A stretch of 64,000 nucleotides of DNA from Paucibacter sp. DJ2R-2 (lineage in GTDB: Bacteria > Pseudomonadota > Gammaproteobacteria > Burkholderiales > Burkholderiaceae_C). Position numbers and translations under genes: made by a program. The stretch spans positions 1,302,001 through 1,366,000 of the forward strand of contig NZ_JAJIRT010000001.1 in the NCBI RefSeq assembly GCF_025717675.1, written 5' to 3'. The notes beneath the pieces are model-generated. The model did no database searches, was not told the DNA's origin, and was given only the letters and a program-made list of their open reading frames with translations. Of the stretch, positions 1-64,000 are shown in pieces. How positions within the stretch are numbered: position 1 is the first letter of the stretch; each line of letters starts with the position of its first letter.

Positions 1-267
1 GCCATCGGCGCCAAGCCGCGCGATGTGCTCTGGCAGTTCCTCGGCGAAGCGGTGGTGCTGTGCCTCCTGGGCGGCCTGATCGGCCTGAGCATCGCCGCCC
101 TGGGCGCTTGGGGTGTCAATGCCAACACCTCGTTCGCCATGAGCCTGGCGCCCAAGCACATCATGGTGGCCATCGGCTTTGCCAGCGGCGTGGGCCTGTT
201 CTTTGGCTATTACCCGGCGCGGCGCGCTTCACGCCTGCTGCCGATTGAGTGCTTGCGGCAGGATTGA
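1..267 (+). CDS. MacB-like ABC transporter permease, C-terminal end only
   Basis: The gene enters from the left edge in frame 1; only the last 88 codons are present. The visible part is the C-terminal FtsX-type domain end: a membrane segment (LCLLGGLIGLSIAALGAWGV), a second hydrophobic segment and the typical ending PARRASRLLPIECLRQD. This end is what MacB/LolC-type permeases show after the last transmembrane helix. By hand alignment 66 of 88 residues match the C-terminus of the complete permease at 13795-15009, so the two are close paralogues. The protein would sit in the inner membrane and work with a MacB-type ATPase and a MacA-type adaptor, presumably encoded to the left of the window. 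Substrate unknown. Confidence 0.9.
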   Translation, partial: AIGAKPRDVLWQFLGEAVVLCLLGGLIGLSIAALGAWGVNANTSFAMSLAPKHIMVAIGFASGVGLFFGYYPARRASRLLPIECLRQD

Positions 268-286
268 AGCGTTCGGGACCTGCGGG

Positions 287-1195
287 TCAAAGCTGGGAAG
301 CGCTGCGGCGGTCAGCCGGCCGGGCGCTGCTCTTGCTGCGACGCTGCACCTGCTTTTGCATGCGCCAGTAGCCCCAGGCACCGCGGCCCAATGCCAAGGT
401 CAAGACCAGGCCGATGACCCAAGGCGTGAGCTCGTCGACGAGCTGCTTCAGCATCACCGAGACCAGAATCGAATCACGCCGAATCTCGGCATCACTGCGT
501 GGGCGGGCGCCCGGGTCGGCACCGCCACCACCCTGGCCGAAGCCCCCGGAGCTTGACAGCTCGGAGCGCTGCCGGCTGCTGCGACGCCGCTCCATTTCCT
601 CTTCGCTGGGCTCTTCAAACAGCAGACCGCCACGGAACTGGCTCAACTCGGCCCGGGCGTCACGCCAGAAGTCCTTGAAGTCGCGCAGCTCGCTGCTGTC
701 GCGCAGTTCGCGCAAGGCGTCGTTGATCAGTAGCTGATCACCGGCATGCATGGCATCGCGTGTCGGCTGCCCCGCCGCCGAAGCGTCAGGGCGAGTGCGC
801 GCGGCACCGGGGCCGCTGCTGCCAGGCTCGGTCTGGGGCCGCGCCGGCTTGCCATCGGCAGACGGAGCGGCCAGGACCTGGGCTGCCGCCGCCTGCCAGT
901 CGGCCTCACCCGGCGCCGCCTGACCCACACCGAAATTGGACTTGAACGGCAGCGACAGCTCGAGACGCCGGCCAAAGCCTTGGCTTTCCACCGGGGCCGA
1001 GGCTGCATAGGGGTTCTGCAAAAGCTTGCTGATATCCACCGGCGCCATGGCCGGCTGGATGACCGGCTCAGCGCCAACCGAGGCCGCGCCGCAGAGCAGC
1101 AAGGCGCAAGCAGCGGGCCGCACCAGGGCCGCAGCCCATGCGGCGGCGCAAGCGGTGACCCGCTTGTTTGCGCCTGCTTGCTGAACCGATTTCAT
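287..1195 (-). CDS. Membrane-anchored protein of unknown function
   Basis: A 302-residue protein I do not recognise. The chosen start is the ATG giving MKSVQQAG; a GTG nine codons upstream is also possible and neither has a strong ribosome binding site. The N-terminus has a positively charged stretch and a hydrophobic run ending AALLLCGAASVGAE-like, so it is probably exported with cleavage near residue 45. The middle is low-complexity (Ala, Pro, Arg, Ser) with an acidic EEPSEEEMERRR patch. Near the C-terminus one membrane segment (WVIGLVLTLALGRGAWGYW, about residues 259-278) is followed by a basic tail. It converges on the permease gene to its left, with 19 bases between the stops. Possible role in the envelope; no function can be assigned. 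Confidence 0.7.
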   Translation of the reverse strand: MKSVQQAGANKRVTACAAAWAAALVRPAACALLLCGAASVGAEPVIQPAMAPVDISKLLQNPYAASAPVESQGFGRRLELSLPFKSNFGVGQAAPGEADWQAAAAQVLAAPSADGKPARPQTEPGSSGPGAARTRPDASAAGQPTRDAMHAGDQLLINDALRELRDSSELRDFKDFWRDARAELSQFRGGLLFEEPSEEEMERRRSSRQRSELSSSGGFGQGGGGADPGARPRSDAEIRRDSILVSVMLKQLVDELTPWVIGLVLTLALGRGAWGYWRMQKQVQRRSKSSARPADRRSASQL

Positions 1196-1249
1196 GCCCG
1201 ACACTCGTTTTCTCTTCCGCACCCGCGCCCAATGCGGGCGCGGTCTTAT

Positions 1250-4200
1250 TTACATTTTGCCCGGCTCGCGAGGCATTTCTGCCGTGCTGGCGCTCGGTTC
1301 GGTGTCCTTTTCACCATCTGCGGCGCCAAACCCCCCGGCTCCGGGGGTGCGAATCACAAACACATCGCCGGCCTGCATCTCGGCCTGGCCGATGTGGGGC
1401 AGGTCCTCGCGGCGGCCATCGGCGCGCTCCACCCAGTTGGCCCCCGGCGCCCCGGCGCCGCCACCGGCCAGGCCAAAGGCGCCGCGCAGCCGGCCATTGC
1501 TCAGAATGCCCGCCGTCATGGGCTCCAGGAAGCGGATCCGGCGCTCGCCGCCATTACCGCCACGCCACCGCCCGGCGCCGCCACTGCCGGGCACGATCTC
1601 GTAGCCGTCCAGGCGCACCGGGAAACGGAATTCCAGCACCTCGGGGTCGGTCAGGCGCGAGTTGGTCATATGGGTCTGCACCACGCTGGTCCCGTCAAAG
1701 CCCGGGCCGGCACCCGAGCCGCCGGAAATCGTCTCGTAGTACTGGTGGCGCGCGTTGCCGAAGGTGAAGTTGTTCATGGTGCACTGGCTGGCCGCCAGCA
1801 CGCCAAGGGCGCCGTAGAGCGCGTTGGTGACACAGCTGGAGGTTTCGACATTGCCGGCCACCACGGCCGCCGGCGCGCGCGGGTTGAGCATGCAGCCCTC
1901 GGGCACGATCACCTGCAGCGGCTTCAGGCAGCCCGCATTGAGCGGGATCTGGTCGTCCACCAGGGTTCGGAACACATAGAGCACCGCCGCCATGGTGATG
2001 GCCTTGGGTGCGTTGAAATTGTTCGTCAGCTGCTGAGCGCTGCTGCCGCTGAAATCGATGCAGGCGCTGCGCTCGGCGCTGTTGACGCGCACCGCCACCT
2101 GGATCTGCGCGCCGTTGTCCAGGCTCAGCGTGAACTGGCCGTCACGCAAAGCGGTGATGACGCGGCGCACCGATTCCTCGGCGTTGTCCTGCACATGCTG
2201 CATATAGGCCGCCACGGTGGCGCGGCCGTACTGGGCCACCATGGCCTGCAGCTCCTGCACGCCCTTCTCGTTGGCAGCAATCTGGGCGCGCAAGTCCGCC
2301 AGGTTTTGCTGCGGGTTGCGCGAAGGGTGAGGCCCGCTGCCCAGCAGCGCCAGCAGCTCGGCCTCACGCAAGCGGCCCGCCTCCACCAGCTTGAAGTTGT
2401 CGACCAACACGCCTTCCTGGTCGATGGCGGTGGAGAACGGCGGCATGGAACCGGGGCTGATGCCGCCGATGTCGGCATGGTGGCCGCGCGAGGCGACGTA
2501 GAAGTCGGGTCTGGCATTTGAAGCAGCACTATCGAGATAGACAGGCGTCACCACGGTGATGTCCGGCAGGTGGGTGCCGCCGTGATACGGGTCGTTGAGC
2601 ACGTAGACATCACCGGGCTTCATGTCCGGGTTGCGCTCGATCACGGTCTTGATCGATTCGCTCATCGAGCCCAGATGCACGGGCATGTGGGGCGCGTTGG
2701 CGATCAGCTCGCCAGCGGCGCTGAACAGCGCGCAGGAGAAATCGAGCCGCTCCTTGATGTTCACCGAGTAGGCGGTGTTCTGCAGGCGCAACCCCATCTG
2801 CTCGGCGATGTTCATGAACAGGTTGTTGAAGACCTCCAGCATCACCGGGTCGGCCTCGGTGCCGATGGCATGGGCGCTCACGCGCGGCCGCACACGGCGC
2901 AGCACGAGCAAGCCGTCGGCCTGCAGATCGGCCTGCCAGCCGGGGTCGACCACGGTGGTGGCATTGCGTTCGGCCAGGATGGCCGGGCCGGCGACGCGGG
3001 CGCCGGGCTGCAGCTGCTCGCGTTGGTACAGCTGCGCCGGGCGCCAGCCGGCCGGCTGCTCATCGGCCGGGCAGTACATGGCCAGCTCGGCGGTCGCCCG
3101 TGGCTCATGTGGGGCCAGGTCTTGCGCCGCTGCCGCAGCGGGCAAGGCAGCGCCGGGTGCATTGCACTCCACCGCCACGGCCTCGATCACCAGGGCCCGG
3201 CCCGGCATCAGGAAGGCAAAGCGCTGACGATAGGCGGCCTCGAATGCCGCTTGCAAGCTGGCTAGCGTGGCGTCGTCACTCAGCACGCAGCTGAGCGCCG
3301 TGTCCGTGCCCTGGTAACGCAGCTGCAGCTTGGTTTGCTGCAGCAGCTGATCACCGGCCAGGCCCTGGGCCAGCAGTTCGGCGCGGGCCGCCTCGTGCAA
3401 GCGCTCGGCCATGGCGCGCGCGGCGGCCAGACCGGCCGGGTCCAGCGGCAGCTCCAGCGAGGCCTCGCGCAGGGCGATCTGGTCGGCCAGGCCCATGCCG
3501 TAGGCACTCAGCACGCCGGCCAGCGGGTGGGCCAGCACCACGCTCATGCCCAGGGCATCGGCCACGCGGCAGGCGGCCTGGCCGCCGGCACCGCCAAAGC
3601 ATTGCAGGCTGTAGTCGCTGACGTCGTAACCGCGCGCCACCGAGATCTTCTTGACCGCATTGGCCATGGCGCCGACGGCAATCTCCAGCGCCCCACTGGC
3701 CACCTCTTCGGCGCTGAGGCTGCGGCCACTGGCTGCGCTCATCTGCGCCGCCAGGGCCTCAAATCCCGCACGAGACGCGGCCAGATCCAGCGCCTGGTCC
3801 GCCTGCGGTCCGAACAAGCGCGGGAAGTACTCGGGCTGGATGCGGCCCAGCAGCAGCTGCGCGTCGGTGGTGCTCAAGGGGCCGCCGCGACGGTAACAGG
3901 CCGGGCCAGGGTTCGCGCCGGCTGACTCGGGCCCGACGCGCAGGCGTGCGCCATCGAAGCGCACGATGCTGCCGCCGCCGGCCGCCACCGTGTGGATGCT
4001 CATCATCGGCGCGCGCATGCGCACGCCGGCCACCTCGGTGTCAAAGGCGCGCTCGTAGGCCGGCGCGGCATCCTGCGCGGCGCTGGCGGCGTAATGGCTG
4101 ACATCGGTGGAAGTGCCGCCCATGTCGAAACCGATCAGCTGGCGATGGCCTGCGGCCAAGGCCGTGCGCACCATGCCGACGATGCCGCCTGCAGGGCCAG

Positions 4201-5020
4201 ACAAGATCGCGTCCTTGCCCTGGAAGCGCCGCGCCTCGGTCAGGCCGCCCGAGCTCTGCATGAAGAACAGAGGGACACCCGGCATCTGTGAAGCCACCTG
4301 CTCGACATAACGCTTCAAAATGGGTGACAGGTAGGCATCGACCACGGTGGTGTCGCCGCGCGGCACCAGCTTCATCAGCGGGCTGACCTCGTGCGAGACC
4401 GAGACCTGGCTGAAGCCGATCTCGCGCGCCAGTGCTGCGGCGCGCTGCTCGTGCGCCGGGTAGCGGTAGCTGTGCAGGAAGACGATGGCACAAGCGCGCA
4501 GGCCGGCATCGAATGCTGCTTGCAACTGCGCGCGCAGATCGGCTTCGTCGAGAGCCTGCACCGTCTGCCCATCGGCTGCCATGCGCTCCTGCGCCTCGAC
4601 CACGCGGCTGTAGAGCAGCTCGGGCAGCACGATTTGGCGCGCGAACAGCTGCGGCCGCGCCTGGGTGGCGATGCGCAACGCATCGCGAAAACCACGCGTG
4701 GTCACCAGCAGCGTCGGGTCGCCCTTGCGCTCCAGCAAGGCATTGGTGGCCACCGTCGTGCCCATCTTCACGCACTCGAGCTGCGCCGGCGTGATCGCCT
4801 CACCGGGCTGCAGGCCCAGCAGGCGGCGTATGCCTTCGACCGCCGCATCACCGTACTGCTCGGGGTTCTCGGACAGCAGCTTGAGCGTGTGCAGCTGGCC
4901 ATCGGGCGCTCGGCCGACCAGATCGGTGAAGGTGCCACCGCGGTCAATCCAGACTTGCCACAGCGCCGGAGCGCGGGCGGAGGTACCGTCGGGTGCGGGA
5001 AGGCGTTCAGCAGCGGACAT
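1250..5020 (-). CDS. Fused hydantoinase A/B family 5-oxoprolinase
   Basis: A 1256-residue protein with the two-domain layout of eukaryotic-type 5-oxoprolinase (ATP-dependent opening of 5-oxoproline to glutamate) and of fused HyuA-HyuB proteins. The N-terminal HyuA half has the nucleotide-binding motif [11 protein letters not shown] near residue 25 and [15 protein letters not shown] further on. The HyuB half begins around [20 protein letters not shown] and includes [15 protein letters not shown] and the C-terminal PGAGGFG. Length matches the family (about 1250-1290). I chose the ATG of [12 protein letters not shown]; an in-frame start 35 codons upstream would add an unlikely Ser/Cys-rich extension. 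It is a single gene with no partner beside it. Substrate could be another cyclic amide; 5-oxoproline is the default guess. Confidence 0.88.
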
Positions 5021-5202
5021 GGAGCAAGATGAGCGAGCGCAAAAGCGCGATTGGAACAGAGTGCACGCGGATGCAGCCTTGCTGGACGGCGAGGGCCAGC
5101 GTTCGGCTTCCATGACGGAGGCCAAGCCAGCGAACGATCTTGGCTGGCGTCGAGGTCGTGATCAAGCGCCGACCGGCGCGCGTCTTGTGCCGCGTTCCTC
5201 AG

Positions 5203-5916
5203 TCACCACAGCAAACCCAGCAAGGCGGCCCGCACGGCCGCGGCGGTGCGGTTGCTGGTGCCCAGCTTGGCGCAGGCATTGCGGGTGTGGAAGTTCACCG
5301 TCGCCTCCGAGATGATCATGATCTGCGCGATGTCGGTGGAGGTCTTGCCCTCGCAGGCCCAGCGCAACACATCAAGCTCGCGGCTGGACAGCGTGGCCTC
5401 GGCATCGTCCCGCAACAAATCGCCCCAGACCTTGAGCATGCCGTCATGGCACATCACGGACAGCCAGTACAGACGCTCACGCTTGGCGGCCAACTCCTCG
5501 GCACCGATGTCGCCCTCCGGCCGGACAAAACTCAGCAGGCTGTTCATGCCGCGCGCATCACGCCGCGGCACGCCCACCCCATAACGAAGACCATGGGCGG
5601 CGGCATCGGCCATGAACTCGGGTGCCTTGGCACGGTTTGACTCGTCCCAGACAAACATCTCGTCCGAGGTGATGGCCTGTTGAACCGAAGGGTCAATTCG
5701 AATGTAGTCCCGCTCGCTGTAGCGCCGTTGCCACTCGATCGGGTAGTTGCTGCACCAGACCACCCGCGGTGCCGCCAGCGGCACGGGCCCCTTCATCCCG
5801 AAAGAGCAATATTCGAAGCCCAGGCGCTGCCCTTCGGCCCGAATCAGATCAAAGGCTTCCTGCGACGACGAGGCGCTTCCAACCAGACGAAGCTGATCGC
5901 TCTGCCAGCATTTCAT
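5203..5916 (-). CDS. luxR: LuxR-type acyl-homoserine lactone receptor/regulator
   Basis: A 237-residue cytoplasmic transcription factor with the two LuxR-family domains. The autoinducer-binding domain (about residues 15-160) keeps the ligand-pocket residues of the family: W62, Y66, D75 followed by P76, and W90, with the same spacing as TraR W57, Y61, D70, W85. The C-terminal GerE helix-turn-helix covers residues 175-237 (LSSRELDVLRWACEGKTSTDIAQ, then the recognition helix SEATVNFHTRNACAKL). I chose the ATG of MKCWQSDQ, which gives the usual family length; a GTG 23 codons upstream is the alternative. The synthase gene luxI lies 0.8 kb away in the opposite direction, with an rsaM-like gene between them, so this is probably the cognate receptor and not an orphan. 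Exact signal not predictable. Confidence 0.93.
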   Translation of the reverse strand: MKCWQSDQLRLVGSASSSQEAFDLIRAEGQRLGFEYCSFGMKGPVPLAAPRVVWCSNYPIEWQRRYSERDYIRIDPSVQQAITSDEMFVWDESNRAKAPEFMADAAAHGLRYGVGVPRRDARGMNSLLSFVRPEGDIGAEELAAKRERLYWLSVMCHDGMLKVWGDLLRDDAEATLSSRELDVLRWACEGKTSTDIAQIMIISEATVNFHTRNACAKLGTSNRTAAAVRAALLGLLW

Positions 5917-6053
5917 GGGCTTGCCGCACCACGGCGGCGCTGAGGGAATAAGGCCGGGAAATTTACATTGGCCGGCGACGCTCACTCGCTAGGGCAAGTA
6001 CCTACAGCCGCCGGGCCTTTCAAGCCTTGCTTCCCGCAAGGGTCAGCGCTTCC

Positions 6054-6464
6054 CTATCGGATCTCGCAGCCTTCTGACTTCAGTGCATCCAGAACCTGGA
6101 TGGCCCAATTCCAGCAGCTGAGCCAATCCTGCAAGCCCTGTTCCGTCTGGGCGCGGCCCAAGTCCGCACCCTCGGGCGTGATCAGCATGATGTTGGTGCG
6201 TATCGAATGAGGCCGAACGTCCATGGCACCTGACGGCACATGAACGTACCAATCCCAACCCAGGGAATAGCCCTGGTCAGCCGTGTCCGCCCATTCCGTG
6301 TAACCGCCGATTTCCGTGGATAGCCAGGCCCCCTCTTGATCTGCGCGGCCGGCCGCCCTTGACGCCTCAAGATCGACATGGGATTCCAGGTGCCGAAAGC
6401 TCAGCTGCTTCAGCTGTTCACGGCTCAGCCGCAGGTAGTAATCGATAGTCATGGGAACAGCCAT
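6054..6464 (-). CDS. rsaM: RsaM-like (DUF4902) quorum-sensing modulator
   Basis: A 136-residue soluble protein between luxR and luxI. Visible features are LRLSREQLKQLSFRHLESH, EASRAAGRAD, GGYTEW, SLGWDWYVH, and RTNIMLITPEGADLG with a C-terminal WLSCWNWAIQVLDAL helix. From memory these match the RsaM/DUF4902 family, which in Burkholderia and Pseudomonas fuscovaginae sits between the AHL synthase and receptor genes and dampens AHL production. Position, size and motif order agree. It lies downstream of luxR's divergent partner luxI and is transcribed in the same direction as luxR, 137 bases upstream of it, so the two may share a transcript. Start is uncertain: ATG codons give MAVPMTID or MTIDYYLR, and a GTG lies six codons further upstream. 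Function by family analogy only. Confidence 0.8.
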   Translation of the reverse strand: MAVPMTIDYYLRLSREQLKQLSFRHLESHVDLEASRAAGRADQEGAWLSTEIGGYTEWADTADQGYSLGWDWYVHVPSGAMDVRPHSIRTNIMLITPEGADLGRAQTEQGLQDWLSCWNWAIQVLDALKSEGCEIR

Positions 6465-6550
6465 TGGCACATGTCCGGTCACGCCGCGCCCTCAGGCGCG
6501 CGGCTCACAGCACTTGGGGGTTTCGGCCAAGAGCCAGCAGGGGCAGCAGG

Positions 6551-6570
6551 GTCAGCAAGCACTGGCTGAC
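6551..6570. promoter_or_regulatory. 20-bp imperfect palindrome upstream of rsaM-like gene
   Basis: GTCAGCAAGCACTGGCTGAC reads as a dyad with 8 of 10 base pairs matched, including a perfect 6-bp outer arm. Size and place (about 90 bases before the rsaM-like start, 170 before luxI) fit a lux-box-like operator in the divergent promoter region. This is inference; no binding protein is shown. Confidence 0.35.
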
Positions 6571-6644
6571 GGCCCGCGCCCGTCCCAGCAGGACAAAGCC
6601 AAGCAGCGCGAAGTGAATATACCGAACCTACTCCGCAGGGTGGC

Positions 6645-6665
6645 CTCACAAATCTGTCAGTTGTC
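6645..6665. promoter_or_regulatory. Candidate lux-type operator upstream of luxI
   Basis: The core ACAAATCTGTCAGTTGT is an imperfect dyad (ACAAnT-N5-AnTTGT) about 75 bases before the luxI start. The 21-base segment matches 18 of 21 bases at 15022-15042, where it is part of a longer perfect inverted repeat. Recurrence at both ends of the cluster suggests a shared regulator, most simply the LuxR protein encoded here. Confidence 0.5.
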
Positions 6666-6739
6666 GACTAACCGCCCGTGAACTGAAATCCGGGCCGCAA
6701 CAACGACAGTACCGATGCCCCCCCTAAAGGAGTGCCTGC

Positions 6740-7390
6740 ATGCACATCGAATGCCACGCCGACACGGCCCTGAGCGAACGAGCCCGTTTCGAACTTGCCA
6801 GCTACCGCCATGAGGTGTTCGTCGAACGGCTCGGCTGGGACCTACCCTGCCAGCCGGGACTGGATCAGGACCAGTTTGACCTGCCACAGGCTGTGCACTT
6901 GGCCGCCCGCGCCGATGACGGCCACCTCATCGGCTATGCGCGCCTGCTGCCCACCACCGGGCGCTACTTGCTGGCCGAGCTGTTTCCCGACTTGCTCGGC
7001 CAGCAGGCAGCACCGCAAGATGCCGCCGTCTGGGAACTGTCCCGCTATGCCGCGATGGACACCCACGGTTCAGGCAACGCCAGCGACGAACTGTTCGTTG
7101 GCAAGCAGGTGCTGCTGCGCGCCATCTTGACTGCGGCAGGCAGCGGCGCGGAGCGCCTGGTGTTCTGCACCTCCGTCGCCATCGAACGGCTCGCCATGCG
7201 CTGGGGTGTGGACATCCATCGCATGGCCCCGCCCGTACGCCATGGCAGGCAATTGCTGGTGGCGGCCGTGATCGAGTTCAGCGAGCAGACCTTGCGCGCC
7301 CTGAGCAACAGAGACAGCCTGGCACTCAGCGCAGCCGCCGTGGCCATCCCAAGGGCAGCCTCCGCACCAGCGGTGATCCGCCTCACCTGA
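6740..7390 (+). CDS. luxI: Acyl-homoserine-lactone synthase
   Basis: A 216-residue LuxI-family enzyme that makes an N-acyl-homoserine lactone from S-adenosylmethionine and an acyl donor in the cytoplasm. The conserved charged and aromatic residues of the family are present: R23 in YRHEVFVERLGW, F27, W33, D44, D47, R68 in GYARLLPTT, E99 and R102 in WELSRYAA. The C-terminal 30 residues are Ala-rich and variable, as usual. The start has a strong ribosome binding site (AAAGGAG, 7 bases before ATG). A candidate operator lies about 75 bases upstream and a strong terminator follows 37 bases after the stop, so it is probably its own transcription unit, divergent from rsaM-luxR. Acyl chain length cannot be read from the sequence. 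Confidence 0.95.
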   Translation: MHIECHADTALSERARFELASYRHEVFVERLGWDLPCQPGLDQDQFDLPQAVHLAARADDGHLIGYARLLPTTGRYLLAELFPDLLGQQAAPQDAAVWELSRYAAMDTHGSGNASDELFVGKQVLLRAILTAAGSGAERLVFCTSVAIERLAMRWGVDIHRMAPPVRHGRQLLVAAVIEFSEQTLRALSNRDSLALSAAAVAIPRAASAPAVIRLT

Positions 7391-7427
7391 TCCGCACCAC
7401 CCTCCCCTCGGACCACCGTCCTGCACC

Positions 7428-7457
7428 GGCCGCCTTGCACAAGGCGGCCTTTTTTTT
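7428..7457 (+). terminator. Rho-independent terminator after luxI
   Basis: Perfect 9-bp stem (GGCCGCCTT / AAGGCGGCC) with a GCAC loop, followed by eight T. It separates luxI from the peptide operon, which therefore needs its own promoter in the next 350 bases. Confidence 0.92.
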
Positions 7458-7805
7458 CGCGACATACCGCAGCCAAATTAGGCCTTGGACCAGCGCACAT
7501 ATTTTCGTCCGATCTCTGTGATCGGCATTTTTGGTAATCCGCTTGGCCAGTATCTGCAGCAATTGAAAGCCTGCCAATCTTGGTTTCAAAGCGCCGACCA
7601 GGTCTATATCTAACATTTCTGCTAGTAGCGCCAGCGAAACGACCGCCATAAAGTTCAACTCATGCGCTAACGAATCACCGGACACCACCGGAACGCTGCA
7701 GAACAAGGTGGTATCGATTCAAAAGCCATGGCTCCTGGAGTGATCCGGAAGTCGAATCTACCGAACGACCATCACGGTCATTTTTAACTTCAATTAGGAA
7801 ACATC
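7458..7805 (+). promoter_or_regulatory. Leader/promoter region of the peptide operon
   Basis: A 348-base stretch of clearly lower GC than its surroundings between the luxI terminator and the precursor gene. It holds an imperfect 27-bp inverted repeat at 7563-7589 (TTGAAA / TTTCAA arms with inner CC/GG) that could be an operator, and ends with AGGAA five bases before the precursor ATG. No convincing gene is seen; the longest open frame, on the minus strand, overlaps the terminator and the luxI end. No exact copy of the motif at 6645-6665 is present here. Confidence 0.5.
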
Positions 7806-7970
7806 ATGCAACACACCAATCTGGAAAACCTGAAGGACGAGCTGGCTACTGTCGAACTGGACCAGCGTTTTGAAATGGTCAACGCTGGCGTCATGGACGG
7901 AATCATTGATATCGAAAACTTCATCTGCAAGCCGAACCCCCAGCAGCCGACGCCTGAAGCACCCAACTGA
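7806..7970 (+). CDS. Candidate RiPP precursor peptide, 54 residues
   Basis: A short gene with a good ribosome binding site (AGGAA, 5 bases before ATG), placed directly before the protease, acyltransferase-like, radical SAM and export genes. The N-terminal half is amphipathic and acidic (NLENLKDELATVELDQRF), typical of a helical leader recognised by maturation enzymes. The second half holds VNAGVMDGIIDIENFICK with a single Cys (C41) and ends in a Pro-rich tail PNPQQPTPEAPN. There is no Sec signal and no clear double-Gly site. By position and character it is most likely the substrate of the radical SAM protein at 10369-11760; leader/core border and modified residues are unknown. I do not recognise a described precursor family. 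Confidence 0.75.
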   Translation: MQHTNLENLKDELATVELDQRFEMVNAGVMDGIIDIENFICKPNPQQPTPEAPN

Positions 7971-7985
7971 TTTGGGCCCAAGTCG

Positions 7986-8005
7986 GAGACGGGCTTGCCT
8001 GTCTC
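7986..8005 (+). other. RNA hairpin after the precursor gene (first of two)
   Basis: GAGACGGG-CTTG-CCTGTCTC forms an 8-bp stem with one G-U pair, 15 bases after the precursor stop. No T-run follows. Together with the next hairpin it could limit read-through or protect the 3' end of a short precursor mRNA. Confidence 0.5.
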
Positions 8006-8014
8006 TGATCCAGA

Positions 8015-8046
8015 GGCACCCTGAAACGGTTGGGTTTCAGGGTGCC
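8015..8046 (+). other. Strong 13-bp hairpin between precursor and protease genes
   Basis: Perfect 13-bp stem (GGCACCCTGAAAC / GTTTCAGGGTGCC) around a 6-base loop, without a T-run. It lies between the precursor stop and the next start, where many peptide operons use a partial terminator or processing site so that more precursor than enzyme is made. Confidence 0.75.
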
Positions 8047-8073
8047 ATCCGTAGTCGGAAAACCAGTCCTACC

Positions 8074-9231
8074 ATGAGCAAGCCAGATATCCATAGCCTG
8101 CTTGAACAGGTGCAGATTCAGGTGGTTGACGGCAGCCATCAGGCCACCTTGAATGGCCGGCATTTCAAGATCAAACCTCAGTTGTACGAGGCCTTGACCG
8201 TGATGAAGGCCGAAGGCGTCGAGATCGGCATCGAGCAACTCAGGGTTCGCTGGGCTATTTCCGCCGATGCCCGTGAGGTATTTCGTACCCAGCTCCTGGA
8301 CAGTATCGAAAGCCTGGTCTCCAAGCCCGCCAAGTCGTCCTACATCCATAGCTCGGTGACCGTCCTGTCAGCACCGCTGGTGCAAGGCGTGTCGGCTTGC
8401 CTGACCGGCTTGTTTGACCGCCGCGTGGCCTGGGTCGCAGGCCTTTTGTGCCTGCTGGTGTTTGGCGATTTGCTCTTCTTCCACCAAGTGGGCGGCACAC
8501 AGTTGCGCAGCATTGACCTGAGTGCGCTCGATTGGCTGCTGTCGTATGCCTGCATTTTCGCCATTCTTCTGTTTCATGAATTGGGCCATGCCACGGGTAT
8601 GCGCCGGGCCGGCCAGTTGCCTGCAGAGATCGGCTTTGGTTTCTATCTGATCTTTCCCGTGTTTTTCGCCAATGTCAGCAATGCTTGGCTGGTTGACCGG
8701 CGGTCGCGCTTCATGGTCAGCCTGGGCGGTATTTACTTTCAAATGCTGGCCGCCGTGCTGCTTTATGCCGGCATTGCCTTGACCGACGGGCGTCCGCAAG
8801 TTTGGTTATCGCTGGCATTCAAGGTGAACATAGCCACCGCCTTGTTTGTTCTGATTCCCTTTATTCGCAATGACGGTTACTGGCTATTGGCCGATTTTTT
8901 AGGCCTGCACGATCTATATCAACGCGCCGGCGGCATGTGCTGGATTATTTTCCAAAATTTACGCCACGGCCGACCTGTCAGTCGCATCGAATGGTTTATT
9001 GCCTGCTACGCAATTTGCAATTATTCATTCCTGAGTTTTTGCATATGGAGTTTGGCAAAGTCCACGCATTTTCATTTTTCACGGTGCGTCGAAGTACTGT
9101 CTGACGCCGGTTGGAAATCCCTTTTTCTCAGCCACCCCCAAACCCTGGTGTCCAGCGTGCTGAGCGTGATTGTTCTGCACTTCTTCATCTACCCCTTGCT
9201 GAAAAGAGCGTACCAACATGTCAGCAAATGA
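8074..9231 (+). CDS. M50-family membrane zinc metallopeptidase with N-terminal PqqD-like region
   Basis: A 385-residue integral membrane protein. The zinc site HELGH is at residues 168-172 inside a hydrophobic segment, and the third-ligand motif NDGYWLL (D267) follows at the expected distance, as in site-2-protease-type M50 enzymes. At least six membrane segments are visible. The first 85 residues are soluble; ATLNGRHFKIKPQLYEAL and the following helix resemble the PqqD-like peptide-recognition fold, which would let it bind the leader (inference). YydH-type M50 proteins in epipeptide operons are an analogy: they sit beside a radical SAM enzyme and ABC exporter. The start is ATG of MSKPDIHSLL; an upstream in-frame ATG would overlap the precursor gene. 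Ends 14 bases inside the next gene. Likely role: leader cleavage or maturation at the membrane. Confidence 0.85.
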   Translation: MSKPDIHSLLEQVQIQVVDGSHQATLNGRHFKIKPQLYEALTVMKAEGVEIGIEQLRVRWAISADAREVFRTQLLDSIESLVSKPAKSSYIHSSVTVLSAPLVQGVSACLTGLFDRRVAWVAGLLCLLVFGDLLFFHQVGGTQLRSIDLSALDWLLSYACIFAILLFHELGHATGMRRAGQLPAEIGFGFYLIFPVFFANVSNAWLVDRRSRFMVSLGGIYFQMLAAVLLYAGIALTDGRPQVWLSLAFKVNIATALFVLIPFIRNDGYWLLADFLGLHDLYQRAGGMCWIIFQNLRHGRPVSRIEWFIACYAICNYSFLSFCIWSLAKSTHFHFSRCVEVLSDAGWKSLFLSHPQTLVSSVLSVIVLHFFIYPLLKRAYQHVSK

Positions 9232-10372
9232 AGGGCTCTACCAAGAACTCAGGCACGCGCATCAGTCCGCTTTGTGCAATGCGCGTCTTCGCGCTGCCGA
9301 ACTCAATTTCGACGCGCCCGATGCACCATGTCTGGATTGGTTCCGATTTCGCGTCGCCACTGGCCATTTTTTCCCCGAATTGATGCCAGGTGAAAATCGG
9401 GAGCTCTATCTCGAAAACCTCGCCTGGCGGGATTTGAAGAAATTCGAGTTCAGCCGGACCGATGATTTGGAAGCGGCGGGCTTGCTGACCCTGCAAAGCG
9501 GCCAAACGCACCCTGGACCGGCCATCTACTGCACCTTTCATATGGGCGGCTGGGCCGTTCAACCGGTTCTTTTGCTGCACCGGAACATCCCGCTGACCAT
9601 CGTTGCAGGGCCTCATGTCAGCGAGGGGCAAGGCACGCAATGGGTGCAAATGAACAGCGTCTGCCTGGCACAAGAACGCTGGCAGGCGGATCTGGCGGTG
9701 ATCAACACGGACGGCCAAAGCGCCCTGATTCAGATGATGCGTCAGCTGCGGCAGGGACGCAGCCTCTACATCTGCCTGGATGGCCACCGCAGCGTCCGGG
9801 GCGAAAGCGCGCATCTTGCCCATGACCGCCATGGCCTGACCGTTCGGTTGAACGGTCGAGATTTGCGTGTCCGCCCAGGAGCCGCGTATCTGGCCCACCA
9901 GCTGGGCGTGCCCCTGGTGCCCATGATGTCCTGGCGCGACACCGACGGACGTGCCAATGTGGAGATCGGTGAAGCGATCCACCCCGAGGGCGACCGCGAG
10001 GCCTTTGCCCAGCAGGCCCTGCAGCAGCTCTGGAGCAGATTCGAGTCGCTGGCTCGGGTACACGGTGCGCAATGGGAGATGGGCTGGCACAGCTACCGCA
10101 GCCGCCCCGTCGCACAGCCAGCAGGCGACTTCGAGCTTCAGCGTCACTACCGTTTCAACGCCGAGCGCTACCACCTGTACCAGCCGGCCCAAGGTTTGCT
10201 TCTGGACGCCAAGACCGATGAGCTCAAACGCGTGCCTGCGTCCTATGCCACCTGGCTGGGCCAATTGCGCCAGCGCACCGCCGCCATCCCCGGGCAGTGG
10301 CTGGCTGAGCAGATCAAGGATGCCCACTCCCTGCAACAGATTGTCGCCAGCGAGCTGCTGGTGGCCCAATGA
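9218..10372 (+). CDS. LpxL/HtrB-like acyltransferase-fold protein with altered catalytic motif
   Basis: A 384-residue protein of the lysophospholipid/lipid A acyltransferase type. The motif FHMGGWA around H108 corresponds to the HxGNWE motif, YICLDGHRSVRG to the later acceptor motif, and VRPGAAYLAHQLGVPLVPM to the conserved block after it. The catalytic His is kept, but the acidic residue five positions later is Ala (A113). The last 75 residues (YHLYQPAQGLLLDAKTDELKRVP onwards) lie beyond the usual enzyme end and look like a PqqD-type small domain. No N-terminal membrane anchor is obvious, unlike LpxL. Overlaps the protease gene by 14 bases and the radical SAM gene by ATGA, so it is co-translated with both. 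It might acylate the peptide, or be an inactive scaffold; both are inference. Confidence 0.78.
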   Translation: MSANEGLYQELRHAHQSALCNARLRAAELNFDAPDAPCLDWFRFRVATGHFFPELMPGENRELYLENLAWRDLKKFEFSRTDDLEAAGLLTLQSGQTHPGPAIYCTFHMGGWAVQPVLLLHRNIPLTIVAGPHVSEGQGTQWVQMNSVCLAQERWQADLAVINTDGQSALIQMMRQLRQGRSLYICLDGHRSVRGESAHLAHDRHGLTVRLNGRDLRVRPGAAYLAHQLGVPLVPMMSWRDTDGRANVEIGEAIHPEGDREAFAQQALQQLWSRFESLARVHGAQWEMGWHSYRSRPVAQPAGDFELQRHYRFNAERYHLYQPAQGLLLDAKTDELKRVPASYATWLGQLRQRTAAIPGQWLAEQIKDAHSLQQIVASELLVAQ

Positions 10373-11760
10373 CCATGTCCACACAAACACCCAGCCTCAA
10401 GATCAGCCGGTACCTGGCCGTCAGTCCCGCCGTGGGTCGGCGTGCCTTCCGCATGGTGTATTCCACCCGCAGCGCCCGCGCCCTGTTGGTGAGCGACGCG
10501 GACTGGTCGGATGTGCAGCAAGGTCATCTGTCGCAGTTGCCGGCCGCCCTGCGGCAGGCGATGACGGAGCACAAGATCCTGGTCCCGGCCGAGGAGGACG
10601 AGCGCAGCCAGGTGATCGCCTACAACAAGGCCGCCATTGCGGCGGACGACTTGCTCTATCTGGCCATCGCCCCCTCGGCGAACTGCCAGTTGGGCTGTGA
10701 CTACTGCGGCCAGCAACACGAAAACCGCCGCATGGACGACAGCATCATGCGCGGTGTACTCCAACGCGCGCAGGAGAAACTGAAGCGCCGCGCCTGCACC
10801 CGGCATTTTCAGATCGGCTGGTTCGGTGGCGAGCCGCTGCTGGGCATGGCGAACATCCGCATCATGACGCCGCAGCTGCAAGAGCTCGCGCGCCAGCACC
10901 AGCTCAGCTACAGCGCCCAGATGGCCACCAACGGCGTGGCCCTGACACCGAGGCTCTTCTTCGAACTGGTGCAGCAACACCAGGTGATGGCTTTTGACAT
11001 CACCCTGGACGGTGCGCAGGCCGACCACGACCGGCGCCGCGTCACCAAGGATGGCCGCCCTTCGTTCAAGCGCATCCTGAACAACCTCAAAGGCATTGCG
11101 GCCGACCCTCGCTTTGCGGACTGCGGGGCCCGCATCAGCATCCGTTGCAATGTGGACAGCCGCAATCACGAGGGCACGCTGGCCCTGCTGGACACGCTGA
11201 TCGCGCACGACCTGCTGCGCCATTTCCAGTTCTACACCGCGCCGGTCCACAGCTGGGGCAACGATGCGCACCTGACCTCGCTGAGTCAACAGCAGTACGC
11301 CGACTTTGAGGTCGACCTGCTCGCCCGGCTGATGAATGCAGGCCATGCCCCACGCTTGCTGCCCAAGACTCTCACACCGATCGTGTGCATGAGCCTGCGG
11401 CCGGACGCCGAATTGACCGACCCCTACGGCGAAACCTTCAACTGCACCGAGATCTCGCAGGTGCCGGCCTACAAGGAAGTGCGCTTCTACCGCCTTGGTG
11501 AACTGGGCCAGCCCGCGCCTGTGCCGCCCCGAGAGCGCCCCTTCGGCGACTGGAACGACCGCATCCTCGCGGGTGATGTGCCTTGCCACAACTGCCGGAT
11601 CCTGCCCATCTGCGGAGGCCAATGCCCCAAGAAGTGGCTGGAAGGGATCTCGCCGTGTCCGTCGATCAAGCACAACATCGAATCGCGCATGACGCTGGAG
11701 ATGGTGCGTCTGAACCGACAGAACGGCCTCATCCACTCGCACGAGACCGCCGAGGCCTGA
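10369..11760 (+). CDS. Radical SAM/SPASM peptide maturase
   Basis: A 463-residue cytoplasmic enzyme. The radical SAM cluster motif CxxxCxxC is C106-C110-C113 (ANCQLGCDYCGQQH), followed by GWFGGEPLLG, the usual GGEP SAM-binding motif. The C-terminal SPASM region has C340, C359, C406, C409, C415, C419 and C430 (CHNCRILPICGGQCPKKW, then ISPCPS), enough for two extra iron-sulfur clusters. The N-terminal 95 residues resemble the peptide-binding N-terminus of other maturases. Such enzymes install carbon-carbon or carbon-heteroatom crosslinks or epimerise residues in RiPP precursors. The start overlaps the stop of the preceding gene (ATGA). Substrate is most likely the 54-residue peptide; the reaction type cannot be read from the sequence. 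Confidence 0.93.
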   Translation: MTMSTQTPSLKISRYLAVSPAVGRRAFRMVYSTRSARALLVSDADWSDVQQGHLSQLPAALRQAMTEHKILVPAEEDERSQVIAYNKAAIAADDLLYLAIAPSANCQLGCDYCGQQHENRRMDDSIMRGVLQRAQEKLKRRACTRHFQIGWFGGEPLLGMANIRIMTPQLQELARQHQLSYSAQMATNGVALTPRLFFELVQQHQVMAFDITLDGAQADHDRRRVTKDGRPSFKRILNNLKGIAADPRFADCGARISIRCNVDSRNHEGTLALLDTLIAHDLLRHFQFYTAPVHSWGNDAHLTSLSQQQYADFEVDLLARLMNAGHAPRLLPKTLTPIVCMSLRPDAELTDPYGETFNCTEISQVPAYKEVRFYRLGELGQPAPVPPRERPFGDWNDRILAGDVPCHNCRILPICGGQCPKKWLEGISPCPSIKHNIESRMTLEMVRLNRQNGLIHSHETAEA

Positions 11761-11853
11761 GGACATCAGCCTGCGCCGCGGTCGAACCGATAGCCGAACC
11801 CCTTCCCCCACGAAAGCCCCAGCGCAAACGGCGCGGGGCCTGAGGAGCCAATC

Positions 11854-13041
11854 ATGCTGAAACCGCAACGTCGTCGCTGGGTCATGCTGGGCAGTGTGCT
11901 CAGCGTCCTGCTGCTCGCAGGCTGGGCCTGGAACAGCCAGGCCTCGTCCAGCCAACGACCTTCGCCCTACAAGTTTTCCTCGCTGGACGAGGGCGCCATC
12001 ACGCAGGTCATCATGGCCAATGGCAGCCTGCAGCCGGTCTCCACCGTGACCGTCGGATCGGCTGTGAGCGGCACCGTGGCGCAGCGCCTGGTGGACTTCA
12101 ACGACCGGGTCGTCAAAGGCCAGGTCCTGGCCCGACTGGATGCCGCGCACTTTGAGGCGCGTGAGCGCCAGGCCTCGGCCCAGCTGAGTGCGGCGCAGGC
12201 CCGGCTGGCCTACGCCGAAGGCCATCTGCGCCGCAACGAAACCCTGGCGGCCCAGGGCTTCATCGCCGCGCCCCAACGCGATCAGAGCCAGCGTGAAGTC
12301 GATACGGCGCGCGCGGACCTCGACCTGGCACGCGCCCAGCTGGACGCCGCCCGCACCGACCTGAACCACAGCATCATCCGTGCCCCGGTCGATGGCGTCG
12401 TCATCAAGCGCAGCATCGATGTGGGACAGACCGTCGCGGCCAGCTTCCAAACCCCGGAACTGTTTCTGATCGCCCGCGATCTCAACGAGATGGTGATTCA
12501 AGCCAACGTCAGCGAGGCGGATGTGGGCCTGGTCCGCGAAGGCCAAGCGGTGCACTTCGTGGTGGACGCTTTTCCCGCGCGGGAGTTCGAGGGCAAGGTT
12601 CAGCAATTCCGTTTGAATCCCAGCAACACCCAGGGCGTCGTCAGCTACACCGTGATCGTCAACGTGGCCAACCCGCAAGGGCTGCTCAAACCCGGCATGA
12701 CCGCCCAGACCCGCATCGTCGTGGCCAGCCAGGCCAAGGCGCTGCGCCTGCCCACAGCAGCCCTGCGCTTCAAGCCCAGCGAGGATGAACTGGCCAGCCC
12801 GGCGCGGCAGGCCGGTCAGCACAACGCGAAGGCCAGCGATGACGGCGTGCTCGGCAATGTGCGTCAGGGCCAGCGTGTCTTCAAGGTGTACACCGAAGGC
12901 CCGAACCGCAAGCTGCAAGCCCATGAGGTGACCATCGGTATCGCCAACACCCGCTACACCGAGTTGCTCAGCACGACACTCCGGCCTGGCGAGCAGGTGG
13001 TCATCCGCCGCGCCAAGGCCGACGCTCGCGATGGCGCTTGA
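11854..13041 (+). CDS. MacA/HlyD-like periplasmic adaptor of the peptide exporter
   Basis: A 395-residue membrane fusion protein. One N-terminal membrane anchor (VMLGSVLSVLLLAGWAW) precedes a lipoyl/barrel-sandwich half (NGSLQPVSTVTVGSAVSGTV), an alpha-helical hairpin rich in Ala, Glu and Arg (residues about 95-180) and the second lipoyl half (IIRAPVDGVVIKRSIDVGQTV), followed by the beta-barrel region. The ribosome binding site GAGGAG is 8 bases before the ATG. It starts 93 bases after the radical SAM gene and overlaps the ATPase gene by 11 bases. With the next two genes it makes a MacAB-type tripartite exporter reaching an outer-membrane TolC-like channel encoded elsewhere. Same organisation as the DarBCD exporter of darobactin clusters (analogy). 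Confidence 0.93.
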   Translation: MLKPQRRRWVMLGSVLSVLLLAGWAWNSQASSSQRPSPYKFSSLDEGAITQVIMANGSLQPVSTVTVGSAVSGTVAQRLVDFNDRVVKGQVLARLDAAHFEARERQASAQLSAAQARLAYAEGHLRRNETLAAQGFIAAPQRDQSQREVDTARADLDLARAQLDAARTDLNHSIIRAPVDGVVIKRSIDVGQTVAASFQTPELFLIARDLNEMVIQANVSEADVGLVREGQAVHFVVDAFPAREFEGKVQQFRLNPSNTQGVVSYTVIVNVANPQGLLKPGMTAQTRIVVASQAKALRLPTAALRFKPSEDELASPARQAGQHNAKASDDGVLGNVRQGQRVFKVYTEGPNRKLQAHEVTIGIANTRYTELLSTTLRPGEQVVIRRAKADARDGA

Positions 13042-13798
13042 GCTCATGGCGCCCCATCCCCAAGGCCAAATGGCCGCCACCGCCAGCCGTCCCAAGGACC
13101 CGGTGCTCAGCCTGCGGGGCATCCGCAAGAGCTATCGCAGCGGCGATGTGCAAACCCCCGTGTTGCACGGCATCGACCTCGATGTGCAAGCCGGCGACTA
13201 CGTGGCCCTGATGGGCTCCAGTGGCTCCGGCAAAAGCACCCTGATGAACCTCATGGGCCTGCTGGACCGCTGCGACGAGGGCAGCTACACCCTGCAAGGC
13301 CACGACGTCAGCCAACTCAGCGCCGCACAGCACGCCGAGGTTCGCAATGCACGAATCGGCTTTGTGTTCCAGAGCTTCAACCTGCTCAAGCGCATGAGCG
13401 TGCTGGACAACATCGCCCTGCCGTTGATCTACGCCGGCCGCAGCCGCGCGTTCGCCCGCAAGCGCGCCGAGCGACTGCTTGAGCAAGTAGGCTTGGGCAC
13501 CATGGCCTCACGCATGCCCAACCAGCTCAGCGGCGGTCAGCAGCAGCGCGTTGCCATCGCCCGCGCCCTGGTCAACGAGGCCCCTCTGCTGCTGGCCGAT
13601 GAGCCCACCGGCAACCTGGACACGCAAACCACAGCCGAGGTGCTGGACATCTTCGAGCGCCTCAATCGCGAGACCGGACTCACCATCGTCCTCGTCACCC
13701 ACGAGCCGGATGTCGCCCTCCAGGCGCAACGCTTGGTGCGCCTGAAAGATGGACGCATCGCATTCGATGGTCATCCTCAGGAACAGGCCCACGCATGA
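13031..13798 (+). CDS. MacB-like ABC transporter ATPase
   Basis: A 255-residue nucleotide-binding protein. Walker A is GSSGSGKST, the Q-loop VFQSFNLL, the signature LSGGQQQRVAIARAL, Walker B LLLADEPTGNLD, and the switch His lies in LVTHEPD. This is the LolD/MacB/SalX subfamily that pairs with FtsX-type permeases. It overlaps the adaptor gene by 11 bases and the permease gene by four (ATGA), so the three subunits are translationally coupled. A second ATG five codons in (MAPHPQGQ) could be the true start. Powers export of the mature peptide across the envelope, by context. Confidence 0.94.
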   Translation: MALELMAPHPQGQMAATASRPKDPVLSLRGIRKSYRSGDVQTPVLHGIDLDVQAGDYVALMGSSGSGKSTLMNLMGLLDRCDEGSYTLQGHDVSQLSAAQHAEVRNARIGFVFQSFNLLKRMSVLDNIALPLIYAGRSRAFARKRAERLLEQVGLGTMASRMPNQLSGGQQQRVAIARALVNEAPLLLADEPTGNLDTQTTAEVLDIFERLNRETGLTIVLVTHEPDVALQAQRLVRLKDGRIAFDGHPQEQAHA

Positions 13799-15009
13799 AA
13801 CCGCTGCAAATCCTCAACGAAGCCCTTCGCGCCCTCAACAGCAATCGCCTGCGCAGTGCGCTGACCATGCTGGGCGTGGTCATCGGCATTGCATCGGTGC
13901 TGCTGATGCTCAGCGTGGGCGACGCGGTGCGCAGCTACATCGCCAAGGAGCTGGCCGTGCTGGGCAGCAACCAGTTGATCGTGCAGCCCGGCACACCGGT
14001 GGAGGGCGGCGTTAGACGACGCGCCGGCGACACGCCCAATCTCACCCTCGACGATGCGCGCGCCTTGGCCCAGCTGCCCAGCCTGCGCGGGGCCGCACCG
14101 GCGCTGCAAGGCTTCTTCCAGCTGCACTACGGTGACGCCAACAGCAACCAGACCGTGCTGGGCACCATCCCCGCCATGCTGGAGCTGCGTAACTGGCAAA
14201 TCGAGCGCGGCGTGGCCATCGACGAGCGCGATGTCCAATCCGCCAACCGTGTGGCGGTGATTGGCTCCATGCTGGCGCGCAAATACTATGCCGATCGTGA
14301 CCCCGTCGGCCAGGTGCTACGCCTCGATGGGCAACCCTTCACCATCATCGGGGTGCTGGCCGGCAAAGGCCGCACCTTGGACGGCACCGAACTGGGCGAA
14401 CTGACGCTGGTGCCCATCAGTGCCATGCCTCTGCGTCTGGCTCGGCCGGGCCTGGTGCACTACATCAGCCTGCAAGCCCACAGCGCCAAGCACATGGACG
14501 ACGCCCGCCAGGACGCCGAAGAACTGCTGCGCGACCGCCACCACATCACCGGCGACAAGAAAGACGACTTCGTCATCACCGATCTGGCCAGCATCGCCGA
14601 GACCGGGACCTCCATCGCCACGGGGCTTTCCGTCGGGCTGGGGGTCATTGGCGCCATCTCCCTGCTGGTCGGCGGCATCGGCATCATGAACATCATGCTG
14701 GTCAGCGTGTCTGAGCGGGTGCGCGAGATCGGCATCCGCATGGCCATTGGTGCCCGCCCACGCGACGTGCTTTGGCAATTCCTGGGCGAAGCCCTGGTGT
14801 TGTGCCTGATCGGCGGCGTCATCGGTCTGGGGCTGGCCGCCCTGGGTGCGCTGGGCGTCAACAGCTTGGACAAGATGAGCGTGAGCCTGTCCACCCAGCA
14901 CATGGCCGTGGCCGTCGGCTTTGCCAGCTTGGTCGGCCTGTTTTTCGGCTACTACCCGGCACGCCGCGCCTCCACCCTGCTGCCCATCGAATGCCTGCGC
15001 CAGGACTGA
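13795..15009 (+). CDS. MacB-like ABC transporter permease of the peptide exporter
   Basis: A 404-residue inner-membrane protein with the MacB layout: one N-terminal membrane helix (SALTMLGVVIGIASVLLML), a periplasmic MacB_PCD domain (about residues 45-255) and three C-terminal FtsX helices, ending PARRASTLLPIECLRQD. It is the separate-permease form of MacB; the ATPase is encoded by the preceding, ATGA-overlapping gene. It is closely related to the permease cut off at the left edge of the window (75 percent identity over 88 residues). An inverted repeat follows 10 bases after the stop. Confidence 0.93.
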   Translation: MKPLQILNEALRALNSNRLRSALTMLGVVIGIASVLLMLSVGDAVRSYIAKELAVLGSNQLIVQPGTPVEGGVRRRAGDTPNLTLDDARALAQLPSLRGAAPALQGFFQLHYGDANSNQTVLGTIPAMLELRNWQIERGVAIDERDVQSANRVAVIGSMLARKYYADRDPVGQVLRLDGQPFTIIGVLAGKGRTLDGTELGELTLVPISAMPLRLARPGLVHYISLQAHSAKHMDDARQDAEELLRDRHHITGDKKDDFVITDLASIAETGTSIATGLSVGLGVIGAISLLVGGIGIMNIMLVSVSERVREIGIRMAIGARPRDVLWQFLGEALVLCLIGGVIGLGLAALGALGVNSLDKMSVSLSTQHMAVAVGFASLVGLFFGYYPARRASTLLPIECLRQD

Positions 15010-15018
15010 GATGCCACA

Positions 15019-15047
15019 GGACTGACAAATTTGCCAGTTGTCAGTCC
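15019..15047. promoter_or_regulatory. Perfect 10-bp inverted repeat, candidate lux-type operator
   Basis: GGACTGACAA-N9-TTGTCAGTCC, with no T-run behind it, so a protein-binding site is likelier than a terminator. Bases 15022-15042 match 18 of 21 with the sequence upstream of luxI (6645-6665). It lies about 100 bases before the exported-protein gene and just after the exporter operon. Confidence 0.6.
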
Positions 15048-15142
15048 CTAGCCGGCCGGATGAAATCTGATCAGGCGAAAAACCTCACAACGCCGCAGCA
15101 CGCAAGAGCCGAAACACCCTGAACCCGATTGGAGCGACCGCC

Positions 15143-15970
15143 ATGCGCCAGACCCCTCTGATGTTCCCGTGCGCCAGACCCGCAAACCGAGTGCCTCCCT
15201 GGCCGCGCCTGAATCTGGGCCTCGCCCTGATCTGCATCGCACTGCCGGTCAGCGCCCAGGCGCCAGAACCCATCACCGAAGCCCCGCCCGAGATCGCCAC
15301 TACGAGTGACGCGACGCTGGAGCGGGTGGTGGTCGGTGGCTCGCGCAGCGTGGTCATGCCCTACCAAAACTGGATCAAGGCCGCAGCCCCGATCCACGAG
15401 ATCAGCCACGGCCTGCTGCGCTTTGGCGCAAGGCTATACAGCCAAGACACCAGCCGCCCGCTGCGGGTCTCCGTCCTGGACGAAGACAAAGACCTGCCCA
15501 TTGCCCCGCTGCTCGGCCAGCTCTATGTGGTGCCGCACGACCTGCCGGTTCAGCCACAGCACGCCGACTTCAGCATCAACCGCGCCGAGGGCCAATGGGG
15601 CGTGGGCAACTTCGCGCTGGTGCCTCAACTCACAGCCCAGACCCCCGACATGGCCAGCGTTCGCCAGGTCTTGCTGGCCTACCAGGCGCTGTACCGCAAG
15701 CAGTTCCCGTTGAGCTGGCGCCTCCTTTCACGCTCCGAGGCCAGCTTCGACGTCTGCACCCCGCGTGAAGGGGAAACCCTGCATGCCAGCCAGGCCGACG
15801 GCACCGAACTGGCCAGTCTGCGCATGGACCAAAAGGTCAAAGACCATGGCCGCACCACGGGTCGCACCCTCTACTGCGCCAGCATCAAGGCCAATACCGA
15901 CTGGGGCGACCAGGTGCGCCTCAAGCTGCCGGCGCAGGCCATTGCCCTGCTGGGCTTCAGGCTGATCTGA
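15143..15970 (+). CDS. Exported protein of unknown function, possibly part of the peptide cluster
   Basis: A 275-residue protein with a long basic N-terminus, a hydrophobic core (LNLGLALICIALPVSAQA) and a cleavable signal ending near residue 39. The mature part has no family I recognise; it contains VVVGGSRSVVMPYQNW, HEISHGLLRFG and two Cys (VCTPREGE and LYCASIK) that could form a disulfide in the periplasm. HEISH resembles a HExxH zinc motif (residues about 90-94), but no other protease features are seen. The gene stands alone between the exporter operon and a terminator, with the inverted repeat at 15019-15047 in its promoter region, which ties it to quorum-sensing control by inference. Could be an immunity, processing or target-related factor. 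Confidence 0.75.
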   Translation: MRQTPLMFPCARPANRVPPWPRLNLGLALICIALPVSAQAPEPITEAPPEIATTSDATLERVVVGGSRSVVMPYQNWIKAAAPIHEISHGLLRFGARLYSQDTSRPLRVSVLDEDKDLPIAPLLGQLYVVPHDLPVQPQHADFSINRAEGQWGVGNFALVPQLTAQTPDMASVRQVLLAYQALYRKQFPLSWRLLSRSEASFDVCTPREGETLHASQADGTELASLRMDQKVKDHGRTTGRTLYCASIKANTDWGDQVRLKLPAQAIALLGFRLI

Positions 15971-16086
15971 ACCCAGGGCAGGCGCCCGCGCATGTCGCTG
16001 GGCAGGACCGGTCGAGCGCGAGCGAATTGAAAGCTCGCGCTTGAATAGACACCCGATGGCATCTGACAACCATGGCTTGATGCAGA

Positions 16087-16118
16087 AAAAGGCCCGCGTC
16101 CTCTAGGAGCGCGGGCCT
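16087..16118. terminator. Bidirectional terminator between exported-protein gene and ssb
   Basis: GGCCCGCG / CGCGGGCC stem with inner CCT/AGG pairing. On the minus strand, the direction of ssb, it is followed by five T; on the plus strand by TTCTC. It serves two converging genes. Confidence 0.8.
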
Positions 16119-16147
16119 TCTCACAACGAAATTTCGTAAGTGCGGAA

Positions 16148-16265
16148 TCAGAAAGGGATGTCGTCATCCATATCGTCCTCCGAAGGGACGATCAGAATGG
16201 AATATCGTCATCCATATCGTCTTCCGCAGGGACGATCAGAAAGGGATGTCGTCATCCATATCGTC
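16148..16265 (-). repeat. Three tandem copies of the ssb tail-coding sequence (44-bp unit)
   Basis: Units begin at 16148, 16192 and 16236; the last is the true end of ssb. Each, read on the minus strand, encodes DDMDDDIPF and a stop, but 44 is not a multiple of three, so each is in a different frame. The two outer units differ at 5 of 44 bases and 4 of these are silent in the tail frame. Confidence 0.9.
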
Positions 16266-16814
16266 AAAACCGGTCGCCGGGCGCGGCGCCGGGGCGGGCG
16301 CAGGGCGGGCTGCCGGGGGGCGCGCGGCCGGGCGAGCCGGGGCGCGAGGGGCAGGGGCGTCACCGTAGTCGTCGCCACCACCGCCGTAGGACGCAGCGCC
16401 GCCGCCGGCCGCAGCGCCTGCGCCACGACCTTCGCGGGCACCGTAGCCGCCACCACCACCACCGCCTTCATCGCCGGAGTCACGGCCGCCGAGCAGCTGC
16501 ATCTCGTTGGCGATGATCTCGGTGGTGTAGACCTCCTTGCCTTCCTTGTCGGTCCATTTGCGGGTGCGCAAACGGCCTTCGACGTAGAGCGGGCGGCCCT
16601 TCTTGCAGTACTGGCCGACGATCTCAGCGAGCTTGTCGTTGAACACCACGCGGTGCCATTCGGTCTCTTCCTGCTTCTCGCCGGATTCGCGGTTCTTCCA
16701 GTTGCGCGTGGTCGCCAGGCTGATGGTGCAGAACGCGACGCCGCTGGGGTTGTAGCGCAGCTCGGGGTCGCGCCCCAGGTTGCCGATGAGAATGACTTTG
16801 TTGACCGAGGCCAT
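16236..16814 (-). CDS. ssb: Single-stranded DNA-binding protein
   Basis: A 192-residue SSB. The N-terminal OB-fold (residues 1-110) shows [42 protein letters not shown] and [12 protein letters not shown] Gly-, Ala- and Pro-rich linker follows, then the acidic partner-binding tip DDMDDDIPF used to recruit RecQ, exonuclease I and other repair proteins. The reading frame is open further upstream, but the ATG of MASVNK is the family start. Two additional out-of-frame copies of the tail-coding sequence follow the stop codon. The bases CCCTTTC directly before the stop have the X-XXY-YYZ form of a minus-one slippery site. A terminator ends the transcript. It is divergent from the transglutaminase-like gene. 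Confidence 0.97.
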
Positions 16815-16940
16815 ATTGCGCTCCGCTGGCGATAAACGCGAGATTATGCCGCCGCCCCCGCTGCCCTGCCCAAACTTGACCCCGTACTGGCTCCAGGCTT
16901 CCCAATGCGGGCATCGCCCACAAGAGCTCAGGAGCCCGAG

Positions 16941-17657
16941 ATGCCCGACACACTCCAGCCCGCCCTGCTGCAAAGCAGCCCCATCCTGGACTATGAACAT
17001 CCACGCATCCAAGCCTTGCTGAGCGAGCGCGGCTGGTCGCTCTTGCCGGAGGCCGAGCGCATCGGCGCCATCTATGACTTCGTGCGCAAGGACATCGCCT
17101 TCGGCTACAACAGCGGCGACGAGATCCCGGCCTCCCAGGTGCTGGCCGACGGACTGGGCCAGTGCAACACCAAGGGCAGCCTGCTGATGGCCCTGCTGCG
17201 GGCCAGCGGCATCGCCTGCCGCTTCCACGGTTTCACCATCGACAAGCACTTGCAGAAGGGCGCCATCACCGGCCTGGCTTACTGGCTGGCGCCGCGCAGC
17301 ATCGTGCACAGCTGGGTCGAGGTCTGGCTGGACGGACGCTGGCTGGAGCTGGAAGGCTTCATCCTCGATGCCGCCTACCTGAGCGCCCTGCAGCGCCGTT
17401 TCCCGCAAGCCCGGGCCTTCTGCGGCTACGGCGCCGCCACGCCGAATCTGCAGGCGCCCGGGGTGGAATGGTGTGGCCGCAGCACCTACATCCAGAAGGA
17501 CGGCATCAAGCACGACTTCGGCCGTTTCGACACGCCCGATGACTTTTATGCCCGGCACGGCAGCAACCTCAGCGGCCTCAAGCGCTGGCTGTTCGTGCAC
17601 GCCATCCGCCACGCCATGAACCGCCGGGTGCGCGCGATCCGGCAGTTCCCGGGCTGA
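16941..17657 (+). CDS. Transglutaminase-like domain protein
   Basis: A 238-residue cytoplasmic protein of the transglutaminase/protease-like family. The catalytic Cys is in [20 protein letters not shown], the His in [14 protein letters not shown] and the Asp in [10 protein letters not shown], in the order C-H-D with normal spacing. The region after residue 150 ([18 protein letters not shown]) is specific to this subgroup. The start was set at the ATG of MPDTLQP, preceded by AGGAG; an upstream ATG lacks such a site. It is divergent from ssb with 126 bases between the starts. Likely a peptidase or amidase on a small substrate; the real substrate is unknown. Confidence 0.85.
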
Positions 17658-17761
17658 GGCCGCGCGAGCCCAGACCCCGGGCGGCCGCAGTTCGCGCCCT
17701 GCATCCCGCACTTAGTCAGGCCGGCGCCAGGCGCGGCGCAGGCTTTGCCTAAGATGCCGAC

Positions 17762-18937
17762 ATGGACAGCAGCACGCCCCTGAACCCGAGCCAGAGCTGG
17801 AACACCGGCAGCCGCCGGCGTTTCTGGCTGGCCTATGGCGGTGCCTGCCTGCTGACCTGGCTGCTCTATGTGGTGGCCGGGCTCGATTACCAACGCGGCC
17901 AGCAGGGCGTGTGGCAGCTCTGGTCCGCCGTCTACGAGGCCACGCTGACGCTCTGGGCACCGATGCTGATGGGCGTGCTGGTCTACCCCTGGGTGCGCTG
18001 GCTGCATGAGCGCGACTTCGGCCTGTTCAGCCTGGCCGCCCTGCACGCCGCCGCCGCCCTGCTGTTCAGCACGGTCTGGCTGGCCAGTGATTTCGTGCTC
18101 GCCAGCCTGCTCTTTGGCCCTGAGCATGCCGAGGCGACGCTGATGCAGACGGCGCTCTGGCGCGCCATCACCGGGGTGTTCGTCTACGTGCCGGTGTCCA
18201 CCGGTTTTGCGGCCGTGCTGAATGCCCGGCGCGCCCGCCGCAATGCGGTGGCCGCGGCCCAGGCCGAGAGCGCGCTGGCCCGCGCCGAACTGGCCGCCAT
18301 CAGCGGCAAGCTGAACCCGCATTTCCTCTTCAACACCCTGAATTCCCTGATCGCCCTGACCCGCAAAGACGCCAAGGCTGCCGAAACCGCCTTGCTGCGC
18401 TTCTCCGACATGCTGCGCTATGTGCTGGACAGCAAGCGCGGTGTGGCCGACCGCGTGACCCTGGAGGAAGAGCTGGGCTTTGTGCGCGACTACCTGGCCC
18501 TGGAGTCCCTGCGCCTGGGGCAGCGCCTCAGCGTTGAATGGGCGCTGGACCCGCAGACTCTGCAGGACGAGATCCCGCCGCTGACCCTGCAACCCCTGGT
18601 GGAGAACTCCATCATCCACGGCATCTCGCCCAGCGTGAAGGGCGGCTGCATCAGCATCAGCGCGCGCCGCGATGCCTTGACGCAAGGCCTGGCCCTGACC
18701 GTCAAAGACGACGGCGCTGGCTGCGACCCGGCCCGGCTGAACGCACAGGACGCAGTGGCCTCGCCCAGCGACGCCGCCCATGTCGGCGGCGGCCACCGCG
18801 GTGGCGGCATCGGCCTGGGCGCCCTGCGCCGCCGCTTTGCGCTGGACTTCGACGGCCGCGCCCGCATGCACATCCACACCGCACCCGGCGCAGGTTTCCG
18901 CGTCGACCTGTGGATTCCACAGGCCCTCACTGCATGA
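17762..18937 (+). CDS. LytS-type sensor histidine kinase
   Basis: A 391-residue inner-membrane kinase of the His_kinase (PF06580) type. Four membrane segments occupy about residues 21-40, 58-78, 88-118 and 135-155. After a short coiled linker the phospho-acceptor motif is LNPHFLFNTLNSL with H187. The ATPase part has PLVENSIIHG (N box), VKDDGAGCDP (G1) and GGGIGLGALRRR (G2). No separate sensory domain is present, so the signal is probably sensed in the membrane part. The stop overlaps the response-regulator start (ATGA). Forms an operon with the next two genes. Confidence 0.94.
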   Translation: MDSSTPLNPSQSWNTGSRRRFWLAYGGACLLTWLLYVVAGLDYQRGQQGVWQLWSAVYEATLTLWAPMLMGVLVYPWVRWLHERDFGLFSLAALHAAAALLFSTVWLASDFVLASLLFGPEHAEATLMQTALWRAITGVFVYVPVSTGFAAVLNARRARRNAVAAAQAESALARAELAAISGKLNPHFLFNTLNSLIALTRKDAKAAETALLRFSDMLRYVLDSKRGVADRVTLEEELGFVRDYLALESLRLGQRLSVEWALDPQTLQDEIPPLTLQPLVENSIIHGISPSVKGGCISISARRDALTQGLALTVKDDGAGCDPARLNAQDAVASPSDAAHVGGGHRGGGIGLGALRRRFALDFDGRARMHIHTAPGAGFRVDLWIPQALTA

Positions 18938-19722
18938 ACCCCATGAACACCACCGCCACACCCCGCATACGCACCCTGATCGCCGAGGACGAACCCCTGG
19001 CCAGCGAAGCCCTGGCCGACTGGGTCGCGCAGCTGCCGCAGCTGGAGCTGCTCGCCAGCTGCGCCGACGGCCTGAGCGCGCTGGAGCAGATCCGCAGCCT
19101 GCGGCCCGAGCTGGTCTTCATGGACATCAATATGCCGGGGCTGAGCGGCCTGCAGGTCTTGCGCGCCCTGGCCGAGGACGGCGCCGGCGGCCCGGCACCG
19201 CGCGTCATCTTCACCACCGCCTACAACGAGCACGCCATCACCGCCTTTGAGCTGCACGCGGCCGACTACCTGCTCAAGCCCTTCTCGCAAGAGCGCTTCA
19301 ACGAGGCCGTCGGCCATGCGCTTCAGCGCGGCACCGCCGCTGAGACGGGCGGCAGCACCCAGGCCCTGGAGGCCGCGGCCAAGCCCGACAGCTCGCCCAT
19401 GACCCGGCTGCTGGTGCGCGACCAGGGCAAGATCTTCCCAATCCAAGTGGACACCGTCGAATATCTGCGTTCGGACATCAAGTACACAGCCGTGGCCAGC
19501 GGTGGCCGCCAGTACCTGGTCAACCTGCCGATCACCGCCTTCGAGCAGCGCCTGGACCCGAGCCGCTTCATCAAGCTGCAGCGCAGCTGCATCGTCAATC
19601 TCGACTTCGTGGTGTCGATGACGCCCGATGAAAACTCGCAACTGATCGTGCAGATGCAGGACGGCAGCCGCTTCACGGCCAACCGCGATGTGTCCAAGAA
19701 ACTGAGGGAGCAATCGATATGA
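18934..19722 (+). CDS. LytTR-type response regulator
   Basis: A 262-residue regulator. The receiver domain (residues 12-130) has the acidic pair E18-D19, phospho-acceptor D64 in VFMDINMPG, and the Lys in YLLKPF. The LytTR DNA-binding domain (about residues 155-260) shows VDTVEYLRSDIKYTAV and FIKLQRSCIVNLDFV. Proteins of this class bind direct repeats in target promoters. Start overlaps the kinase stop and its own stop overlaps the next start, both as ATGA. It is the partner of the kinase; one likely target is its own operon. Confidence 0.94.
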   Translation: MNPMNTTATPRIRTLIAEDEPLASEALADWVAQLPQLELLASCADGLSALEQIRSLRPELVFMDINMPGLSGLQVLRALAEDGAGGPAPRVIFTTAYNEHAITAFELHAADYLLKPFSQERFNEAVGHALQRGTAAETGGSTQALEAAAKPDSSPMTRLLVRDQGKIFPIQVDTVEYLRSDIKYTAVASGGRQYLVNLPITAFEQRLDPSRFIKLQRSCIVNLDFVVSMTPDENSQLIVQMQDGSRFTANRDVSKKLREQSI

Positions 19723-20591
19723 GCTGGAAGCTGCTGTCCACCGGCCTGCTGGCCTGTCTGATGAGCGAGTTGGTGGCCGCTCAGCCCGGCGGCGCGCCCG
19801 CCGCAGCGGCGCCTCCTGCGGCCCCGGCGGCACCCGCAGCCCCAGCTGCTGCGGCGCCACCGGCAGCGCCGGCGGTCGAGGGCAAGCTCTACGTCAGTCG
19901 CCCGTTTGAGCGCCTGGAGCTGTCAGGCACCGCCAATGTGCGACTGATCCAGGGCGAGCGCGACCAGGTCTTTGTGGTCGGCGACGCCGAGGCCCAGAAA
20001 CAGATCGAGCTCGACTACAGCGGCGACAAGTTGCAGATCCGCTCGGTCGACGGCTGGAAGATGTGGCGCAACCAAAGGCCGCAGATCGACGTCACCCTGC
20101 GCCGGCTCAATCAAGTGATCCTGTCGGGCGCTGGCGATCTGCATGCGCCAGGTGCCTTCCGCTGCGTCCAGCTGACGGTCAGCATCTCGGGCGCTGGCTC
20201 GGCACGCTTCGACGAGCTCAGCGCCGAGCGCTTGAACTTCGGCATCTCCGGTGCCGGCACCGGCCGCATCAGCGGCCAGGTGAACGAGCTGTCGCTGCGC
20301 ATCTCCGGCAAGGGCCGCCTGCAGGCCGAGAGCTTGCAGGCCAATCGCGCGGCCCTCAGCATCAGCGGCATCGGTGAGGCCGAGGTCTGGGCCACCGAAC
20401 AGCTGGCGATCTCGGTTTCGGGCTTTGGCCAGGTCGACTACTGGGGCCGGCCCGAGGTGCAACGCCAGTCCTCCGGCATCTCGCGCATCAACGCCCGCGG
20501 CGACAAGGCCAGCAACGCCCGCGCGGCACCCAGCAATGGCGGCGGCAGCAGTGAAGCCCGCGCGCCGCTGGAGGAGCTTGCGAGGCGCTGA
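19719..20591 (+). CDS. Exported DUF2807 (head GIN domain) protein
   Basis: A 290-residue protein with a signal peptide (LLSTGLLACLMSELVAAQ), then an Ala/Pro-rich linker of about 30 residues, then a beta-helix-like DUF2807 domain. The domain shows repeated strands with SGAG/SGIG/SGFG turns: ILSGAGDLH, SISGAGSARF, GISGAGTGRI, RISGKGRLQ, SISGIGEAE, SVSGFGQVD. The last 40 residues are low complexity. Such proteins are periplasmic or surface-linked, of unknown function, and often sit beside sensory systems. Its ATGA overlap with the response regulator suggests it belongs to the same signalling unit, perhaps as the sensed or regulated envelope factor (inference). Confidence 0.85.
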   Translation: MSWKLLSTGLLACLMSELVAAQPGGAPAAAAPPAAPAAPAAPAAAAPPAAPAVEGKLYVSRPFERLELSGTANVRLIQGERDQVFVVGDAEAQKQIELDYSGDKLQIRSVDGWKMWRNQRPQIDVTLRRLNQVILSGAGDLHAPGAFRCVQLTVSISGAGSARFDELSAERLNFGISGAGTGRISGQVNELSLRISGKGRLQAESLQANRAALSISGIGEAEVWATEQLAISVSGFGQVDYWGRPEVQRQSSGISRINARGDKASNARAAPSNGGGSSEARAPLEELARR

Positions 20592-20750
20592 CAGCCGCGG
20601 CCCTGCCGGAAACCGGTCAAAGTCCACGGCGCCGCCCTGGAGGGCACTGTGCAAAGCTGAGCGTGCAAGCCTATCGTGTGCAGACGAGCACCCGGCACCG
20701 CTTGCCGCCGCAGTCGCTGGCGGACCGATGGCCGGGCGGAAGGAGATGCC

Positions 20751-22112
20751 ATGAGCTCCACGCCCGAAACCTCCACACTGAGTGAGCAGCTCAGCCAACT
20801 GCGCGGCAGCATGCAATGGCTGGTTCGGCGCTCCGGCTCGGAGCTTCAACGGGCCCGAGGCAGCTACCGCAACCCCTTCGCCCGAGACCGTGCCCGTGTG
20901 CTGCATTGCAGCTCCTTCCGGCGCCTGCAGGGCAAGCTCAGTTGGCCCAGTCTCGACGAGGGCGAAGTCATGCGCTCGCGACTGACCCATGCGCTGGAGA
21001 CCGCGCAATTGGCGCGAGGTTTGTTGCGCGCCTTGGAGGGCTTGCACTCCCGCTCGGAGCCCTGGGTGGCCTTGCTGCCGGACCCGAATTTGCTGGAGTC
21101 CATTGCTTTTGCACGCGAGCTGGGCGCGGCCCCCTTCGGGCGCGGCGGGGAGATCATGCTCAACTGCCTGATGCACGAGCACGGCGGCTTCGAGACCCGC
21201 GCGCAGAGCATCCGCCTGCTGGCACGCCAGGAGCCCTATGCCGAAGGCTTCGGCCTCGACCCCTCGCGCCGCCTTTTGCTCGGCATGCTGGACCGGCCCT
21301 GCCCCTGGTCGCGGCTGCTGTCGCCCCGCCCGCGACAGCAGCCCGGGCCCGGCATGGTGCCGTTGCGCGAACACTGGTCACCGCCCCAGGGCTTTTACGA
21401 CGAAGACCAGGATCTGGTGGATTGGGTCCTCATGCCCCTGGAAGGCCCGGAAGCCGATCGCCTGCTCATGCCCCGGCGCTTGGCGACGGCCCAGCAGCAT
21501 GGCCACGCCGGCCCTGGCAGCCTGGATGCCAGCCTGGTGCAGCTGGCCGCGGGGATTGCACAGGGCGTGCATGAATTCGAGGATGGCCTGACCCTTGGCG
21601 AGATTGCGCGAGAGGACTGGGAGGCGATCGAACTCGATCGCGGCTGGGCCGAGGCAGTGGACCTGGGCGATATCGACGGCATCGGCCAGGCCTTGTTCGG
21701 CAGCTCAACACCGGCACGCAAGCGCGCCATCGGCACGCTGGTGAACGCCCTGGTGGTGTCTGCCGAAGTGGAGCCCCTGCCCGGCCACGAGGAGGCCTTG
21801 CTCGCTTGGCAAGTGCAGTTGCTGCCTCAGGCTCAGGTCTTTCTGGGTGGCTTGCAAGCCTTGGTGCAGCGCCGCCTCTACGACCGTGCCCAGGTCCAGA
21901 TGCAAGAGCACCGCGGCCAAATCGTCTTGCGCGAGCTCTTCGAGGCCTGCGTCACCACACCCAAGCGCTTGTTGCGCGACGAAGCCCTGGCGGCCTATGC
22001 GGGGGCAGAGAGCGAGACCGCAAAAATGAGGGTCATTGCGGACCAGCTGGCCGGGCTGTCCGACGCCCACGCCACCCGTTTGCACGACAAACTGGTGAAT
22101 GGTGTCGGCTGA
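20751..22112 (+). CDS. dGTPase-like protein lacking the HD catalytic residues
   Basis: A 453-residue protein aligned with the deoxyguanosine triphosphate triphosphohydrolase family: RNPFARDRARVLHCSSFRRLQGK, SRLTHALETAQLARG with conserved H80, and PFGRGGEIMLNCLMHEHGGFE. In active members the central motif reads AHDLGHPPFGHAGE; here it is FARELGAAPFGRGGE, so the metal ligands H and D are R122 and E123 and both following His are also changed (A126, R131). A later HDxED motif reads HEFED. The rest of the fold appears intact and full length, so this is a probable pseudoenzyme. The start has a strong AAGGAG site and sits 160 bases after the DUF2807 gene. Family clear, activity doubtful. Confidence 0.85.
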   Translation: MSSTPETSTLSEQLSQLRGSMQWLVRRSGSELQRARGSYRNPFARDRARVLHCSSFRRLQGKLSWPSLDEGEVMRSRLTHALETAQLARGLLRALEGLHSRSEPWVALLPDPNLLESIAFARELGAAPFGRGGEIMLNCLMHEHGGFETRAQSIRLLARQEPYAEGFGLDPSRRLLLGMLDRPCPWSRLLSPRPRQQPGPGMVPLREHWSPPQGFYDEDQDLVDWVLMPLEGPEADRLLMPRRLATAQQHGHAGPGSLDASLVQLAAGIAQGVHEFEDGLTLGEIAREDWEAIELDRGWAEAVDLGDIDGIGQALFGSSTPARKRAIGTLVNALVVSAEVEPLPGHEEALLAWQVQLLPQAQVFLGGLQALVQRRLYDRAQVQMQEHRGQIVLRELFEACVTTPKRLLRDEALAAYAGAESETAKMRVIADQLAGLSDAHATRLHDKLVNGVG

Positions 22113-22148
22113 GTTGCTGCACCCGTCCCGCTCGGGTCGGGCCTGCCC

Positions 22149-22649
22149 TCAAGGCTCGCCGTCCCAGTAATCGAGGCCGTGCTCGCGCCGGTGGATGAAG
22201 GCCGGGCCTTTTGAGAACACAGCGATCTTGCCCGAGTCGGGGTATTCGCAGACTTCGGGCCGGTCCTGGGTGCTGATGCTCAGGTACTTGAGCTCGGCGT
22301 CCGAGGTGTTGAGGATGTGGTGCGGGTATTCGGGCCCGCAAGGAATGAAGATGACATCGCCGGCCTTGATGGGCAGCAGTTCATCGGCCACCCGCAAGGT
22401 ACCCTGACCCTCGAGGACGATGAACATCTCCTCTTGCGTGTGGTGAAAGTGGTAGGGGCAGCTCTGCTGGCCGGGCGCCACGGTGTCCACGCCACAGCCG
22501 AGTTTGCGCGCCAGCGTGCCCTCGGACACAGCCCCGACCAGGCTGTCGTAGCGCGGCGCGCGCAGATAGCGCTCGCGCGGCACTTCCAGAAAATTGCGGA
22601 TCAGTTTGCTGCGCAAATCGGCGGCCTTGTCCTGCGCGTTGTTCGACAT
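22149..22649 (-). CDS. Cupin-domain protein
   Basis: A 166-residue single-domain cupin. Motif 1 is PYHFHHTQEEMFIVLEGQGTLRV with the metal-binding His, His and Glu; motif 2 is the PEYPHHILNTSD segment. The C-terminus FIHRREHGLDYWDGEP is typical of a common proteobacterial subgroup. It binds a metal and probably a small ligand; enzymatic role unknown. It is transcribed away from recQ with only 29 bases between the starts, so the two promoters overlap the neighbouring genes. Confidence 0.85.
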   Translation of the reverse strand: MSNNAQDKAADLRSKLIRNFLEVPRERYLRAPRYDSLVGAVSEGTLARKLGCGVDTVAPGQQSCPYHFHHTQEEMFIVLEGQGTLRVADELLPIKAGDVIFIPCGPEYPHHILNTSDAELKYLSISTQDRPEVCEYPDSGKIAVFSKGPAFIHRREHGLDYWDGEP

Positions 22650-22678
22650 TCCGGGTTCTCCTCGACAATGGCGGGCTC

Positions 22679-24550
22679 ATGACCCGTGCTGACCATCTTC
22701 CCGCCCCCACCCAGATCCTGCAAGAGGTGTTCGGCTACAGCGCCTTCCGTGGCGCGCAGGCCGACATCGTGGGCCATGTGGTGGCCGGCGGCGACGCCCT
22801 GGTGCTGATGCCCACCGGCGGTGGCAAAAGCCTCTGCTACCAGATCCCCGCCATCGCCCGCCACCGCAGCCAGCAAGGCGTGACGGTGGTCGTCAGCCCC
22901 TTGATCGCCCTGATGCACGACCAGGTCGGCGCGCTGGAAGAAGCCGGCGTGCACGCCGCCTTTTTGAACAGCAGCTTGAGCGGCGAGCAGGCCGCCCATG
23001 TCGAGCGCGAGATGATGAGTGGCCGCCTGGTCATGCTCTACGCCGCGCCCGAGCGCATCACCAACCCGCGCTTTCTGGCCCAGCTCGATTCCCTGCAGGA
23101 GCGCGGCCTGCTGAGCCTGTTCGCCATCGACGAGGCGCATTGCGTCAGCCAGTGGGGCCATGATTTCCGCAGCGAGTACCTGGCGCTCAGTCTGCTGCAC
23201 GAGCGCTACCCCGAGGTGCCGCGCATCGCGCTGACGGCCACCGCCGACGATCTGACCCGCGCCGACATCATCGAGCGCCTGCGCCTGGAAGAAGCGCGCG
23301 TCTTCATCAGCAGCTTCGACCGACCCAACATCCGCTACACCATCGTCGAGAAGGACAGCAAGCCGCGCGATCAGCTGCTGCGCTTCATCCAGGACGAGCA
23401 CCACGAGGACGCCGGCGTCGTCTACTGCCAGAGCCGCAAAAAGGTGGACGAAACGGCCGACTGGCTGGTCAGCGCCGGCATCAAGGCCTTGCCCTACCAC
23501 GCCGGTCTGGACGCGGCCGTGCGCCAGCGCCACCAGGACCGCTTTTTGCGCGAAGACAGCATCGTCATGGTGGCCACCATCGCCTTCGGCATGGGCATAG
23601 ACAAACCCGATGTGCGCTTCGTCGCCCACCTGGACCTGCCCAAGAACATCGAGAGCTACTACCAGGAGACCGGCCGCGCCGGCCGCGACGGCGCGGCGGC
23701 CGATGCCTGGATGACCTACGGCCTGGCCGATGTGGTGAACCAGCGCCGCATGATCGACGAGAGCCCGGCCGGCGAGGAGTTCAAGAAAGGTCAGCGCGGC
23801 AAGCTCGATGCCTTGCTGGCTCTGGCTGAGGCGACCGACTGCCGGCGCGTGCGGCTGCTCGCTTATTTCGGTGAGTTAAGTACAGCCTGCGGCAACTGCG
23901 ACAACTGCCTCGTGCCGCCCGCCACCTGGGACGGCACCGATTCCGCCCGCAAGCTGCTCAGCTGCATCTACCGCTTTCACCAGAACGGCGGCCAGCGCTT
24001 CGGTGCCGGCCACCTGATCGATGTACTGCGCGGCAAGGTCACCGACAAGGTCACGCAGTACGGCCACCAAAGTCTGTCCACCTGGGGTATTGGCGCCGAC
24101 CTGCCGGAAACCCAGTGGCGCGCCGTGCTGCGCCAGCTGATCGCCTTGGGCCATGTCTTCACCGAAGGCGAGTACATGACCTTGGCCCTGGCCGACAGCG
24201 CCCGCGCCGTGCTCAAGGGCGAGGTGCAGCTGCTGCTGCGCGTGCCCACGGCAGCGCCCAAGCGCGGCCGGCTGACGCGCGGAACCAAGCCCGGTGCTGG
24301 CAGTGGCAAGAGCAGCGCGCCGATCGAGCTCGACGACGATGCCCTGGCGCGCTTCGAACTGCTCAAGGCCTGGCGCGCCGAGGTGGCCAAGGAGCACGGC
24401 CTGCCCGCCTATGTGATCTTCCAGAACGTCACCCTGGCCGAGATGGCCCGACAGAACCCGCAAAGCCTGGACGAACTGGTCGGCATCAGCGGGGTGGGGG
24501 CGAAGAAGCTGGAAGCGTACGGCGAAGAGATCTTGCGCGTTCTCGGCTGA
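22679..24550 (+). CDS. recQ: ATP-dependent DNA helicase RecQ
   Basis: A 623-residue helicase of full family length. Helicase motif I is MPTGGGKSLCYQ (residues 44-55), motif II DEAH in FAIDEAHCVSQWGHDFR, and motif VI QETGRAGRDG. The RQC zinc site is formed by CRRVRLLAYFGE and CGNCDNC. The HRDC domain covers about residues 540-623 (LLKAWRAEVAKEHGLPAYVIF, ISGVGAKKLEAYG). RecQ unwinds DNA 3' to 5' in recombinational repair and binds the SSB tail; ssb is 6 kb to the left. Confidence 0.97.
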   Translation: MTRADHLPAPTQILQEVFGYSAFRGAQADIVGHVVAGGDALVLMPTGGGKSLCYQIPAIARHRSQQGVTVVVSPLIALMHDQVGALEEAGVHAAFLNSSLSGEQAAHVEREMMSGRLVMLYAAPERITNPRFLAQLDSLQERGLLSLFAIDEAHCVSQWGHDFRSEYLALSLLHERYPEVPRIALTATADDLTRADIIERLRLEEARVFISSFDRPNIRYTIVEKDSKPRDQLLRFIQDEHHEDAGVVYCQSRKKVDETADWLVSAGIKALPYHAGLDAAVRQRHQDRFLREDSIVMVATIAFGMGIDKPDVRFVAHLDLPKNIESYYQETGRAGRDGAAADAWMTYGLADVVNQRRMIDESPAGEEFKKGQRGKLDALLALAEATDCRRVRLLAYFGELSTACGNCDNCLVPPATWDGTDSARKLLSCIYRFHQNGGQRFGAGHLIDVLRGKVTDKVTQYGHQSLSTWGIGADLPETQWRAVLRQLIALGHVFTEGEYMTLALADSARAVLKGEVQLLLRVPTAAPKRGRLTRGTKPGAGSGKSSAPIELDDDALARFELLKAWRAEVAKEHGLPAYVIFQNVTLAEMARQNPQSLDELVGISGVGAKKLEAYGEEILRVLG

Positions 24551-24601
24551 TCCGTGCGCTGTGCCCTGGGTCACGCGGGCACAAACTGTAACAATCGGCG
24601 T

Positions 24602-25696
24602 ATGAAACGCCGCCTACTGCTCAGCGCCCTGAGCCTGCCTACCGGGCAGGTGCTGGCGCAGCTGGCGGCGTCCGCGCCGCTCGCACCCGGCCTGCCGGCA
24701 CTGAACGTCGAGCGCCAGCTGGAAGCCGCGGCCCGTGCCGAGGGCCGGCTCCACACCTTGGGCATGCCTGACAGCTGGGCCAACTGGGCCGGCATCTGGG
24801 CCGACCTGAAGCGGCTTTACGGCATTGAGCACAGCGACGAGAACATGAACAGCGCCGAAGAGATCGAGCGCATGGCACGCGACGGCAGCCGCGGCACCGT
24901 GGACCTGGGCGATGTCGGCTTCGAATATGGGGCTGTGGCGCGCGGGCGGGGCATCAGCCGGCCGCACAAGCCCAAGCATTGGGAGCAGATCCCCGCCTGG
25001 GCGCGCGACGAAGATGGCTACTGGGCCCTGGCCTACACCGGCACGATTGCCTTTGCCGTCAACAAAAAGCGGCACGGCGGGCGTGTGCCGCGCAGCTGGC
25101 AGGAGCTGTTTGATGGCCCCTACACGGTGCAAGTCGGCGGCGTCGGCAGCTCGGCCCAGGCCAGCGCCAATGTGTTGGCGGCCGCCATCGCACTGGGCGG
25201 CGATGAAGTGCGCCTGCAGCCGGCGCTGGAGGCCTTTGCCAAGCTGGCCCGACAGGGCCGGCTGATTCACAGCAATGCCACGGTGGCCGACTTGCAGCGC
25301 GGCAAGGCCGATGTCTTCCTGCTCTGGGATTTCGTCGCCCTGGGCCATCGCAGCCGCCTGACGCAGCCCGCCGACTACGAAGTGCTGATTCCCACCGACG
25401 GCTCGGTCACCAGCGGCTACACCACCCTCATCAACCGCCACGCACCGCACCCCAATGCCGCGCAGCTGGCACGCGAGTACATCTTCAGCGACGCCGGCCA
25501 GCTGCAGCTGGCGCGCGGCTATGCCCGGCCGATTCGCCTCGCTCACCTGGACCTGCCGCCCGAGCTGCGCCAAAGGCTGCTGGACCCGGCCCAGTACAGC
25601 AAGGCTCGCGCCCTGCGCCCCTTCGTCTGGGCCTGGGAGATGAAGAAGCTGCGCGAGACCTGGCAAGACGAAGTGCTCAAGCAAACCGTGCGCTGA
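24602..25696 (+). CDS. ABC transporter solute-binding protein (family 1)
   Basis: A 364-residue periplasmic binding protein. The N-terminus MKRRLLLSALSLPTGQVLAQ is a plausible signal with cleavage after AQ. Mature features include ARAEGRLHTLGMPDSWANW, TVDLGDVGFEYG, DGYWALAYTGTIAFAVNKK, and a C-terminal helical region; this matches iron(III)/polyamine/phosphonate-type binding proteins. No permease or ATPase gene is beside it, so the transporter partners lie elsewhere. Ligand unknown. The start was chosen at the ATG followed by the signal; an upstream ATG lacks one. Follows recQ by 51 bases. Confidence 0.85.
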   Translation: MKRRLLLSALSLPTGQVLAQLAASAPLAPGLPALNVERQLEAAARAEGRLHTLGMPDSWANWAGIWADLKRLYGIEHSDENMNSAEEIERMARDGSRGTVDLGDVGFEYGAVARGRGISRPHKPKHWEQIPAWARDEDGYWALAYTGTIAFAVNKKRHGGRVPRSWQELFDGPYTVQVGGVGSSAQASANVLAAAIALGGDEVRLQPALEAFAKLARQGRLIHSNATVADLQRGKADVFLLWDFVALGHRSRLTQPADYEVLIPTDGSVTSGYTTLINRHAPHPNAAQLAREYIFSDAGQLQLARGYARPIRLAHLDLPPELRQRLLDPAQYSKARALRPFVWAWEMKKLRETWQDEVLKQTVR

Positions 25697-25761
25697 ACTG
25701 CGTCGGCGCGCGTCGCGCTTGGCGGAGAATCCGAGGCTTCGACCCACGACGGTCGCCAACG

Positions 25762-27891
25762 ATGCCGCCCCCCATGCCCAAGATCTCCAAGCCCATGCGC
25801 CGCAGTGCGCCCTTCAAAGCCCTGTTGGGCGCCCTGAGCCTGGGGACGCTGAGTCTGATGGCCCAAGCCCAGACCAGTGATGGCAACAGCGCAGCCAAGG
25901 AACAGCCCCTGGCCAGCCTGCCCTACACACCCAGCCTGGACCTGCAGGCCATGGACCGCAGCGTCGACCCCTGCGAAGACTTTTACCAGTACGTCTGCGG
26001 CGGCTGGATGGAGAAGAACCCGGTGCCGGCCGACCAATCGCGTTGGTCGGTCTATGCCAAGATGGCCGATGAGAACCAGCGTTATCTTTGGGGCATCCTG
26101 GAGCGTCTGGCAAGCAGCCCGGCCGCGCAGCTGAACGCCAGCCAGGCTCAGATGGCCGACTACTACGCCGCCTGCATGGACGAAGGCGCGGCCGAGCGCC
26201 GTGGCCTGCAAGCCTTGCAGCCCTTGCTGAGCCGCATCGACGGCCTGAGCAACAAGCAAGAGCTGCCGGCCCTGTTGGCCGCTCTGCAGCTGGCCAGCAA
26301 CAACGAGCGCCTGTTCTTTGCCTTCACATCGAGCCAGGACCTGGCCGACTCCAGCCAGCTGATCGCTTTCGCCATGGCCGGTGGCATCAGCCTGCCGGAC
26401 CGCGACTACTACCTCAAGAGCGATGCGAAGTCGCTCAAGATGCGGAAAGCGTTCAGCGCCCACATCGCCCGCATGTTCGAGCTTGGTGGCAGCAGCGCGA
26501 GCCAGGCACAGGCGGCCGCCGCCCGCGTGCTGGCCCTGGAAACCACCCTGGCCCGCGCCACCCTGAGCCGCGTGGACAAGCGTGACCCCTACAAGACCTT
26601 CCACAAGTTCGACGCCCGCGGCCTGCAAGCCCTGACCCCTGGCTTCGACTGGGCGTCCTACCAGCAGGCCCTGGGCGTGCCGGCCTCCACCCGGGTCTTC
26701 AACGTCACCGAGCCGGCCTTCTTCAAGGCCCTGGCCGGCCTGCTCAAGAAGAGCAGCCTGGACGACATCAAGACCTACCTGCGCTGGCAGACCCTGAGCA
26801 GCCAGGCACCACATCTGAACCAGGCCCTGGTGCAGGCCAACTTCGAATTCTTTGGTCAGACGCTCAACGGCGTGCCCCAGCTCAAGGCACGCTGGAAGCG
26901 CTGTGTCGAGCTGGTGGACAACCAGATCGGCGAAGCCCTGGGCCAGGAGTTCGTGGCACGCAATTTCAGCCCCGAGCTGAAGGCCAAGACCCAGCAGATG
27001 ACCGAGCAGATCGAGCGCGCCATGGCCCAGCGTGTGCAAGCGCTCGAGTGGATGAGCCCGGCCACCAAGACCCGCGCGATCGAAAAGCTGCACAGCATCG
27101 TCAACAAAATCGGCTACCCCGATGTCTGGCGCGACTACAGCGCGCTGGAGATCAAGCGCGATGACTTCCTGGGCAATGTGCAGCGCGGCAATGCCTTCGA
27201 AGCGCGGCGCCAGCTGAACAAGATCGGCAAGCCGCTGGACCGCGGTGAGTGGGGCATGACGCCGCAGACGGTGAATGCCTATTACAACCCGCAGATGAAC
27301 GACATCAACTTCCCCGCCGGCGTGCTGCAGCCACCGCTGTTTGACACCAAGCTCGACGACGCGCCCAGCTACGGCAACACCGGCGGCACCATCGGCCATG
27401 AGCTGATCCACGGCTTCGACGACGAAGGCCGCCAGTTCGATGCCAAGGGCAATCTCAAGGACTGGTGGGCCAAGAAGGACGGCCGCGCGTTTGAGAAGCG
27501 CGCTGCCTGCGTGGTCGAGCAGTACGCGCAGTACACCATCGTCGATGACATCAAGATCAACAGCCGCCTGACCCTGGGCGAGGACCTGGCCGACCTCGGC
27601 GGCATGGTGCTGGCCCTGGCCGCCTGGCGCGAGCAGACCGCCACGCAGAAGCTCGCGCCCATCGACGGTCTGACGCCCGAGCAGCGTTTCTTCATCGGCT
27701 TCGGCCAGTGGGACTGCAACACCGCACGCCCCGAAGCGCTGCGCGTGCAAGCCCTGACCAACCCGCATTCGCCGGGCCGCTACCGCATCAACGGCGTGGC
27801 TGTGAACATGCCGGAGTTTGCCCAGGCTTTCGCATGCAAACCGGGCCAGAAGATGGTCAAGGAAGAGAGCAAGCGCTGCAAGATTTGGTGA
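25762..27891 (+). CDS. M13-family (neprilysin-like) zinc endopeptidase
   Basis: A 709-residue PepO-type metallopeptidase. The zinc motif HELIH has H546, E547 and H550 (TIGHELIHGFDDEGRQFD), the third ligand is E607 in GEDLADLGG, and the substrate-binding VNAYYNP motif precedes them. The N-terminus has a basic stretch and hydrophobic region ending LMAQAQ, so it is exported to the periplasm or secreted. CEDFYQYVCGGW near residue 75 is the typical start of the mature enzyme. Any of three ATGs in the first 12 codons could be used. A strong terminator follows. Confidence 0.95.
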   Translation: MPPPMPKISKPMRRSAPFKALLGALSLGTLSLMAQAQTSDGNSAAKEQPLASLPYTPSLDLQAMDRSVDPCEDFYQYVCGGWMEKNPVPADQSRWSVYAKMADENQRYLWGILERLASSPAAQLNASQAQMADYYAACMDEGAAERRGLQALQPLLSRIDGLSNKQELPALLAALQLASNNERLFFAFTSSQDLADSSQLIAFAMAGGISLPDRDYYLKSDAKSLKMRKAFSAHIARMFELGGSSASQAQAAAARVLALETTLARATLSRVDKRDPYKTFHKFDARGLQALTPGFDWASYQQALGVPASTRVFNVTEPAFFKALAGLLKKSSLDDIKTYLRWQTLSSQAPHLNQALVQANFEFFGQTLNGVPQLKARWKRCVELVDNQIGEALGQEFVARNFSPELKAKTQQMTEQIERAMAQRVQALEWMSPATKTRAIEKLHSIVNKIGYPDVWRDYSALEIKRDDFLGNVQRGNAFEARRQLNKIGKPLDRGEWGMTPQTVNAYYNPQMNDINFPAGVLQPPLFDTKLDDAPSYGNTGGTIGHELIHGFDDEGRQFDAKGNLKDWWAKKDGRAFEKRAACVVEQYAQYTIVDDIKINSRLTLGEDLADLGGMVLALAAWREQTATQKLAPIDGLTPEQRFFIGFGQWDCNTARPEALRVQALTNPHSPGRYRINGVAVNMPEFAQAFACKPGQKMVKEESKRCKIW

Positions 27892-27917
27892 TCACCGCCG
27901 CGGCGGCCAACACCCAC

Positions 27918-27947
27918 AAGGGGCGCGTTTCGCGCCCCTTTTTATTT
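27918..27947 (+). terminator. Terminator after the M13 peptidase gene
   Basis: AAGGGGCGCG / CGCGCCCCTT 10-bp stem, 3-base loop, then TTTATTT. Clear rho-independent form. Confidence 0.92.
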
Positions 27948-28074
27948 GCACCAAGCGATCGAAGTACCGACTTGTGACACGTGTAACGCTTTGCAAGGGC
28001 GAGGAAACAGGGTCAACGACGACTCATCGGGCGTCGTTGTGCAGGTACCTTTCGCAACCCTTGGAGAAATCCTG

Positions 28075-28650
28075 ATGAACACCAAGTCCAACGCTCTGAA
28101 GACCGCTCTGATCCCCGCGCTGCTGGCTCTGTCCTTGGGTAGCGCCATGGCCGCCGAAGCCACCAAGCCGGTCAGCGCCAAACCCACGGCCACCGCAGCC
28201 ACCACCACCGCACCGGCTGCCACCGCAACGACCGCGGCACCTGCCACCAAGGAGGCTAACGCAAAAACAGAGCAGCACACAAGCGCTGCAAAAGTGGAGC
28301 ACAAAGCTGAACACAAGGCAGAACACAAGAAGGCCCATGCTCACAAGGCTGCCGCAAAGACCAGCCAGACCGCAGCTGCTGCAGCTCCGGTGACCACCGC
28401 TGCCGCGCCTGCCGCCCCGGCAACACCGGCTGTGACTGCAGCCCCCGCGGCCAAGCCGGCCACCACCGCTGCCGCCACGCCCGCCGCAACCGCCGCCCCG
28501 ATGGCGGCCACGACCAGCCCGGTGAACAAGACCGACGGTGCCGGCCCAGCCACGCCCAAGAAGCCTGCCACTGAGGCAGCTGCTGCGGTGACCACACCCA
28601 GCGCCACCCCAGCTGCGGCCAAGACCGAAGCCACCCCGGCCAAGTCCTGA
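28075..28650 (+). CDS. Exported Ala/Thr/Pro-rich low-complexity protein
   Basis: A 191-residue protein with a good signal peptide (LKTALIPALLALSLGSAMA). The mature part is almost only Ala, Thr, Pro and Lys, with one charged segment built from repeats of EHKAEHKAEHKKAHAHK. No folded domain is visible. Similar proteins are common in betaproteobacteria without known function; the His/Lys repeat could bind metal or polyanions (inference). The start is set by the TTGGAGA site before ATG and the signal; the frame is open upstream. Its promoter lies just after the previous terminator and it ends before another terminator, so it is a single-gene unit. Confidence 0.8.
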   Translation: MNTKSNALKTALIPALLALSLGSAMAAEATKPVSAKPTATAATTTAPAATATTAAPATKEANAKTEQHTSAAKVEHKAEHKAEHKKAHAHKAAAKTSQTAAAAAPVTTAAAPAAPATPAVTAAPAAKPATTAAATPAATAAPMAATTSPVNKTDGAGPATPKKPATEAAAAVTTPSATPAAAKTEATPAKS

Positions 28651-28734
28651 TCCGCTTCACAGAACTCCAACCCAGGTTTCCCTGGCCCGGGCGGGCCGGG
28701 CTCCGGCCCGACTCCTTACCTGCCCGGTTTTACA

Positions 28735-28773
28735 AGGCGCAAGCAGCTTCAGGCGGCTTGCGCCTCTTTTTTT
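28735..28773 (+). terminator. Terminator after the low-complexity exported protein gene
   Basis: AGGCGCAAGC / GCTTGCGCCT stem with an 11-base loop, then CTTTTTTT. Confidence 0.9.
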
Positions 28774-28794
28774 GGTCGGCGCGAGTGGCAGGTC

Positions 28795-28965
28795 GCGGCA
28801 CAGAACCGTCGTTCGCTGAGATTTGAATACGAACGCAGAGTTCGCAGAGGACCGCAGAGGTCGCAGAGAGAGAAGAAGAGCGAGGATTGTGTTCTCAGCG
28901 TCCTCTGCGGTCCTCTGCGAACTCTGCGTGCTGAAATTTCTCAGCGAACGACGGTTCTGTGCCGC
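28795..28965. repeat. 171-bp palindromic (MITE-like) intergenic repeat
   Basis: The two ends are inverted copies: GCGGCACAGAACCGTCGTTC on the left is repeated in reverse at the right end, and the inner parts ACGCAGAGTTCGCAGAGGA also match in reverse. Arms are about 65 bases, with a short unpaired centre of GAGA/GAAG repeats. Similar CGCAGAG-type repeats are scattered through many bacterial genomes (recollection). No gene inside. This and the terminator fill the gene-free stretch 28651-28993. Confidence 0.8.
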
Positions 28966-28993
28966 TTCCAGTCGCCATGGGCTAACGCGCCAA

Positions 28994-29881
28994 TCAAGCA
29001 GCCCGGCTGAGCAGCTCGATCAGACGCTGGCCAGCGCGGCCGGGTGGGCGGTCGAGGCGCTGGACCAGCCAGGGGGTGAAGCGAAATCGAGAGCCGCCCT
29101 GGTAGGGCAGCTCGACCAGCTGGCCAGCGGCCAAGGGCTCGTCGACCAGGTAGCGAGGCATCCAGCCAAAGCCCATGCCCATCAGCAAGGCCTGGCGCTT
29201 GGCAACAAAGCCAGACAGATAGAACACCCGCTCGCCGCCAAACATCTGGCGATCGCTGCCCTGGTCGCTGCTGTCCTGCACGCTGAGCTCAACATGGTCT
29301 TGCAACTCCTCCAGTCGCAAGGGCCGCCCGGCTTCCGCGGCCAGCTGCGCCAGCGCATGCTCAGGCGCCACGCAGAGCACGCACTCCACCTCGGCCTTCG
29401 CCTGGGCTTGCAGCAAAGCCGAGGGCTGGTACTCCTTGACCAACATCAGATCGGCCTGCTCCTTTTCGAAGCGGTGCTGCACGCCCCCCAGAAACTCGAT
29501 CTTCAGCTGCACCCGGGTCGGCACGCCTTCGTCAACCAGTTGCTTGAGCGCCCGCAAGGTGTTGGCCAAGGGCAGGATGCCGTCCACCACCACCAGCAGG
29601 CGCGCCTCCCAGCCCGAGGCCAGTTGCTGGGCCAGGGCCTCGACCTGGTAGGCCTGGCGCAGCAGGCGCCGGCCTTCGGCCAGCACGGCCTCGCCCTCAG
29701 CGGTCAGGCGCACACGGTAGGCACTGCGGTCCACCAAGGTCAGGTTCAGCTGTTCTTCGAGCTTTTTGACCTGGTAGCTGACCGCCGATGTGACCTTGTG
29801 CAGCGCTTCAGCGGCGCGCGCAAAGCTGCCGTGGCGCACCACCGCGTCCAGTGCTGACAGGGCTTCGAGATCCAATTTCAT
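28994..29881 (-). CDS. LysR-family transcriptional regulator
   Basis: A 295-residue regulator. The N-terminal winged helix-turn-helix is residues 1-60 (LDLEALSALDAVVRHGSFARAAEALHKVTSAVSYQVKKLEEQL). The effector-binding domain follows (about residues 90-290). It is divergent from the 4-hydroxyphenylpyruvate dioxygenase gene with 128 bases between the starts, the usual set-up in which the regulator controls its neighbour. A tyrosine-derived ligand is plausible but not shown. Confidence 0.92.
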   Translation of the reverse strand: MKLDLEALSALDAVVRHGSFARAAEALHKVTSAVSYQVKKLEEQLNLTLVDRSAYRVRLTAEGEAVLAEGRRLLRQAYQVEALAQQLASGWEARLLVVVDGILPLANTLRALKQLVDEGVPTRVQLKIEFLGGVQHRFEKEQADLMLVKEYQPSALLQAQAKAEVECVLCVAPEHALAQLAAEAGRPLRLEELQDHVELSVQDSSDQGSDRQMFGGERVFYLSGFVAKRQALLMGMGFGWMPRYLVDEPLAAGQLVELPYQGGSRFRFTPWLVQRLDRPPGRAGQRLIELLSRAA

Positions 29882-30009
29882 GTTCGAAATTATTGATCAA
29901 GAACGACGAAGAAATTCGCTTTCTTTGAAGCAGCGGCGAGCGAAGAATGCGCTCCATCGCCACGAGGGGCGAAGCCACAAGCCAACACCAACACCTGGAG
30001 ACCCGCGTC

Positions 30010-31053
30010 ATGAGCATCATCAGCCCCAGCAACCCCGTCGGCCTGACCGGCATCGAATTCACCGAATTCTGCGGCCCGACTCTGGAGCAACTGGACGCGC
30101 TCTTCCTGTCTTTTGGTTTCTCCAAGCTGCGCCGCCACCCGAGCAAGGCCATCAGCTACTACCGCCAGAACGACATCCACTTCCTGCTCAACGGCGAACG
30201 CGCGGGCCACTCGGCCCAGTTCGCGCGCCGCCACGGGCCCTCGATCAGCGCCATGGGCTGGCGCGTCGAGAACGCTGCGGCTGCCCTGGCCGCCGCCGTG
30301 TCCCGCGGCGCCGTGGCCGTGCCCGCTGCCATGAAAGACCATGCCTACCCAGCCGTCTGGGGCATCGGCGAATCCATCATCTACTTCATTGAGGCCCACC
30401 CGGCCGGCGCCAGCATCTACGAACGTGACTTCGTGGCACTCGATGCCCCGGTGATCCAACCGGACAAGGGCTTCCTGACCGTGGACCACCTGACCAACAA
30501 CGTGCCCCCGGGCGAGCAGGACAAGTGGGCCGCCTTCTACAAAGGCATCTTCGGCTTCACGGAAGTGCGCTACTTCGACATCCAGGGCGCCAAGACCGGC
30601 CTGACCAGCTTCGCCCTGCGCTCGCCCGATGGCAGCTTCTGCATCCCCATCAACCAGCCCAAGGACGACAAGGACCAGATCGCCGAATACCTGCGCGAGT
30701 ACAAGGGCCCGGGCGTTCAGCATCTGGCCTTCCTGACGAACGACATCCTCGGCTCGCTGGACCAGCTGCAAGGCAGCGGCATCGAGACCCTGGAGATCGA
30801 CGCCGATTACTACGCCGAGGTCTTCGACCGCGTTCAAGGTGTGCGTGAAGACCATGCCCGCATCCAGCAGCACCAGGTGCTGGTCGATGGCGACGAGCAA
30901 GGCTATCTGCTGCAGATCTTCACCAAGAACATCATCGGCCCGATCTTCATCGAGATCATCCAGCGCAGCAACAACCTCGGGTTCGGCGAAGGCAACTTTG
31001 GTGCCTTGTTCAGATCGCTGGAAAAAGACCAAGAACGCCGCGGCGTCATCTGA
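30010..31053 (+). CDS. hppD: 4-hydroxyphenylpyruvate dioxygenase
   Basis: A 347-residue non-haem iron dioxygenase that converts 4-hydroxyphenylpyruvate to homogentisate in tyrosine breakdown. The three iron ligands are at the expected places: H160 in TVDHLTNNV, H238 in GVQHLAFLTNDI and E315 in FIEIIQR. Two VOC domains make up the protein, and the family C-terminus EGNFGALFRSLEKDQERRG is intact. The frame is open further upstream, but MSIISPSNPVG is the natural start. Divergent from a LysR regulator, followed by a VOC protein. Downstream homogentisate genes are not in the window. Confidence 0.96.
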   Translation: MSIISPSNPVGLTGIEFTEFCGPTLEQLDALFLSFGFSKLRRHPSKAISYYRQNDIHFLLNGERAGHSAQFARRHGPSISAMGWRVENAAAALAAAVSRGAVAVPAAMKDHAYPAVWGIGESIIYFIEAHPAGASIYERDFVALDAPVIQPDKGFLTVDHLTNNVPPGEQDKWAAFYKGIFGFTEVRYFDIQGAKTGLTSFALRSPDGSFCIPINQPKDDKDQIAEYLREYKGPGVQHLAFLTNDILGSLDQLQGSGIETLEIDADYYAEVFDRVQGVREDHARIQQHQVLVDGDEQGYLLQIFTKNIIGPIFIEIIQRSNNLGFGEGNFGALFRSLEKDQERRGVI

Positions 31054-31104
31054 GGCAGGGATCTTTCTACTGCGCGACTGCCATGCGTCGTTGGCCGAAT
31101 GCTC

Positions 31105-31139
31105 GGAATCCTCACGTACAGGAAGTACGTTCCGGTTCC
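31105..31139. repeat. 35-bp imperfect palindrome in the hppD-VOC gap
   Basis: Arms GGAATCCTCACGTAC and GTACGTTCCGGTTCC pair at 11 of 15 positions around AGGAA. No T-run. It looks like a repetitive intergenic palindrome of the type found in several Burkholderiales; I cannot test its copy number. Confidence 0.45.
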
Positions 31140-31238
31140 TGCGCTCCGTCCGCCTAGCCTGACAGCCGCTCGCGACGAAATCTCCCAGCCTCAGAGCGCG
31201 TACGACTCGACATCTCTAACTCGCAGGAGACAAACATC

Positions 31239-31778
31239 ATGTTGACCCAAGGCATTCACCACGTCGCCTACCGCTGCCGCGATGTGCAGGAAACCATCCG
31301 CTTCTACAAAGAGACGCTGGACATGGACCTGCTGCTGGCCATCTCCGAGGACCGCGTGCCCTCGACCAAGGAGGCCAACCCCTATATGCACATCTTCCTC
31401 GACGCCGGTCGCGGCAATGTGCTGGCCTTTTTCGAACTGCCCGAGTCGCCACCGCAAGGCCGCGACGAGAACACCCCGGCCTGGGTGCAGCACCTGGCTT
31501 TCCAGGTCGAAGACGTGGCCACGCTGGAGCGCACCAAGGCCAAGCTCGTGGCCCTGGGCATCGACGTGGTGGGCCCGACCAACCACGAGATCTTCCAGTC
31601 CATCTACCTGCACGACCCCAACGGCCACCGCATCGAGCTGGCGGCCAACACGGTCAAGCCGGGCCAGCTGGAGCGCTTGCGCGAACTGGCTCCGGCCATG
31701 ATCGAAGAGTGGAGCCGCACCCGCCGTACCGTCAAGCATGCCGCCTGGCTGCACGAGCAGGAGTTCGCCGCGCCGTGA
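31239..31778 (+). CDS. VOC-family (glyoxalase/dioxygenase-like) protein
   Basis: A 179-residue protein with one vicinal-oxygen-chelate domain pair. GIHHVAYRCRDVQETIRFYKE opens the first module, with a likely metal-binding His; WVQHLAFQVEDV opens the second, and PNGHRIELA carries a Glu. The last 40 residues are a helical extension (LERLRELAPAMIEEW). A clear AGGAG site precedes the start. It follows hppD by 185 bases in the same direction, so it could help in aromatic-compound breakdown, but the reaction is unknown. Confidence 0.88.
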   Translation: MLTQGIHHVAYRCRDVQETIRFYKETLDMDLLLAISEDRVPSTKEANPYMHIFLDAGRGNVLAFFELPESPPQGRDENTPAWVQHLAFQVEDVATLERTKAKLVALGIDVVGPTNHEIFQSIYLHDPNGHRIELAANTVKPGQLERLRELAPAMIEEWSRTRRTVKHAAWLHEQEFAAP

Positions 31779-31801
31779 TGCCGTGACAGCGGGCCGGCCG
31801 C

Positions 31802-33004
31802 TCAGGCCCTGCCAGGCGTTGGTTTGGGCAGGGCCAACAAGGCCAGAAAGGCCAGCAGCCCCAATCCGCAGGACAGCCACAGCGATTGCGCGCCCCAGCG
31901 GTCCAGGCACAGGCCGAACAACCAGGGCGCAAGCGCCTGGGCCAGACGCGCCGGCACCATCATCCAGCCCTGGCGCTGGCCATAGCCATGCGGGCCGAAC
32001 AAGATCAGAGGCAGGGTGCCTTTGGCGATGGTGAGGATGCCGTTGCCCGCCCCGTGCAGCAGCGCAAACGCCGTGGCCAGTGGCGCCCCCAGCAGCGCCA
32101 GCAAGGCCGCTGCCACCGGGTGCATCAGCGTGGCCAGGCGCGCCGACAAGAGCGGGTGGACATGGCGCAGCACGCCAAATTCCAGCAGCCGGGCGGCCAC
32201 CTGGGCCGGCCCGATCAAGGCGCCCACGGCCACCGCCGCCGCCAGGCTGACTCCCCCCGCCATCAGCAAGCGGGGCAAGTGCGCGGCCATGGCGGTGCTG
32301 ATGAACCATGTCACCGCGAACACCCAGGACAAGATCAGCACCGATCGCCAGGCAGGTGCGGTCGCCGGTACTTCGGCCTCCACCGGCTCGGCTGAAGCGC
32401 CCGCCAGCTCCGGTGCAGCCACCACCAGCCTCTGAGCCCGGGGCACGCTGAAATTGAGCGGCAGCGCCAGCAGCAGATGCAGTCCGGCCCAGGCCATGCA
32501 GGCTGCGCGCCAGCCCCAGTGGGCCTCCAGCCAGCCGGTCAGGGGCCAGCCCACGGTCGAGGCAAAGCCGGCGATCAAGGTGATGCCGGTGATGGCATTG
32601 CGCGCCTCACGGCCGTACAGGCGCACCAGGGTGGCAAAGGCCGCTTCGTACAAGCCTGCGCCCATGGCCAGGCCCATGATCAACCAGGCCAGGAACAAGC
32701 TGAGCAAACCTTGCGCCTGGCTCAAGGCCAACAGTCCCAGGGCAAACACGAGATTGCTGAGCATGAGCACCGGCCGCCCGCCCCAGCGGTCGATGCAGCG
32801 GCCGGCATAGGGCCCGACCACGGCCGAAGCCAGCAACGCCGCCGAGAAGGCCGCAAAGATGGTCGCCGAGGCCAGGCCCAGTTCGCGCGCCATGGCTGAA
32901 GCCAGCAAAGCCGGCAGGTAGTAGCTGGAAGCCCAGGCCAGGGTTTGGGCCACGCCCAGGGCGGCCACGGTGCGGTGGCGAGCATCGAGAGAAGGAAGCG
33001 GCAT
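31802..33004 (-). CDS. Major facilitator superfamily transporter
   Basis: A 400-residue inner-membrane protein with about twelve hydrophobic helices. The MFS signature between helices 2 and 3 reads PYAGRCIDRWGGRPVLM, and a repeat of the pattern occurs in the second half. Helix 1 begins TVAALGVAQTLAWASSYYLP. Arg is depleted in helices and positive charges lie on the cytoplasmic side. Divergent from an AraC-type regulator (182 bases between starts), which may control it. Substrate unknown; the monocarboxylate/oxalate-like branch is a guess. Confidence 0.9.
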   Translation of the reverse strand: MPLPSLDARHRTVAALGVAQTLAWASSYYLPALLASAMARELGLASATIFAAFSAALLASAVVGPYAGRCIDRWGGRPVLMLSNLVFALGLLALSQAQGLLSLFLAWLIMGLAMGAGLYEAAFATLVRLYGREARNAITGITLIAGFASTVGWPLTGWLEAHWGWRAACMAWAGLHLLLALPLNFSVPRAQRLVVAAPELAGASAEPVEAEVPATAPAWRSVLILSWVFAVTWFISTAMAAHLPRLLMAGGVSLAAAVAVGALIGPAQVAARLLEFGVLRHVHPLLSARLATLMHPVAAALLALLGAPLATAFALLHGAGNGILTIAKGTLPLILFGPHGYGQRQGWMMVPARLAQALAPWLFGLCLDRWGAQSLWLSCGLGLLAFLALLALPKPTPGRA

Positions 33005-33186
33005 GGCGAGGTTCTACCACCCGCAGGTTTCAGCCCAAGGCGCGGCGGCAGATCGAAGTGAAGGCTCGGCCGCCCGCGCACTTTCGAAGCAGGGAAATCG
33101 ACATCGGGACTTGCCCTGCAAGGGCGGCGTTATCCAAGCCTTTTCGGCGACGATGCGCCCATCGAAAGAATTCGAGGCGTGTTTCC

Positions 33187-33996
33187 ATGCCTACCCTTCC
33201 TCGCAGCGCGGCGGTGCCGGTCGCCGCGCCACCTTCTGCCGCTGAGCAAGCCTTGCTGTTTGGCGCCGCCCAGACCGCCCTGCTGTTCGATGGCGTGCCG
33301 GGCTATCTCTTCGTGGTCAAGGACCGCGCCGGCCGCTATGTGTCCTTCAACCAATCCTTGCAGCAGCGTCTGGGCCTGAACCCGGACGAGAAGCTGCACG
33401 GGCGGCGCGCGGCCGAGCTCTGGCCGGCCGATCTGGCCGTGCGCTACCGCGAACAGGACGACTGGGTGCTCGCGCGCCAGCAGCCGCTGCTCTACCAGCT
33501 CGACCCCATCTTGCTGCCCGACCGCCAGGCCGGCTGGTGCGTCACGCACAAATACCCGCTGTGCAGCCGCGAGGGCGAACTGGCCGGCCTGCTCTGCCTC
33601 TCGCGCGATGTGCCCGGCGTGCCACGTGGCGAGGCAGAAGCCGGCCTGGTGCAGGCCGTGGACCGCATGACCAAGCACAGCGAACGGCGCGTGCTGCTGT
33701 CCGAGCTGGCCGAGGAAGCCGGCCTCAGCCCGGAGCGTCTGTCGGCCCTGGTCAAGCGCATCTACGGCCTCAGCCCCATGGCCTTCATCCTGCGCAGCCG
33801 CGTGCGCGCGGCCTGCGCCTTGCTGCGTGGCAGCCAGGAGCCCCTGCTCGACGTGGCCCTGGCCTGCGGCTTCTACGACCAGGCGCAGTTCAGCCGCCAG
33901 TTCAAGTCCATCGTCGGCATGGCGCCGTCCAGCTACCGTCAGCAGGCGGCCCAGGTAGCCAGCGGCGCCTGGTTCTGGGAGCCGCCGGGTCTTTGA
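33187..33996 (+). CDS. AraC-family regulator with PAS-like sensor domain
   Basis: A 269-residue transcription factor. Residues about 30-140 look like a PAS domain (DGVPGYLFVVKDRAGRYVSFN, GRRAAELWPADLAVRYREQD). The AraC double helix-turn-helix covers about residues 165-255 (LLSELAEEAGLSPERLSALVKRIYG and LLDVALACGFYDQAQFSRQFK, with the GMAPSSYRQQ ending). Start is the ATG of MPTLPRSA. It stands divergent from the MFS transporter gene and probably regulates it in answer to a small ligand. Convergent with the next gene, 7 bases between stops. Confidence 0.9.
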   Translation: MPTLPRSAAVPVAAPPSAAEQALLFGAAQTALLFDGVPGYLFVVKDRAGRYVSFNQSLQQRLGLNPDEKLHGRRAAELWPADLAVRYREQDDWVLARQQPLLYQLDPILLPDRQAGWCVTHKYPLCSREGELAGLLCLSRDVPGVPRGEAEAGLVQAVDRMTKHSERRVLLSELAEEAGLSPERLSALVKRIYGLSPMAFILRSRVRAACALLRGSQEPLLDVALACGFYDQAQFSRQFKSIVGMAPSSYRQQAAQVASGAWFWEPPGL

Positions 33997-34003
33997 GGTC
34001 CGC

Positions 34004-35686
34004 TTACTTCGGGAAGGTGTAGCTCAGGCTGTAGCTGCCCGAGCCCGCCGCCGAGCTGACTTGGGCGTAGTAGTAGCCGGCCGTACCGGCATAACTGATG
34101 TTTTCGGTGGATCCTGCCAGCTCCGACTTCGCCACCACGGCCCAGGCCGAGCCGTTCCATTTGTACAGGCTCAGGTTGAAATTGGCAGTGGCAGGCCCAC
34201 TGAGCTTGAGCGTGAAGCTGCCGCCCGACAGGCTCTGCACATAGCCCGGAGAGCCGCCGGGGTGCGAGGCGGTCGCGCCGGCCGCGGCCAAGCTGCCATT
34301 GACCGTGACCGCGCCACCGGTGTCGGGCGGGGTGCTGCCCGTGTAGGACGCAAACACCGCGCCCGCACGGTTCTCGTTGACCTTGTGCCAGGGCTGGCCC
34401 AGAGTGCGCATGCGTGAATTTTCAGTCGGGCGGTAGACGCCGCTGGTGCAGTACTTGGCACCGACAAACAGACCCAGGGTGCCGTTGGCATAACTGCCCG
34501 GCTGGGTGGGCACGGCCGTGCCGCTGGCGATCAAGCTGCCCCATTTGGCCGTGCTGCGGCTGCTGCCGCGGGTGACGTTGACTTCGCTCGGCTCGCTGTT
34601 GGTGGCGCAGGTGCCGTAGTCGTACTCGTCGGCCAGCTTGAAGGCGGTGTGGCCGATCTCATGCAGGGCGATCTCGATCGAGGACGGATGCATGGTCATG
34701 GTGCCGATATTGCCGCCGGCGCCGCCGTAGGTCGTGCTGTTGGCCACGACGATGATGACGTCGCGCGCATCGGCCGCCGTCACGCTGCCCACCGCGGCCA
34801 GCACCTTGGCCTCGTCAGCGCAAACCAGGCGCGCCAGGCCGTAGCAGCCGATCACCGTGCCCAGCGCCGGCTGGCGCGTCACGCCACCTTCGCTGACGCC
34901 CGACTGCGGGCTGGCGATGTCGACCCGACGGACATTGAAGGAGTTCTTGTAGGCCGCAAACAGCGGGTCGGCCAGGATGCCGCTGCTGATCTTCTGCGCG
35001 TCCGTTTGCCACTTGCCCAGCTCTGCGCTGCTGTAGCCGTCGCCGATCAGCACGATGTCCATGCGCTGGCCGCTGGCGCCGCTGTTCCAAAGCAGGGCGC
35101 TGCCGCTGGGCACCGCCGTGGCCTCCAAGCCGCGAGCCGCTGCGGGCGCCTGGCTCTGTGCCACCAACTCGCTGAGCTCTTGCCGGTTCAGGCGCAGCAA
35201 GGCATTGCTGGCACTGAGCGGCTCCAGCTGCCCGGGCCTGCTCTTGCTGCCGTGCGCCGCGCGCTGGTCCTGCAGCTCCAGCGTCGCCACCTCGGCCAGG
35301 TGCGGCAGGCGCAGCTCCACCACGCCGTCGCGCTGGATAGCGCGCGCCTCGACAATCTGGCCGGTCTTGGGGTCGAAGACTTCGGCCATGTGCTGGCCCG
35401 GGTGGCGCAGCGTGCGGCGGTACAGCTCCTGGCCGGCGGCGTTGCGGGCCAGGACGATCAGGTCGCTGTCGCGCGCATCGGGCAGCTCGGGCTGGCCGGC
35501 GAAGCGGCCCTCTTGGGCATGGGTCAGCTGGTAGCGCTGGCTGGCCGCGTCGAAGCGGATGCGCAGCATCAGGTCCTGCGCCATGGCGCCGGTCGACAGC
35601 GCCAGCAACAGGGCGGCCAGCGCCGCGCAACGGCGGGAGCGAGGGCGGCGGGAGCGAGAGCTGCGCGAGGGATGCAAGGGCTTCAT
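34004..35686 (-). CDS. Secreted M64-type (IgA peptidase-like) metallopeptidase
   Basis: A 560-residue secreted protease. A Sec signal ends near LALSTGAMAQ. The zinc motif HEIGHTAFKLADEYDYG has H342, E343 and H346, the pattern of the M64 family. GDGYSSAELGKW upstream is the other M64 hallmark. After it come a catalytic-domain rest and, after residue 455, a prepeptidase C-terminal (PPC) type beta domain (FTLKLSGPATANFNLSLYKW). N-terminal residues 35-190 form a prodomain-like part. The start is fixed by GGAGGAG seven bases before ATG. Found alone; likely acts on extracellular protein. Neighbours give no further clue. Confidence 0.88.
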   Translation of the reverse strand: MKPLHPSRSSRSRRPRSRRCAALAALLLALSTGAMAQDLMLRIRFDAASQRYQLTHAQEGRFAGQPELPDARDSDLIVLARNAAGQELYRRTLRHPGQHMAEVFDPKTGQIVEARAIQRDGVVELRLPHLAEVATLELQDQRAAHGSKSRPGQLEPLSASNALLRLNRQELSELVAQSQAPAAARGLEATAVPSGSALLWNSGASGQRMDIVLIGDGYSSAELGKWQTDAQKISSGILADPLFAAYKNSFNVRRVDIASPQSGVSEGGVTRQPALGTVIGCYGLARLVCADEAKVLAAVGSVTAADARDVIIVVANSTTYGGAGGNIGTMTMHPSSIEIALHEIGHTAFKLADEYDYGTCATNSEPSEVNVTRGSSRSTAKWGSLIASGTAVPTQPGSYANGTLGLFVGAKYCTSGVYRPTENSRMRTLGQPWHKVNENRAGAVFASYTGSTPPDTGGAVTVNGSLAAAGATASHPGGSPGYVQSLSGGSFTLKLSGPATANFNLSLYKWNGSAWAVVAKSELAGSTENISYAGTAGYYYAQVSSAAGSGSYSLSYTFPK

Positions 35687-35884
35687 ATCAGGGCTCCTCC
35701 GAAAGCGGGGTTCGAGATGGCCGCGATCTTGCGCTGGGAGCCGGCAGCCGGCCTTGTACGCATTCGGCGGCCGGGGCGCGAATCGATGCAAGCCTCAGGG
35801 ACGATCCCATTGGGGCAAGCCCTGGGTCAGCGCGTAGACTGACACCCGTCGCCTCCTGTCTGGCCTTTCCATCGCCCACGCTTG

Positions 35885-37036
35885 ATGCCGCAACTCCCGA
35901 CCCCGCTCAGCCACCCTGATGCCTTGCGGCGGCGCTGGCTCGCCGATCTGGCGGCCTTGTCGGCCTGCGTGGCCACAGGGCCGGTGGCTGCGGTGGCCGC
36001 TGGCGGTGAAATCCATCTCGGGGCCTCGGCGGCGCTCAGCGGCCCGGCCGGCAGCCTGGGCCGGCGCTTCCATGCCGGCGCGCAAGCCGCGTTCGCCCAC
36101 ATCAAGCACCAGGGCGGCATCCACGGTGCCAGCATCGTGCTCCATGTGCAGGACGATGCCTACGAACCCGAGCGTGCCGAAGCCAACACCCGCATGCTGC
36201 TGGACGACCCGCGTGTGCTGGCCCTGTTCGGTTATGTCGGCACGCCCACCTCCATGGCGGTGCAGCCCCTGGTCAAGCGCGCCGGCATCGCCTTTGTCGG
36301 CCCTTACACCGGGGCCGACTTTCTGCGCGAACCGCAGCAAACCCTGGTCTTCAATGTGCGCGCCAGCTACAGCCAGGAAGGCCTGGCCCTGGCTCGGGCC
36401 ATGAAGGCCGATGGCGTGAAAACCGTGGACTTGCTCTACCAGGCCGATCTGTTCGGCCGCGCCGGGCTCGAATCGATGCGCGGCGCGGCCACCCAGATGG
36501 GCCTCAGCCTGGGCCTGGCCAGCTCGCACAAGCGCAACAGCGAGGACATGGAGCAAGCCATCGGCCGCTTGCTGGCCCATGGCCAGGGCGAGGCCATCTT
36601 CATGGTCAGCACCTATGGCAGCTGTGCCGCCGCCGTGAAGCTGGCGCGCGCCAAGGGCTACCGTGGCCGCTTCTACACCTTGTCTTTCACCGGCCTGGAG
36701 CCGCTGCGCCAGGCCCTGGGCTCGGCCATGAAGGGCCTGACCATGGCCCAGGTGGTGCCCGATGCCGAGAACCGCCAGCTGCCCGTGGTGGCCGACTACC
36801 AGCAGGCCATGCGCGCCCATGGGGACAGCAGCTTCGACGCCATCAGCCTGGAGGGCTATATCGCCGCCCGGGTGATGGCCGAGGGCCTGCGCCACGCCCG
36901 CTTGCCACTGAGCCGAGCCAGCGTCGCCGAGGGCCTGGGCGCCATCGGCAGCCTCGACCTCGGCGGCTTCCGCTTGACCCTGGGCCCGCAGCAGCGTCAG
37001 GGCTCGGACTGGGTCGAGTTGCGCGTCGGCAAATAG
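35885..37036 (+). CDS. Periplasmic branched-chain amino-acid-type binding protein
   Basis: A 383-residue LivJ-like (Peripla_BP_6) protein. The N-terminal signal ends near PVAAVAAGG. The mature part starts IHLGASAALSGPAGSLGRRFHAGAQ and includes LVLHVQDDAYEPERA-like and ALFGYVGTPTSMAVQPL, the typical hinge and ligand-site segments. It lacks adjacent permease or ATPase genes. The encoded protein may instead feed a signalling system or a transporter encoded elsewhere. A TTG one codon upstream could also be used as start. Ligand unknown. Confidence 0.88.
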   Translation: MPQLPTPLSHPDALRRRWLADLAALSACVATGPVAAVAAGGEIHLGASAALSGPAGSLGRRFHAGAQAAFAHIKHQGGIHGASIVLHVQDDAYEPERAEANTRMLLDDPRVLALFGYVGTPTSMAVQPLVKRAGIAFVGPYTGADFLREPQQTLVFNVRASYSQEGLALARAMKADGVKTVDLLYQADLFGRAGLESMRGAATQMGLSLGLASSHKRNSEDMEQAIGRLLAHGQGEAIFMVSTYGSCAAAVKLARAKGYRGRFYTLSFTGLEPLRQALGSAMKGLTMAQVVPDAENRQLPVVADYQQAMRAHGDSSFDAISLEGYIAARVMAEGLRHARLPLSRASVAEGLGAIGSLDLGGFRLTLGPQQRQGSDWVELRVGK

Positions 37037-37046
37037 GCGGCCTTAC

Positions 37047-37907
37047 TTACTGCAGGCTGCTGTTCAAGACTCCGGCCAGGCGGCGCGCGGCCTCGCTCAG
37101 GCGTTGGCGCAGGGCCGGCTCATGGGCATCGGCATAGCTCTGGTCGACCTTGTGGCCGTCCGGGTAAAAGCCCGGCGCGGCCACCAGGCGGCAGGACTCG
37201 CCCGCCCACAGCGCCGCCGCGCGACTCTCGGCGGCGGGCATGCGCTGGCTGCCCTGACCGGCACTCAGCTCCTGCTGCAAGGCCTCGGCGCCACCGGCGC
37301 GGTTGCGCATCAGGCCCGAATCCCAGAGCGAATGCAGGTTCGAGCCGCGGCCAAAGCCTTGCACCTGGTAGCTGTTGCCGCCGCGGTCGTCGGCAAAGCC
37401 GGCGTGCAGGGGCTGGTGCACATCGGCCACCAGATGGACCACGTACTTGAGCGCCTTGAGGCGCGCCTCGTCCGTGGCGCGGGCGTTCTTCAGCACCTCG
37501 ACCTGACGCTCGATCGCGCCGACCACGCAAGCGCCGTCCTCGCAGTCACGCGTCGGCTCAAAACTGCAGCCGCCGTCACGCGGGAAGTTCACGTAGTGCC
37601 AGGGCCCGGTCTGCGGCGAGCGGTGCTCGTCAGCCCAGGTGGAGATGGAGGCCAGGGTGCTGCCGGGCTCCAGCGCCAGCAAGCGCTGCACCTCGGCGCG
37701 GGCGGCCGGGCTCAGGCCCTGCTCGGCCACGCTGGCGACCAGGCGGTGGCCCTCGGCGCCCCAGGCTTGGGCCGGCGCGCTGCTCAGCAACAGCGGCGCG
37801 GCCAGGGCCAGGCCGGCCAGCAGCGCCAGCGGGCGAAAGCGCGAGAGGGGGGAGGCGGAGGGAGCTGAAGAAGCGAGGGAGGCGTGGGGGCGGAAGGCGA
37901 TCTGCAA
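37047..37907 (-). CDS. S1/P1-type nuclease
   Basis: A 286-residue secreted nuclease of the zinc-dependent S1/P1 (phospholipase C-like) fold. The signal peptide ends ...SSAPAQA and the mature N-terminus is WGAEGHRLVASVAE, whose terminal Trp and His are zinc ligands in the family. Other ligand motifs are ISTWADEHR, WHYVNFPRDGG, VVHLVADVHQPLHAGFADDRGGN and HSLWDSG. It degrades single-stranded nucleic acids or monophosphates outside the cytoplasm. Two Cys pairs (CSFEPTRDCEDGAC) may be disulfides. Convergent with the binding-protein gene. Confidence 0.94.
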   Translation of the reverse strand: MQIAFRPHASLASSAPSASPLSRFRPLALLAGLALAAPLLLSSAPAQAWGAEGHRLVASVAEQGLSPAARAEVQRLLALEPGSTLASISTWADEHRSPQTGPWHYVNFPRDGGCSFEPTRDCEDGACVVGAIERQVEVLKNARATDEARLKALKYVVHLVADVHQPLHAGFADDRGGNSYQVQGFGRGSNLHSLWDSGLMRNRAGGAEALQQELSAGQGSQRMPAAESRAAALWAGESCRLVAAPGFYPDGHKVDQSYADAHEPALRQRLSEAARRLAGVLNSSLQ

Positions 37908-38111
37908 GAGGAATCCAGCTCAAAGAAACGGAGAGAAACGGAGAACAACGGAGGGCCGGGATGCACGGCCCGAAGCGGCTCGCCATCCACGCGCAAACGG
38001 TTGCGCACTCGCCATTGTGCCCAGCTTCAGGGCCGGCCCGGGCGCGGCTGGGCTGGGCTTCTGCGCAAAGCGCACGCCCTAGGGAAGTGAATGAAAGAGT
38101 CAGCCGCAAAG

Positions 38112-38144
38112 AAAAAACCCCAAGCGCTTGTGGTGCTCGGGGTT
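38112..38144 (-). terminator. Minus-strand terminator-like hairpin
   Basis: AACCCCGAGC / GCTTGGGGTT stem (one G-U pair), 9-base loop, then six T on the minus strand. No gene ends here on that strand, so it may stop antisense transcription from the Lrp gene side. Confidence 0.5.
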
Positions 38145-38299
38145 CTCGGGGCTGCAGGGGCTGAAGTTGCGGCGCTCTTGGCGCCGGCCCTGCACCGCGC
38201 GGGGGTGCCGCGGGGCTGCATGTCCGCCGGGCCGGGGTCCGGCTCGGCGGTGGTCAGTTGCGATCTCTCGCAGTGCTTTCAGTGTAGGCCGCGGGCTCG

Positions 38300-38353
38300 G
38301 GCAGAAAATTGCGAAGATGGCAGACTTCTGTCTTTGTTTGGCAGAAAATTGCG
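38300..38353 (+). promoter_or_regulatory. Two direct repeats 40 bases apart upstream of the Lrp-type gene
   Basis: GGCAGAAAATTGCG occurs at 38300-38313 and 38340-38353, exactly 40 bases (about four helical turns) apart. The second copy ends 27 bases before the start. Spacing and place suit an autoregulatory site of an Lrp-type protein, which binds phased sites. Confidence 0.55.
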
Positions 38354-38379
38354 CAATTCAAATATGAAAAGGCATCACC

Positions 38380-38856
38380 ATGGAATTGGACCGCATTGAC
38401 CGCCAGATTCTCGATGTGCTGCAGGAAGACGGCCGCATCGCCAACCAAGACCTGGCCGAGCGCGTGGGCCTCTCGCCCTCGCCCTGCTTGCGGCGGGTGC
38501 GGGCGCTGGAAGAAAGCGGCCTGATCACCGGCTACCGGGCCCTGCTGGACGCCAAAAAGCTGGGCCTGGCGCTGATGGCCCTGGTGCACATCTCCATGGA
38601 CCAGCACACGCCCGAGCGCTTTGCCAATTTCGAAGCCTCGGTGCGGGTGCTGCCCGAGGTGCTGGAATGCCTGCTCATCACCGGCCAGGCGGCCGACTAC
38701 CAGCTCAAGATCATCGTCCGCGACATGGACCATTTCCAAAGCCTGCTTCTGGGCAAGCTGACCCGCATCCAGGGCGTCACCGGCGTGCACTCGAGCTTTG
38801 TGCTGCAGCAGGTGATTGCGCGCACCAGCGTGCCGGTCACGGCCAGCGCGCCATAG
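38380..38856 (+). CDS. Lrp/AsnC-family transcriptional regulator
   Basis: A 158-residue regulator. The N-terminal helix-turn-helix is residues 1-55 (LDRIDRQILDVLQEDGRIANQDLAERVGLSPSPCLRRVRALE). The C-terminal RAM/AsnC ligand-binding ferredoxin-like domain follows (ALVHISMDQHTPERF, LLITGQAADYQLKIIVRD, GVTGVHSSFVLQQV). Such proteins form octamers and answer to amino acids. Phased direct repeats lie in its promoter. Convergent with the phosphopantetheinyl transferase gene, 10 bases apart; no clear target gene beside it. Confidence 0.94.
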   Translation: MELDRIDRQILDVLQEDGRIANQDLAERVGLSPSPCLRRVRALEESGLITGYRALLDAKKLGLALMALVHISMDQHTPERFANFEASVRVLPEVLECLLITGQAADYQLKIIVRDMDHFQSLLLGKLTRIQGVTGVHSSFVLQQVIARTSVPVTASAP

Positions 38857-38866
38857 CCTCGCGGCA

Positions 38867-39439
38867 TCAAGACCTGGGCACCGCCAGCGCGGCAACAAAC
38901 CCAGGCCAAGCGGACGGCAGCTGAAGGCCCATGCTGCGGCAAGCCGCCGCCAAAAGGCTTTCCCGCTCGGGCGACCACTCGGTCAGCGCTTGGCCACAGC
39001 ACTTGAGCTGGGCCTCCAGCACCGCCCAGGCCGGGGCGAACCCGGCGGCGCCCAAAGCCACAGCCTGCGGGCCGAGGTAGTCGCGCGCCACGGCGGCCCA
39101 ATCAGGCGGCGCTTCTGCGCAGACCACATCCACCCCCACCGGCCCGTCCAGGTTCACCGCCACCAAGCTCAAACCCGCTTCATGGCTGAAAGACAAGCCG
39201 ATGTCCGGCCGGCCCAGGACCTGGGGCGGCTGGCCGGGCGGAGCGTGGAGCTGCACGGCGTCCAGCGGCTGGCCCAGCTGTGCGGCCAGGGCTTGGCGCG
39301 CGGCCAGGCGGGCGGCGGCGCGGGCTTCGGAGCGGCCGGAAGAAGCCCCACCGAGCGCCAGCACGAACACGCGCTGATCAGGCGCGGGCTTGCACGCCGG
39401 CCACAGGCAGACCGAGAACGGAGCGCCCCGCTCGGCCAT
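38867..39439 (-). CDS. 4'-phosphopantetheinyl transferase superfamily protein
   Basis: A 190-residue protein of the Sfp/HetI fold. IGLSFSHEAGLSLVAV, VGVDVVCAE and FAPAWAVLEAQLKCCGQAL correspond to the family motifs. The metal-binding Asp of GVD and the Glu of WxxKE are present, but the second acidic residue of GVDxE is Val and the Lys of WxxKE is Leu, so it is a divergent member. It starts 5 bases after the stop of the NRPS-like gene on the same strand, so it very likely charges that protein's carrier domain with the phosphopantetheine arm. Confidence 0.75.
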   Translation of the reverse strand: MAERGAPFSVCLWPACKPAPDQRVFVLALGGASSGRSEARAAARLAARQALAAQLGQPLDAVQLHAPPGQPPQVLGRPDIGLSFSHEAGLSLVAVNLDGPVGVDVVCAEAPPDWAAVARDYLGPQAVALGAAGFAPAWAVLEAQLKCCGQALTEWSPERESLLAAACRSMGLQLPSAWPGFVAALAVPRS

Positions 39440-39444
39440 CCTGC

Positions 39445-42400
39445 TCAGGCGCCCTGCGGCGCGGCCGGGCAGCCACTCCAGGCGGAGCCGGCCGGGATGT
39501 TCTCGCCCTTCATCACCAGGGTCATGGGGCCTAGGCGCGCGCCGTCACCGACGCTGGCGCCGTAAAGCACCGTGCTGCGCGCGCCGATGGTGACGCGCTC
39601 GCCGATGTGCACATGGTCAATTTTCATGACCCGATCTTCGAAGAGATGGGTCTGCGGGCAGCTCAAGGCGTTGAGCTCGCTGTAGGCGCCGATGTGCACG
39701 CAGTCAAACTCGGTGATGTCGGTGGTGTCCAGGTAGACACCGCGGCCGATCTTGCAGCCCAGCAGGCGGAAGGCCAAGGGCAGCCAAGGCGTGCCGCGCA
39801 GAAAGCGCATGAAGTTGGGTACGGCAATGCCCTCGTAGAGATTGGTGGCCGCCTCCGAAACCCAGACAAACGGCGTCCACATGGGCACGGCGCGCGGCCG
39901 GTAGCGGCCCAGCAGCAGCCACTTGAACAAGGCCACGAAGACAAAGCAGGCCAGGCCGAAGAGCAGGCCCGATTCGGTCAGCTCCCAGGCCACCAGGCCC
40001 CAGCGGCCATCGCTGGCGTCGGGCATGACGTCGAGCACGATGGTGTAGCCGGTGGCGATGACGATGGCATGCGGCGCAACGATGCGGAAGGTCTCGATCA
40101 GGCCACGGCCCAGGCGGCGCAGCGGCGAGGGGCGGAAGGTCAGGTGCTCGGGGTAGCCCTGCACCGTCTCGCGCGCCGGCAGGTTGATGGGCGGCGTGCC
40201 CAGCCAGGTGTCGCCGCTCTTCATCTGCCCGCCCTCGGGCGCCCGCGAGAGCACGCCGATCAGCACGTTCTCGGGGATGGTCGTGCCATCGGGCACGTAC
40301 GCGCCGTTGCCGACAAAGCTGCGCCGCGACACCACCGTGGGCCGCACCGTCATCCAGCCGCCGTCGATCTCTTCATCGCCCAGCAGCACCGCGTCGGCGA
40401 TGAAGGTCTCGTCGCCCAGGGTCAACATATCGGGCACCACGCCCAGGGCGGTGGAGATCTCGGCATCGCGGCCCACGCGCGCGCCCAGCAGGCGGTACCA
40501 CCAGGGCGCGAACACGGTGGCATACACGCCATGCAGGCCTTGCAGGCTCGATTCCTGGATCTGGTTGACCAGCCACTTGCTGCAGTAGACCCAGCTGTGC
40601 ACCGGCCATGTGCCCTTCATCAGGCGCGGCAGCACGCCCCAGCGGATGGCCGCCGAGAGCAGGGCGGTGATGACGATCAGCACCGCGCTGGCCGGCAGGG
40701 CGAAAAGGAAGTAACGCAGCAGCTGCAGCCACAGCACCTCGCCCTGCAGCCAGTTCAGGGAAGGCCAGTCGTCCAAATTGTCCAGGTTGTCCAAGCTGTC
40801 GATCAGCATGAAGGTCGGGAAGACCGGCAGGAAGAACAGCGTGGCGATCAGCAAGGCGCCGGCCACAAAGAAGGCCGCTTCGCCCCAGCGCTGCAGCTGG
40901 CCCACCACGGGCCGCGGGCGCAGGCTGCTCGGGTCGAAGGCGCGCAGATCGCGCGCCGGCGAGCCGCCCCAGACGCGCCGCTCCGGCACCCGCGTGCCAT
41001 CGGCCAGGGCCGACTGGCCCTCGACATGGCCCCAATCGGCCACGGCCGTGTTGCCCTCCAGCACCGAGTAGGAGCCGACGTAAGCATTCGCGCCGATGTC
41101 GACGCGGCCCAGCACCAGCTCGCCCTGCTGCACGCGAGCGTTTTCCAGATTGACGGCATTGCCGATGCTGGCGCCGTCGCCAATGCTCAGCAGCTCGGGC
41201 GCGCGCACGGTCATGGAGCCGATCAGCACCTCGCGGCCGATCTTGGCGCCCAGCAGGCGCAGCCAGCCCACATAGAGCGAAGAGCCGCCCAGGAAGTAGA
41301 CCGGCGCGTTCTCCAGCAAGCGGTCAGCCAGCCACCAGCGGTAATAGGTGAAGCCCCAGAGCGGGTAGCGCCCCGGCTTCAGGCCCGCCGCCAGCAGCCA
41401 TTTGCCGGCCAGGGCGACCACGAACTCCAGCACCGTGGCGCCCAGGAACACGGCCACCGACATCCACACCGCCGTGACGACCGAATCCGACGGGTCGCCG
41501 GTGAAGAAGTGAAAGGTGAAGAAGGGTGCCAGCCAGCTGGCCATGCGCAGCGCCACCAAAAAGGGCACGGCCAGGGCCTGGGCCGCACCGCAGCGCCAGC
41601 GCCGCCAGGCCGAGGGCGGTTGCCAGGGCGGGGCCGTGTCAGCGCCGCTGGTGGGTGCGGCCTCACGCATGGCCTCCATGGCCTCGGCGATCGCGCCAAT
41701 GCGGCGACCCTGGTAGATGTGGCGCACGGTCAGGCCGGCAAAGCGGGGCTGGGCGCGCAGGGCCGAGGCCAGGCGCGCCGCCATCAGCGAATGGCCGCCC
41801 AGGTCGCTGAAGAAGTCGGCCTCGCGGCGCAGAGCCTGGCCGGGGAAGAGGCGGCGCAGGGCCGCGAACAGCGCGGCCTCGGCCTCGCTGCGCGGGGGGT
41901 CGGAGCCGTCTTCGGCTTCCACGGGTGCCATGTCCACGAGCAGGGGCCGGGCCTTGAGCGTGTTGCGGTCAATCTTGCCCGAGCTCAGGCGCGGCATGGC
42001 CGGCAGCCACTCGAAGCGGCTGGGCACCATATAGGGCGGCAGGCTGTGGGCCAGCGCGGCGCGCAGGGCTGCGGCGCTGGGCAGCGCGCCTGACGCCGCC
42101 GCTGCCACCGCATCGGCCACCAGGTAGGCCATCAACAGCTCCTGGTCTTCTTCCGCATCGCGGCGCAGCAGCACGGCCACCGTGCCCACGCCGGGCTGGT
42201 GGGCCAGGGCCGCCTCGATCTCGCCCAGCTCGACACGGAAGCCGCGGATCTTCACCTGGTCGTCCACCCGGCCCAGGCAATGGATCTGGCCCGCCTCGTC
42301 GATGCGGGCCAGATCACCCGTGCGGTAGAGCCGGCCATCGGCGCCACCGGGCGTTTGGGCCCAGGGGTTGGGCAGGAACTTCTCAGCCGTCAGCTCGGGC

Positions 42401-43623
42401 CGGCCCAAATAGCCGGCCGCCACACCGGGGCCGCTGATGCACAGCTCGCCGGTTTCGCCTTGCGGCTGCAGTCGCAAACCGTTCTCGACATCGGCGGCAA
42501 TCACCATCAACTGGTAGTTAGGCAGGGGCCGGCCGATGGTGACCGGCGCGCCCGCCTGCAGCTCGGCCAGACTGGCCGAGACCGTGGCCTCGGTCGGCCC
42601 GTAGGTGTTGAAGACCTGGCGGCCGGGCCGCGCCCAGCGCGCCACCAAGGCCTCGGGGCACATCTCACCGCCCAGATTGATGATGCGCAGGCCCGGCACC
42701 TCTTGGTTGAACAGGGCCAGCAGCGTGGGCACGGCGTGCAGCACGGTCACGCCTTGCGCGTTCAGGGCCTGCGGCAGGGCGTCGGGGTCAGCGGCGATCT
42801 CGCGCGGCGCCAGCCAGAGCGTGGCGCCGACGAGGTAGCTGATCCAGATCTCCTCGAAAGACATGTCAAAGGCGACCGAGAAGCCCTGGTAGACCGTGTC
42901 GCTGGCGCGCACGCCCAGCACCTCGTTCTCGCTGCGCAGGAAATGGCAGATGCTGCGCTGGCTGATGGCAATGCCCTTGGGCTTGCCCGTCGAGCCCGAG
43001 GTGTAAATCACATAGGCCGTGTGCTCGGGCAAGGCGCCTTCGCGGCGACGCAGCGGGCCTTCGTCCACACCCTCGTCAAGGCCCGACTGCGGCGGCGCCA
43101 GCAAGGCCTCGGCGCTCCAGACCGGCCGGCCCAGGCTGGCAGGGCCGGCCAGGCGCTCGGCCGCCCAGGCGGCTGGGGTCAGCAAGCCGGCCGCGTCGGC
43201 ATCCTCCAGGCACACGGCCACCCGCTCGGCCGGCGTGTCGGCGTCGCTGGGCAACCAGGCCGCGCCGGTCTTGGCAATGGCCAGCTGCAAGATCAGCAGC
43301 TCCATGCCGCGCGGCATCCACAGCCCCACGATCTGCCCCGGCCGCACACCGGCCGCGATCAGGCGCGAAGCCGCAAGGTCAGCGGCCGCATCCAGCGCCG
43401 CATAGCTCAGCGAACGCTCGCCCTGGCGCAGGGCGATCTGCTCGGGCAGGCGCCGCGCCGTGGCTTCGAACAGATCGGCCAGCAGCTCGCGGCGCAGCAG
43501 GTCGGGGCGGTCAGGGCCGCGAAGAATCGGGGGCGGGGTTGCGGCAGGGGTCAAGGAGATCGGGCCAGTCGGAGCAAAGCAGTGCGTCGCAGCACCGCGA
43601 AAAATGGAGGACAAGCAAGCCAA
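39445..43623 (-). CDS. Pls/PosA-type NRPS-like membrane protein (A-T-hexapeptide)
   Basis: A large protein of up to 1392 residues. The adenylation domain (about 40-560) has A3 YVIYTSGSTGKPKG, A5 NTYGPTEATV, A7 GRLYRTGDLARID, A8 KIRGFRVELGEIE and A10 SGKIDRNTLK. A carrier domain follows (FFSDLGGHSLMAARLAS). The remaining 700 residues hold six or so membrane segments alternating with left-handed beta-helix hexapeptide regions (LGRVDIGANAYVGSYSVLEG, LGDETFIADAVLLG, IGERVTIGARSTVLYG). This is the layout of the Pls/PosA group, related to poly-lysine synthetase, which links amino acids without condensation domains. The TTG start is uncertain; no good binding site is visible. The next gene supplies the transferase. 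Product unknown, possibly a short amino-acid polymer. Confidence 0.88.
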   Translation of the reverse strand: MACLSSIFRGAATHCFAPTGPISLTPAATPPPILRGPDRPDLLRRELLADLFEATARRLPEQIALRQGERSLSYAALDAAADLAASRLIAAGVRPGQIVGLWMPRGMELLILQLAIAKTGAAWLPSDADTPAERVAVCLEDADAAGLLTPAAWAAERLAGPASLGRPVWSAEALLAPPQSGLDEGVDEGPLRRREGALPEHTAYVIYTSGSTGKPKGIAISQRSICHFLRSENEVLGVRASDTVYQGFSVAFDMSFEEIWISYLVGATLWLAPREIAADPDALPQALNAQGVTVLHAVPTLLALFNQEVPGLRIINLGGEMCPEALVARWARPGRQVFNTYGPTEATVSASLAELQAGAPVTIGRPLPNYQLMVIAADVENGLRLQPQGETGELCISGPGVAAGYLGRPELTAEKFLPNPWAQTPGGADGRLYRTGDLARIDEAGQIHCLGRVDDQVKIRGFRVELGEIEAALAHQPGVGTVAVLLRRDAEEDQELLMAYLVADAVAAAASGALPSAAALRAALAHSLPPYMVPSRFEWLPAMPRLSSGKIDRNTLKARPLLVDMAPVEAEDGSDPPRSEAEAALFAALRRLFPGQALRREADFFSDLGGHSLMAARLASALRAQPRFAGLTVRHIYQGRRIGAIAEAMEAMREAAPTSGADTAPPWQPPSAWRRWRCGAAQALAVPFLVALRMASWLAPFFTFHFFTGDPSDSVVTAVWMSVAVFLGATVLEFVVALAGKWLLAAGLKPGRYPLWGFTYYRWWLADRLLENAPVYFLGGSSLYVGWLRLLGAKIGREVLIGSMTVRAPELLSIGDGASIGNAVNLENARVQQGELVLGRVDIGANAYVGSYSVLEGNTAVADWGHVEGQSALADGTRVPERRVWGGSPARDLRAFDPSSLRPRPVVGQLQRWGEAAFFVAGALLIATLFFLPVFPTFMLIDSLDNLDNLDDWPSLNWLQGEVLWLQLLRYFLFALPASAVLIVITALLSAAIRWGVLPRLMKGTWPVHSWVYCSKWLVNQIQESSLQGLHGVYATVFAPWWYRLLGARVGRDAEISTALGVVPDMLTLGDETFIADAVLLGDEEIDGGWMTVRPTVVSRRSFVGNGAYVPDGTTIPENVLIGVLSRAPEGGQMKSGDTWLGTPPINLPARETVQGYPEHLTFRPSPLRRLGRGLIETFRIVAPHAIVIATGYTIVLDVMPDASDGRWGLVAWELTESGLLFGLACFVFVALFKWLLLGRYRPRAVPMWTPFVWVSEAATNLYEGIAVPNFMRFLRGTPWLPLAFRLLGCKIGRGVYLDTTDITEFDCVHIGAYSELNALSCPQTHLFEDRVMKIDHVHIGERVTIGARSTVLYGASVGDGARLGPMTLVMKGENIPAGSAWSGCPAAPQGA

Positions 43624-43961
43624 GCGGGTGGCTACAGCTGCCCTCTATCGTAGAGCCTGGGGCGGCGGCCGGGCTCTGGCGCAGCAGCAGCAACAGGCCT
43701 GGGGCATTTCACCCAAGCTCGCCCCCACACCCAGCCCCAAACCCCCAGATCTTGGGGTCCGTGCCCCAGAGGCCCCAGGGCCGCAGCGCCAAGCCCTTGA
43801 TTCATAAGGCCTGGCCGAGCTGGCACGGCTTTCGCGTTAGTCCTGCTGAGGAAGGGGGGAAAGAACTGGCGCCAAGTGCTTCCTTTCTTTCCTTCTTTCT
43901 TCTTTTCTTCACTCCGAGCTTGACCCTTGAGCTCCTCACCCACCCTGGAGACCTACTCATC
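43624..43961. other. Gene-free stretch before the small exported protein gene
   Basis: 338 bases between divergent genes, holding both promoters. A long C/T-rich run on the plus strand (43879-43917, mostly TTTC/TTCC) is the only striking feature. No credible gene seen. Confidence 0.5.
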
Positions 43962-44153
43962 ATGCGCAAGACCTTGATCACCCGCAGCCTTCGTGTCCTG
44001 ACCCTGCTGGCCGTGGCCGCCCCCCTGGCCCTGCCGCCCACCCTGGCCCAGGCCCGCGAAGGCGCCACCAGCACCGGCCACGGCATCAAGTGCTACACCT
44101 GGTTCAACCCGGTCAAGCTGGCTTGGGAACAGGTTTGCTACAAGGGCGTTTGA
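43962..44153 (+). CDS. Small exported protein, 63 residues
   Basis: A short gene with a textbook signal peptide (VLTLLAVAAPLALPPTLAQA, cleavage before REGATS). The mature part is only about 32 residues, with two Cys in IKCYTWFNPVKLAWEQVCYKGV that may form one disulfide. The ATG is preceded by CTGGAG at a slightly long distance. I do not recognise the family. A hairpin with a T-rich tail follows the gene, supporting a real transcript. It lies between the NRPS-like gene and unrelated small genes; no function assigned. Confidence 0.72.
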   Translation: MRKTLITRSLRVLTLLAVAAPLALPPTLAQAREGATSTGHGIKCYTWFNPVKLAWEQVCYKGV

Positions 44154-44169
44154 ACGCCTGCGGCGGCCC

Positions 44170-44212
44170 GGCGGCCTGGCAGCGTTGTGCCAGCCGCCCC
44201 AGTTTTGTTTTC
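44170..44212 (+). terminator. Terminator after the small exported protein gene
   Basis: GGCGGCCTGGCA / TGCCAGCCGCC stem with one bulge, 6-base loop, then AGTTTTGTTTT. Confidence 0.75.
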
Positions 44213-44267
44213 TCTAACGCCCTGGTTCAACGGCTGATCGCCACGCGTTGGGCAGCGCGGTCTAGAC

Positions 44268-44534
44268 CTACAGCTGCAGCTGCAGCATCAAGCTGCGGAT
44301 GCGCTCAACCGTCGCCTCCACTGGCGCCTCGCGCGACACCTCCAGCCCCAGCGCCCGCGCGATCTGGTTGACCTTGCCCGGGTACAGCGGAATGCCACCG
44401 GCGTCGATGGCGGCGATCAGGGCGCGAGCCTGCGCCAGCTCGGGCGGCAGCTCCGGCGCTGCGGGGGCAGCCCCCGGTGTGGAGGCCGAGGCAGCTCGCT
44501 GGGCGAGCAGGCGGCGCAAAGGAGAGGGTTTCAT
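44268..44534 (-). CDS. Small conserved-looking protein of unknown function
   Basis: An 88-residue soluble protein. The N-terminus MKPSPLRRLLAQRAA is basic, then an Ala/Pro linker leads to a compact part ARALIAAIDAGGIPLYPGKVNQIARALGLEV, followed by a helix ending RIRSLMLQLQL. The NQIARALGLEVS region suggests a helix-turn-helix-like fold but is too short for a firm claim. No convincing partner gene is next to it. Function unknown. Confidence 0.6.
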   Translation of the reverse strand: MKPSPLRRLLAQRAASASTPGAAPAAPELPPELAQARALIAAIDAGGIPLYPGKVNQIARALGLEVSREAPVEATVERIRSLMLQLQL

Positions 44535-44677
44535 TTGGAGCCGTATGGCGCTTGAAATGTGATACCAAGTCCTTGTCAGAAAATGACTTCTTCGGGACTT
44601 CCGGATTGCCGTGTGATACGCGCAGTGCGGACTAGCCTGCCATTCTCAGCGGGACATCCCCAAGGTATTTGGCTGAA

Positions 44678-45025
44678 TCAGGCGCCATACAAAGCAAGCT
44701 GTTCCGACTCGATGCGGCGCCGCAGATAGGGGTTGCGCAGAGCATCAGGCGTCAGCAAGTCGACCGGGCGATTGAACAAATCTTCCAGCCCTTGCTTGAG
44801 TGCGAAAAAGGCCTGGGAATATGCGGCTGGCGGCAAAGCCCCGTCAAAGTCCACCAAAAAGTCCAGGTCGCTGTCAGCAGGCCTGAAATCGGCCCGCGTG
44901 GCGGAGCCAAACAGATGCAGCGTGCGGGCGTGGTGGCGCTGGCACAGTTCAGCAAGCTGCGGCCGGCGGCTGGTGATGAAGGATAAGAAGTGAGAGGCCT
45001 GAGTGCTGTCGTCCATGTCCGCCAT
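44678..45025 (-). CDS. MNT-type nucleotidyltransferase domain protein
   Basis: A 115-residue minimal nucleotidyltransferase. The catalytic motif LHLFGSATRADFRPADSDLDFLVDF has the GSxxR loop and the two Asp of the DxD pair, as in MntA antitoxins. MntA proteins normally pair with a HEPN toxin and AMPylate it. No HEPN gene is recognisable on either side (the neighbour at 45091 lacks the RxxxxH motif), so it is either a solitary form or has a distant partner. C-terminus RRRIESEQLALYGA is typical of the family. Confidence 0.85.
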   Translation of the reverse strand: MADMDDSTQASHFLSFITSRRPQLAELCQRHHARTLHLFGSATRADFRPADSDLDFLVDFDGALPPAAYSQAFFALKQGLEDLFNRPVDLLTPDALRNPYLRRRIESEQLALYGA

Positions 45026-45090
45026 TCAACCCGCAGTGAAGACGGGCCGTCAACCATGAAGGTAAAAAAGAAAGCCGCCCCGAGCGAGCC

Positions 45091-45453
45091 TCAAGCGCCG
45101 GGCAAGAGCTTGCCCGCAAACGCAGCGCCCTGTTCTGCGGCGCTGATGGCGCTGCAGTCGGAGTCCTCATCTTCATAAATCACCAAGAACCAGAACCGCT
45201 GCTCGGGCGCACCGAACACCGGGCTCAAGGCAGATGCCGGCCGCGCAAGCTTCAGCTTGACCTCCAGCGACAGCTCCTCGGCCTCGGCCAGCGCCTGGCG
45301 CGGCACGGCCTCCAGCTCCGGAGTCTCCGCTCTGAAATCCAGCAGCACCACCAAGTCATTGGTCTTGAAGTGCCGCTGCGCCGCCTGCGCAAAGTTGAAC
45401 ACGCGCTCATCCAGCAGCGCGTGCAGGCGTTCGGGGAGTGGGGATTCGCTCAT
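45091..45453 (-). CDS. Hypothetical protein, 120 residues
   Basis: A soluble protein without a recognised family. It shows LLDERVFNFAQAAQRHF, NDLVVLLDFRAETPELEAVP, and an aromatic-rich strand RFWFLVIYEDED near the C-terminus. Codon use and lack of frameshift fit a real gene. It is upstream of the MNT gene on the same strand with 65 bases between them; no HEPN features are visible. Confidence 0.55.
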   Translation of the reverse strand: MSESPLPERLHALLDERVFNFAQAAQRHFKTNDLVVLLDFRAETPELEAVPRQALAEAEELSLEVKLKLARPASALSPVFGAPEQRFWFLVIYEDEDSDCSAISAAEQGAAFAGKLLPGA

Positions 45454-45564
45454 GGGGGGCTTGGGGCGGCTGGGGTGGGACGGTGGATGGATGGATGGGT
45501 TGCGTGATTATCCTGAGATGGCGCTTGGGGCGCGTCGCGGGGCTCACTGGCAGGCATCACATGG

Positions 45565-45798
45565 TTAGCCCAACTCACCAGGCTCACCGGGCTCCTCCGG
45601 CTTGCCCCATTCAAACTCGCAATTCAGACAGCGATAGTTCACCGGCTCCCAAGGCATGCAGCAGCCCCCGAGCGCGATCTCGCCGCGCTCTGCGGCCGCC
45701 ATCGCCTCCCCAGACGGCATGCCGAACAGGAGCTCCACGCCCTCGATCTGCCCACAGGCCGGGCAGCGCAGCTTCAGGGTTGGCGTATTCGTATTCAT
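45565..45798 (-). CDS. Small zinc-ribbon-like protein
   Basis: A 77-residue protein with two Cys pairs: LRCPACGQIEG and YRCLNCEFEWG, the CxxC...CxxC pattern of a zinc ribbon. Two additional Cys lie between them (GGCCMPWE). The ATG of MNTNTPTLKL was chosen; upstream only a TTG is in frame. It is 32 bases downstream of the next gene on the same strand, so the two may form an operon. Function unknown. Confidence 0.65.
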   Translation of the reverse strand: MNTNTPTLKLRCPACGQIEGVELLFGMPSGEAMAAAERGEIALGGCCMPWEPVNYRCLNCEFEWGKPEEPGEPGELG

Positions 45799-45830
45799 TG
45801 ATTTCAAGGCGCTTGCTCCACCGCTCCTGT

Positions 45831-46088
45831 TCAATGCGAGGCCCGATCACCTGCTTCCTTGCGCGCCCAGTCCGCCAGGAAGTCGAAGGTCTTGGCAATG
45901 AGCCGCATCTTCTCGGGCTTTTCTTCCTCGGTGTACATGTGCTGGACGGACATGCCATTGCCCTTGTTTCCGCCCAGCACATAGAGCAGGCTGAACTGGG
46001 CCTCCACGCGATCGGCCAGTTCGATGGCGAGGTCGTCGTACTTGCCGCGGGGGGTGGTGGTTTCGTTGGGGTCGTTCCGGTGGCTCAT
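45831..46088 (-). CDS. Hypothetical protein, 85 residues
   Basis: A small soluble protein, start MSHRNDPNETTT preceded by an AAGGGA site. It shows KYDDLAIELADRVEAQFSLLYVLGGNKGN, VQHMYTEEEKPEKMRLIAKTFDFLADW and an acidic/basic C-terminal helix. No recognised family. Upstream of the zinc-ribbon gene on the same strand. Confidence 0.6.
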   Translation of the reverse strand: MSHRNDPNETTTPRGKYDDLAIELADRVEAQFSLLYVLGGNKGNGMSVQHMYTEEEKPEKMRLIAKTFDFLADWARKEAGDRASH

Positions 46089-46400
46089 TGGATATCCCTT
46101 CATGGCTCTGGTTTGGTTGAGGTGTGGCGAAGTTTCCGCGACAGATGGCTCACCAGATGAGCCATCTGCGCCTTTTTGGACCTCCGCACGCAAGCGCTAG
46201 AGTTCAGCCTTTCGACGCACTGCACCACCATGCCCAGCACCATTCGAAGCAAGCTCAGAAGCTGGCTCGGCTCATGAATTAGTTAACGAGATTGAAGCCG
46301 GCAAAGCCAACCAGTTTTGAGGTTAGGCGATCACTCCATTACGGACCCAACCGCTCGGTATCATCTTTCCCAGAGGCATGTGCACAAGGGAGAACAACAA
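46089..46400. other. Gene-free stretch at the left edge of the defence-type block
   Basis: 312 bases of lower GC between divergent genes. Both promoters must lie here. I see no gene, terminator or attachment-site-like repeat. Confidence 0.45.
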
Positions 46401-47261
46401 GTGGCGAAGAAAAGAACGGGGGTTGGCGAGGACCTGCTATCGATCGCGGCAGCATTGCCATGGTGGGCTAGCTTGCTAATCGGCTTGGTCAGCTACCCAG
46501 TGCTTCACAAGTTCGCTGCACAGCCGGCAAGTGTTGCTGTGGCACCGGGTCAAATGGCCACCGTTGCGATATCTGCAATGGTTTCAACTGCCGCCGGCAT
46601 CGGCCAATACTTGCTGCCTTTGATATTCGGAATTGGCGCAGCTATTTCTTTCTGGAAGCAACGCCGACGGTCAGATCTGATAGACGGAGTCGCCGAGTCG
46701 CCAAGTGCCGAAGCGTTGGACGGCTTGTCCTGGCGTGAATTCGAAGTGTTAGTCGGCGAGGCGCTTCGCTTACAGGGCTACACGGTAGTCGAGCTTGGTG
46801 GCGGCGGACCTGATGGCGGTGTGGACCTCGTCCTGTCCAAGGGCAAGGAGCAGTTCCTCGTTCAGTGCAAGCAATGGAAAGCCTTCAAGGTCGGCGTGAC
46901 CGTGGTTCGGGAGCTGTACGGCGTGATGGCTGCCAAAGGCGCTGCTGGCGGCTTCGTGGTGACGTCGGGTCGCTTCACTGCTGATGCAGTCGCATTTGCC
47001 AACGGCCGGAATGTGAAGCTTGTCGACGGTGAACGGCTGCTCGTTTTGATCAAGCAAGCAAGGCAGTCTTTGGCAGAGGGGCATTCAAGGGCTGCGACCA
47101 CCAGCAAGATGGCCAAAGAGCCGGCCTCGGCTCGCTCACATGTATGCCCTGGTTGTGGGGCGCCCATGCTCGTCAGAACCGCGAAGAAGGGCGCCAATGT
47201 CGGAGCGCAGTTTTGGGGTTGCTCGACGTACCCAACTTGCAAGGTGACAGAGGAGTTGTAG
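46401..47261 (+). CDS. Membrane-linked Mrr-like restriction endonuclease with zinc finger
   Basis: A 286-residue protein. Two membrane helices are predicted at about residues 18-36 and 58-85. The Mrr-type PD-(D/E)XK domain follows (about 105-225): WREFEVLVGEALRLQGYTV, GPDGGVDLVLSKG with D142, and FLVQCKQWK with Q155 and K157. The C-terminus has a topoisomerase-type zinc finger (CPGCGAPM, GCSTYPTC). The start is the GTG of VAKKRTG, eight bases after GGGAG; an upstream start without such a site is possible. Mrr-like enzymes cut modified DNA. Membrane anchoring is known for some defence nucleases; its target is unknown. Stands at the edge of the restriction gene group. Confidence 0.85.
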   Translation: MAKKRTGVGEDLLSIAAALPWWASLLIGLVSYPVLHKFAAQPASVAVAPGQMATVAISAMVSTAAGIGQYLLPLIFGIGAAISFWKQRRRSDLIDGVAESPSAEALDGLSWREFEVLVGEALRLQGYTVVELGGGGPDGGVDLVLSKGKEQFLVQCKQWKAFKVGVTVVRELYGVMAAKGAAGGFVVTSGRFTADAVAFANGRNVKLVDGERLLVLIKQARQSLAEGHSRAATTSKMAKEPASARSHVCPGCGAPMLVRTAKKGANVGAQFWGCSTYPTCKVTEEL

Positions 47262-47413
47262 CAGGCCGCGTCTAAGCGTGGGTTGGTGCCGCCGAAAGGT
47301 GGCAGCTACGGCTTCAAAGCCTTGGCGCTCCTCGCTCGGACAATGAACCGTCAAAGACGGTGTTCCCTACACCTGATGTTCTCAACAATCAAACAGCCAA
47401 CTGAGCCTGCCGA

Positions 47414-49120
47414 TTAGCCGGCAATAACAGGCTCCCAACGCTCCACACCTCGCTGCATGGCCGTTAGTTCGACCGCTTCACGCATACGGGCAAAAAGCTC
47501 TTGCTCCCAGTTCAATGGCCCGCTCAAAGTGCGGCCAAGCAGATGGCTGGCCTGGGCGTCGAAGGGTTGAGGCAAGGCCTCACGCAACAAGCGCCAATGC
47601 TCAATGATCTGCGGCTGGCGGCTGCGCAGCAGCTCGGCCGAAGGCAGCTTGTCGGACTTGCTGCCGTTGACCTTCTCGTCCACCGGCATCAGGTTCCACA
47701 AATCGTTGTTGCCCCAGAGCGAGAACGGAATCACATGGTCCACCGCCCATTTGGGACTCAGCAGCTTTCGGCTCCACACACACTCGCTGGCACCACCCTG
47801 TTCAAACACTTGCCGCGCCAGCTGAGTTCGACGGGTAGGTTCGGGCACGGCCAGGAGCAAAGGTAAAGCGTCCCCAGCGCTGATGTGTTGGCGCTGAGCA
47901 AAGCTCTCAGTCAGGCTGGCCCAGCGCAGCACCACCGCGTCGCTGACCCAATGGCCCAGCAGGCTCAGCTCATGCCACAGCTCCGAGCGCATCAGCACCA
48001 GCCGCTCCTCGGGCTCGTAACTGAACACCGCGCCCGCGTCGGATGACAAACCCGAGTGCCTCACCGGCCCTTCGCGGACCGCCGCCTCAATCACCCGCAG
48101 GCAGGCTTCCAAGGCCTGGGCTTGGTCTGCGCGCAGCCGGTGCCCGGCGACATCCTGTTGCCAGGCGCACAGGCCGCCGTGCATGCCCTCGCCCTGGTAG
48201 GGGGCCATCAAGGCGGACATGGCGGAGCGGAACTTCAACTGTTTGGCCGAGCCCGCACCCTCACTGCGCGACTGCGGTACAAAACGATCGCTCGCAAAGA
48301 TGGGCCAGTAATAGCGGAACCACTTTTCGGCAATGCGGCGCAGCGGCACGCCAACCATGCCCTCGGCCCGCCAACGCACGCAGCGCGGCTCTTTGAGCGC
48401 AAGCTCGGCCAAGGCGCGGAACAAGGCCAGTTTGTAGGTGGCCTCTTTCTTGTCGCGATTCAGTATTCCCTCGATCTGGTCCACCGCCCTCGCAGCACCA
48501 CCGACACGCAACTCGAACAACACGGTGTACCAGCGCATGCCGCTGCGACCCATGCTGTCGTCGCTGTCCCAGCGACCGATCTGCTGAAAGCCCAGGCGTT
48601 CGAGCAACAATTTGATGGCATCTGGAGCGTAGTTCTGGAAAAGCCGCCCGTCCTTGTCCCGATCGCCGTCCAGCACATCATCGCGAGCCAAAGGCAGGGA
48701 CAGCAACAAGCGCCCGTTCGGTTTGAGTTGCTTGCGTAGCGCGAACACTGCATCGAACAGTTCCGCGTCCGGCACATGCATCAGCACCGCGCTGCATAGC
48801 ACGCCATCGAACAAGAGGCCTTGGCCAAACGGATCGCCAATTGCAGGCAGCGCCGCCGCTACCAAGCGCTCAGCCAACTCCGGATGGGCGTGTACCGCTG
48901 CGGCACGCATTGCAGTGCTTGGCTCAAGTCCGTAAACCTGATACCCCTGGCGGGCCAGCTCGGCCATATCTCGCCCCGAGCCTGCTCCCACATCCAAGAT
49001 CCGGCCACCTGCCGCAAAAGCGACCGGGAAGTACTTGGAAACGCCGCTCTGAGCTGCCTCATAGCGTGTCGCCAGATCCTTGGCATAACGGTCATAAAAA
49101 GCGGAAGTTGGCTGATCCAT
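47414..49120 (-). CDS. SAM methyltransferase-HNH nuclease fusion protein
   Basis: A 568-residue protein. Residues 1-200 are a class I methyltransferase (ILDVGAGSGRDMAELARQGYQVYGLEPS, then FDGVLCSAVLMHVP and LKPNGRLLLSLPLARDD). The middle 200-450 has no recognised family. The C-terminal part has an HNH-type nuclease motif: CVWSRKLLSPKWAVDHVIPFS, LWNLMPVDEKVNGSKSDKL. The fold order suggests a modification-plus-cleavage protein, like other phage-defence fusions. It lies on the same strand as the mod-res-HNH operon but separated by 304 bases. Methyltransferase target (DNA, RNA or small molecule) cannot be told. Confidence 0.8.
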   Translation of the reverse strand: MDQPTSAFYDRYAKDLATRYEAAQSGVSKYFPVAFAAGGRILDVGAGSGRDMAELARQGYQVYGLEPSTAMRAAAVHAHPELAERLVAAALPAIGDPFGQGLLFDGVLCSAVLMHVPDAELFDAVFALRKQLKPNGRLLLSLPLARDDVLDGDRDKDGRLFQNYAPDAIKLLLERLGFQQIGRWDSDDSMGRSGMRWYTVLFELRVGGAARAVDQIEGILNRDKKEATYKLALFRALAELALKEPRCVRWRAEGMVGVPLRRIAEKWFRYYWPIFASDRFVPQSRSEGAGSAKQLKFRSAMSALMAPYQGEGMHGGLCAWQQDVAGHRLRADQAQALEACLRVIEAAVREGPVRHSGLSSDAGAVFSYEPEERLVLMRSELWHELSLLGHWVSDAVVLRWASLTESFAQRQHISAGDALPLLLAVPEPTRRTQLARQVFEQGGASECVWSRKLLSPKWAVDHVIPFSLWGNNDLWNLMPVDEKVNGSKSDKLPSAELLRSRQPQIIEHWRLLREALPQPFDAQASHLLGRTLSGPLNWEQELFARMREAVELTAMQRGVERWEPVIAG

Positions 49121-49424
49121 GACGAATGGCGATCAGGCGCCAGATCTGTGAGCCGCCGGCCGGCTCGGCATGCACCGTGCGTGGATAGTGCTCGCTAGGT
49201 TAACAGCTGCAGGGTCAGGTGTTGCCTAAGGCTGATGCGCACGGTGGCTGATCACCAATCGCTGCCGGTAGCCACAGTGCTGAAATCATTTTTCGATAGT
49301 CAATGAGGCAGCTGAGCGCAAGATCATTCAAAGGTTTGAGAACGCGGGCGACGCCCGCGCGGAATTGTGAGATGAGGCGCGCAAAGGGATGGGCTTCATG
49401 CGAGGGCAGTCCGCTCTATCGGTC
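49121..49424. other. Gene-free gap between the fusion gene and the HNH gene
   Basis: 304 bases with GC near the lower values of the block. A GCGGGCGACGCCCGC palindrome lies near 49347, without a T-run. No gene seen. Confidence 0.45.
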
Positions 49425-50444
49425 CTAGCCGCCTCTAGCTAAATCCAAGAGCAGTAACTTGAGGCGAGCGCTGTCAGCCTCAAAATGCGCGCGTCGATGA
49501 TCTGTCGCGCACAACGCGACTACATTCCAGACCGCGTCCGCGCCACCTTCTCCGAGCGGGATGACATGGTGCGTTTCCAGATAGAGCTTGCCGGCTGTCG
49601 TCATAAAACCGGGCTGACCGCAAAGCTGGCACAGCCCACGCGCTCGCCGAAGCGCAGCAGCCCGAACATCAGGACTACGAACGAAGGCGCTGCCGGCAAT
49701 TTCACGCCGCTCGGGTGGTCTGCTGAAGTCCTCGTCGAATTGGTCGGTGTAGACCGGCTCAGGGGGGATGAATGGAGTTGTTGCAATTTCGGCGGCCAGT
49801 GGCTCAGCCGGGGCTGGTTGAACACCAGCAGATGCCGCTGGAGCCGTAGGCCGCACAGCGAGCGGGTCAGCCGAATCCAAGGGACGGCCGGTGTGCCCGC
49901 GGCGCAGGATGGTACGGCCTGTGTCGGGGGCGTAGCTATCAATGCCCCAGTGCAAGGGGTCGAGCACGCGCCGCTTAACCTCGGACGCCCGTTCATCACC
50001 TGACGCAAAGCCACGCATATCGCCTTCGCAGACGATCACTCGAATCGGCAGTCGCTTTCGAACTGCAAGCTGGATAGCTAGGTCCATGCTGCGGGCGCGC
50101 TTCTCCCAAACAGGCTTCGGCTTTTTGTCTCGCCACGGTTCGTCGCGCGCTCTAGCGATCTCGTTCGCGTAAGCGCGCATGTTGAGCTCACAGACCACGT
50201 CATCGCCGTCAGCAGCCAAGCTGGCATGCCAGAGATTCAAGACCACGACTCGGTCAGATTGCGTGAAGCACCACTCGTAGCAGTACTTGGGATTCGACGC
50301 TGGTGCGGTTTTGCCCTTCTTGTAGTTCGCCCAGTCCGAGACATCGGCCTTGATCTCATCGCGCAAGATTTCGTAGATAACCTCACGCCGCTTCGGGATC
50401 AACGAGGCGAGAGTCTGCGCAGCAAGTCCTTGACCTAATGTCAT
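49425..50444 (-). CDS. HNH endonuclease coupled to a Type III restriction gene
   Basis: A 339-residue protein. The C-terminal HNH domain shows CQLCGQPGF, LYLETHHVIPLGEGGADAVWNVVALCATDHRRAHF, with the two-His and Asn pattern. The N-terminal 200 residues (MTLGQGLAAQTLASLIPKRR, AIQLAVRKRLPIRVIVCEGD) are of unknown type and may recognise DNA or protein. The start overlaps the stop of the res gene (ATGA on the minus strand), so the two are translationally coupled, which points to a joint defence function. Confidence 0.8.
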   Translation of the reverse strand: MTLGQGLAAQTLASLIPKRREVIYEILRDEIKADVSDWANYKKGKTAPASNPKYCYEWCFTQSDRVVVLNLWHASLAADGDDVVCELNMRAYANEIARARDEPWRDKKPKPVWEKRARSMDLAIQLAVRKRLPIRVIVCEGDMRGFASGDERASEVKRRVLDPLHWGIDSYAPDTGRTILRRGHTGRPLDSADPLAVRPTAPAASAGVQPAPAEPLAAEIATTPFIPPEPVYTDQFDEDFSRPPERREIAGSAFVRSPDVRAAALRRARGLCQLCGQPGFMTTAGKLYLETHHVIPLGEGGADAVWNVVALCATDHRRAHFEADSARLKLLLLDLARGG

Positions 50445-53400
50445 GACAGCGCAAGGGGTGCTGCGGCATCAGAAATCGCACCATGTCGCTGCACGATGTC
50501 ATGCACCTGCGCCGGCTCAAACGCAACGTCCAAGCACCACGTACCGAAGCCGCCCTTGGAGTTGACCGCATCGACCCAAAGCTTCAGCGCATCGCGCTTA
50601 GCCACGTTCTGCGGCGAGTCTTCGCCCTTGATCTCTAGCACCAGCGTTTTGCCGTTGGCAAGACGCACGATGAAGTCGGGCAGGAACCGGCGGCGTGATC
50701 CGCCCCACAAGTAGAAGATCTGAAAACCAAGGTGGTCGTTCTTGGCGTAGGCCGAGACCAGATCACTGCTGTCGAAGATGTTGGCGGCGTAAATCTCCCA
50801 CGAGCTATCGCCCACCACATGGCTAATCTGTGACCTCCTCGTTGGCTGGTTGCCCTTGGTCGTGTACCAAGTGCGCATGCCACGGGTCGATCCGACAGGC
50901 TGCTCGGGGTCAAACACCGGCTCGATGGTGGACACATTCTGCTGCTCCACGTGTTTCACCAGGTGCTGCACGACAAGATCGGCGTTCAGGGCGATCAGGA
51001 TGCGACGGCGCAGTCCGTCGCTGTGGAACAGGCTCGGAATATCCAACTTGTTTGCCGCTGGGCTGATGAACTGCTCGACGAGGCGGATCAGCTGGAAGAC
51101 TAGGTACTCGCGGTTGCCCTTGAAACGCCCGCTCATCTGATCGAAGGCCTTGCGAGCCGCCTGGAAGATGATGCGCTGCGCGCGGAACTCCTCGGGAAGT
51201 TTCTCCAAGTCGATGCTCGTCGTATTGCCCAGATCGGTCGCACCGCCCACGGCTGGCGCCAGCTCAGCACTGATGGGCGTCGCAGCCGGGTCAAGGCGCA
51301 GCGAAGGCACGGTGCTCCAGGCAACCGATAGCGTAGGTTTGACGACGACATCCACCCGCAGCAGATTGGGCCAACGCACCTCCAGTTCATTGCGCGAGTG
51401 CAAGGACTCAATCTGCGTGCTGGGCTTGGGCGGCGGCGGGGGCGTACCACCGTCGTCGGAATCGACGAACACCGACAAGGGCACTCCGAAGACGTTGACG
51501 TACTCGGGAACAAACAGGCCGTTCTCGTCACGGTCATAACCCACGCGGCGAAGGCCTCGGCCGATCACCTGCTCACACAGCAGCTGGCTGGTAAACGCAC
51601 GCAGGCCCATGATGTGGGTGACGTTCTTCGCGTCCCAGCCTTCCGAAAGCATCGCGACCGAGATGACGCTCTGCAACCCCTGGCCAGCCTGGCCTTGCTT
51701 GCCCACGCTATCCACGATGGCCCGCAGGAGGTCTTCCTTGTCGAGCGCCAGCAGCCGCTCCTCACGGTCCTTCGGCAGCTTGGCCGCCTTCACGATTTCA
51801 CGCAGGCGGTTGACGTACTCGGTGGTACCCAGCAGGTAGTCTTTCACCGCAGCGTCGATTGGCGCAGCCTGAATCAAGGTCACCAACCGGTCATCCGGCT
51901 GCTGCTCGTCGAAGCGCTTGCTCGCCTCGGGCTTCAAGTTGATGTGGCCCGCCAGCAACTTGAGCTTGTCGGCGTCCTTCTTCGTGGCATCGAGCTTGTC
52001 GGCCAATTCGTCCGGCAACTGCAGCACCTTCAGCAGCGACGACAGGCGCGCCTTGAACACGCTCTCGCCTGATGCCCTCTCGCCGATCTCGGCCTTCTCC
52101 AACACCTTGGAATCGACACGCAGCGTGCGCTCCGGCGCCTTCAGCTCGGTCCAGTGGGCGTCACCATGGTTGAGGTAGTGCTCAATGCGCGCGGCCGTTT
52201 CCACGCGGTTACAGACGGTCAGCATCACCGGAGGGGAGGCGTGACCGGCAGCGCGCCAGTCCAGCAGTGCGGCGCGCCAGTCGGCGCCCAGAAGCGTGTA
52301 GGCGTCCTGCACCAGCTTGGGTAAGGCCTCGTGCGGCTCGGCGCCGCGGCGGTTCAAGTCCTCTTGCACCTCGGGTTCGCGGTACAGGTGATAGAGCTTG
52401 GACCGATAGGTCTGCGCGTTGGGCAACGCATCATCACGCACCACCACCCGAGGCGTCTTGACCAGGCCAGCTTCAATGGCGTCGTTCAGGCCGAAGTCGC
52501 TCACCACCCAGGTGAATAGCCCCTCCTCGGTGTTCGTCTTGCCGGTAGGCGCAAAGGGGGTGGCCGACAGGTCGAAGCAGCGCTGGATGCGCCGGGTCCT
52601 GTGGATACGGTCCAGCCCCTCGATCCAGCGCGTGGCCTCATCCAGGTCAATGCCCAGCCGCTCCGCCTCGGCCTTGCTGATCTTGATGTCGGCCGGCTTG
52701 CGGTAGGCGTGGTGGGCCTCGTCGTTGATGACGACGATGTCCTTGAATTGGGCCAGCTTGCCCAGCACCCGCTTGGTGAAGACCTCGTCGGGCTCCTTGC
52801 CCTTCTTCACCACCGAACGGTCGGGTTCCTTCAGAGGCATCAGCGTGTGCCAGTTCTCCACCAGGATCTCCGCCTGGTTGAGTTTGCTGCGCAGTGCGTC
52901 GGATGGGCAGGTGCTGAACTCGTCGTAGGCATTGCCCGGCTCGCCGGGGTACAGAACCTTCAGCCGGCCCTTGACGGTCAGGCCCGGCGCCACCACAAAG
53001 ACAGCGCGAGAGAAATCCTTGTAGCGTTTTGGGTAGGTGACAGCGTTCAGCACCTGCCAGGTGATGAGCATGGCCATCACTGCGGTTTTGCCCGAGCCGG
53101 TGGCCATCTTGTTGCACACCCGCTCGAACGGGCCGCCATCGCCCTGCAAAAACACGCCCTGCCGGTACGAGGCTGCGGCCTCCAACCACCAAATCTGCGT
53201 CTCCACCGCCTCCAGCTGGCAGTAGTAGAAGGAATTGGTGCGCACCCCGGGCGACTGGTCTCGCCAATGCTCCAGCAACTGGCGCGTTACCGCCGTCACG
53301 CCAGGGTAGTCATCGGCGCGCCAGGCATCGATGCGGTTACGGATTTCGTTGACCTGCTCCAGCACCTCCACGCGCCGCGTGTTGTTGCGAACGTCATAGA

Positions 53401-53521
53401 TTTCGTAGCTGGCCGGCCGGCGGCCTTCGATCAGCGCAAGGCTGCCGTCGTTCTGCTGCTGCCAGTGGAGCTGCGGGACGACGAAGGGCGAGTTGATGAT
53501 GACGTTGCCGGGGCGCTTCAT
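50441..53521 (-). CDS. res: Type III-like restriction subunit, helicase-nuclease (Res)
   Basis: A 1026-residue protein. Helicase motif I is KMATGSGKTAVMA (GSGKT at 142-146), motif II is VINDEAHHAYRKP and DLSATPFAPTG is motif III. The C-terminal nuclease domain reads LPDFIVRLANGKTLVLEIKG, the PD...ExK pattern. This is the ATP-dependent cutting subunit of a Type III-like system. It starts in an ATGA overlap with the mod gene and ends in an overlap with the HNH gene. No frameshift is seen, so the system appears intact. Confidence 0.9.
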   Translation of the reverse strand: MKRPGNVIINSPFVVPQLHWQQQNDGSLALIEGRRPASYEIYDVRNNTRRVEVLEQVNEIRNRIDAWRADDYPGVTAVTRQLLEHWRDQSPGVRTNSFYYCQLEAVETQIWWLEAAASYRQGVFLQGDGGPFERVCNKMATGSGKTAVMAMLITWQVLNAVTYPKRYKDFSRAVFVVAPGLTVKGRLKVLYPGEPGNAYDEFSTCPSDALRSKLNQAEILVENWHTLMPLKEPDRSVVKKGKEPDEVFTKRVLGKLAQFKDIVVINDEAHHAYRKPADIKISKAEAERLGIDLDEATRWIEGLDRIHRTRRIQRCFDLSATPFAPTGKTNTEEGLFTWVVSDFGLNDAIEAGLVKTPRVVVRDDALPNAQTYRSKLYHLYREPEVQEDLNRRGAEPHEALPKLVQDAYTLLGADWRAALLDWRAAGHASPPVMLTVCNRVETAARIEHYLNHGDAHWTELKAPERTLRVDSKVLEKAEIGERASGESVFKARLSSLLKVLQLPDELADKLDATKKDADKLKLLAGHINLKPEASKRFDEQQPDDRLVTLIQAAPIDAAVKDYLLGTTEYVNRLREIVKAAKLPKDREERLLALDKEDLLRAIVDSVGKQGQAGQGLQSVISVAMLSEGWDAKNVTHIMGLRAFTSQLLCEQVIGRGLRRVGYDRDENGLFVPEYVNVFGVPLSVFVDSDDGGTPPPPPKPSTQIESLHSRNELEVRWPNLLRVDVVVKPTLSVAWSTVPSLRLDPAATPISAELAPAVGGATDLGNTTSIDLEKLPEEFRAQRIIFQAARKAFDQMSGRFKGNREYLVFQLIRLVEQFISPAANKLDIPSLFHSDGLRRRILIALNADLVVQHLVKHVEQQNVSTIEPVFDPEQPVGSTRGMRTWYTTKGNQPTRRSQISHVVGDSSWEIYAANIFDSSDLVSAYAKNDHLGFQIFYLWGGSRRRFLPDFIVRLANGKTLVLEIKGEDSPQNVAKRDALKLWVDAVNSKGGFGTWCLDVAFEPAQVHDIVQRHGAISDAAAPLALS

Positions 53522-56500
53522 GCGGCAGCGCCCGTCACCAGTGGCAAGATCTTCAGCGACTCGATCCCACGGTCATCAACAATCTTCACCGCCGCTTTGC
53601 CGTGTTTTCCGGCCTCAAAAGGCAGAGACACGGTGCCGTGGAACTGGTCGAGCATCGACTCATCCAGCTCGGCGCGGATAGTCTTCTTCAGCTTCTTCCA
53701 TCCCTCGTCCTTGCCGGCCATGGGAAAGAACACCTGATGCGGGAACAGGCTGCGCCCGTCGTAGTCAGTGTCGAGGCTCCACATGGCAATCTTGCCCTTG
53801 CCGCCGGAGATCAACTCGCCCTTGACGGTGTCGAAGTAGTCGAAGCCGTTGACCTCCACCTGCCACAGGCCGTTGGCGGTCTGCGTCAACGCCACGTCGG
53901 GCTGACCCATCAGCCAGAAGCTCTGGTTGCTGCTGCGGGCCTTCTTCAGGTCCTCGGTCAGCAGGTCGGTGTTCATCTGCGCCTTCAGCGCGGTGATGCC
54001 CTTCAGTGCGTCGATGTCCTTGGCCGCCTCTGGGTCGAAGGTGAAGGCGCAGAACACGATCATCTTCGGCCGCGGGAACAACTCGCCAGCTTCGGTCAGC
54101 GCGTGCTCCACCTGGCGCTGCTCCAGCGCCCCATGCTCGGGGCCAAAGCTCACCACCACCCGCTCGCCCGTCTCGGCCAGCGTGCCGGTGGCATGCAGGC
54201 AGGTGGTGCCGGCCATCACCTCCAGCTCGGCGAATTCCAGCTTCTGGCCGCCCTTGCCGCGGATACCGGTCTTCAGCAGCTCATCGCGCCACTGCTGCTG
54301 GCGGTTGCTCTCGCCGCTGCGGGCAATGCTGGTCTGGTAGGCCTGGTCTTCGGTGGGCGTGGCCGATGCGCCACCCTCGGCTGCTTCCAGGCTCAGCACG
54401 GTTGGGAAGGGCACCGCTTCCACCGTGAACGGGCCGGTGATGCGCAGCTTGGTCCTGCTCTTCTCGGGCTGGTCGTACAGCGTCTCGTTCTCGGCGTTGG
54501 CGGCGATGGAGCGGTCCATCTCCGCCTGCATGCGTTGGCGAGCGGTGTGGAAGGCGTCGAAGGGCTCGCGCAGCGCGGGTGGCCACCCCGAGGGCAGCGC
54601 TCCTTCGTCGCCTGGGAATGGCACCTCCCACTCGTGTAGCGCTACGCCTTTGGCACCTAGCTTCAGTTTTTGCCCCTTGCGCACACCATCAGTCACGGTC
54701 AGCAGATCCAGCGGCGCGTGCTTTGCGAACGCGCTGTTCAGGGCCGCTAGGGCTTCTTCGATGGCCGGGTGCAACCGCGCGTAGATCGAATCGATGTCAA
54801 CGTTGTTGGCGATCGACTTCAGCGTGATGTGCGGCACCGTCTTGTAGATGAAACCGCCCTTCAGACCCTCGTGCGGGTACGCCAGTTCGTAGTAGTCGAA
54901 GCTGGCAGTCATCAAACGCTGCTTCGCCAAGGTGACTGCCACCCGAGAAGTGTCACAGGTGATCCAGCGGCGGCCCCAACGCTCTGCCACGAAGGCCGTA
55001 GTCCCTGAGCCGCAGGTAGGGTCGAGGACCAGATCACCGGGGTCGGTTGTCATCAACATGCACCGTTCGACGATGGTGACGTTGGTTTGGACGACATAGA
55101 CCTTCTTGTCAGAGAAACCGGAGGTGACGGTATCGGTCCAAAGGTTCGAATACGGGTAGACCGGAAAATCTTCGATGAAGCGGACATAGCAGAGCGTGTT
55201 ACCGATCAGGCCAAGTCGGCCCGCCTTCGTGAGCGCCTTGATGCCTGTCTCACCGGTCTTCCAATAGCCGTTGGAAGGCTGCAAAGACCTACCCATGATG
55301 TCCACCGGAAAGTCGCCGGGCGGGCGCTGGCTAGTCATGTTGTCCATGCGGAAAACACGCCCGAGATTCGCAACGGAACCGGTCGAGGAACTGAGGTCCG
55401 AAATCCTGCGTCGCTCTCCAGTGGCAAGTTGAATCAGCGAGTACTGGGCGGCCCCGGCGCCTCCGACTTCCTTCGTCTGGTACAGCTCTCGGAACTTCAC
55501 GACATCGACGTCGCGTGCATACCAAACGACGTAGTCGGAAACGCCTGCGAGCAACTCACTCGTAGCGCTGCTGGTCTTCGCGACAGTAATGATTGAGACA
55601 AAGTTCTTCGCGCCGAATACCTCGTCCAGGACTTCTCGCACGTGATGCAGGTTCTCATCGGAGATCTGGACGAAGACGCTGCCACTTTCGTTGAGCAGCT
55701 CTTTGGCCACGAGAAGGCGATCTCGCAGGTATGACAAGTACGAATGCAGCCCGAGCTCCCAGGTGTCCCGAAACGCCTTGATCATCTCGGGCTCTTGGGT
55801 CAGGTCGGCGTCGCTCCTGTCTTTGACGTCGCGCTTGCCGACGAAGGGCTGGAAGTTGCTGCCGTACTTGATGCCGTAGGGCGGGTCTATGTAGACCATC
55901 TGCACCTGACCGGCCATGCCTTCCTTAACCAGGAGGCTGTTCATCACCTGCAGGCTGTCGCCGCTGACCAGGCGGTTGGCCCAGCCCTTGTCGTGGCGGT
56001 AGAAGTCCACCGCGTCACGCAGCGGCAGGTTCTCGAACGGCGCCTCGAACAGGCTGGCTTGGCGCCGCTGGGTCTCGTCGAGAGTCTTTCCCTTCTTGTC
56101 GACACCGCCGCCCTTGCGCACAGCCGACAGGATGCTCATCGGATCGATGCGCTCGTGCACGTGCAGGCTGACGGTGTCCACTTCAAAACTGGTGCGCTCG
56201 GCCTTGCCGGCCCATTGCAGGTATGGTGCGCCGCGCCGTTGAATTTCTTCCAGCGCGGCCTTCATCGTTGCAGCGTCGCCCGAGGCCAGCGCGTCGGCAA
56301 CCTGGCTCTCCAGCTCAGAGCGGCTGGAGTCGAAGTTCAGTACGGGGTCCAGGTGAGGGTTGTAGGCCCATTCCTTCTTGGGCTGCTGCGGGTCGCTGGC
56401 CTCGCTGACGAGCCCGACTTCAGGGTTGTTCTTGCGTTTGTCCGTGTGCCTGTAGCTGATGACTTGAGCGGCCTCATCGGCCAAGGTGCGAGGTTTGGCA

Positions 56501-56835
56501 CTGGCTTTGGGTTTGCGTGTTGCACCGGTTTTGGCTTGACCGATCGAAGCAGTCGCTTCGACCTGGCCCGTCAGCAGTTCAAAATCCTCAGCATCGGGCG
56601 CAGCGCTGGAGGCCCGGCCTGTTGCGCCACCTCGGCCCTTGCCCTTGACGACCAAGCCACGGACCAGCAAGGCTTCACGAACGGTTGTGAAATCAGCTTC
56701 TGTGACTGTTTCACCTTCCGCCTTTGCTGCATCAACCCAACGCGAAAGCAACTGGCCATTGGCAAGGTTGCTGCCATCAACCGGCAACAAATTCAGCAGC
56801 AACTGTTCAAGTTTTCCTTGACGCACAACGGCCAT
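53518..56835 (-). CDS. mod: Type III-like DNA adenine methyltransferase (Mod)
   Basis: A 1105-residue protein, longer than typical Mod (about 650). The DPPYGIKYGSNF motif IV (D317) precedes the SAM-binding DPTCGSGTT motif I (from D605), the beta-class order of N6-adenine or N4-cytosine methyltransferases; DPPY favours adenine. The N-terminal 280 residues (QGKLEQLLLNLLP, VTEADFTTVREALLVRGLV) and C-terminal 300 residues are extensions that probably include target recognition. The ATG of MAVVRQGK has a GGGGAGG site. First gene of a mod-res-HNH operon. The block reads away from gyrB. Confidence 0.9.
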   Translation of the reverse strand: MAVVRQGKLEQLLLNLLPVDGSNLANGQLLSRWVDAAKAEGETVTEADFTTVREALLVRGLVVKGKGRGGATGRASSAAPDAEDFELLTGQVEATASIGQAKTGATRKPKASAKPRTLADEAAQVISYRHTDKRKNNPEVGLVSEASDPQQPKKEWAYNPHLDPVLNFDSSRSELESQVADALASGDAATMKAALEEIQRRGAPYLQWAGKAERTSFEVDTVSLHVHERIDPMSILSAVRKGGGVDKKGKTLDETQRRQASLFEAPFENLPLRDAVDFYRHDKGWANRLVSGDSLQVMNSLLVKEGMAGQVQMVYIDPPYGIKYGSNFQPFVGKRDVKDRSDADLTQEPEMIKAFRDTWELGLHSYLSYLRDRLLVAKELLNESGSVFVQISDENLHHVREVLDEVFGAKNFVSIITVAKTSSATSELLAGVSDYVVWYARDVDVVKFRELYQTKEVGGAGAAQYSLIQLATGERRRISDLSSSTGSVANLGRVFRMDNMTSQRPPGDFPVDIMGRSLQPSNGYWKTGETGIKALTKAGRLGLIGNTLCYVRFIEDFPVYPYSNLWTDTVTSGFSDKKVYVVQTNVTIVERCMLMTTDPGDLVLDPTCGSGTTAFVAERWGRRWITCDTSRVAVTLAKQRLMTASFDYYELAYPHEGLKGGFIYKTVPHITLKSIANNVDIDSIYARLHPAIEEALAALNSAFAKHAPLDLLTVTDGVRKGQKLKLGAKGVALHEWEVPFPGDEGALPSGWPPALREPFDAFHTARQRMQAEMDRSIAANAENETLYDQPEKSRTKLRITGPFTVEAVPFPTVLSLEAAEGGASATPTEDQAYQTSIARSGESNRQQQWRDELLKTGIRGKGGQKLEFAELEVMAGTTCLHATGTLAETGERVVVSFGPEHGALEQRQVEHALTEAGELFPRPKMIVFCAFTFDPEAAKDIDALKGITALKAQMNTDLLTEDLKKARSSNQSFWLMGQPDVALTQTANGLWQVEVNGFDYFDTVKGELISGGKGKIAMWSLDTDYDGRSLFPHQVFFPMAGKDEGWKKLKKTIRAELDESMLDQFHGTVSLPFEAGKHGKAAVKIVDDRGIESLKILPLVTGAAA

Positions 56836-56936
56836 GCCGCCTCCCCATTTTTGTGTTTGATGACGTACAGAAGATAGGTTACCAGCTGCTCTCACCTAAG
56901 AAGTGAATGCGCGTCGGTAGCAACTGCATCCTGCAA

Positions 56937-56961
56937 GAAAAAAGCCCGCACAAAGGCGGGC
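56937..56961 (-). terminator. Terminator after gyrB
   Basis: GCCCGC / GCGGGC stem with a short loop, then six or more T on the minus strand. It separates gyrB from the mod operon. Confidence 0.85.
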
Positions 56962-56993
56962 CCTACAGAAATTGCGCGCGCAGAGCGGCAAAG

Positions 56994-59561
<2,568 letters not shown>

Positions 59562-59653
59562 TCACTCACGGGGCAAAAATACCGCCCCTTAAAAGCACTG
59601 AAGCGGGCTGGGCTTCTGAAGCCCACGCCCGCTGTTGGTTTTCTTGCTGTGGC

Positions 59654-60790
59654 CTAGATCCGCATGGGCATCACGACGTACTTGAAGCCGGTCTGCTCGG
59701 GGATGGTGATCAGGGCGCTGGCGGAGCTGTCGTTCAGGTCGATGCTGACCATGTCTTGGCTCATGTTCTGCAGCGCGTCCATCAGGTAGGTCACGTTGAA
59801 GCCGGTTTCGATCAGGTCGCCGCCGTAATCGATTTCGATTTCTTCCTTGGCTTCCTCTTGCTCGGCGTTGCTGGAGGCGATGCTCAGCAGGCCCGGCTCG
59901 AAGGACAGGCGCACGGCCTTGAACTTCTCGCTGGTCAGGATGGCGGCGCGCTGCAGGCTGGACAGCAGTTGCAGGCGGCCCAGGGTGACGTTGAACTTGT
60001 GGTTCTTGGGGATGACGCGGTTGTAGTCGGGGAACTTGCCCTCGACCAGCTTGGTCACGAACTCCATGCCCGAGAAACTGAACTTGGCCTGGTTGCCGGC
60101 GAAGCGCATTTCGATCGGGGCTTCTTCGCCCTCGCCACCCTTGTCGGCCTTGGCGCCGTCTTTCAGCAAGCGCATCAGCTCCAGCACGGTCTTGCGTGGC
60201 AGGATGACTTCTTGCTTGGGAATTTCCGTTTCCAGCTCGGCCTGGGCCAGGGCGAGGCGGTGGCCGTCGGTGGCGACCAGGGTCAGGTTCTTGCCTTCGG
60301 CGACGAACAGGATGCCGTTCAGGTAGTAACGGATGTCATGCACGGCCATGGAGAAGTGCACCTGGTTGATCAGGTGCTTGAGCGTCTTCTGCGGCACGGC
60401 GAAAGCGGGGCCGAAGTCGGCCGCTTCCTGGACCAGGGGGAAGTCGTCGGACGGCAAGGTCTGCAGGGTGAAACGGCTTTTGCCGCCTTGCAGGGTCAGC
60501 TTGGAGCCATTGGCTGTCAGCGAGACGGTCTGGTCCGCGGGCATGGAGCGCAGGATGTCGATCAGCTTGCGGGCGCCGACCGTGGTGCTGAAGTCGCCGG
60601 CGTCGCCGCCGAGTTCGGCCGAGGTGCGGACCTGGATCTCCAGGTCGGAGGTGGTCAGCTCCAGCTGGCCGCCGGTCTTGCGGATCAGCACATTGGCGAG
60701 GATGGGCAGGGTGTGGCGCCGCTCCACAATGCCGGCGACCGCCTGCAGGGCGCTCAGCACCTTGTCCTGGGTGGCTTTCAACACAATCAT
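59654..60790 (-). CDS. dnaN: DNA polymerase III sliding clamp (beta subunit)
   Basis: A 378-residue clamp of three repeated domains. It begins [31 protein letters not shown] and ends [12 protein letters not shown], the conserved C-terminus. [16 protein letters not shown] and the [17 protein letters not shown] segment mark the domain borders. The clamp holds the polymerase on DNA. It is downstream of dnaA by 244 bases, in the usual dnaA-dnaN-gyrB order. Confidence 0.99.
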
Positions 60791-61034
60791 GTCAACCTCG
60801 CTCTGTCGCTTGTTTGCTTACTTGCTTGCTTATTTGTTCGTACGTCGGTCTGTTCAGCGGCGCTGAGATCAAACCCAAGTCCACTGGCACGCTTCATTCA
60901 GACCGCGCGCGCGGAAACAACCCGCATTTTGACCCAGGAATGGGGTGTTTCCCGGGGGTGGGAACCCTGTCTTTGCACAGTGGGCGCACCGGGAGGGGCT
61001 GGGCCCTGAAGAGCTGGCCGCTCCCGGCGGTTTT

Positions 61035-62591
61035 TCAACCCTTCAAGGTCTGCTCGAGCACGTGGAGCTGCTGGTTCAGCTCGGTGTTCTTCTGGCGCTC
61101 GCCGCCGATCTTGCGCACGGCGTGCAGCACGGTGGTGTGGTCGCGGCCGCCGAAGAGCTCGCCGATCTCGGGCAGGCTCTTCTGCGTGAGCTCCTTGGCC
61201 AGGTACATGGCAATCTGGCGCGGCCGGGCGATGCTGGCCGGGCGCTTCTTGCTGTACATATCGGCGATCTTGATCTTGTAGAAGTCGGCCACGGTCTTCT
61301 GGATGTTCTCCACCGAGATCTGCCGGTTCTGGATCGAGAGCAGGTCTTTCAGCGCCTCGCGCGCCAGCTGGATGTTGATTTCCTTGTGGCTGAAGCGGCT
61401 GTAGGCCAGCACCTTGCGCAGGGCGCCTTCCAGCTCGCGCACATTGGCGCGGACGTTCTTGGCGATGAAGAAGGCCACGTCCTCGGGCATGGGCGTGGCT
61501 TCAGCCTCGGCCTTCTTGATCAGGATGGCGACGCGCATTTCCAGCTCGGGCGGCTCGATGGCCACCGTCAGGCCGGCGTCGAAGCGGCTGGTCAAGCGCT
61601 CATCGATATCGGCCAGACCCTTGGGGTAGGTGTCGCTGGTCATGATGATGTGGGCGCGCTTGGCCAGCAGGGCCTCGAAGGCGTTGAAGAACTCCTCCTG
61701 CGTGCGCTCCTTGCCGGCGAAGAACTGCACATCGTCGATCAGCAACAGGTCGAGCGAGTGGTACTTGGCCTTGAGCTCGTCAAAAGTCTTGCGCTGGTAA
61801 TTCTTCACCACGTCGGAGATGAACTGCTCGGCGTGCAAATACAGCACGCGCGCATCGGGCTTGTCCTTGAGCAAGGCATTGCCCACGGCGTGGATCAGAT
61901 GGGTCTTGCCCAGGCCGACGCCGCCGTAGATGAACAGCGGGTTGTACATGGCACCCGGAGCGCCGGCCACATGCAGGGCGGCGGTGCGCGCCATCTGGTT
62001 GGCGCGGCCGGGCACGAGGTTGTCAAAGGTCAGCGCGCTGTTGATGCGGTGGCGGCTGGCGCTCGGCGGCAGGTTGGCAGCCGGCATGGCCGCCTGCTGT
62101 GCCTGGGCGGGCGACGCGCCGGCCGCGGCGCTGCGGGAGTCAGGGCGCGGGTCGGCCGGGTGGGAAACCGGGCGCAGGCCGTTGTGCAGCACCTGGCCGA
62201 CCGAGATGGCCGGGCTGGACGGCGAGCTCAAAGTGGCCGGGCGGCCCATGGGTGCCATCGGTTCGCGGGCGGCCAGGGCCAGCTCCAGGCGGGCGGGCTT
62301 GCCAGCGAGTTCGCTGAGGATGGATTCGATGCGGCCGGCGTACTGGTTGCGGATCCAGTCCAGCTTGAAGCGGTTGGGCACCCGCAGGGAGACGACCAGG
62401 CCTTCGGAACCCGCGCCATCGGCCACCACGGCGGGCGGCAAGGGGCGGATCCAGGTGTTGAATTGTTGCTCGGGCAACTCGGCGGCCAGCCTCTCGCAGC
62501 CGCGTTGCCAGAGGTCGAACCCCTGGTCAAAGCCCTGCTCCGGCACCGGCTGCGGGCTCATGCCCTCAGCGCCAAACATGTCTGCGCTCAT
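61035..62591 (-). CDS. dnaA: Chromosomal replication initiator protein DnaA
   Basis: A 518-residue initiator. Domain I (residues about 25-110) has [25 protein letters not shown]; domain II is an Ala/Pro-rich linker to about 165; domain III has Walker [20 protein letters not shown] and Walker [22 protein letters not shown]; domain IV ends in the box-binding signature [18 protein letters not shown]. The exact start is open because several ATGs occur in the first 11 codons and none has a clear binding site. A DnaA-box-like sequence lies immediately before the start, consistent with autoregulation. Confidence 0.98.
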
Positions 62592-63237
62592 TGTGGAAAA
62601 CTTGTTCTAGAGCGGCCAGATTGTACGGGTTCAAGGCCGCCGGATCCAAGGTTATCCACAGATTTTTCGGCGCGGTCAATCCCCGGTAAACCCCGCTGGC
62701 AAATGCCCGGGCATTGACCGCGGCCGCATTCTTTGGTGTAATCGCGGGTTTTCCGGACGCTGCGGACCTTGGGTCGGGTGTTTGGTGCACAGGTGGGCAC
62801 ATTCCTTGGGCCTGCTGCCTTGGCGAGCGGCATTGCATAAATGCCAGCCACAGCAGCGGATCCGAAAACCGTGAGCCCATACCCGGCGCCAGGCAATCAT
62901 CCTTGCGACAATGGCTGACTTCGGCTTTGGCCGAACTTGGCAATGAACGCAGCATCGAATTTCTGCCACCGGCGGCGCGACTTGTACACAGGTCCGCTGG
63001 CGGCACAGGGTTTCGATGTTGCCAACGCATGAGCGGCGCCCCGGCGCGGCACACATCAGTGGCTGTTGGTGAAAGAGCTGTAACCCGCCGGGCGATCCAT
63101 CGCCTTGCAGAGCACCAGCCCTGAACCAGCCGACGCTTGAGGTGCAATCCGCAACTCGTTTTGCACCCGGCGATTGATCGCCAACCACAGCTAAAGCGTC
63201 ATCCGACGACCTTAGACCTTCTCAAGAGGCCTCCATC
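62592..63237. other. Probable chromosomal origin (oriC) between dnaA and rpmH
   Basis: A 646-base gene-free region between dnaA and rpmH, the standard origin place. It contains a perfect DnaA box TTATCCACA (62652-62660), TGTGGAAAA at 62592-62600 (box with one mismatch on the minus strand) and TTGTACACA at 62982-62990 (two mismatches). An AT-richer stretch near 62725-62750 could be the unwinding part. The promoters of dnaA and rpmH are also here. Confidence 0.75.
62652..62660 (+). promoter_or_regulatory. Consensus DnaA box
   Basis: TTATCCACA, an exact match to the consensus, 61 bases upstream of dnaA. Confidence 0.85.
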
Positions 63238-63372
63238 ATGAAACGTACTTACCAAGCATCCAAGACCCGTCGCGCCCGCACCCATGGCTTCCTGGTCCGC
63301 ATGAAGACCCGCGGTGGCCGTGCCGTCATCGCCGCGCGCCGCGCCAAGGGCCGCAAGCGTCTGGCTGTCTAA
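63238..63372 (+). CDS. rpmH: Ribosomal protein L34
   Basis: A 44-residue basic ribosomal protein: [18 protein letters not shown] then [20 protein letters not shown]. It matches L34 over its full length. It is the first gene of the rpmH-rnpA-yidD run to the right of oriC. Upstream, CTCAAGAGGCCTCCATC provides the ribosome binding site. Confidence 0.99.
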
Positions 63373-63395
63373 TTCAGGTTCTTTCTTCCTGAATC

Positions 63396-63857
63396 ATGAT
63401 CGGCCGCATCGTGCGATCGGCCGACTTTGAACGCGTGCTGGGTCGCCCCAGCCGCGTGCGCAGCAGTCACTTCGCCGTGCACCATCTGTCGGCCTCGCCG
63501 AGCCTGCCTGCCAAGGTCTTATCCACCGCTGCAGGCAAGTTATCAACAGGCAATGCACAAGAAGCCCACAGCCCTGTGGATGAAGCACTGCCGGACGGCC
63601 AGTGGTTGGGGGTCATCGTGCCCAAACGCCATGCCCGCCGCTCCGTCACGCGCTCCCTGCTGAAGCGCCAAATCCGCGCCGCCTTTGCCGACCAGCCGCT
63701 TTTGCCGCCGGGTCTGTGGGTGGTGCGTTTGCGCACGCCTTTTGATCGCAAGCAGTTCCCCAGCGCCGCCTCCGATGCGCTGCGTGCTGCTGCGCATGCC
63801 GAACTCGCCCAGTTGCTGAACCGCCTGTTGCCACGCAACACGCCGGCTCAGCCCTGA
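63396..63857 (+). CDS. rnpA: Ribonuclease P protein component
   Basis: A 153-residue basic protein. The RNR signature is KRHARRSVTRSLLKRQIRAAF. The N-terminal VRSADFERVLGRPSRVRSSHFAVHH fits the family. It assists the RNase P RNA in tRNA 5'-end processing. Between residues 40 and 65 the protein has a loop longer than usual; the DNA coding for it holds three near-consensus DnaA boxes. It lies 23 bases after rpmH. Confidence 0.97.
   Translation: MIGRIVRSADFERVLGRPSRVRSSHFAVHHLSASPSLPAKVLSTAAGKLSTGNAQEAHSPVDEALPDGQWLGVIVPKRHARRSVTRSLLKRQIRAAFADQPLLPPGLWVVRLRTPFDRKQFPSAASDALRAAAHAELAQLLNRLLPRNTPAQP
63519..63583. promoter_or_regulatory. Cluster of near-consensus DnaA boxes inside rnpA
   Basis: TTATCCACC (63519-63527), TTATCAACA (63540-63548) and TGTGGATGA (63575-63583, minus-strand TCATCCACA) each differ from TTATCCACA by one base. 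Three in 65 bases within a coding region is more than expected in GC-rich DNA. Confidence 0.5.
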
Positions 63858-63884
63858 GCGGCTGCCGCATTCCTGCCAGCCGCC

Positions 63885-64000
63885 ATGGCCCACGACCCCG
63901 CCGCCCCTTCGATTGCGCAGCGCGCTTTGGTCGGCCTGGTGCGTGGCTACCGCCTGCTGCTGAGCCCCTGGCTGGGCAGCGCCTGCCGTTTCGAGCCGAC
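63885..64000 (+). CDS. yidD: Membrane protein insertion efficiency factor YidD, N-terminal part
   Basis: The gene runs off the right edge; 38 codons are present: MAHDPAAPSIAQRALVGL, then VRGYRLLLSPWLGSACRFEP. The YRLLLSPWLGxxCRFxPT motif is the YidD hallmark. YidD aids YidC in inserting inner-membrane proteins; yidC normally follows. Starts 27 bases after rnpA. Confidence 0.93.
   Translation, partial: MAHDPAAPSIAQRALVGLVRGYRLLLSPWLGSACRFEP

Follow-up and report, generated by a model that had tools for sequence, protein, structure and literature searches.

Within a window of 64,000 nucleotides from Paucibacter sp. DJ2R-2, an operon encodes a 54-codon open reading frame (ORF), an M50-type protease, an LpxL/PatA-fold protein, a radical SAM/SPASM enzyme, a MacA-like adaptor, a MacB-like ATPase and a permease. 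Our preferred reading, which we hold with evenly divided confidence, is that this operon makes, acylates, trims and exports a small lipidated RiPP within an acquired luxR-rsaM-luxI island. The gene content, gene overlaps and intact motifs point to this reading, as do the lysophospholipid-acyltransferase fold that Foldseek suggests for the LpxL-like protein and the acyl-supply genes of a Thalassotalea loyana locus, taken with the selidamide precedent of arginase and acylation.

In the pathway that we infer, from substrate, acylation and cleavage to export and regulation, the radical SAM/SPASM enzyme would modify the C-terminal half of the 54-aa precursor, with F39, C41 and K42 as candidate sites. 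The LpxL-like protein would attach a fatty acyl group, most likely donated by acyl-ACP, to the K42 amino group, an N-terminus or C41. The M50 protease would remove the leader in the membrane, and a MacAB-type pump, together with a TolC-like channel encoded elsewhere, would export the product. LuxR would probably time the island's program and may also act directly on the operon.

Operon layout and candidate precursor

The sequence-only reading had proposed a RiPP-type operon whose enzyme set is unusual, a proposal well supported by gene content and domain matches. All seven genes that it named are present in the order given above (Table 1), and its description of overlapping starts and stops for most of them is accurate. 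With the M50 gene starting at the ATG at 8074, four of the six junctions overlap (M50/LpxL-like by 14 nt, LpxL-like/radical SAM by 4, MacA/ATPase by 11 and ATPase/permease by 4), and gaps of 103 and 93 separate the precursor from the M50 gene and the radical SAM gene from MacA, respectively. A short precursor gene stands beside a modifying enzyme, a protease and an exporter, the gene arrangement expected of a RiPP cluster. TolC is not encoded within the operon, acyl-supply genes are absent from it, and a sigma-70 scan of positions 5900-15300 returned no plus-strand promoter-like sites.

Table 1. Features of the island and the operon, with positions in the window
Feature	Position	Strand	Basis
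Genomic island, ~11 kb: luxR, rsaM, luxI, RiPP-type operon, gene 15143	5167..16237	.	alignment to relatives
luxR-type regulator	5203..5985	-	Autoind_bind and GerE over cut-off
rsaM	6054..6482	-	DUF4902 over cut-off; structure 4o2h match
Lux-box-like palindrome before luxI	6643..6670	+	pattern scan
luxI-type acyl-homoserine-lactone synthase	6740..7390	+	Autoind_synth over cut-off
Intrinsic terminator downstream of luxI, with a 9-pair stem and a run of 8 T	7428..7457	+	terminator scan, folding
Candidate precursor peptide of 54 aa with a single Cys (C41)	7806..7970	+	AGGA site, codon score
Perfect 13-bp hairpin separating the precursor and M50 genes	8015..8046	+	folding
M50-type intramembrane metalloprotease	8074..9231	+	HELGH and NDG motifs, domain matches
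LpxL/PatA-fold acyltransferase-like protein, H108-x4-A113	9218..10372	+	PF03279, Foldseek, alignments, motif
Radical SAM/SPASM peptide maturase	10369..11760	+	domain matches, cysteine motifs
MacA-like periplasmic adaptor	11854..13041	+	TIGR01730 over cut-off
MacB/LolD-type ATPase	13031..13798	+	ABC_tran over cut-off
MacB/FtsX-type permease	13795..15009	+	MacB_PCD and FtsX over cut-off
Lux-box-like palindrome upstream of gene 15143	15020..15047	+	pattern scan
275-aa protein, hydrophobic N-terminal stretch	15143..15970	+	hydropathy

The ATG of the candidate precursor is preceded by an AGGA ribosome site. Its codon score of 0.236 is the best among the five ORFs in 7391-8074 that reach 25 codons; the other four score between -0.594 and 0.011, and the 11 known genes listed alongside range from 0.137 to 0.635. 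No Pfam or NCBIfam family matched the peptide, tblastn against plasmids gave no match at E ≤ 1, and a hydropathy scan found no hydrophobic stretch in it. The hairpin downstream of this gene is a probable attenuator or mRNA-stabilising stem; the stretch 8000-8062 has a folding z of -5.32, equalled by none of 200 shuffles.

The protease carries HELGH and NDG motifs and scores 16.9 bits against Pfam Peptidase_M50, under the cut-off of 27.2. Searches with tblastn gave no match to it in phages and 42 plasmid records, none covering 80% of the protein, of which two were inspected. A Muribaculaceae plasmid combines radical SAM and outer-membrane-like proteins with an M50 protease; the stretch examined yielded no match to the LpxL-like protein.

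The radical SAM protein exceeds the Pfam Radical_SAM cut-off (32.9 against 29.5 bits) and features the CX3CX2C and CX2CX5CX3C motifs of a SPASM maturase; its best NCBIfam match, TIGR04463, lies under cut-off (193 of 525 bits). Relatives of this enzyme occur in 72 plasmid records. In the three stretches inspected (Rhizobium etli, 37.5%; Streptomyces; Methylomagnum), no island protein other than the radical SAM enzyme, M50 and LpxL-like proteins included, matches at E ≤ 1e-3. One further relative was found in 298 other sampled genomes; the ORFs picked in its 9 kb include none that matches the M50 or LpxL-like protein. A defence function was considered and rejected: the only PADLOC match, at 32.8 bits between the radical SAM protein and a viperin model, reflects generic radical SAM similarity. 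A second copy of the MacA-like adaptor, encoded upstream, is 64% identical to it.

The island and its quorum-sensing genes

The right border of the island falls at 16.09-16.24 kb, varying with the relative compared. In the nearest relative (L036), alignment stops at 5166 and resumes at 16238, with 129 bp between; it resumes at 16150 in L037 and at 16086 in L038. Across all eight relative loci, tblastn (E ≤ 1e-5) found no match to luxR, rsaM, luxI, the precursor, the M50, LpxL-like and radical SAM genes or gene 15143. An ORF at 16140-16835 is of low complexity and a doubtful gene, and its DNA is conserved in relatives.

The luxR, rsaM and luxI neighbours reported earlier are all present beside the cluster. 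The rsaM product matches structure 4o2h, of protein BCAM1869 (E 2.3e-14), which we take to be RsaM. The further description of the cluster as quorum-sensing-linked stood in one respect: these genes and the cluster lie on one island, and co-residence is as far as the demonstrated link goes. It is weaker than claimed because a strong terminator lies downstream of luxI and the lux-box-like pattern has just two matches genome-wide, before luxI and before gene 15143.

The same observations, with neither site before the operon, favour an alternative in which the cluster and the luxRI genes travel on the island independently of each other and the cluster lies outside quorum control. This view is compatible with the other readings considered here, and we place it just short of an even chance. 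Against it, both are carried by a single compact 11-kb island that relatives lack, and the second palindrome, which begins 11 bases past the permease stop, places luxI and the cluster between two such sites. In addition, a weak lux-box-like site before the operon, at 7560, ranks fourth among plus-strand positions in 64 kb. The second palindrome could equally adopt a hairpin of 10 base pairs. Gene 15143, whose product gave no match in Pfam or NCBIfam, is a likely LuxR target judged by its upstream site, and its product is probably secreted. The island offers a compact test of whether the timing of a RiPP is set by quorum sensing.

The LpxL-like protein and the Thalassotalea loyana locus

A second locus with M50, LpxL-like and MacB-type exporter genes is present in T. 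loyana (L049, on a contig common to L054). There, a 73-aa ORF is followed by M50 protease, arginase-family, LpxL-like and glutaredoxin-like genes, all three junctions of which overlap. Next come an adaptor, an ATPase with DarD as its best NCBIfam match, under cut-off, and an ADOP/MacB-type permease. The exporter is followed by genes for a ketosynthase, a MaoC dehydratase, an ACP, a TauD-like protein and a FabG-like reductase, and a phosphopantetheinyl transferase is encoded close by; these predicted acyl-supply genes adjoin the acyltransferase-like gene.

The arginase-family gene occupies the place of the radical SAM gene in this layout, and the locus has no relative of the Paucibacter radical SAM enzyme. 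Its adaptor does not match the Paucibacter MacA-like adaptor at E ≤ 1e-3, and its 73-aa ORF lacks similarity to the 54-aa precursor (330 of 500 shuffles were equally good). Among the genomes sampled, the M50 and LpxL-like pair was seen at these two loci only; single-protein scans of genome contigs and viral contigs found no relatives, and a second scan of genome contigs (alignment A2, with poor peptide patterns) returned T. loyana alone. The two operons appear to be variants of one layout for making an acylated RiPP, in which the LpxL-like protein would be the acyltransferase. The combination had been called apparently undescribed. No such description was found in the literature searched, but the layout is not unique to Paucibacter.

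Singled out beforehand as the unusual member, the acyltransferase-fold protein was confirmed as such by Pfam, NCBIfam and Foldseek comparison. It exceeds the cut-off of Lip_A_acyltrans PF03279 (26.3 against 22.3 bits) and has three NCBIfam matches, to one mannoside and two lipid A acyltransferase models, all of them under cut-off. With structure models of low mean confidence (45.8 and 48.4), all 13 Foldseek matches of the Paucibacter protein at E ≤ 1e-3 are PatA/LpxM entries and all 15 of the T. loyana protein are PatA/LpxM/PlsC, which supports a predicted lysophospholipid-acyltransferase fold (LpxL/PatA/PlsC). Neither protein had a tblastn match in plasmids. A hydropathy scan for a membrane anchor was non-discriminating, as two ordinary LpxL-type controls also lack one.

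The catalytic pair of this fold is HX4D/E. In both proteins the pair is incomplete: the histidine is kept (H108 in Paucibacter), and the acid position is occupied by A113 in Paucibacter and by R in T. loyana, which makes catalysis uncertain. A weak relative without M50 neighbours (L048) has T at this position; acid loss is therefore no proof of inactivity.

Two alternatives accept a real RiPP operon and assign this protein another role. In the first, which we regard as unlikely, it provides self-protection by altering lipid A or another envelope lipid against the operon's own peptide. The fold family includes lipid A and glycolipid acyltransferases and H108 is retained; however, the gene shares overlaps with those of the protease and the radical SAM enzyme, its T. 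loyana counterpart is grouped with arginase-family and ACP/ketosynthase genes, and the missing acid and the sub-threshold NCBIfam scores also argue against this role. In the second, also improbable, the protein is a catalytically dead scaffold or leader-binding partner of the radical SAM enzyme or the protease, and the product is unlipidated. A113 and a C-terminal extension of ~80 residues past the acyltransferase core in both loci are consistent with such a partner, whereas the histidine and a common Asp-Gly (D188-G189 in Paucibacter) kept in both proteins, the acyl genes in T. loyana and the acid-free L048 weigh against it. When profiles were compared in search of a common leader-binding domain (LpxL-like C-terminus; M50, arginase and radical SAM N-termini), the probabilities were at most 0.3%. 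Very improbable is a pearlin-like system, in which the peptide is a scaffold and the M50 protease frees a small modified end product, as TglG and TmoG do according to the accessible part of PMC10885120, since no operon protein matches a PEARL or TldD/E family among the matches listed (the best 25 for long lists).

If the lipidated-RiPP reading is extended to both loci, they may represent a distinct family defined by LpxL/PatA-fold acylation from ACP, trimming by an M50 protease, export through a MacB-type pump and a tailoring enzyme that can be exchanged (radical SAM in Paucibacter, peptide arginase in Thalassotalea), placed on an AHL-controlled island in DJ2R-2. We offer this as a tentative proposal, possible but on the doubtful side. 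If it is true, LuxI and the acyltransferase would tap one acyl-ACP pool in Paucibacter. Lipidation sets the potency of many peptide antibiotics. An additional enzyme fold for RiPP acylation could provide a new tool for lipopeptide production, and the recurring layout a new handle for genome mining.

Comparison with known systems

Epipeptide systems (EpeX/YydF) comprise a radical SAM enzyme, an M50 protease and an ABC transporter, and all three recur in the Paucibacter operon. However, the protease scores under the NCBIfam cut-off for YydH/LiaK (51.9 of 225 bits), the radical SAM enzyme is nearest to TIGR04463, and the acyltransferase-like protein and MacA adaptor are additional. The M50 protease of the epipeptide system is EpeP, as described in the accessible part of PMC10885120. 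For daptides, the resemblance is limited to the protease, for which the daptide HExxH protease ranks first among NCBIfam matches, under cut-off (85.6 of 300 bits); the other enzymes that we associate with daptides are not seen in the operon.

Darobactin and dynobactin clusters share a radical SAM/SPASM enzyme and a MacB-type exporter with the operon. Against DarD, the ATPases of the Paucibacter and T. loyana loci reach good scores of 236 and 262 bits, under the cut-off of 375. The radical SAM protein scores 36.1 of 650 bits against DarE and 68.2 of 450 against DynA, both under cut-off, and the Paucibacter permease 13.6 of 700 against DarB. The M50 protease and the acyltransferase-like protein are additional in Paucibacter.

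DAG-RiPPs, lipidated via Lgt/LspA/Lnt in the part of PMC12636315 available, are lipidated RiPPs, as proposed here, but the Paucibacter precursor lacks a hydrophobic stretch. In the available portions of the literature found, the RiPP-acylating enzymes are GNATs or belong to the lipoprotein pathway, and an LpxL/PatA-fold enzyme is not among them. No Pfam GNAT match was obtained for the seven operon proteins; LuxI, which lies outside the operon, does match a GNAT-type domain, as LuxI proteins normally do.

The closest precedent for acylation is provided by the selidamides and other GNAT-lipidated RiPPs (phaeornamide, kamptornamide and nostolysamides), in which a peptide is modified and then fatty-acylated, as is probable here. 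Selidamide logic, as far as the parts of PMC12703449 and PMC9505594 available describe it, joins a peptide arginase to acylation, with GNAT enzymes lipidating selidamides and their kin (PMC9505594). In the same partial accounts, the phaeornamide cluster contains an arginase, and the T. loyana locus likewise has an arginase-family gene. Those RiPPs use a GNAT, whereas the Paucibacter operon, which has no lanthionine synthetase, instead combines an LpxL/PatA-fold protein with a radical SAM enzyme.

Operon architecture and its enzymes

The Paucibacter sp. DJ2R-2 operon (genome size 5.8 Mb) contains the seven genes in the order proposed by the sequence-only reading, with agreeing domains and coordinates. 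The overlaps which that reading had described for most gene boundaries are present at four of the six junctions (14, 4, 11 and 4 nt from gene coordinates, assuming that the M50 gene starts at the ATG at 8074). The 54-codon ORF is preceded by an AGGA site, and among the five ORFs with 25 codons or more in 7391-8074 it is the one whose codon use most closely resembles that of genes. The stretch containing the perfect hairpin downstream folds with z = -5.32 against 200 shuffles, an arrangement that would suit production of the precursor in excess over its enzymes.

Features of the cluster, its surroundings and related loci (window coordinates unless a locus is named)
Feature	Position	Remark
5-oxoprolinase gene	1250-5125
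Lux-box-like palindrome	6643-6670	before luxI
54-codon ORF, M50-type protease, LpxL-like, radical SAM/SPASM, MacA-like adaptor, MacB-like ATPase, MacB-like permease	7806-15009	operon
Hairpin	8015-8046	13-bp, perfect; between 54-codon ORF and M50 gene
Lux-box-like palindrome	15020-15047	before gene 15143; strongest such site
Transglutaminase-core gene	16905-17657
Second macAB set	L044:12090-15000 to about window 267	ends within the window's first 264-267 bases
Second LuxI-like gene	L018:1150-1887 (minus)	contig C7 of the same genome
Muribaculaceae cassette	L013:4146-9146	plasmid CP061010.1
Rhizobium etli cluster	L010:8671-13973	plasmid
T. loyana 73-aa ORF, M50 protease, arginase-family, LpxL-like, glutaredoxin-like, adaptor, ATPase, permease		in this order, one strand
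T. loyana ketosynthase, MaoC-type dehydratase, ACP, TauD-type oxygenase, FabG-like reductase		after permease, same strand; last gene cut by stretch end
T. loyana phosphopantetheinyl transferase		upstream, beyond CadC-like regulator gene

The protease retains intact HELGH and NDG active-site motifs and scores 16.9 of the 27.2 bits of the Pfam M50 cut-off; its putative M50-type class rests on these motifs and on sub-cut-off NCBIfam matches. The CX3CX2C and SPASM cysteines of the radical SAM enzyme are intact. The 384-aa LpxL-like protein scores 26.3 bits, above the Lip_A_acyltrans cut-off of 22.3, and all 13 structure matches of its low-confidence model (mean pLDDT 45.8) at E<=1e-3 are PatA or LpxM entries, bearing out the earlier claim of an unusual acyltransferase-fold protein. 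It keeps the histidine (H108) of the HX4D/E pair, and alanine replaces the acid; among four weak relatives in the sampled genomes this position is D, E, T or R. The missing acid could be accounted for if the acceptor is an amine or thiol, as these would depend less on a general base than the hydroxyl groups acylated by LpxL.

Island borders, exporter origin and quorum sensing

Within the island, luxR and rsaM are transcribed leftward and luxI rightward, and the rsaM product matches structure 4o2h of BCAM1869. The sensor kinase gene at 17762 is present in ten other genomes of the genus; eight of these were covered by locus comparison and five of the eight by DNA alignment. The 5-oxoprolinase gene lies on the sensor kinase stretch in six of the eight, at 1.6-4.8 kb from the kinase in five relatives and at 12.8 kb in L039, where other DNA intervenes. 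Genes for luxR, rsaM, luxI, the precursor, M50, LpxL-like and radical SAM proteins and gene 15143 have no match at E<=1e-5 in any of the eight loci. In the nearest relative (L036), alignment extends to 5166, the left border being a short match (103 columns, 76%), and resumes at 16238 with 129 bp between; this relative carries about 0.6 kb of unshared DNA beside the oxoprolinase gene. Alignment resumes at 16150 in L037, where the flanks are separated by 3.4 kb of other DNA, and at 16086 in L038. These breaks, together with the lack of matches in relatives, place luxR through gene 15143 in a single island of about 11 kb. The island looks composite, because third-position G+C is 0.61-0.73 in the luxR, rsaM, precursor, M50 and LpxL-like genes, 0.80 in luxI and 0.82-0.86 in the radical SAM and exporter genes and gene 15143. 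The transglutaminase-core gene, missing from the eight relatives' loci, is a separate insertion amid conserved DNA.

The cluster exporter proteins are 64-81% identical to those of the second macAB set, which borders the 5-oxoprolinase gene at the end facing away from the island. Since its proteins are 99-100% identical between this genome and its relative G011, the second set is probably the resident pump of the genus, and the cluster pump a diverged cousin.

Using a pattern derived from the two palindromes themselves, no further match within 3 mismatches was found in the whole genome, nor any with a reversed-pattern control. Because the palindrome occurs genome-wide at these two sites alone, luxI and gene 15143 are likely the direct LuxR targets. 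A 9-pair stem with eight T lies downstream of luxI, so the operon needs a separate promoter within 7458-7805. A sigma-70 scan of the plus strand of this interval returned no promoter-like site; its best lux-like site, at 7560, scores 13.7 versus 29-30 for the two strong sites and ranks fourth among plus-strand positions of the 64 kb. The proposed quorum-sensing link thus holds in that the cluster shares an island with luxR-rsaM-luxI; given the stem after luxI and the location of the strong sites elsewhere, the peptide is a putative rather than an established target of quorum control. Gene 15143 (15143-15970) encodes a 275-aa, probably secreted protein of no known family, with weak relatives (23-26%) in five of 17 other genomes of the genus. 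The second LuxI-like gene is intact (245 aa), and the 19 kb around it (L060) contain no match at E<=1e-3 to other island proteins, luxR included.

The Thalassotalea loyana locus and a proposed pathway

Three of the four weak LpxL-like relatives (L050-L052) have no M50 or radical SAM match within about 20 kb; the fourth, in Thalassotalea loyana LMG 22536, has an M50 match nearby. Its M50 protease is 28.5% identical to that of the window (E 3e-23, small comparison) and its LpxL-like protein 22.8% (E 7e-11 in a small comparison, 4.8e-8 in a genome search). The best NCBIfam matches of its exporter are all below cut-off: DarD for the ATPase (262 of 375 bits), ADOP for the permease (480 of 622; DarB lower, 36 of 700) and RND_mfp for the adaptor (90.4 of 94.9; DarC lower, 79.5 of 450). 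Searches of this locus with the window radical SAM protein and adaptor gave no match at E<=1e-3, and sequence comparison of the 54-aa and 73-aa ORFs revealed no likeness. The module common to both loci is an M50 protease, an LpxL-like protein and a MacB-type pump, with a different tailoring enzyme in each; two loci with this module were found. As a query, the window LpxL-like protein returned its own genome alone in samples of 59, 399 and 369 genomes and, in one of 398, its own and the four weak relatives; queries with the T. loyana protein (118 genomes) and with a two-row alignment (295 genomes) each returned T. loyana alone. As these overlapping samples, searched at differing E limits, yielded few genomes beyond the query's own, the protein type is rare within them.

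In selidamides, according to PMC9505594 and PMC12703449, GNATs acylate an ornithine-containing peptide. The co-occurrence of acyltransferase-fold, arginase-family and ACP-dependent acyl genes in T. loyana points to an acylated ornithine-containing peptide and, by analogy, the window LpxL-like protein most likely acylates its own precursor. In the proposed pathway, the precursor would be translated, modified by the radical SAM enzyme near F39-C41, acylated and cleaved by the M50 protease, and the product would be exported by the MacAB-type pump with a TolC encoded outside the operon. What the analysis shows is which genes are present, their motifs and overlaps, how the island is built and that a second locus exists; the steps themselves are predicted. 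A search for a leader-binding domain demonstrated none.

Relation to known systems

Two plasmid loci were also noted. The Muribaculaceae cassette, unannotated and RiPP-like, has a radical SAM maturase, a 759-aa outer-membrane-like protein and an M50 protease in a row, and among those genes lies a 47-aa ORF whose end is Cys-rich; its plasmid is typed mobilizable. Of the radical SAM relatives found on plasmids, the closest (37.5%) belongs to the Rhizobium etli cluster, which also has a 77-aa candidate precursor, a 351-aa HEAVH-motif protein, a JmjC-domain protein and a GNAT, and which resembles a further RiPP cluster that is as yet uncharacterised.

The protease and radical SAM enzyme fall below every cut-off of the curated epipeptide, daptide, darobactin, dynobactin and TIGR04463 models, as do the ATPase and permease for the darobactin exporter and MacB models. 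The combination had been thought undescribed: no RiPP pathway that uses an LpxL/PatA-type enzyme was found in the open-access literature, among the matches listed, but the module recurs in T. loyana. Our comparison draws on PMC12703449, PMC10885120, PMC9505594, PMC12636315 and PMC13060382. The cluster is real and unusual, a variant of lipidated-RiPP-type clusters with putative acylation and quorum control. Judged from its sequence, it works like the systems that these models describe yet is filed under none of them, because its protease, radical SAM enzyme, ATPase and permease score under the model cut-offs.
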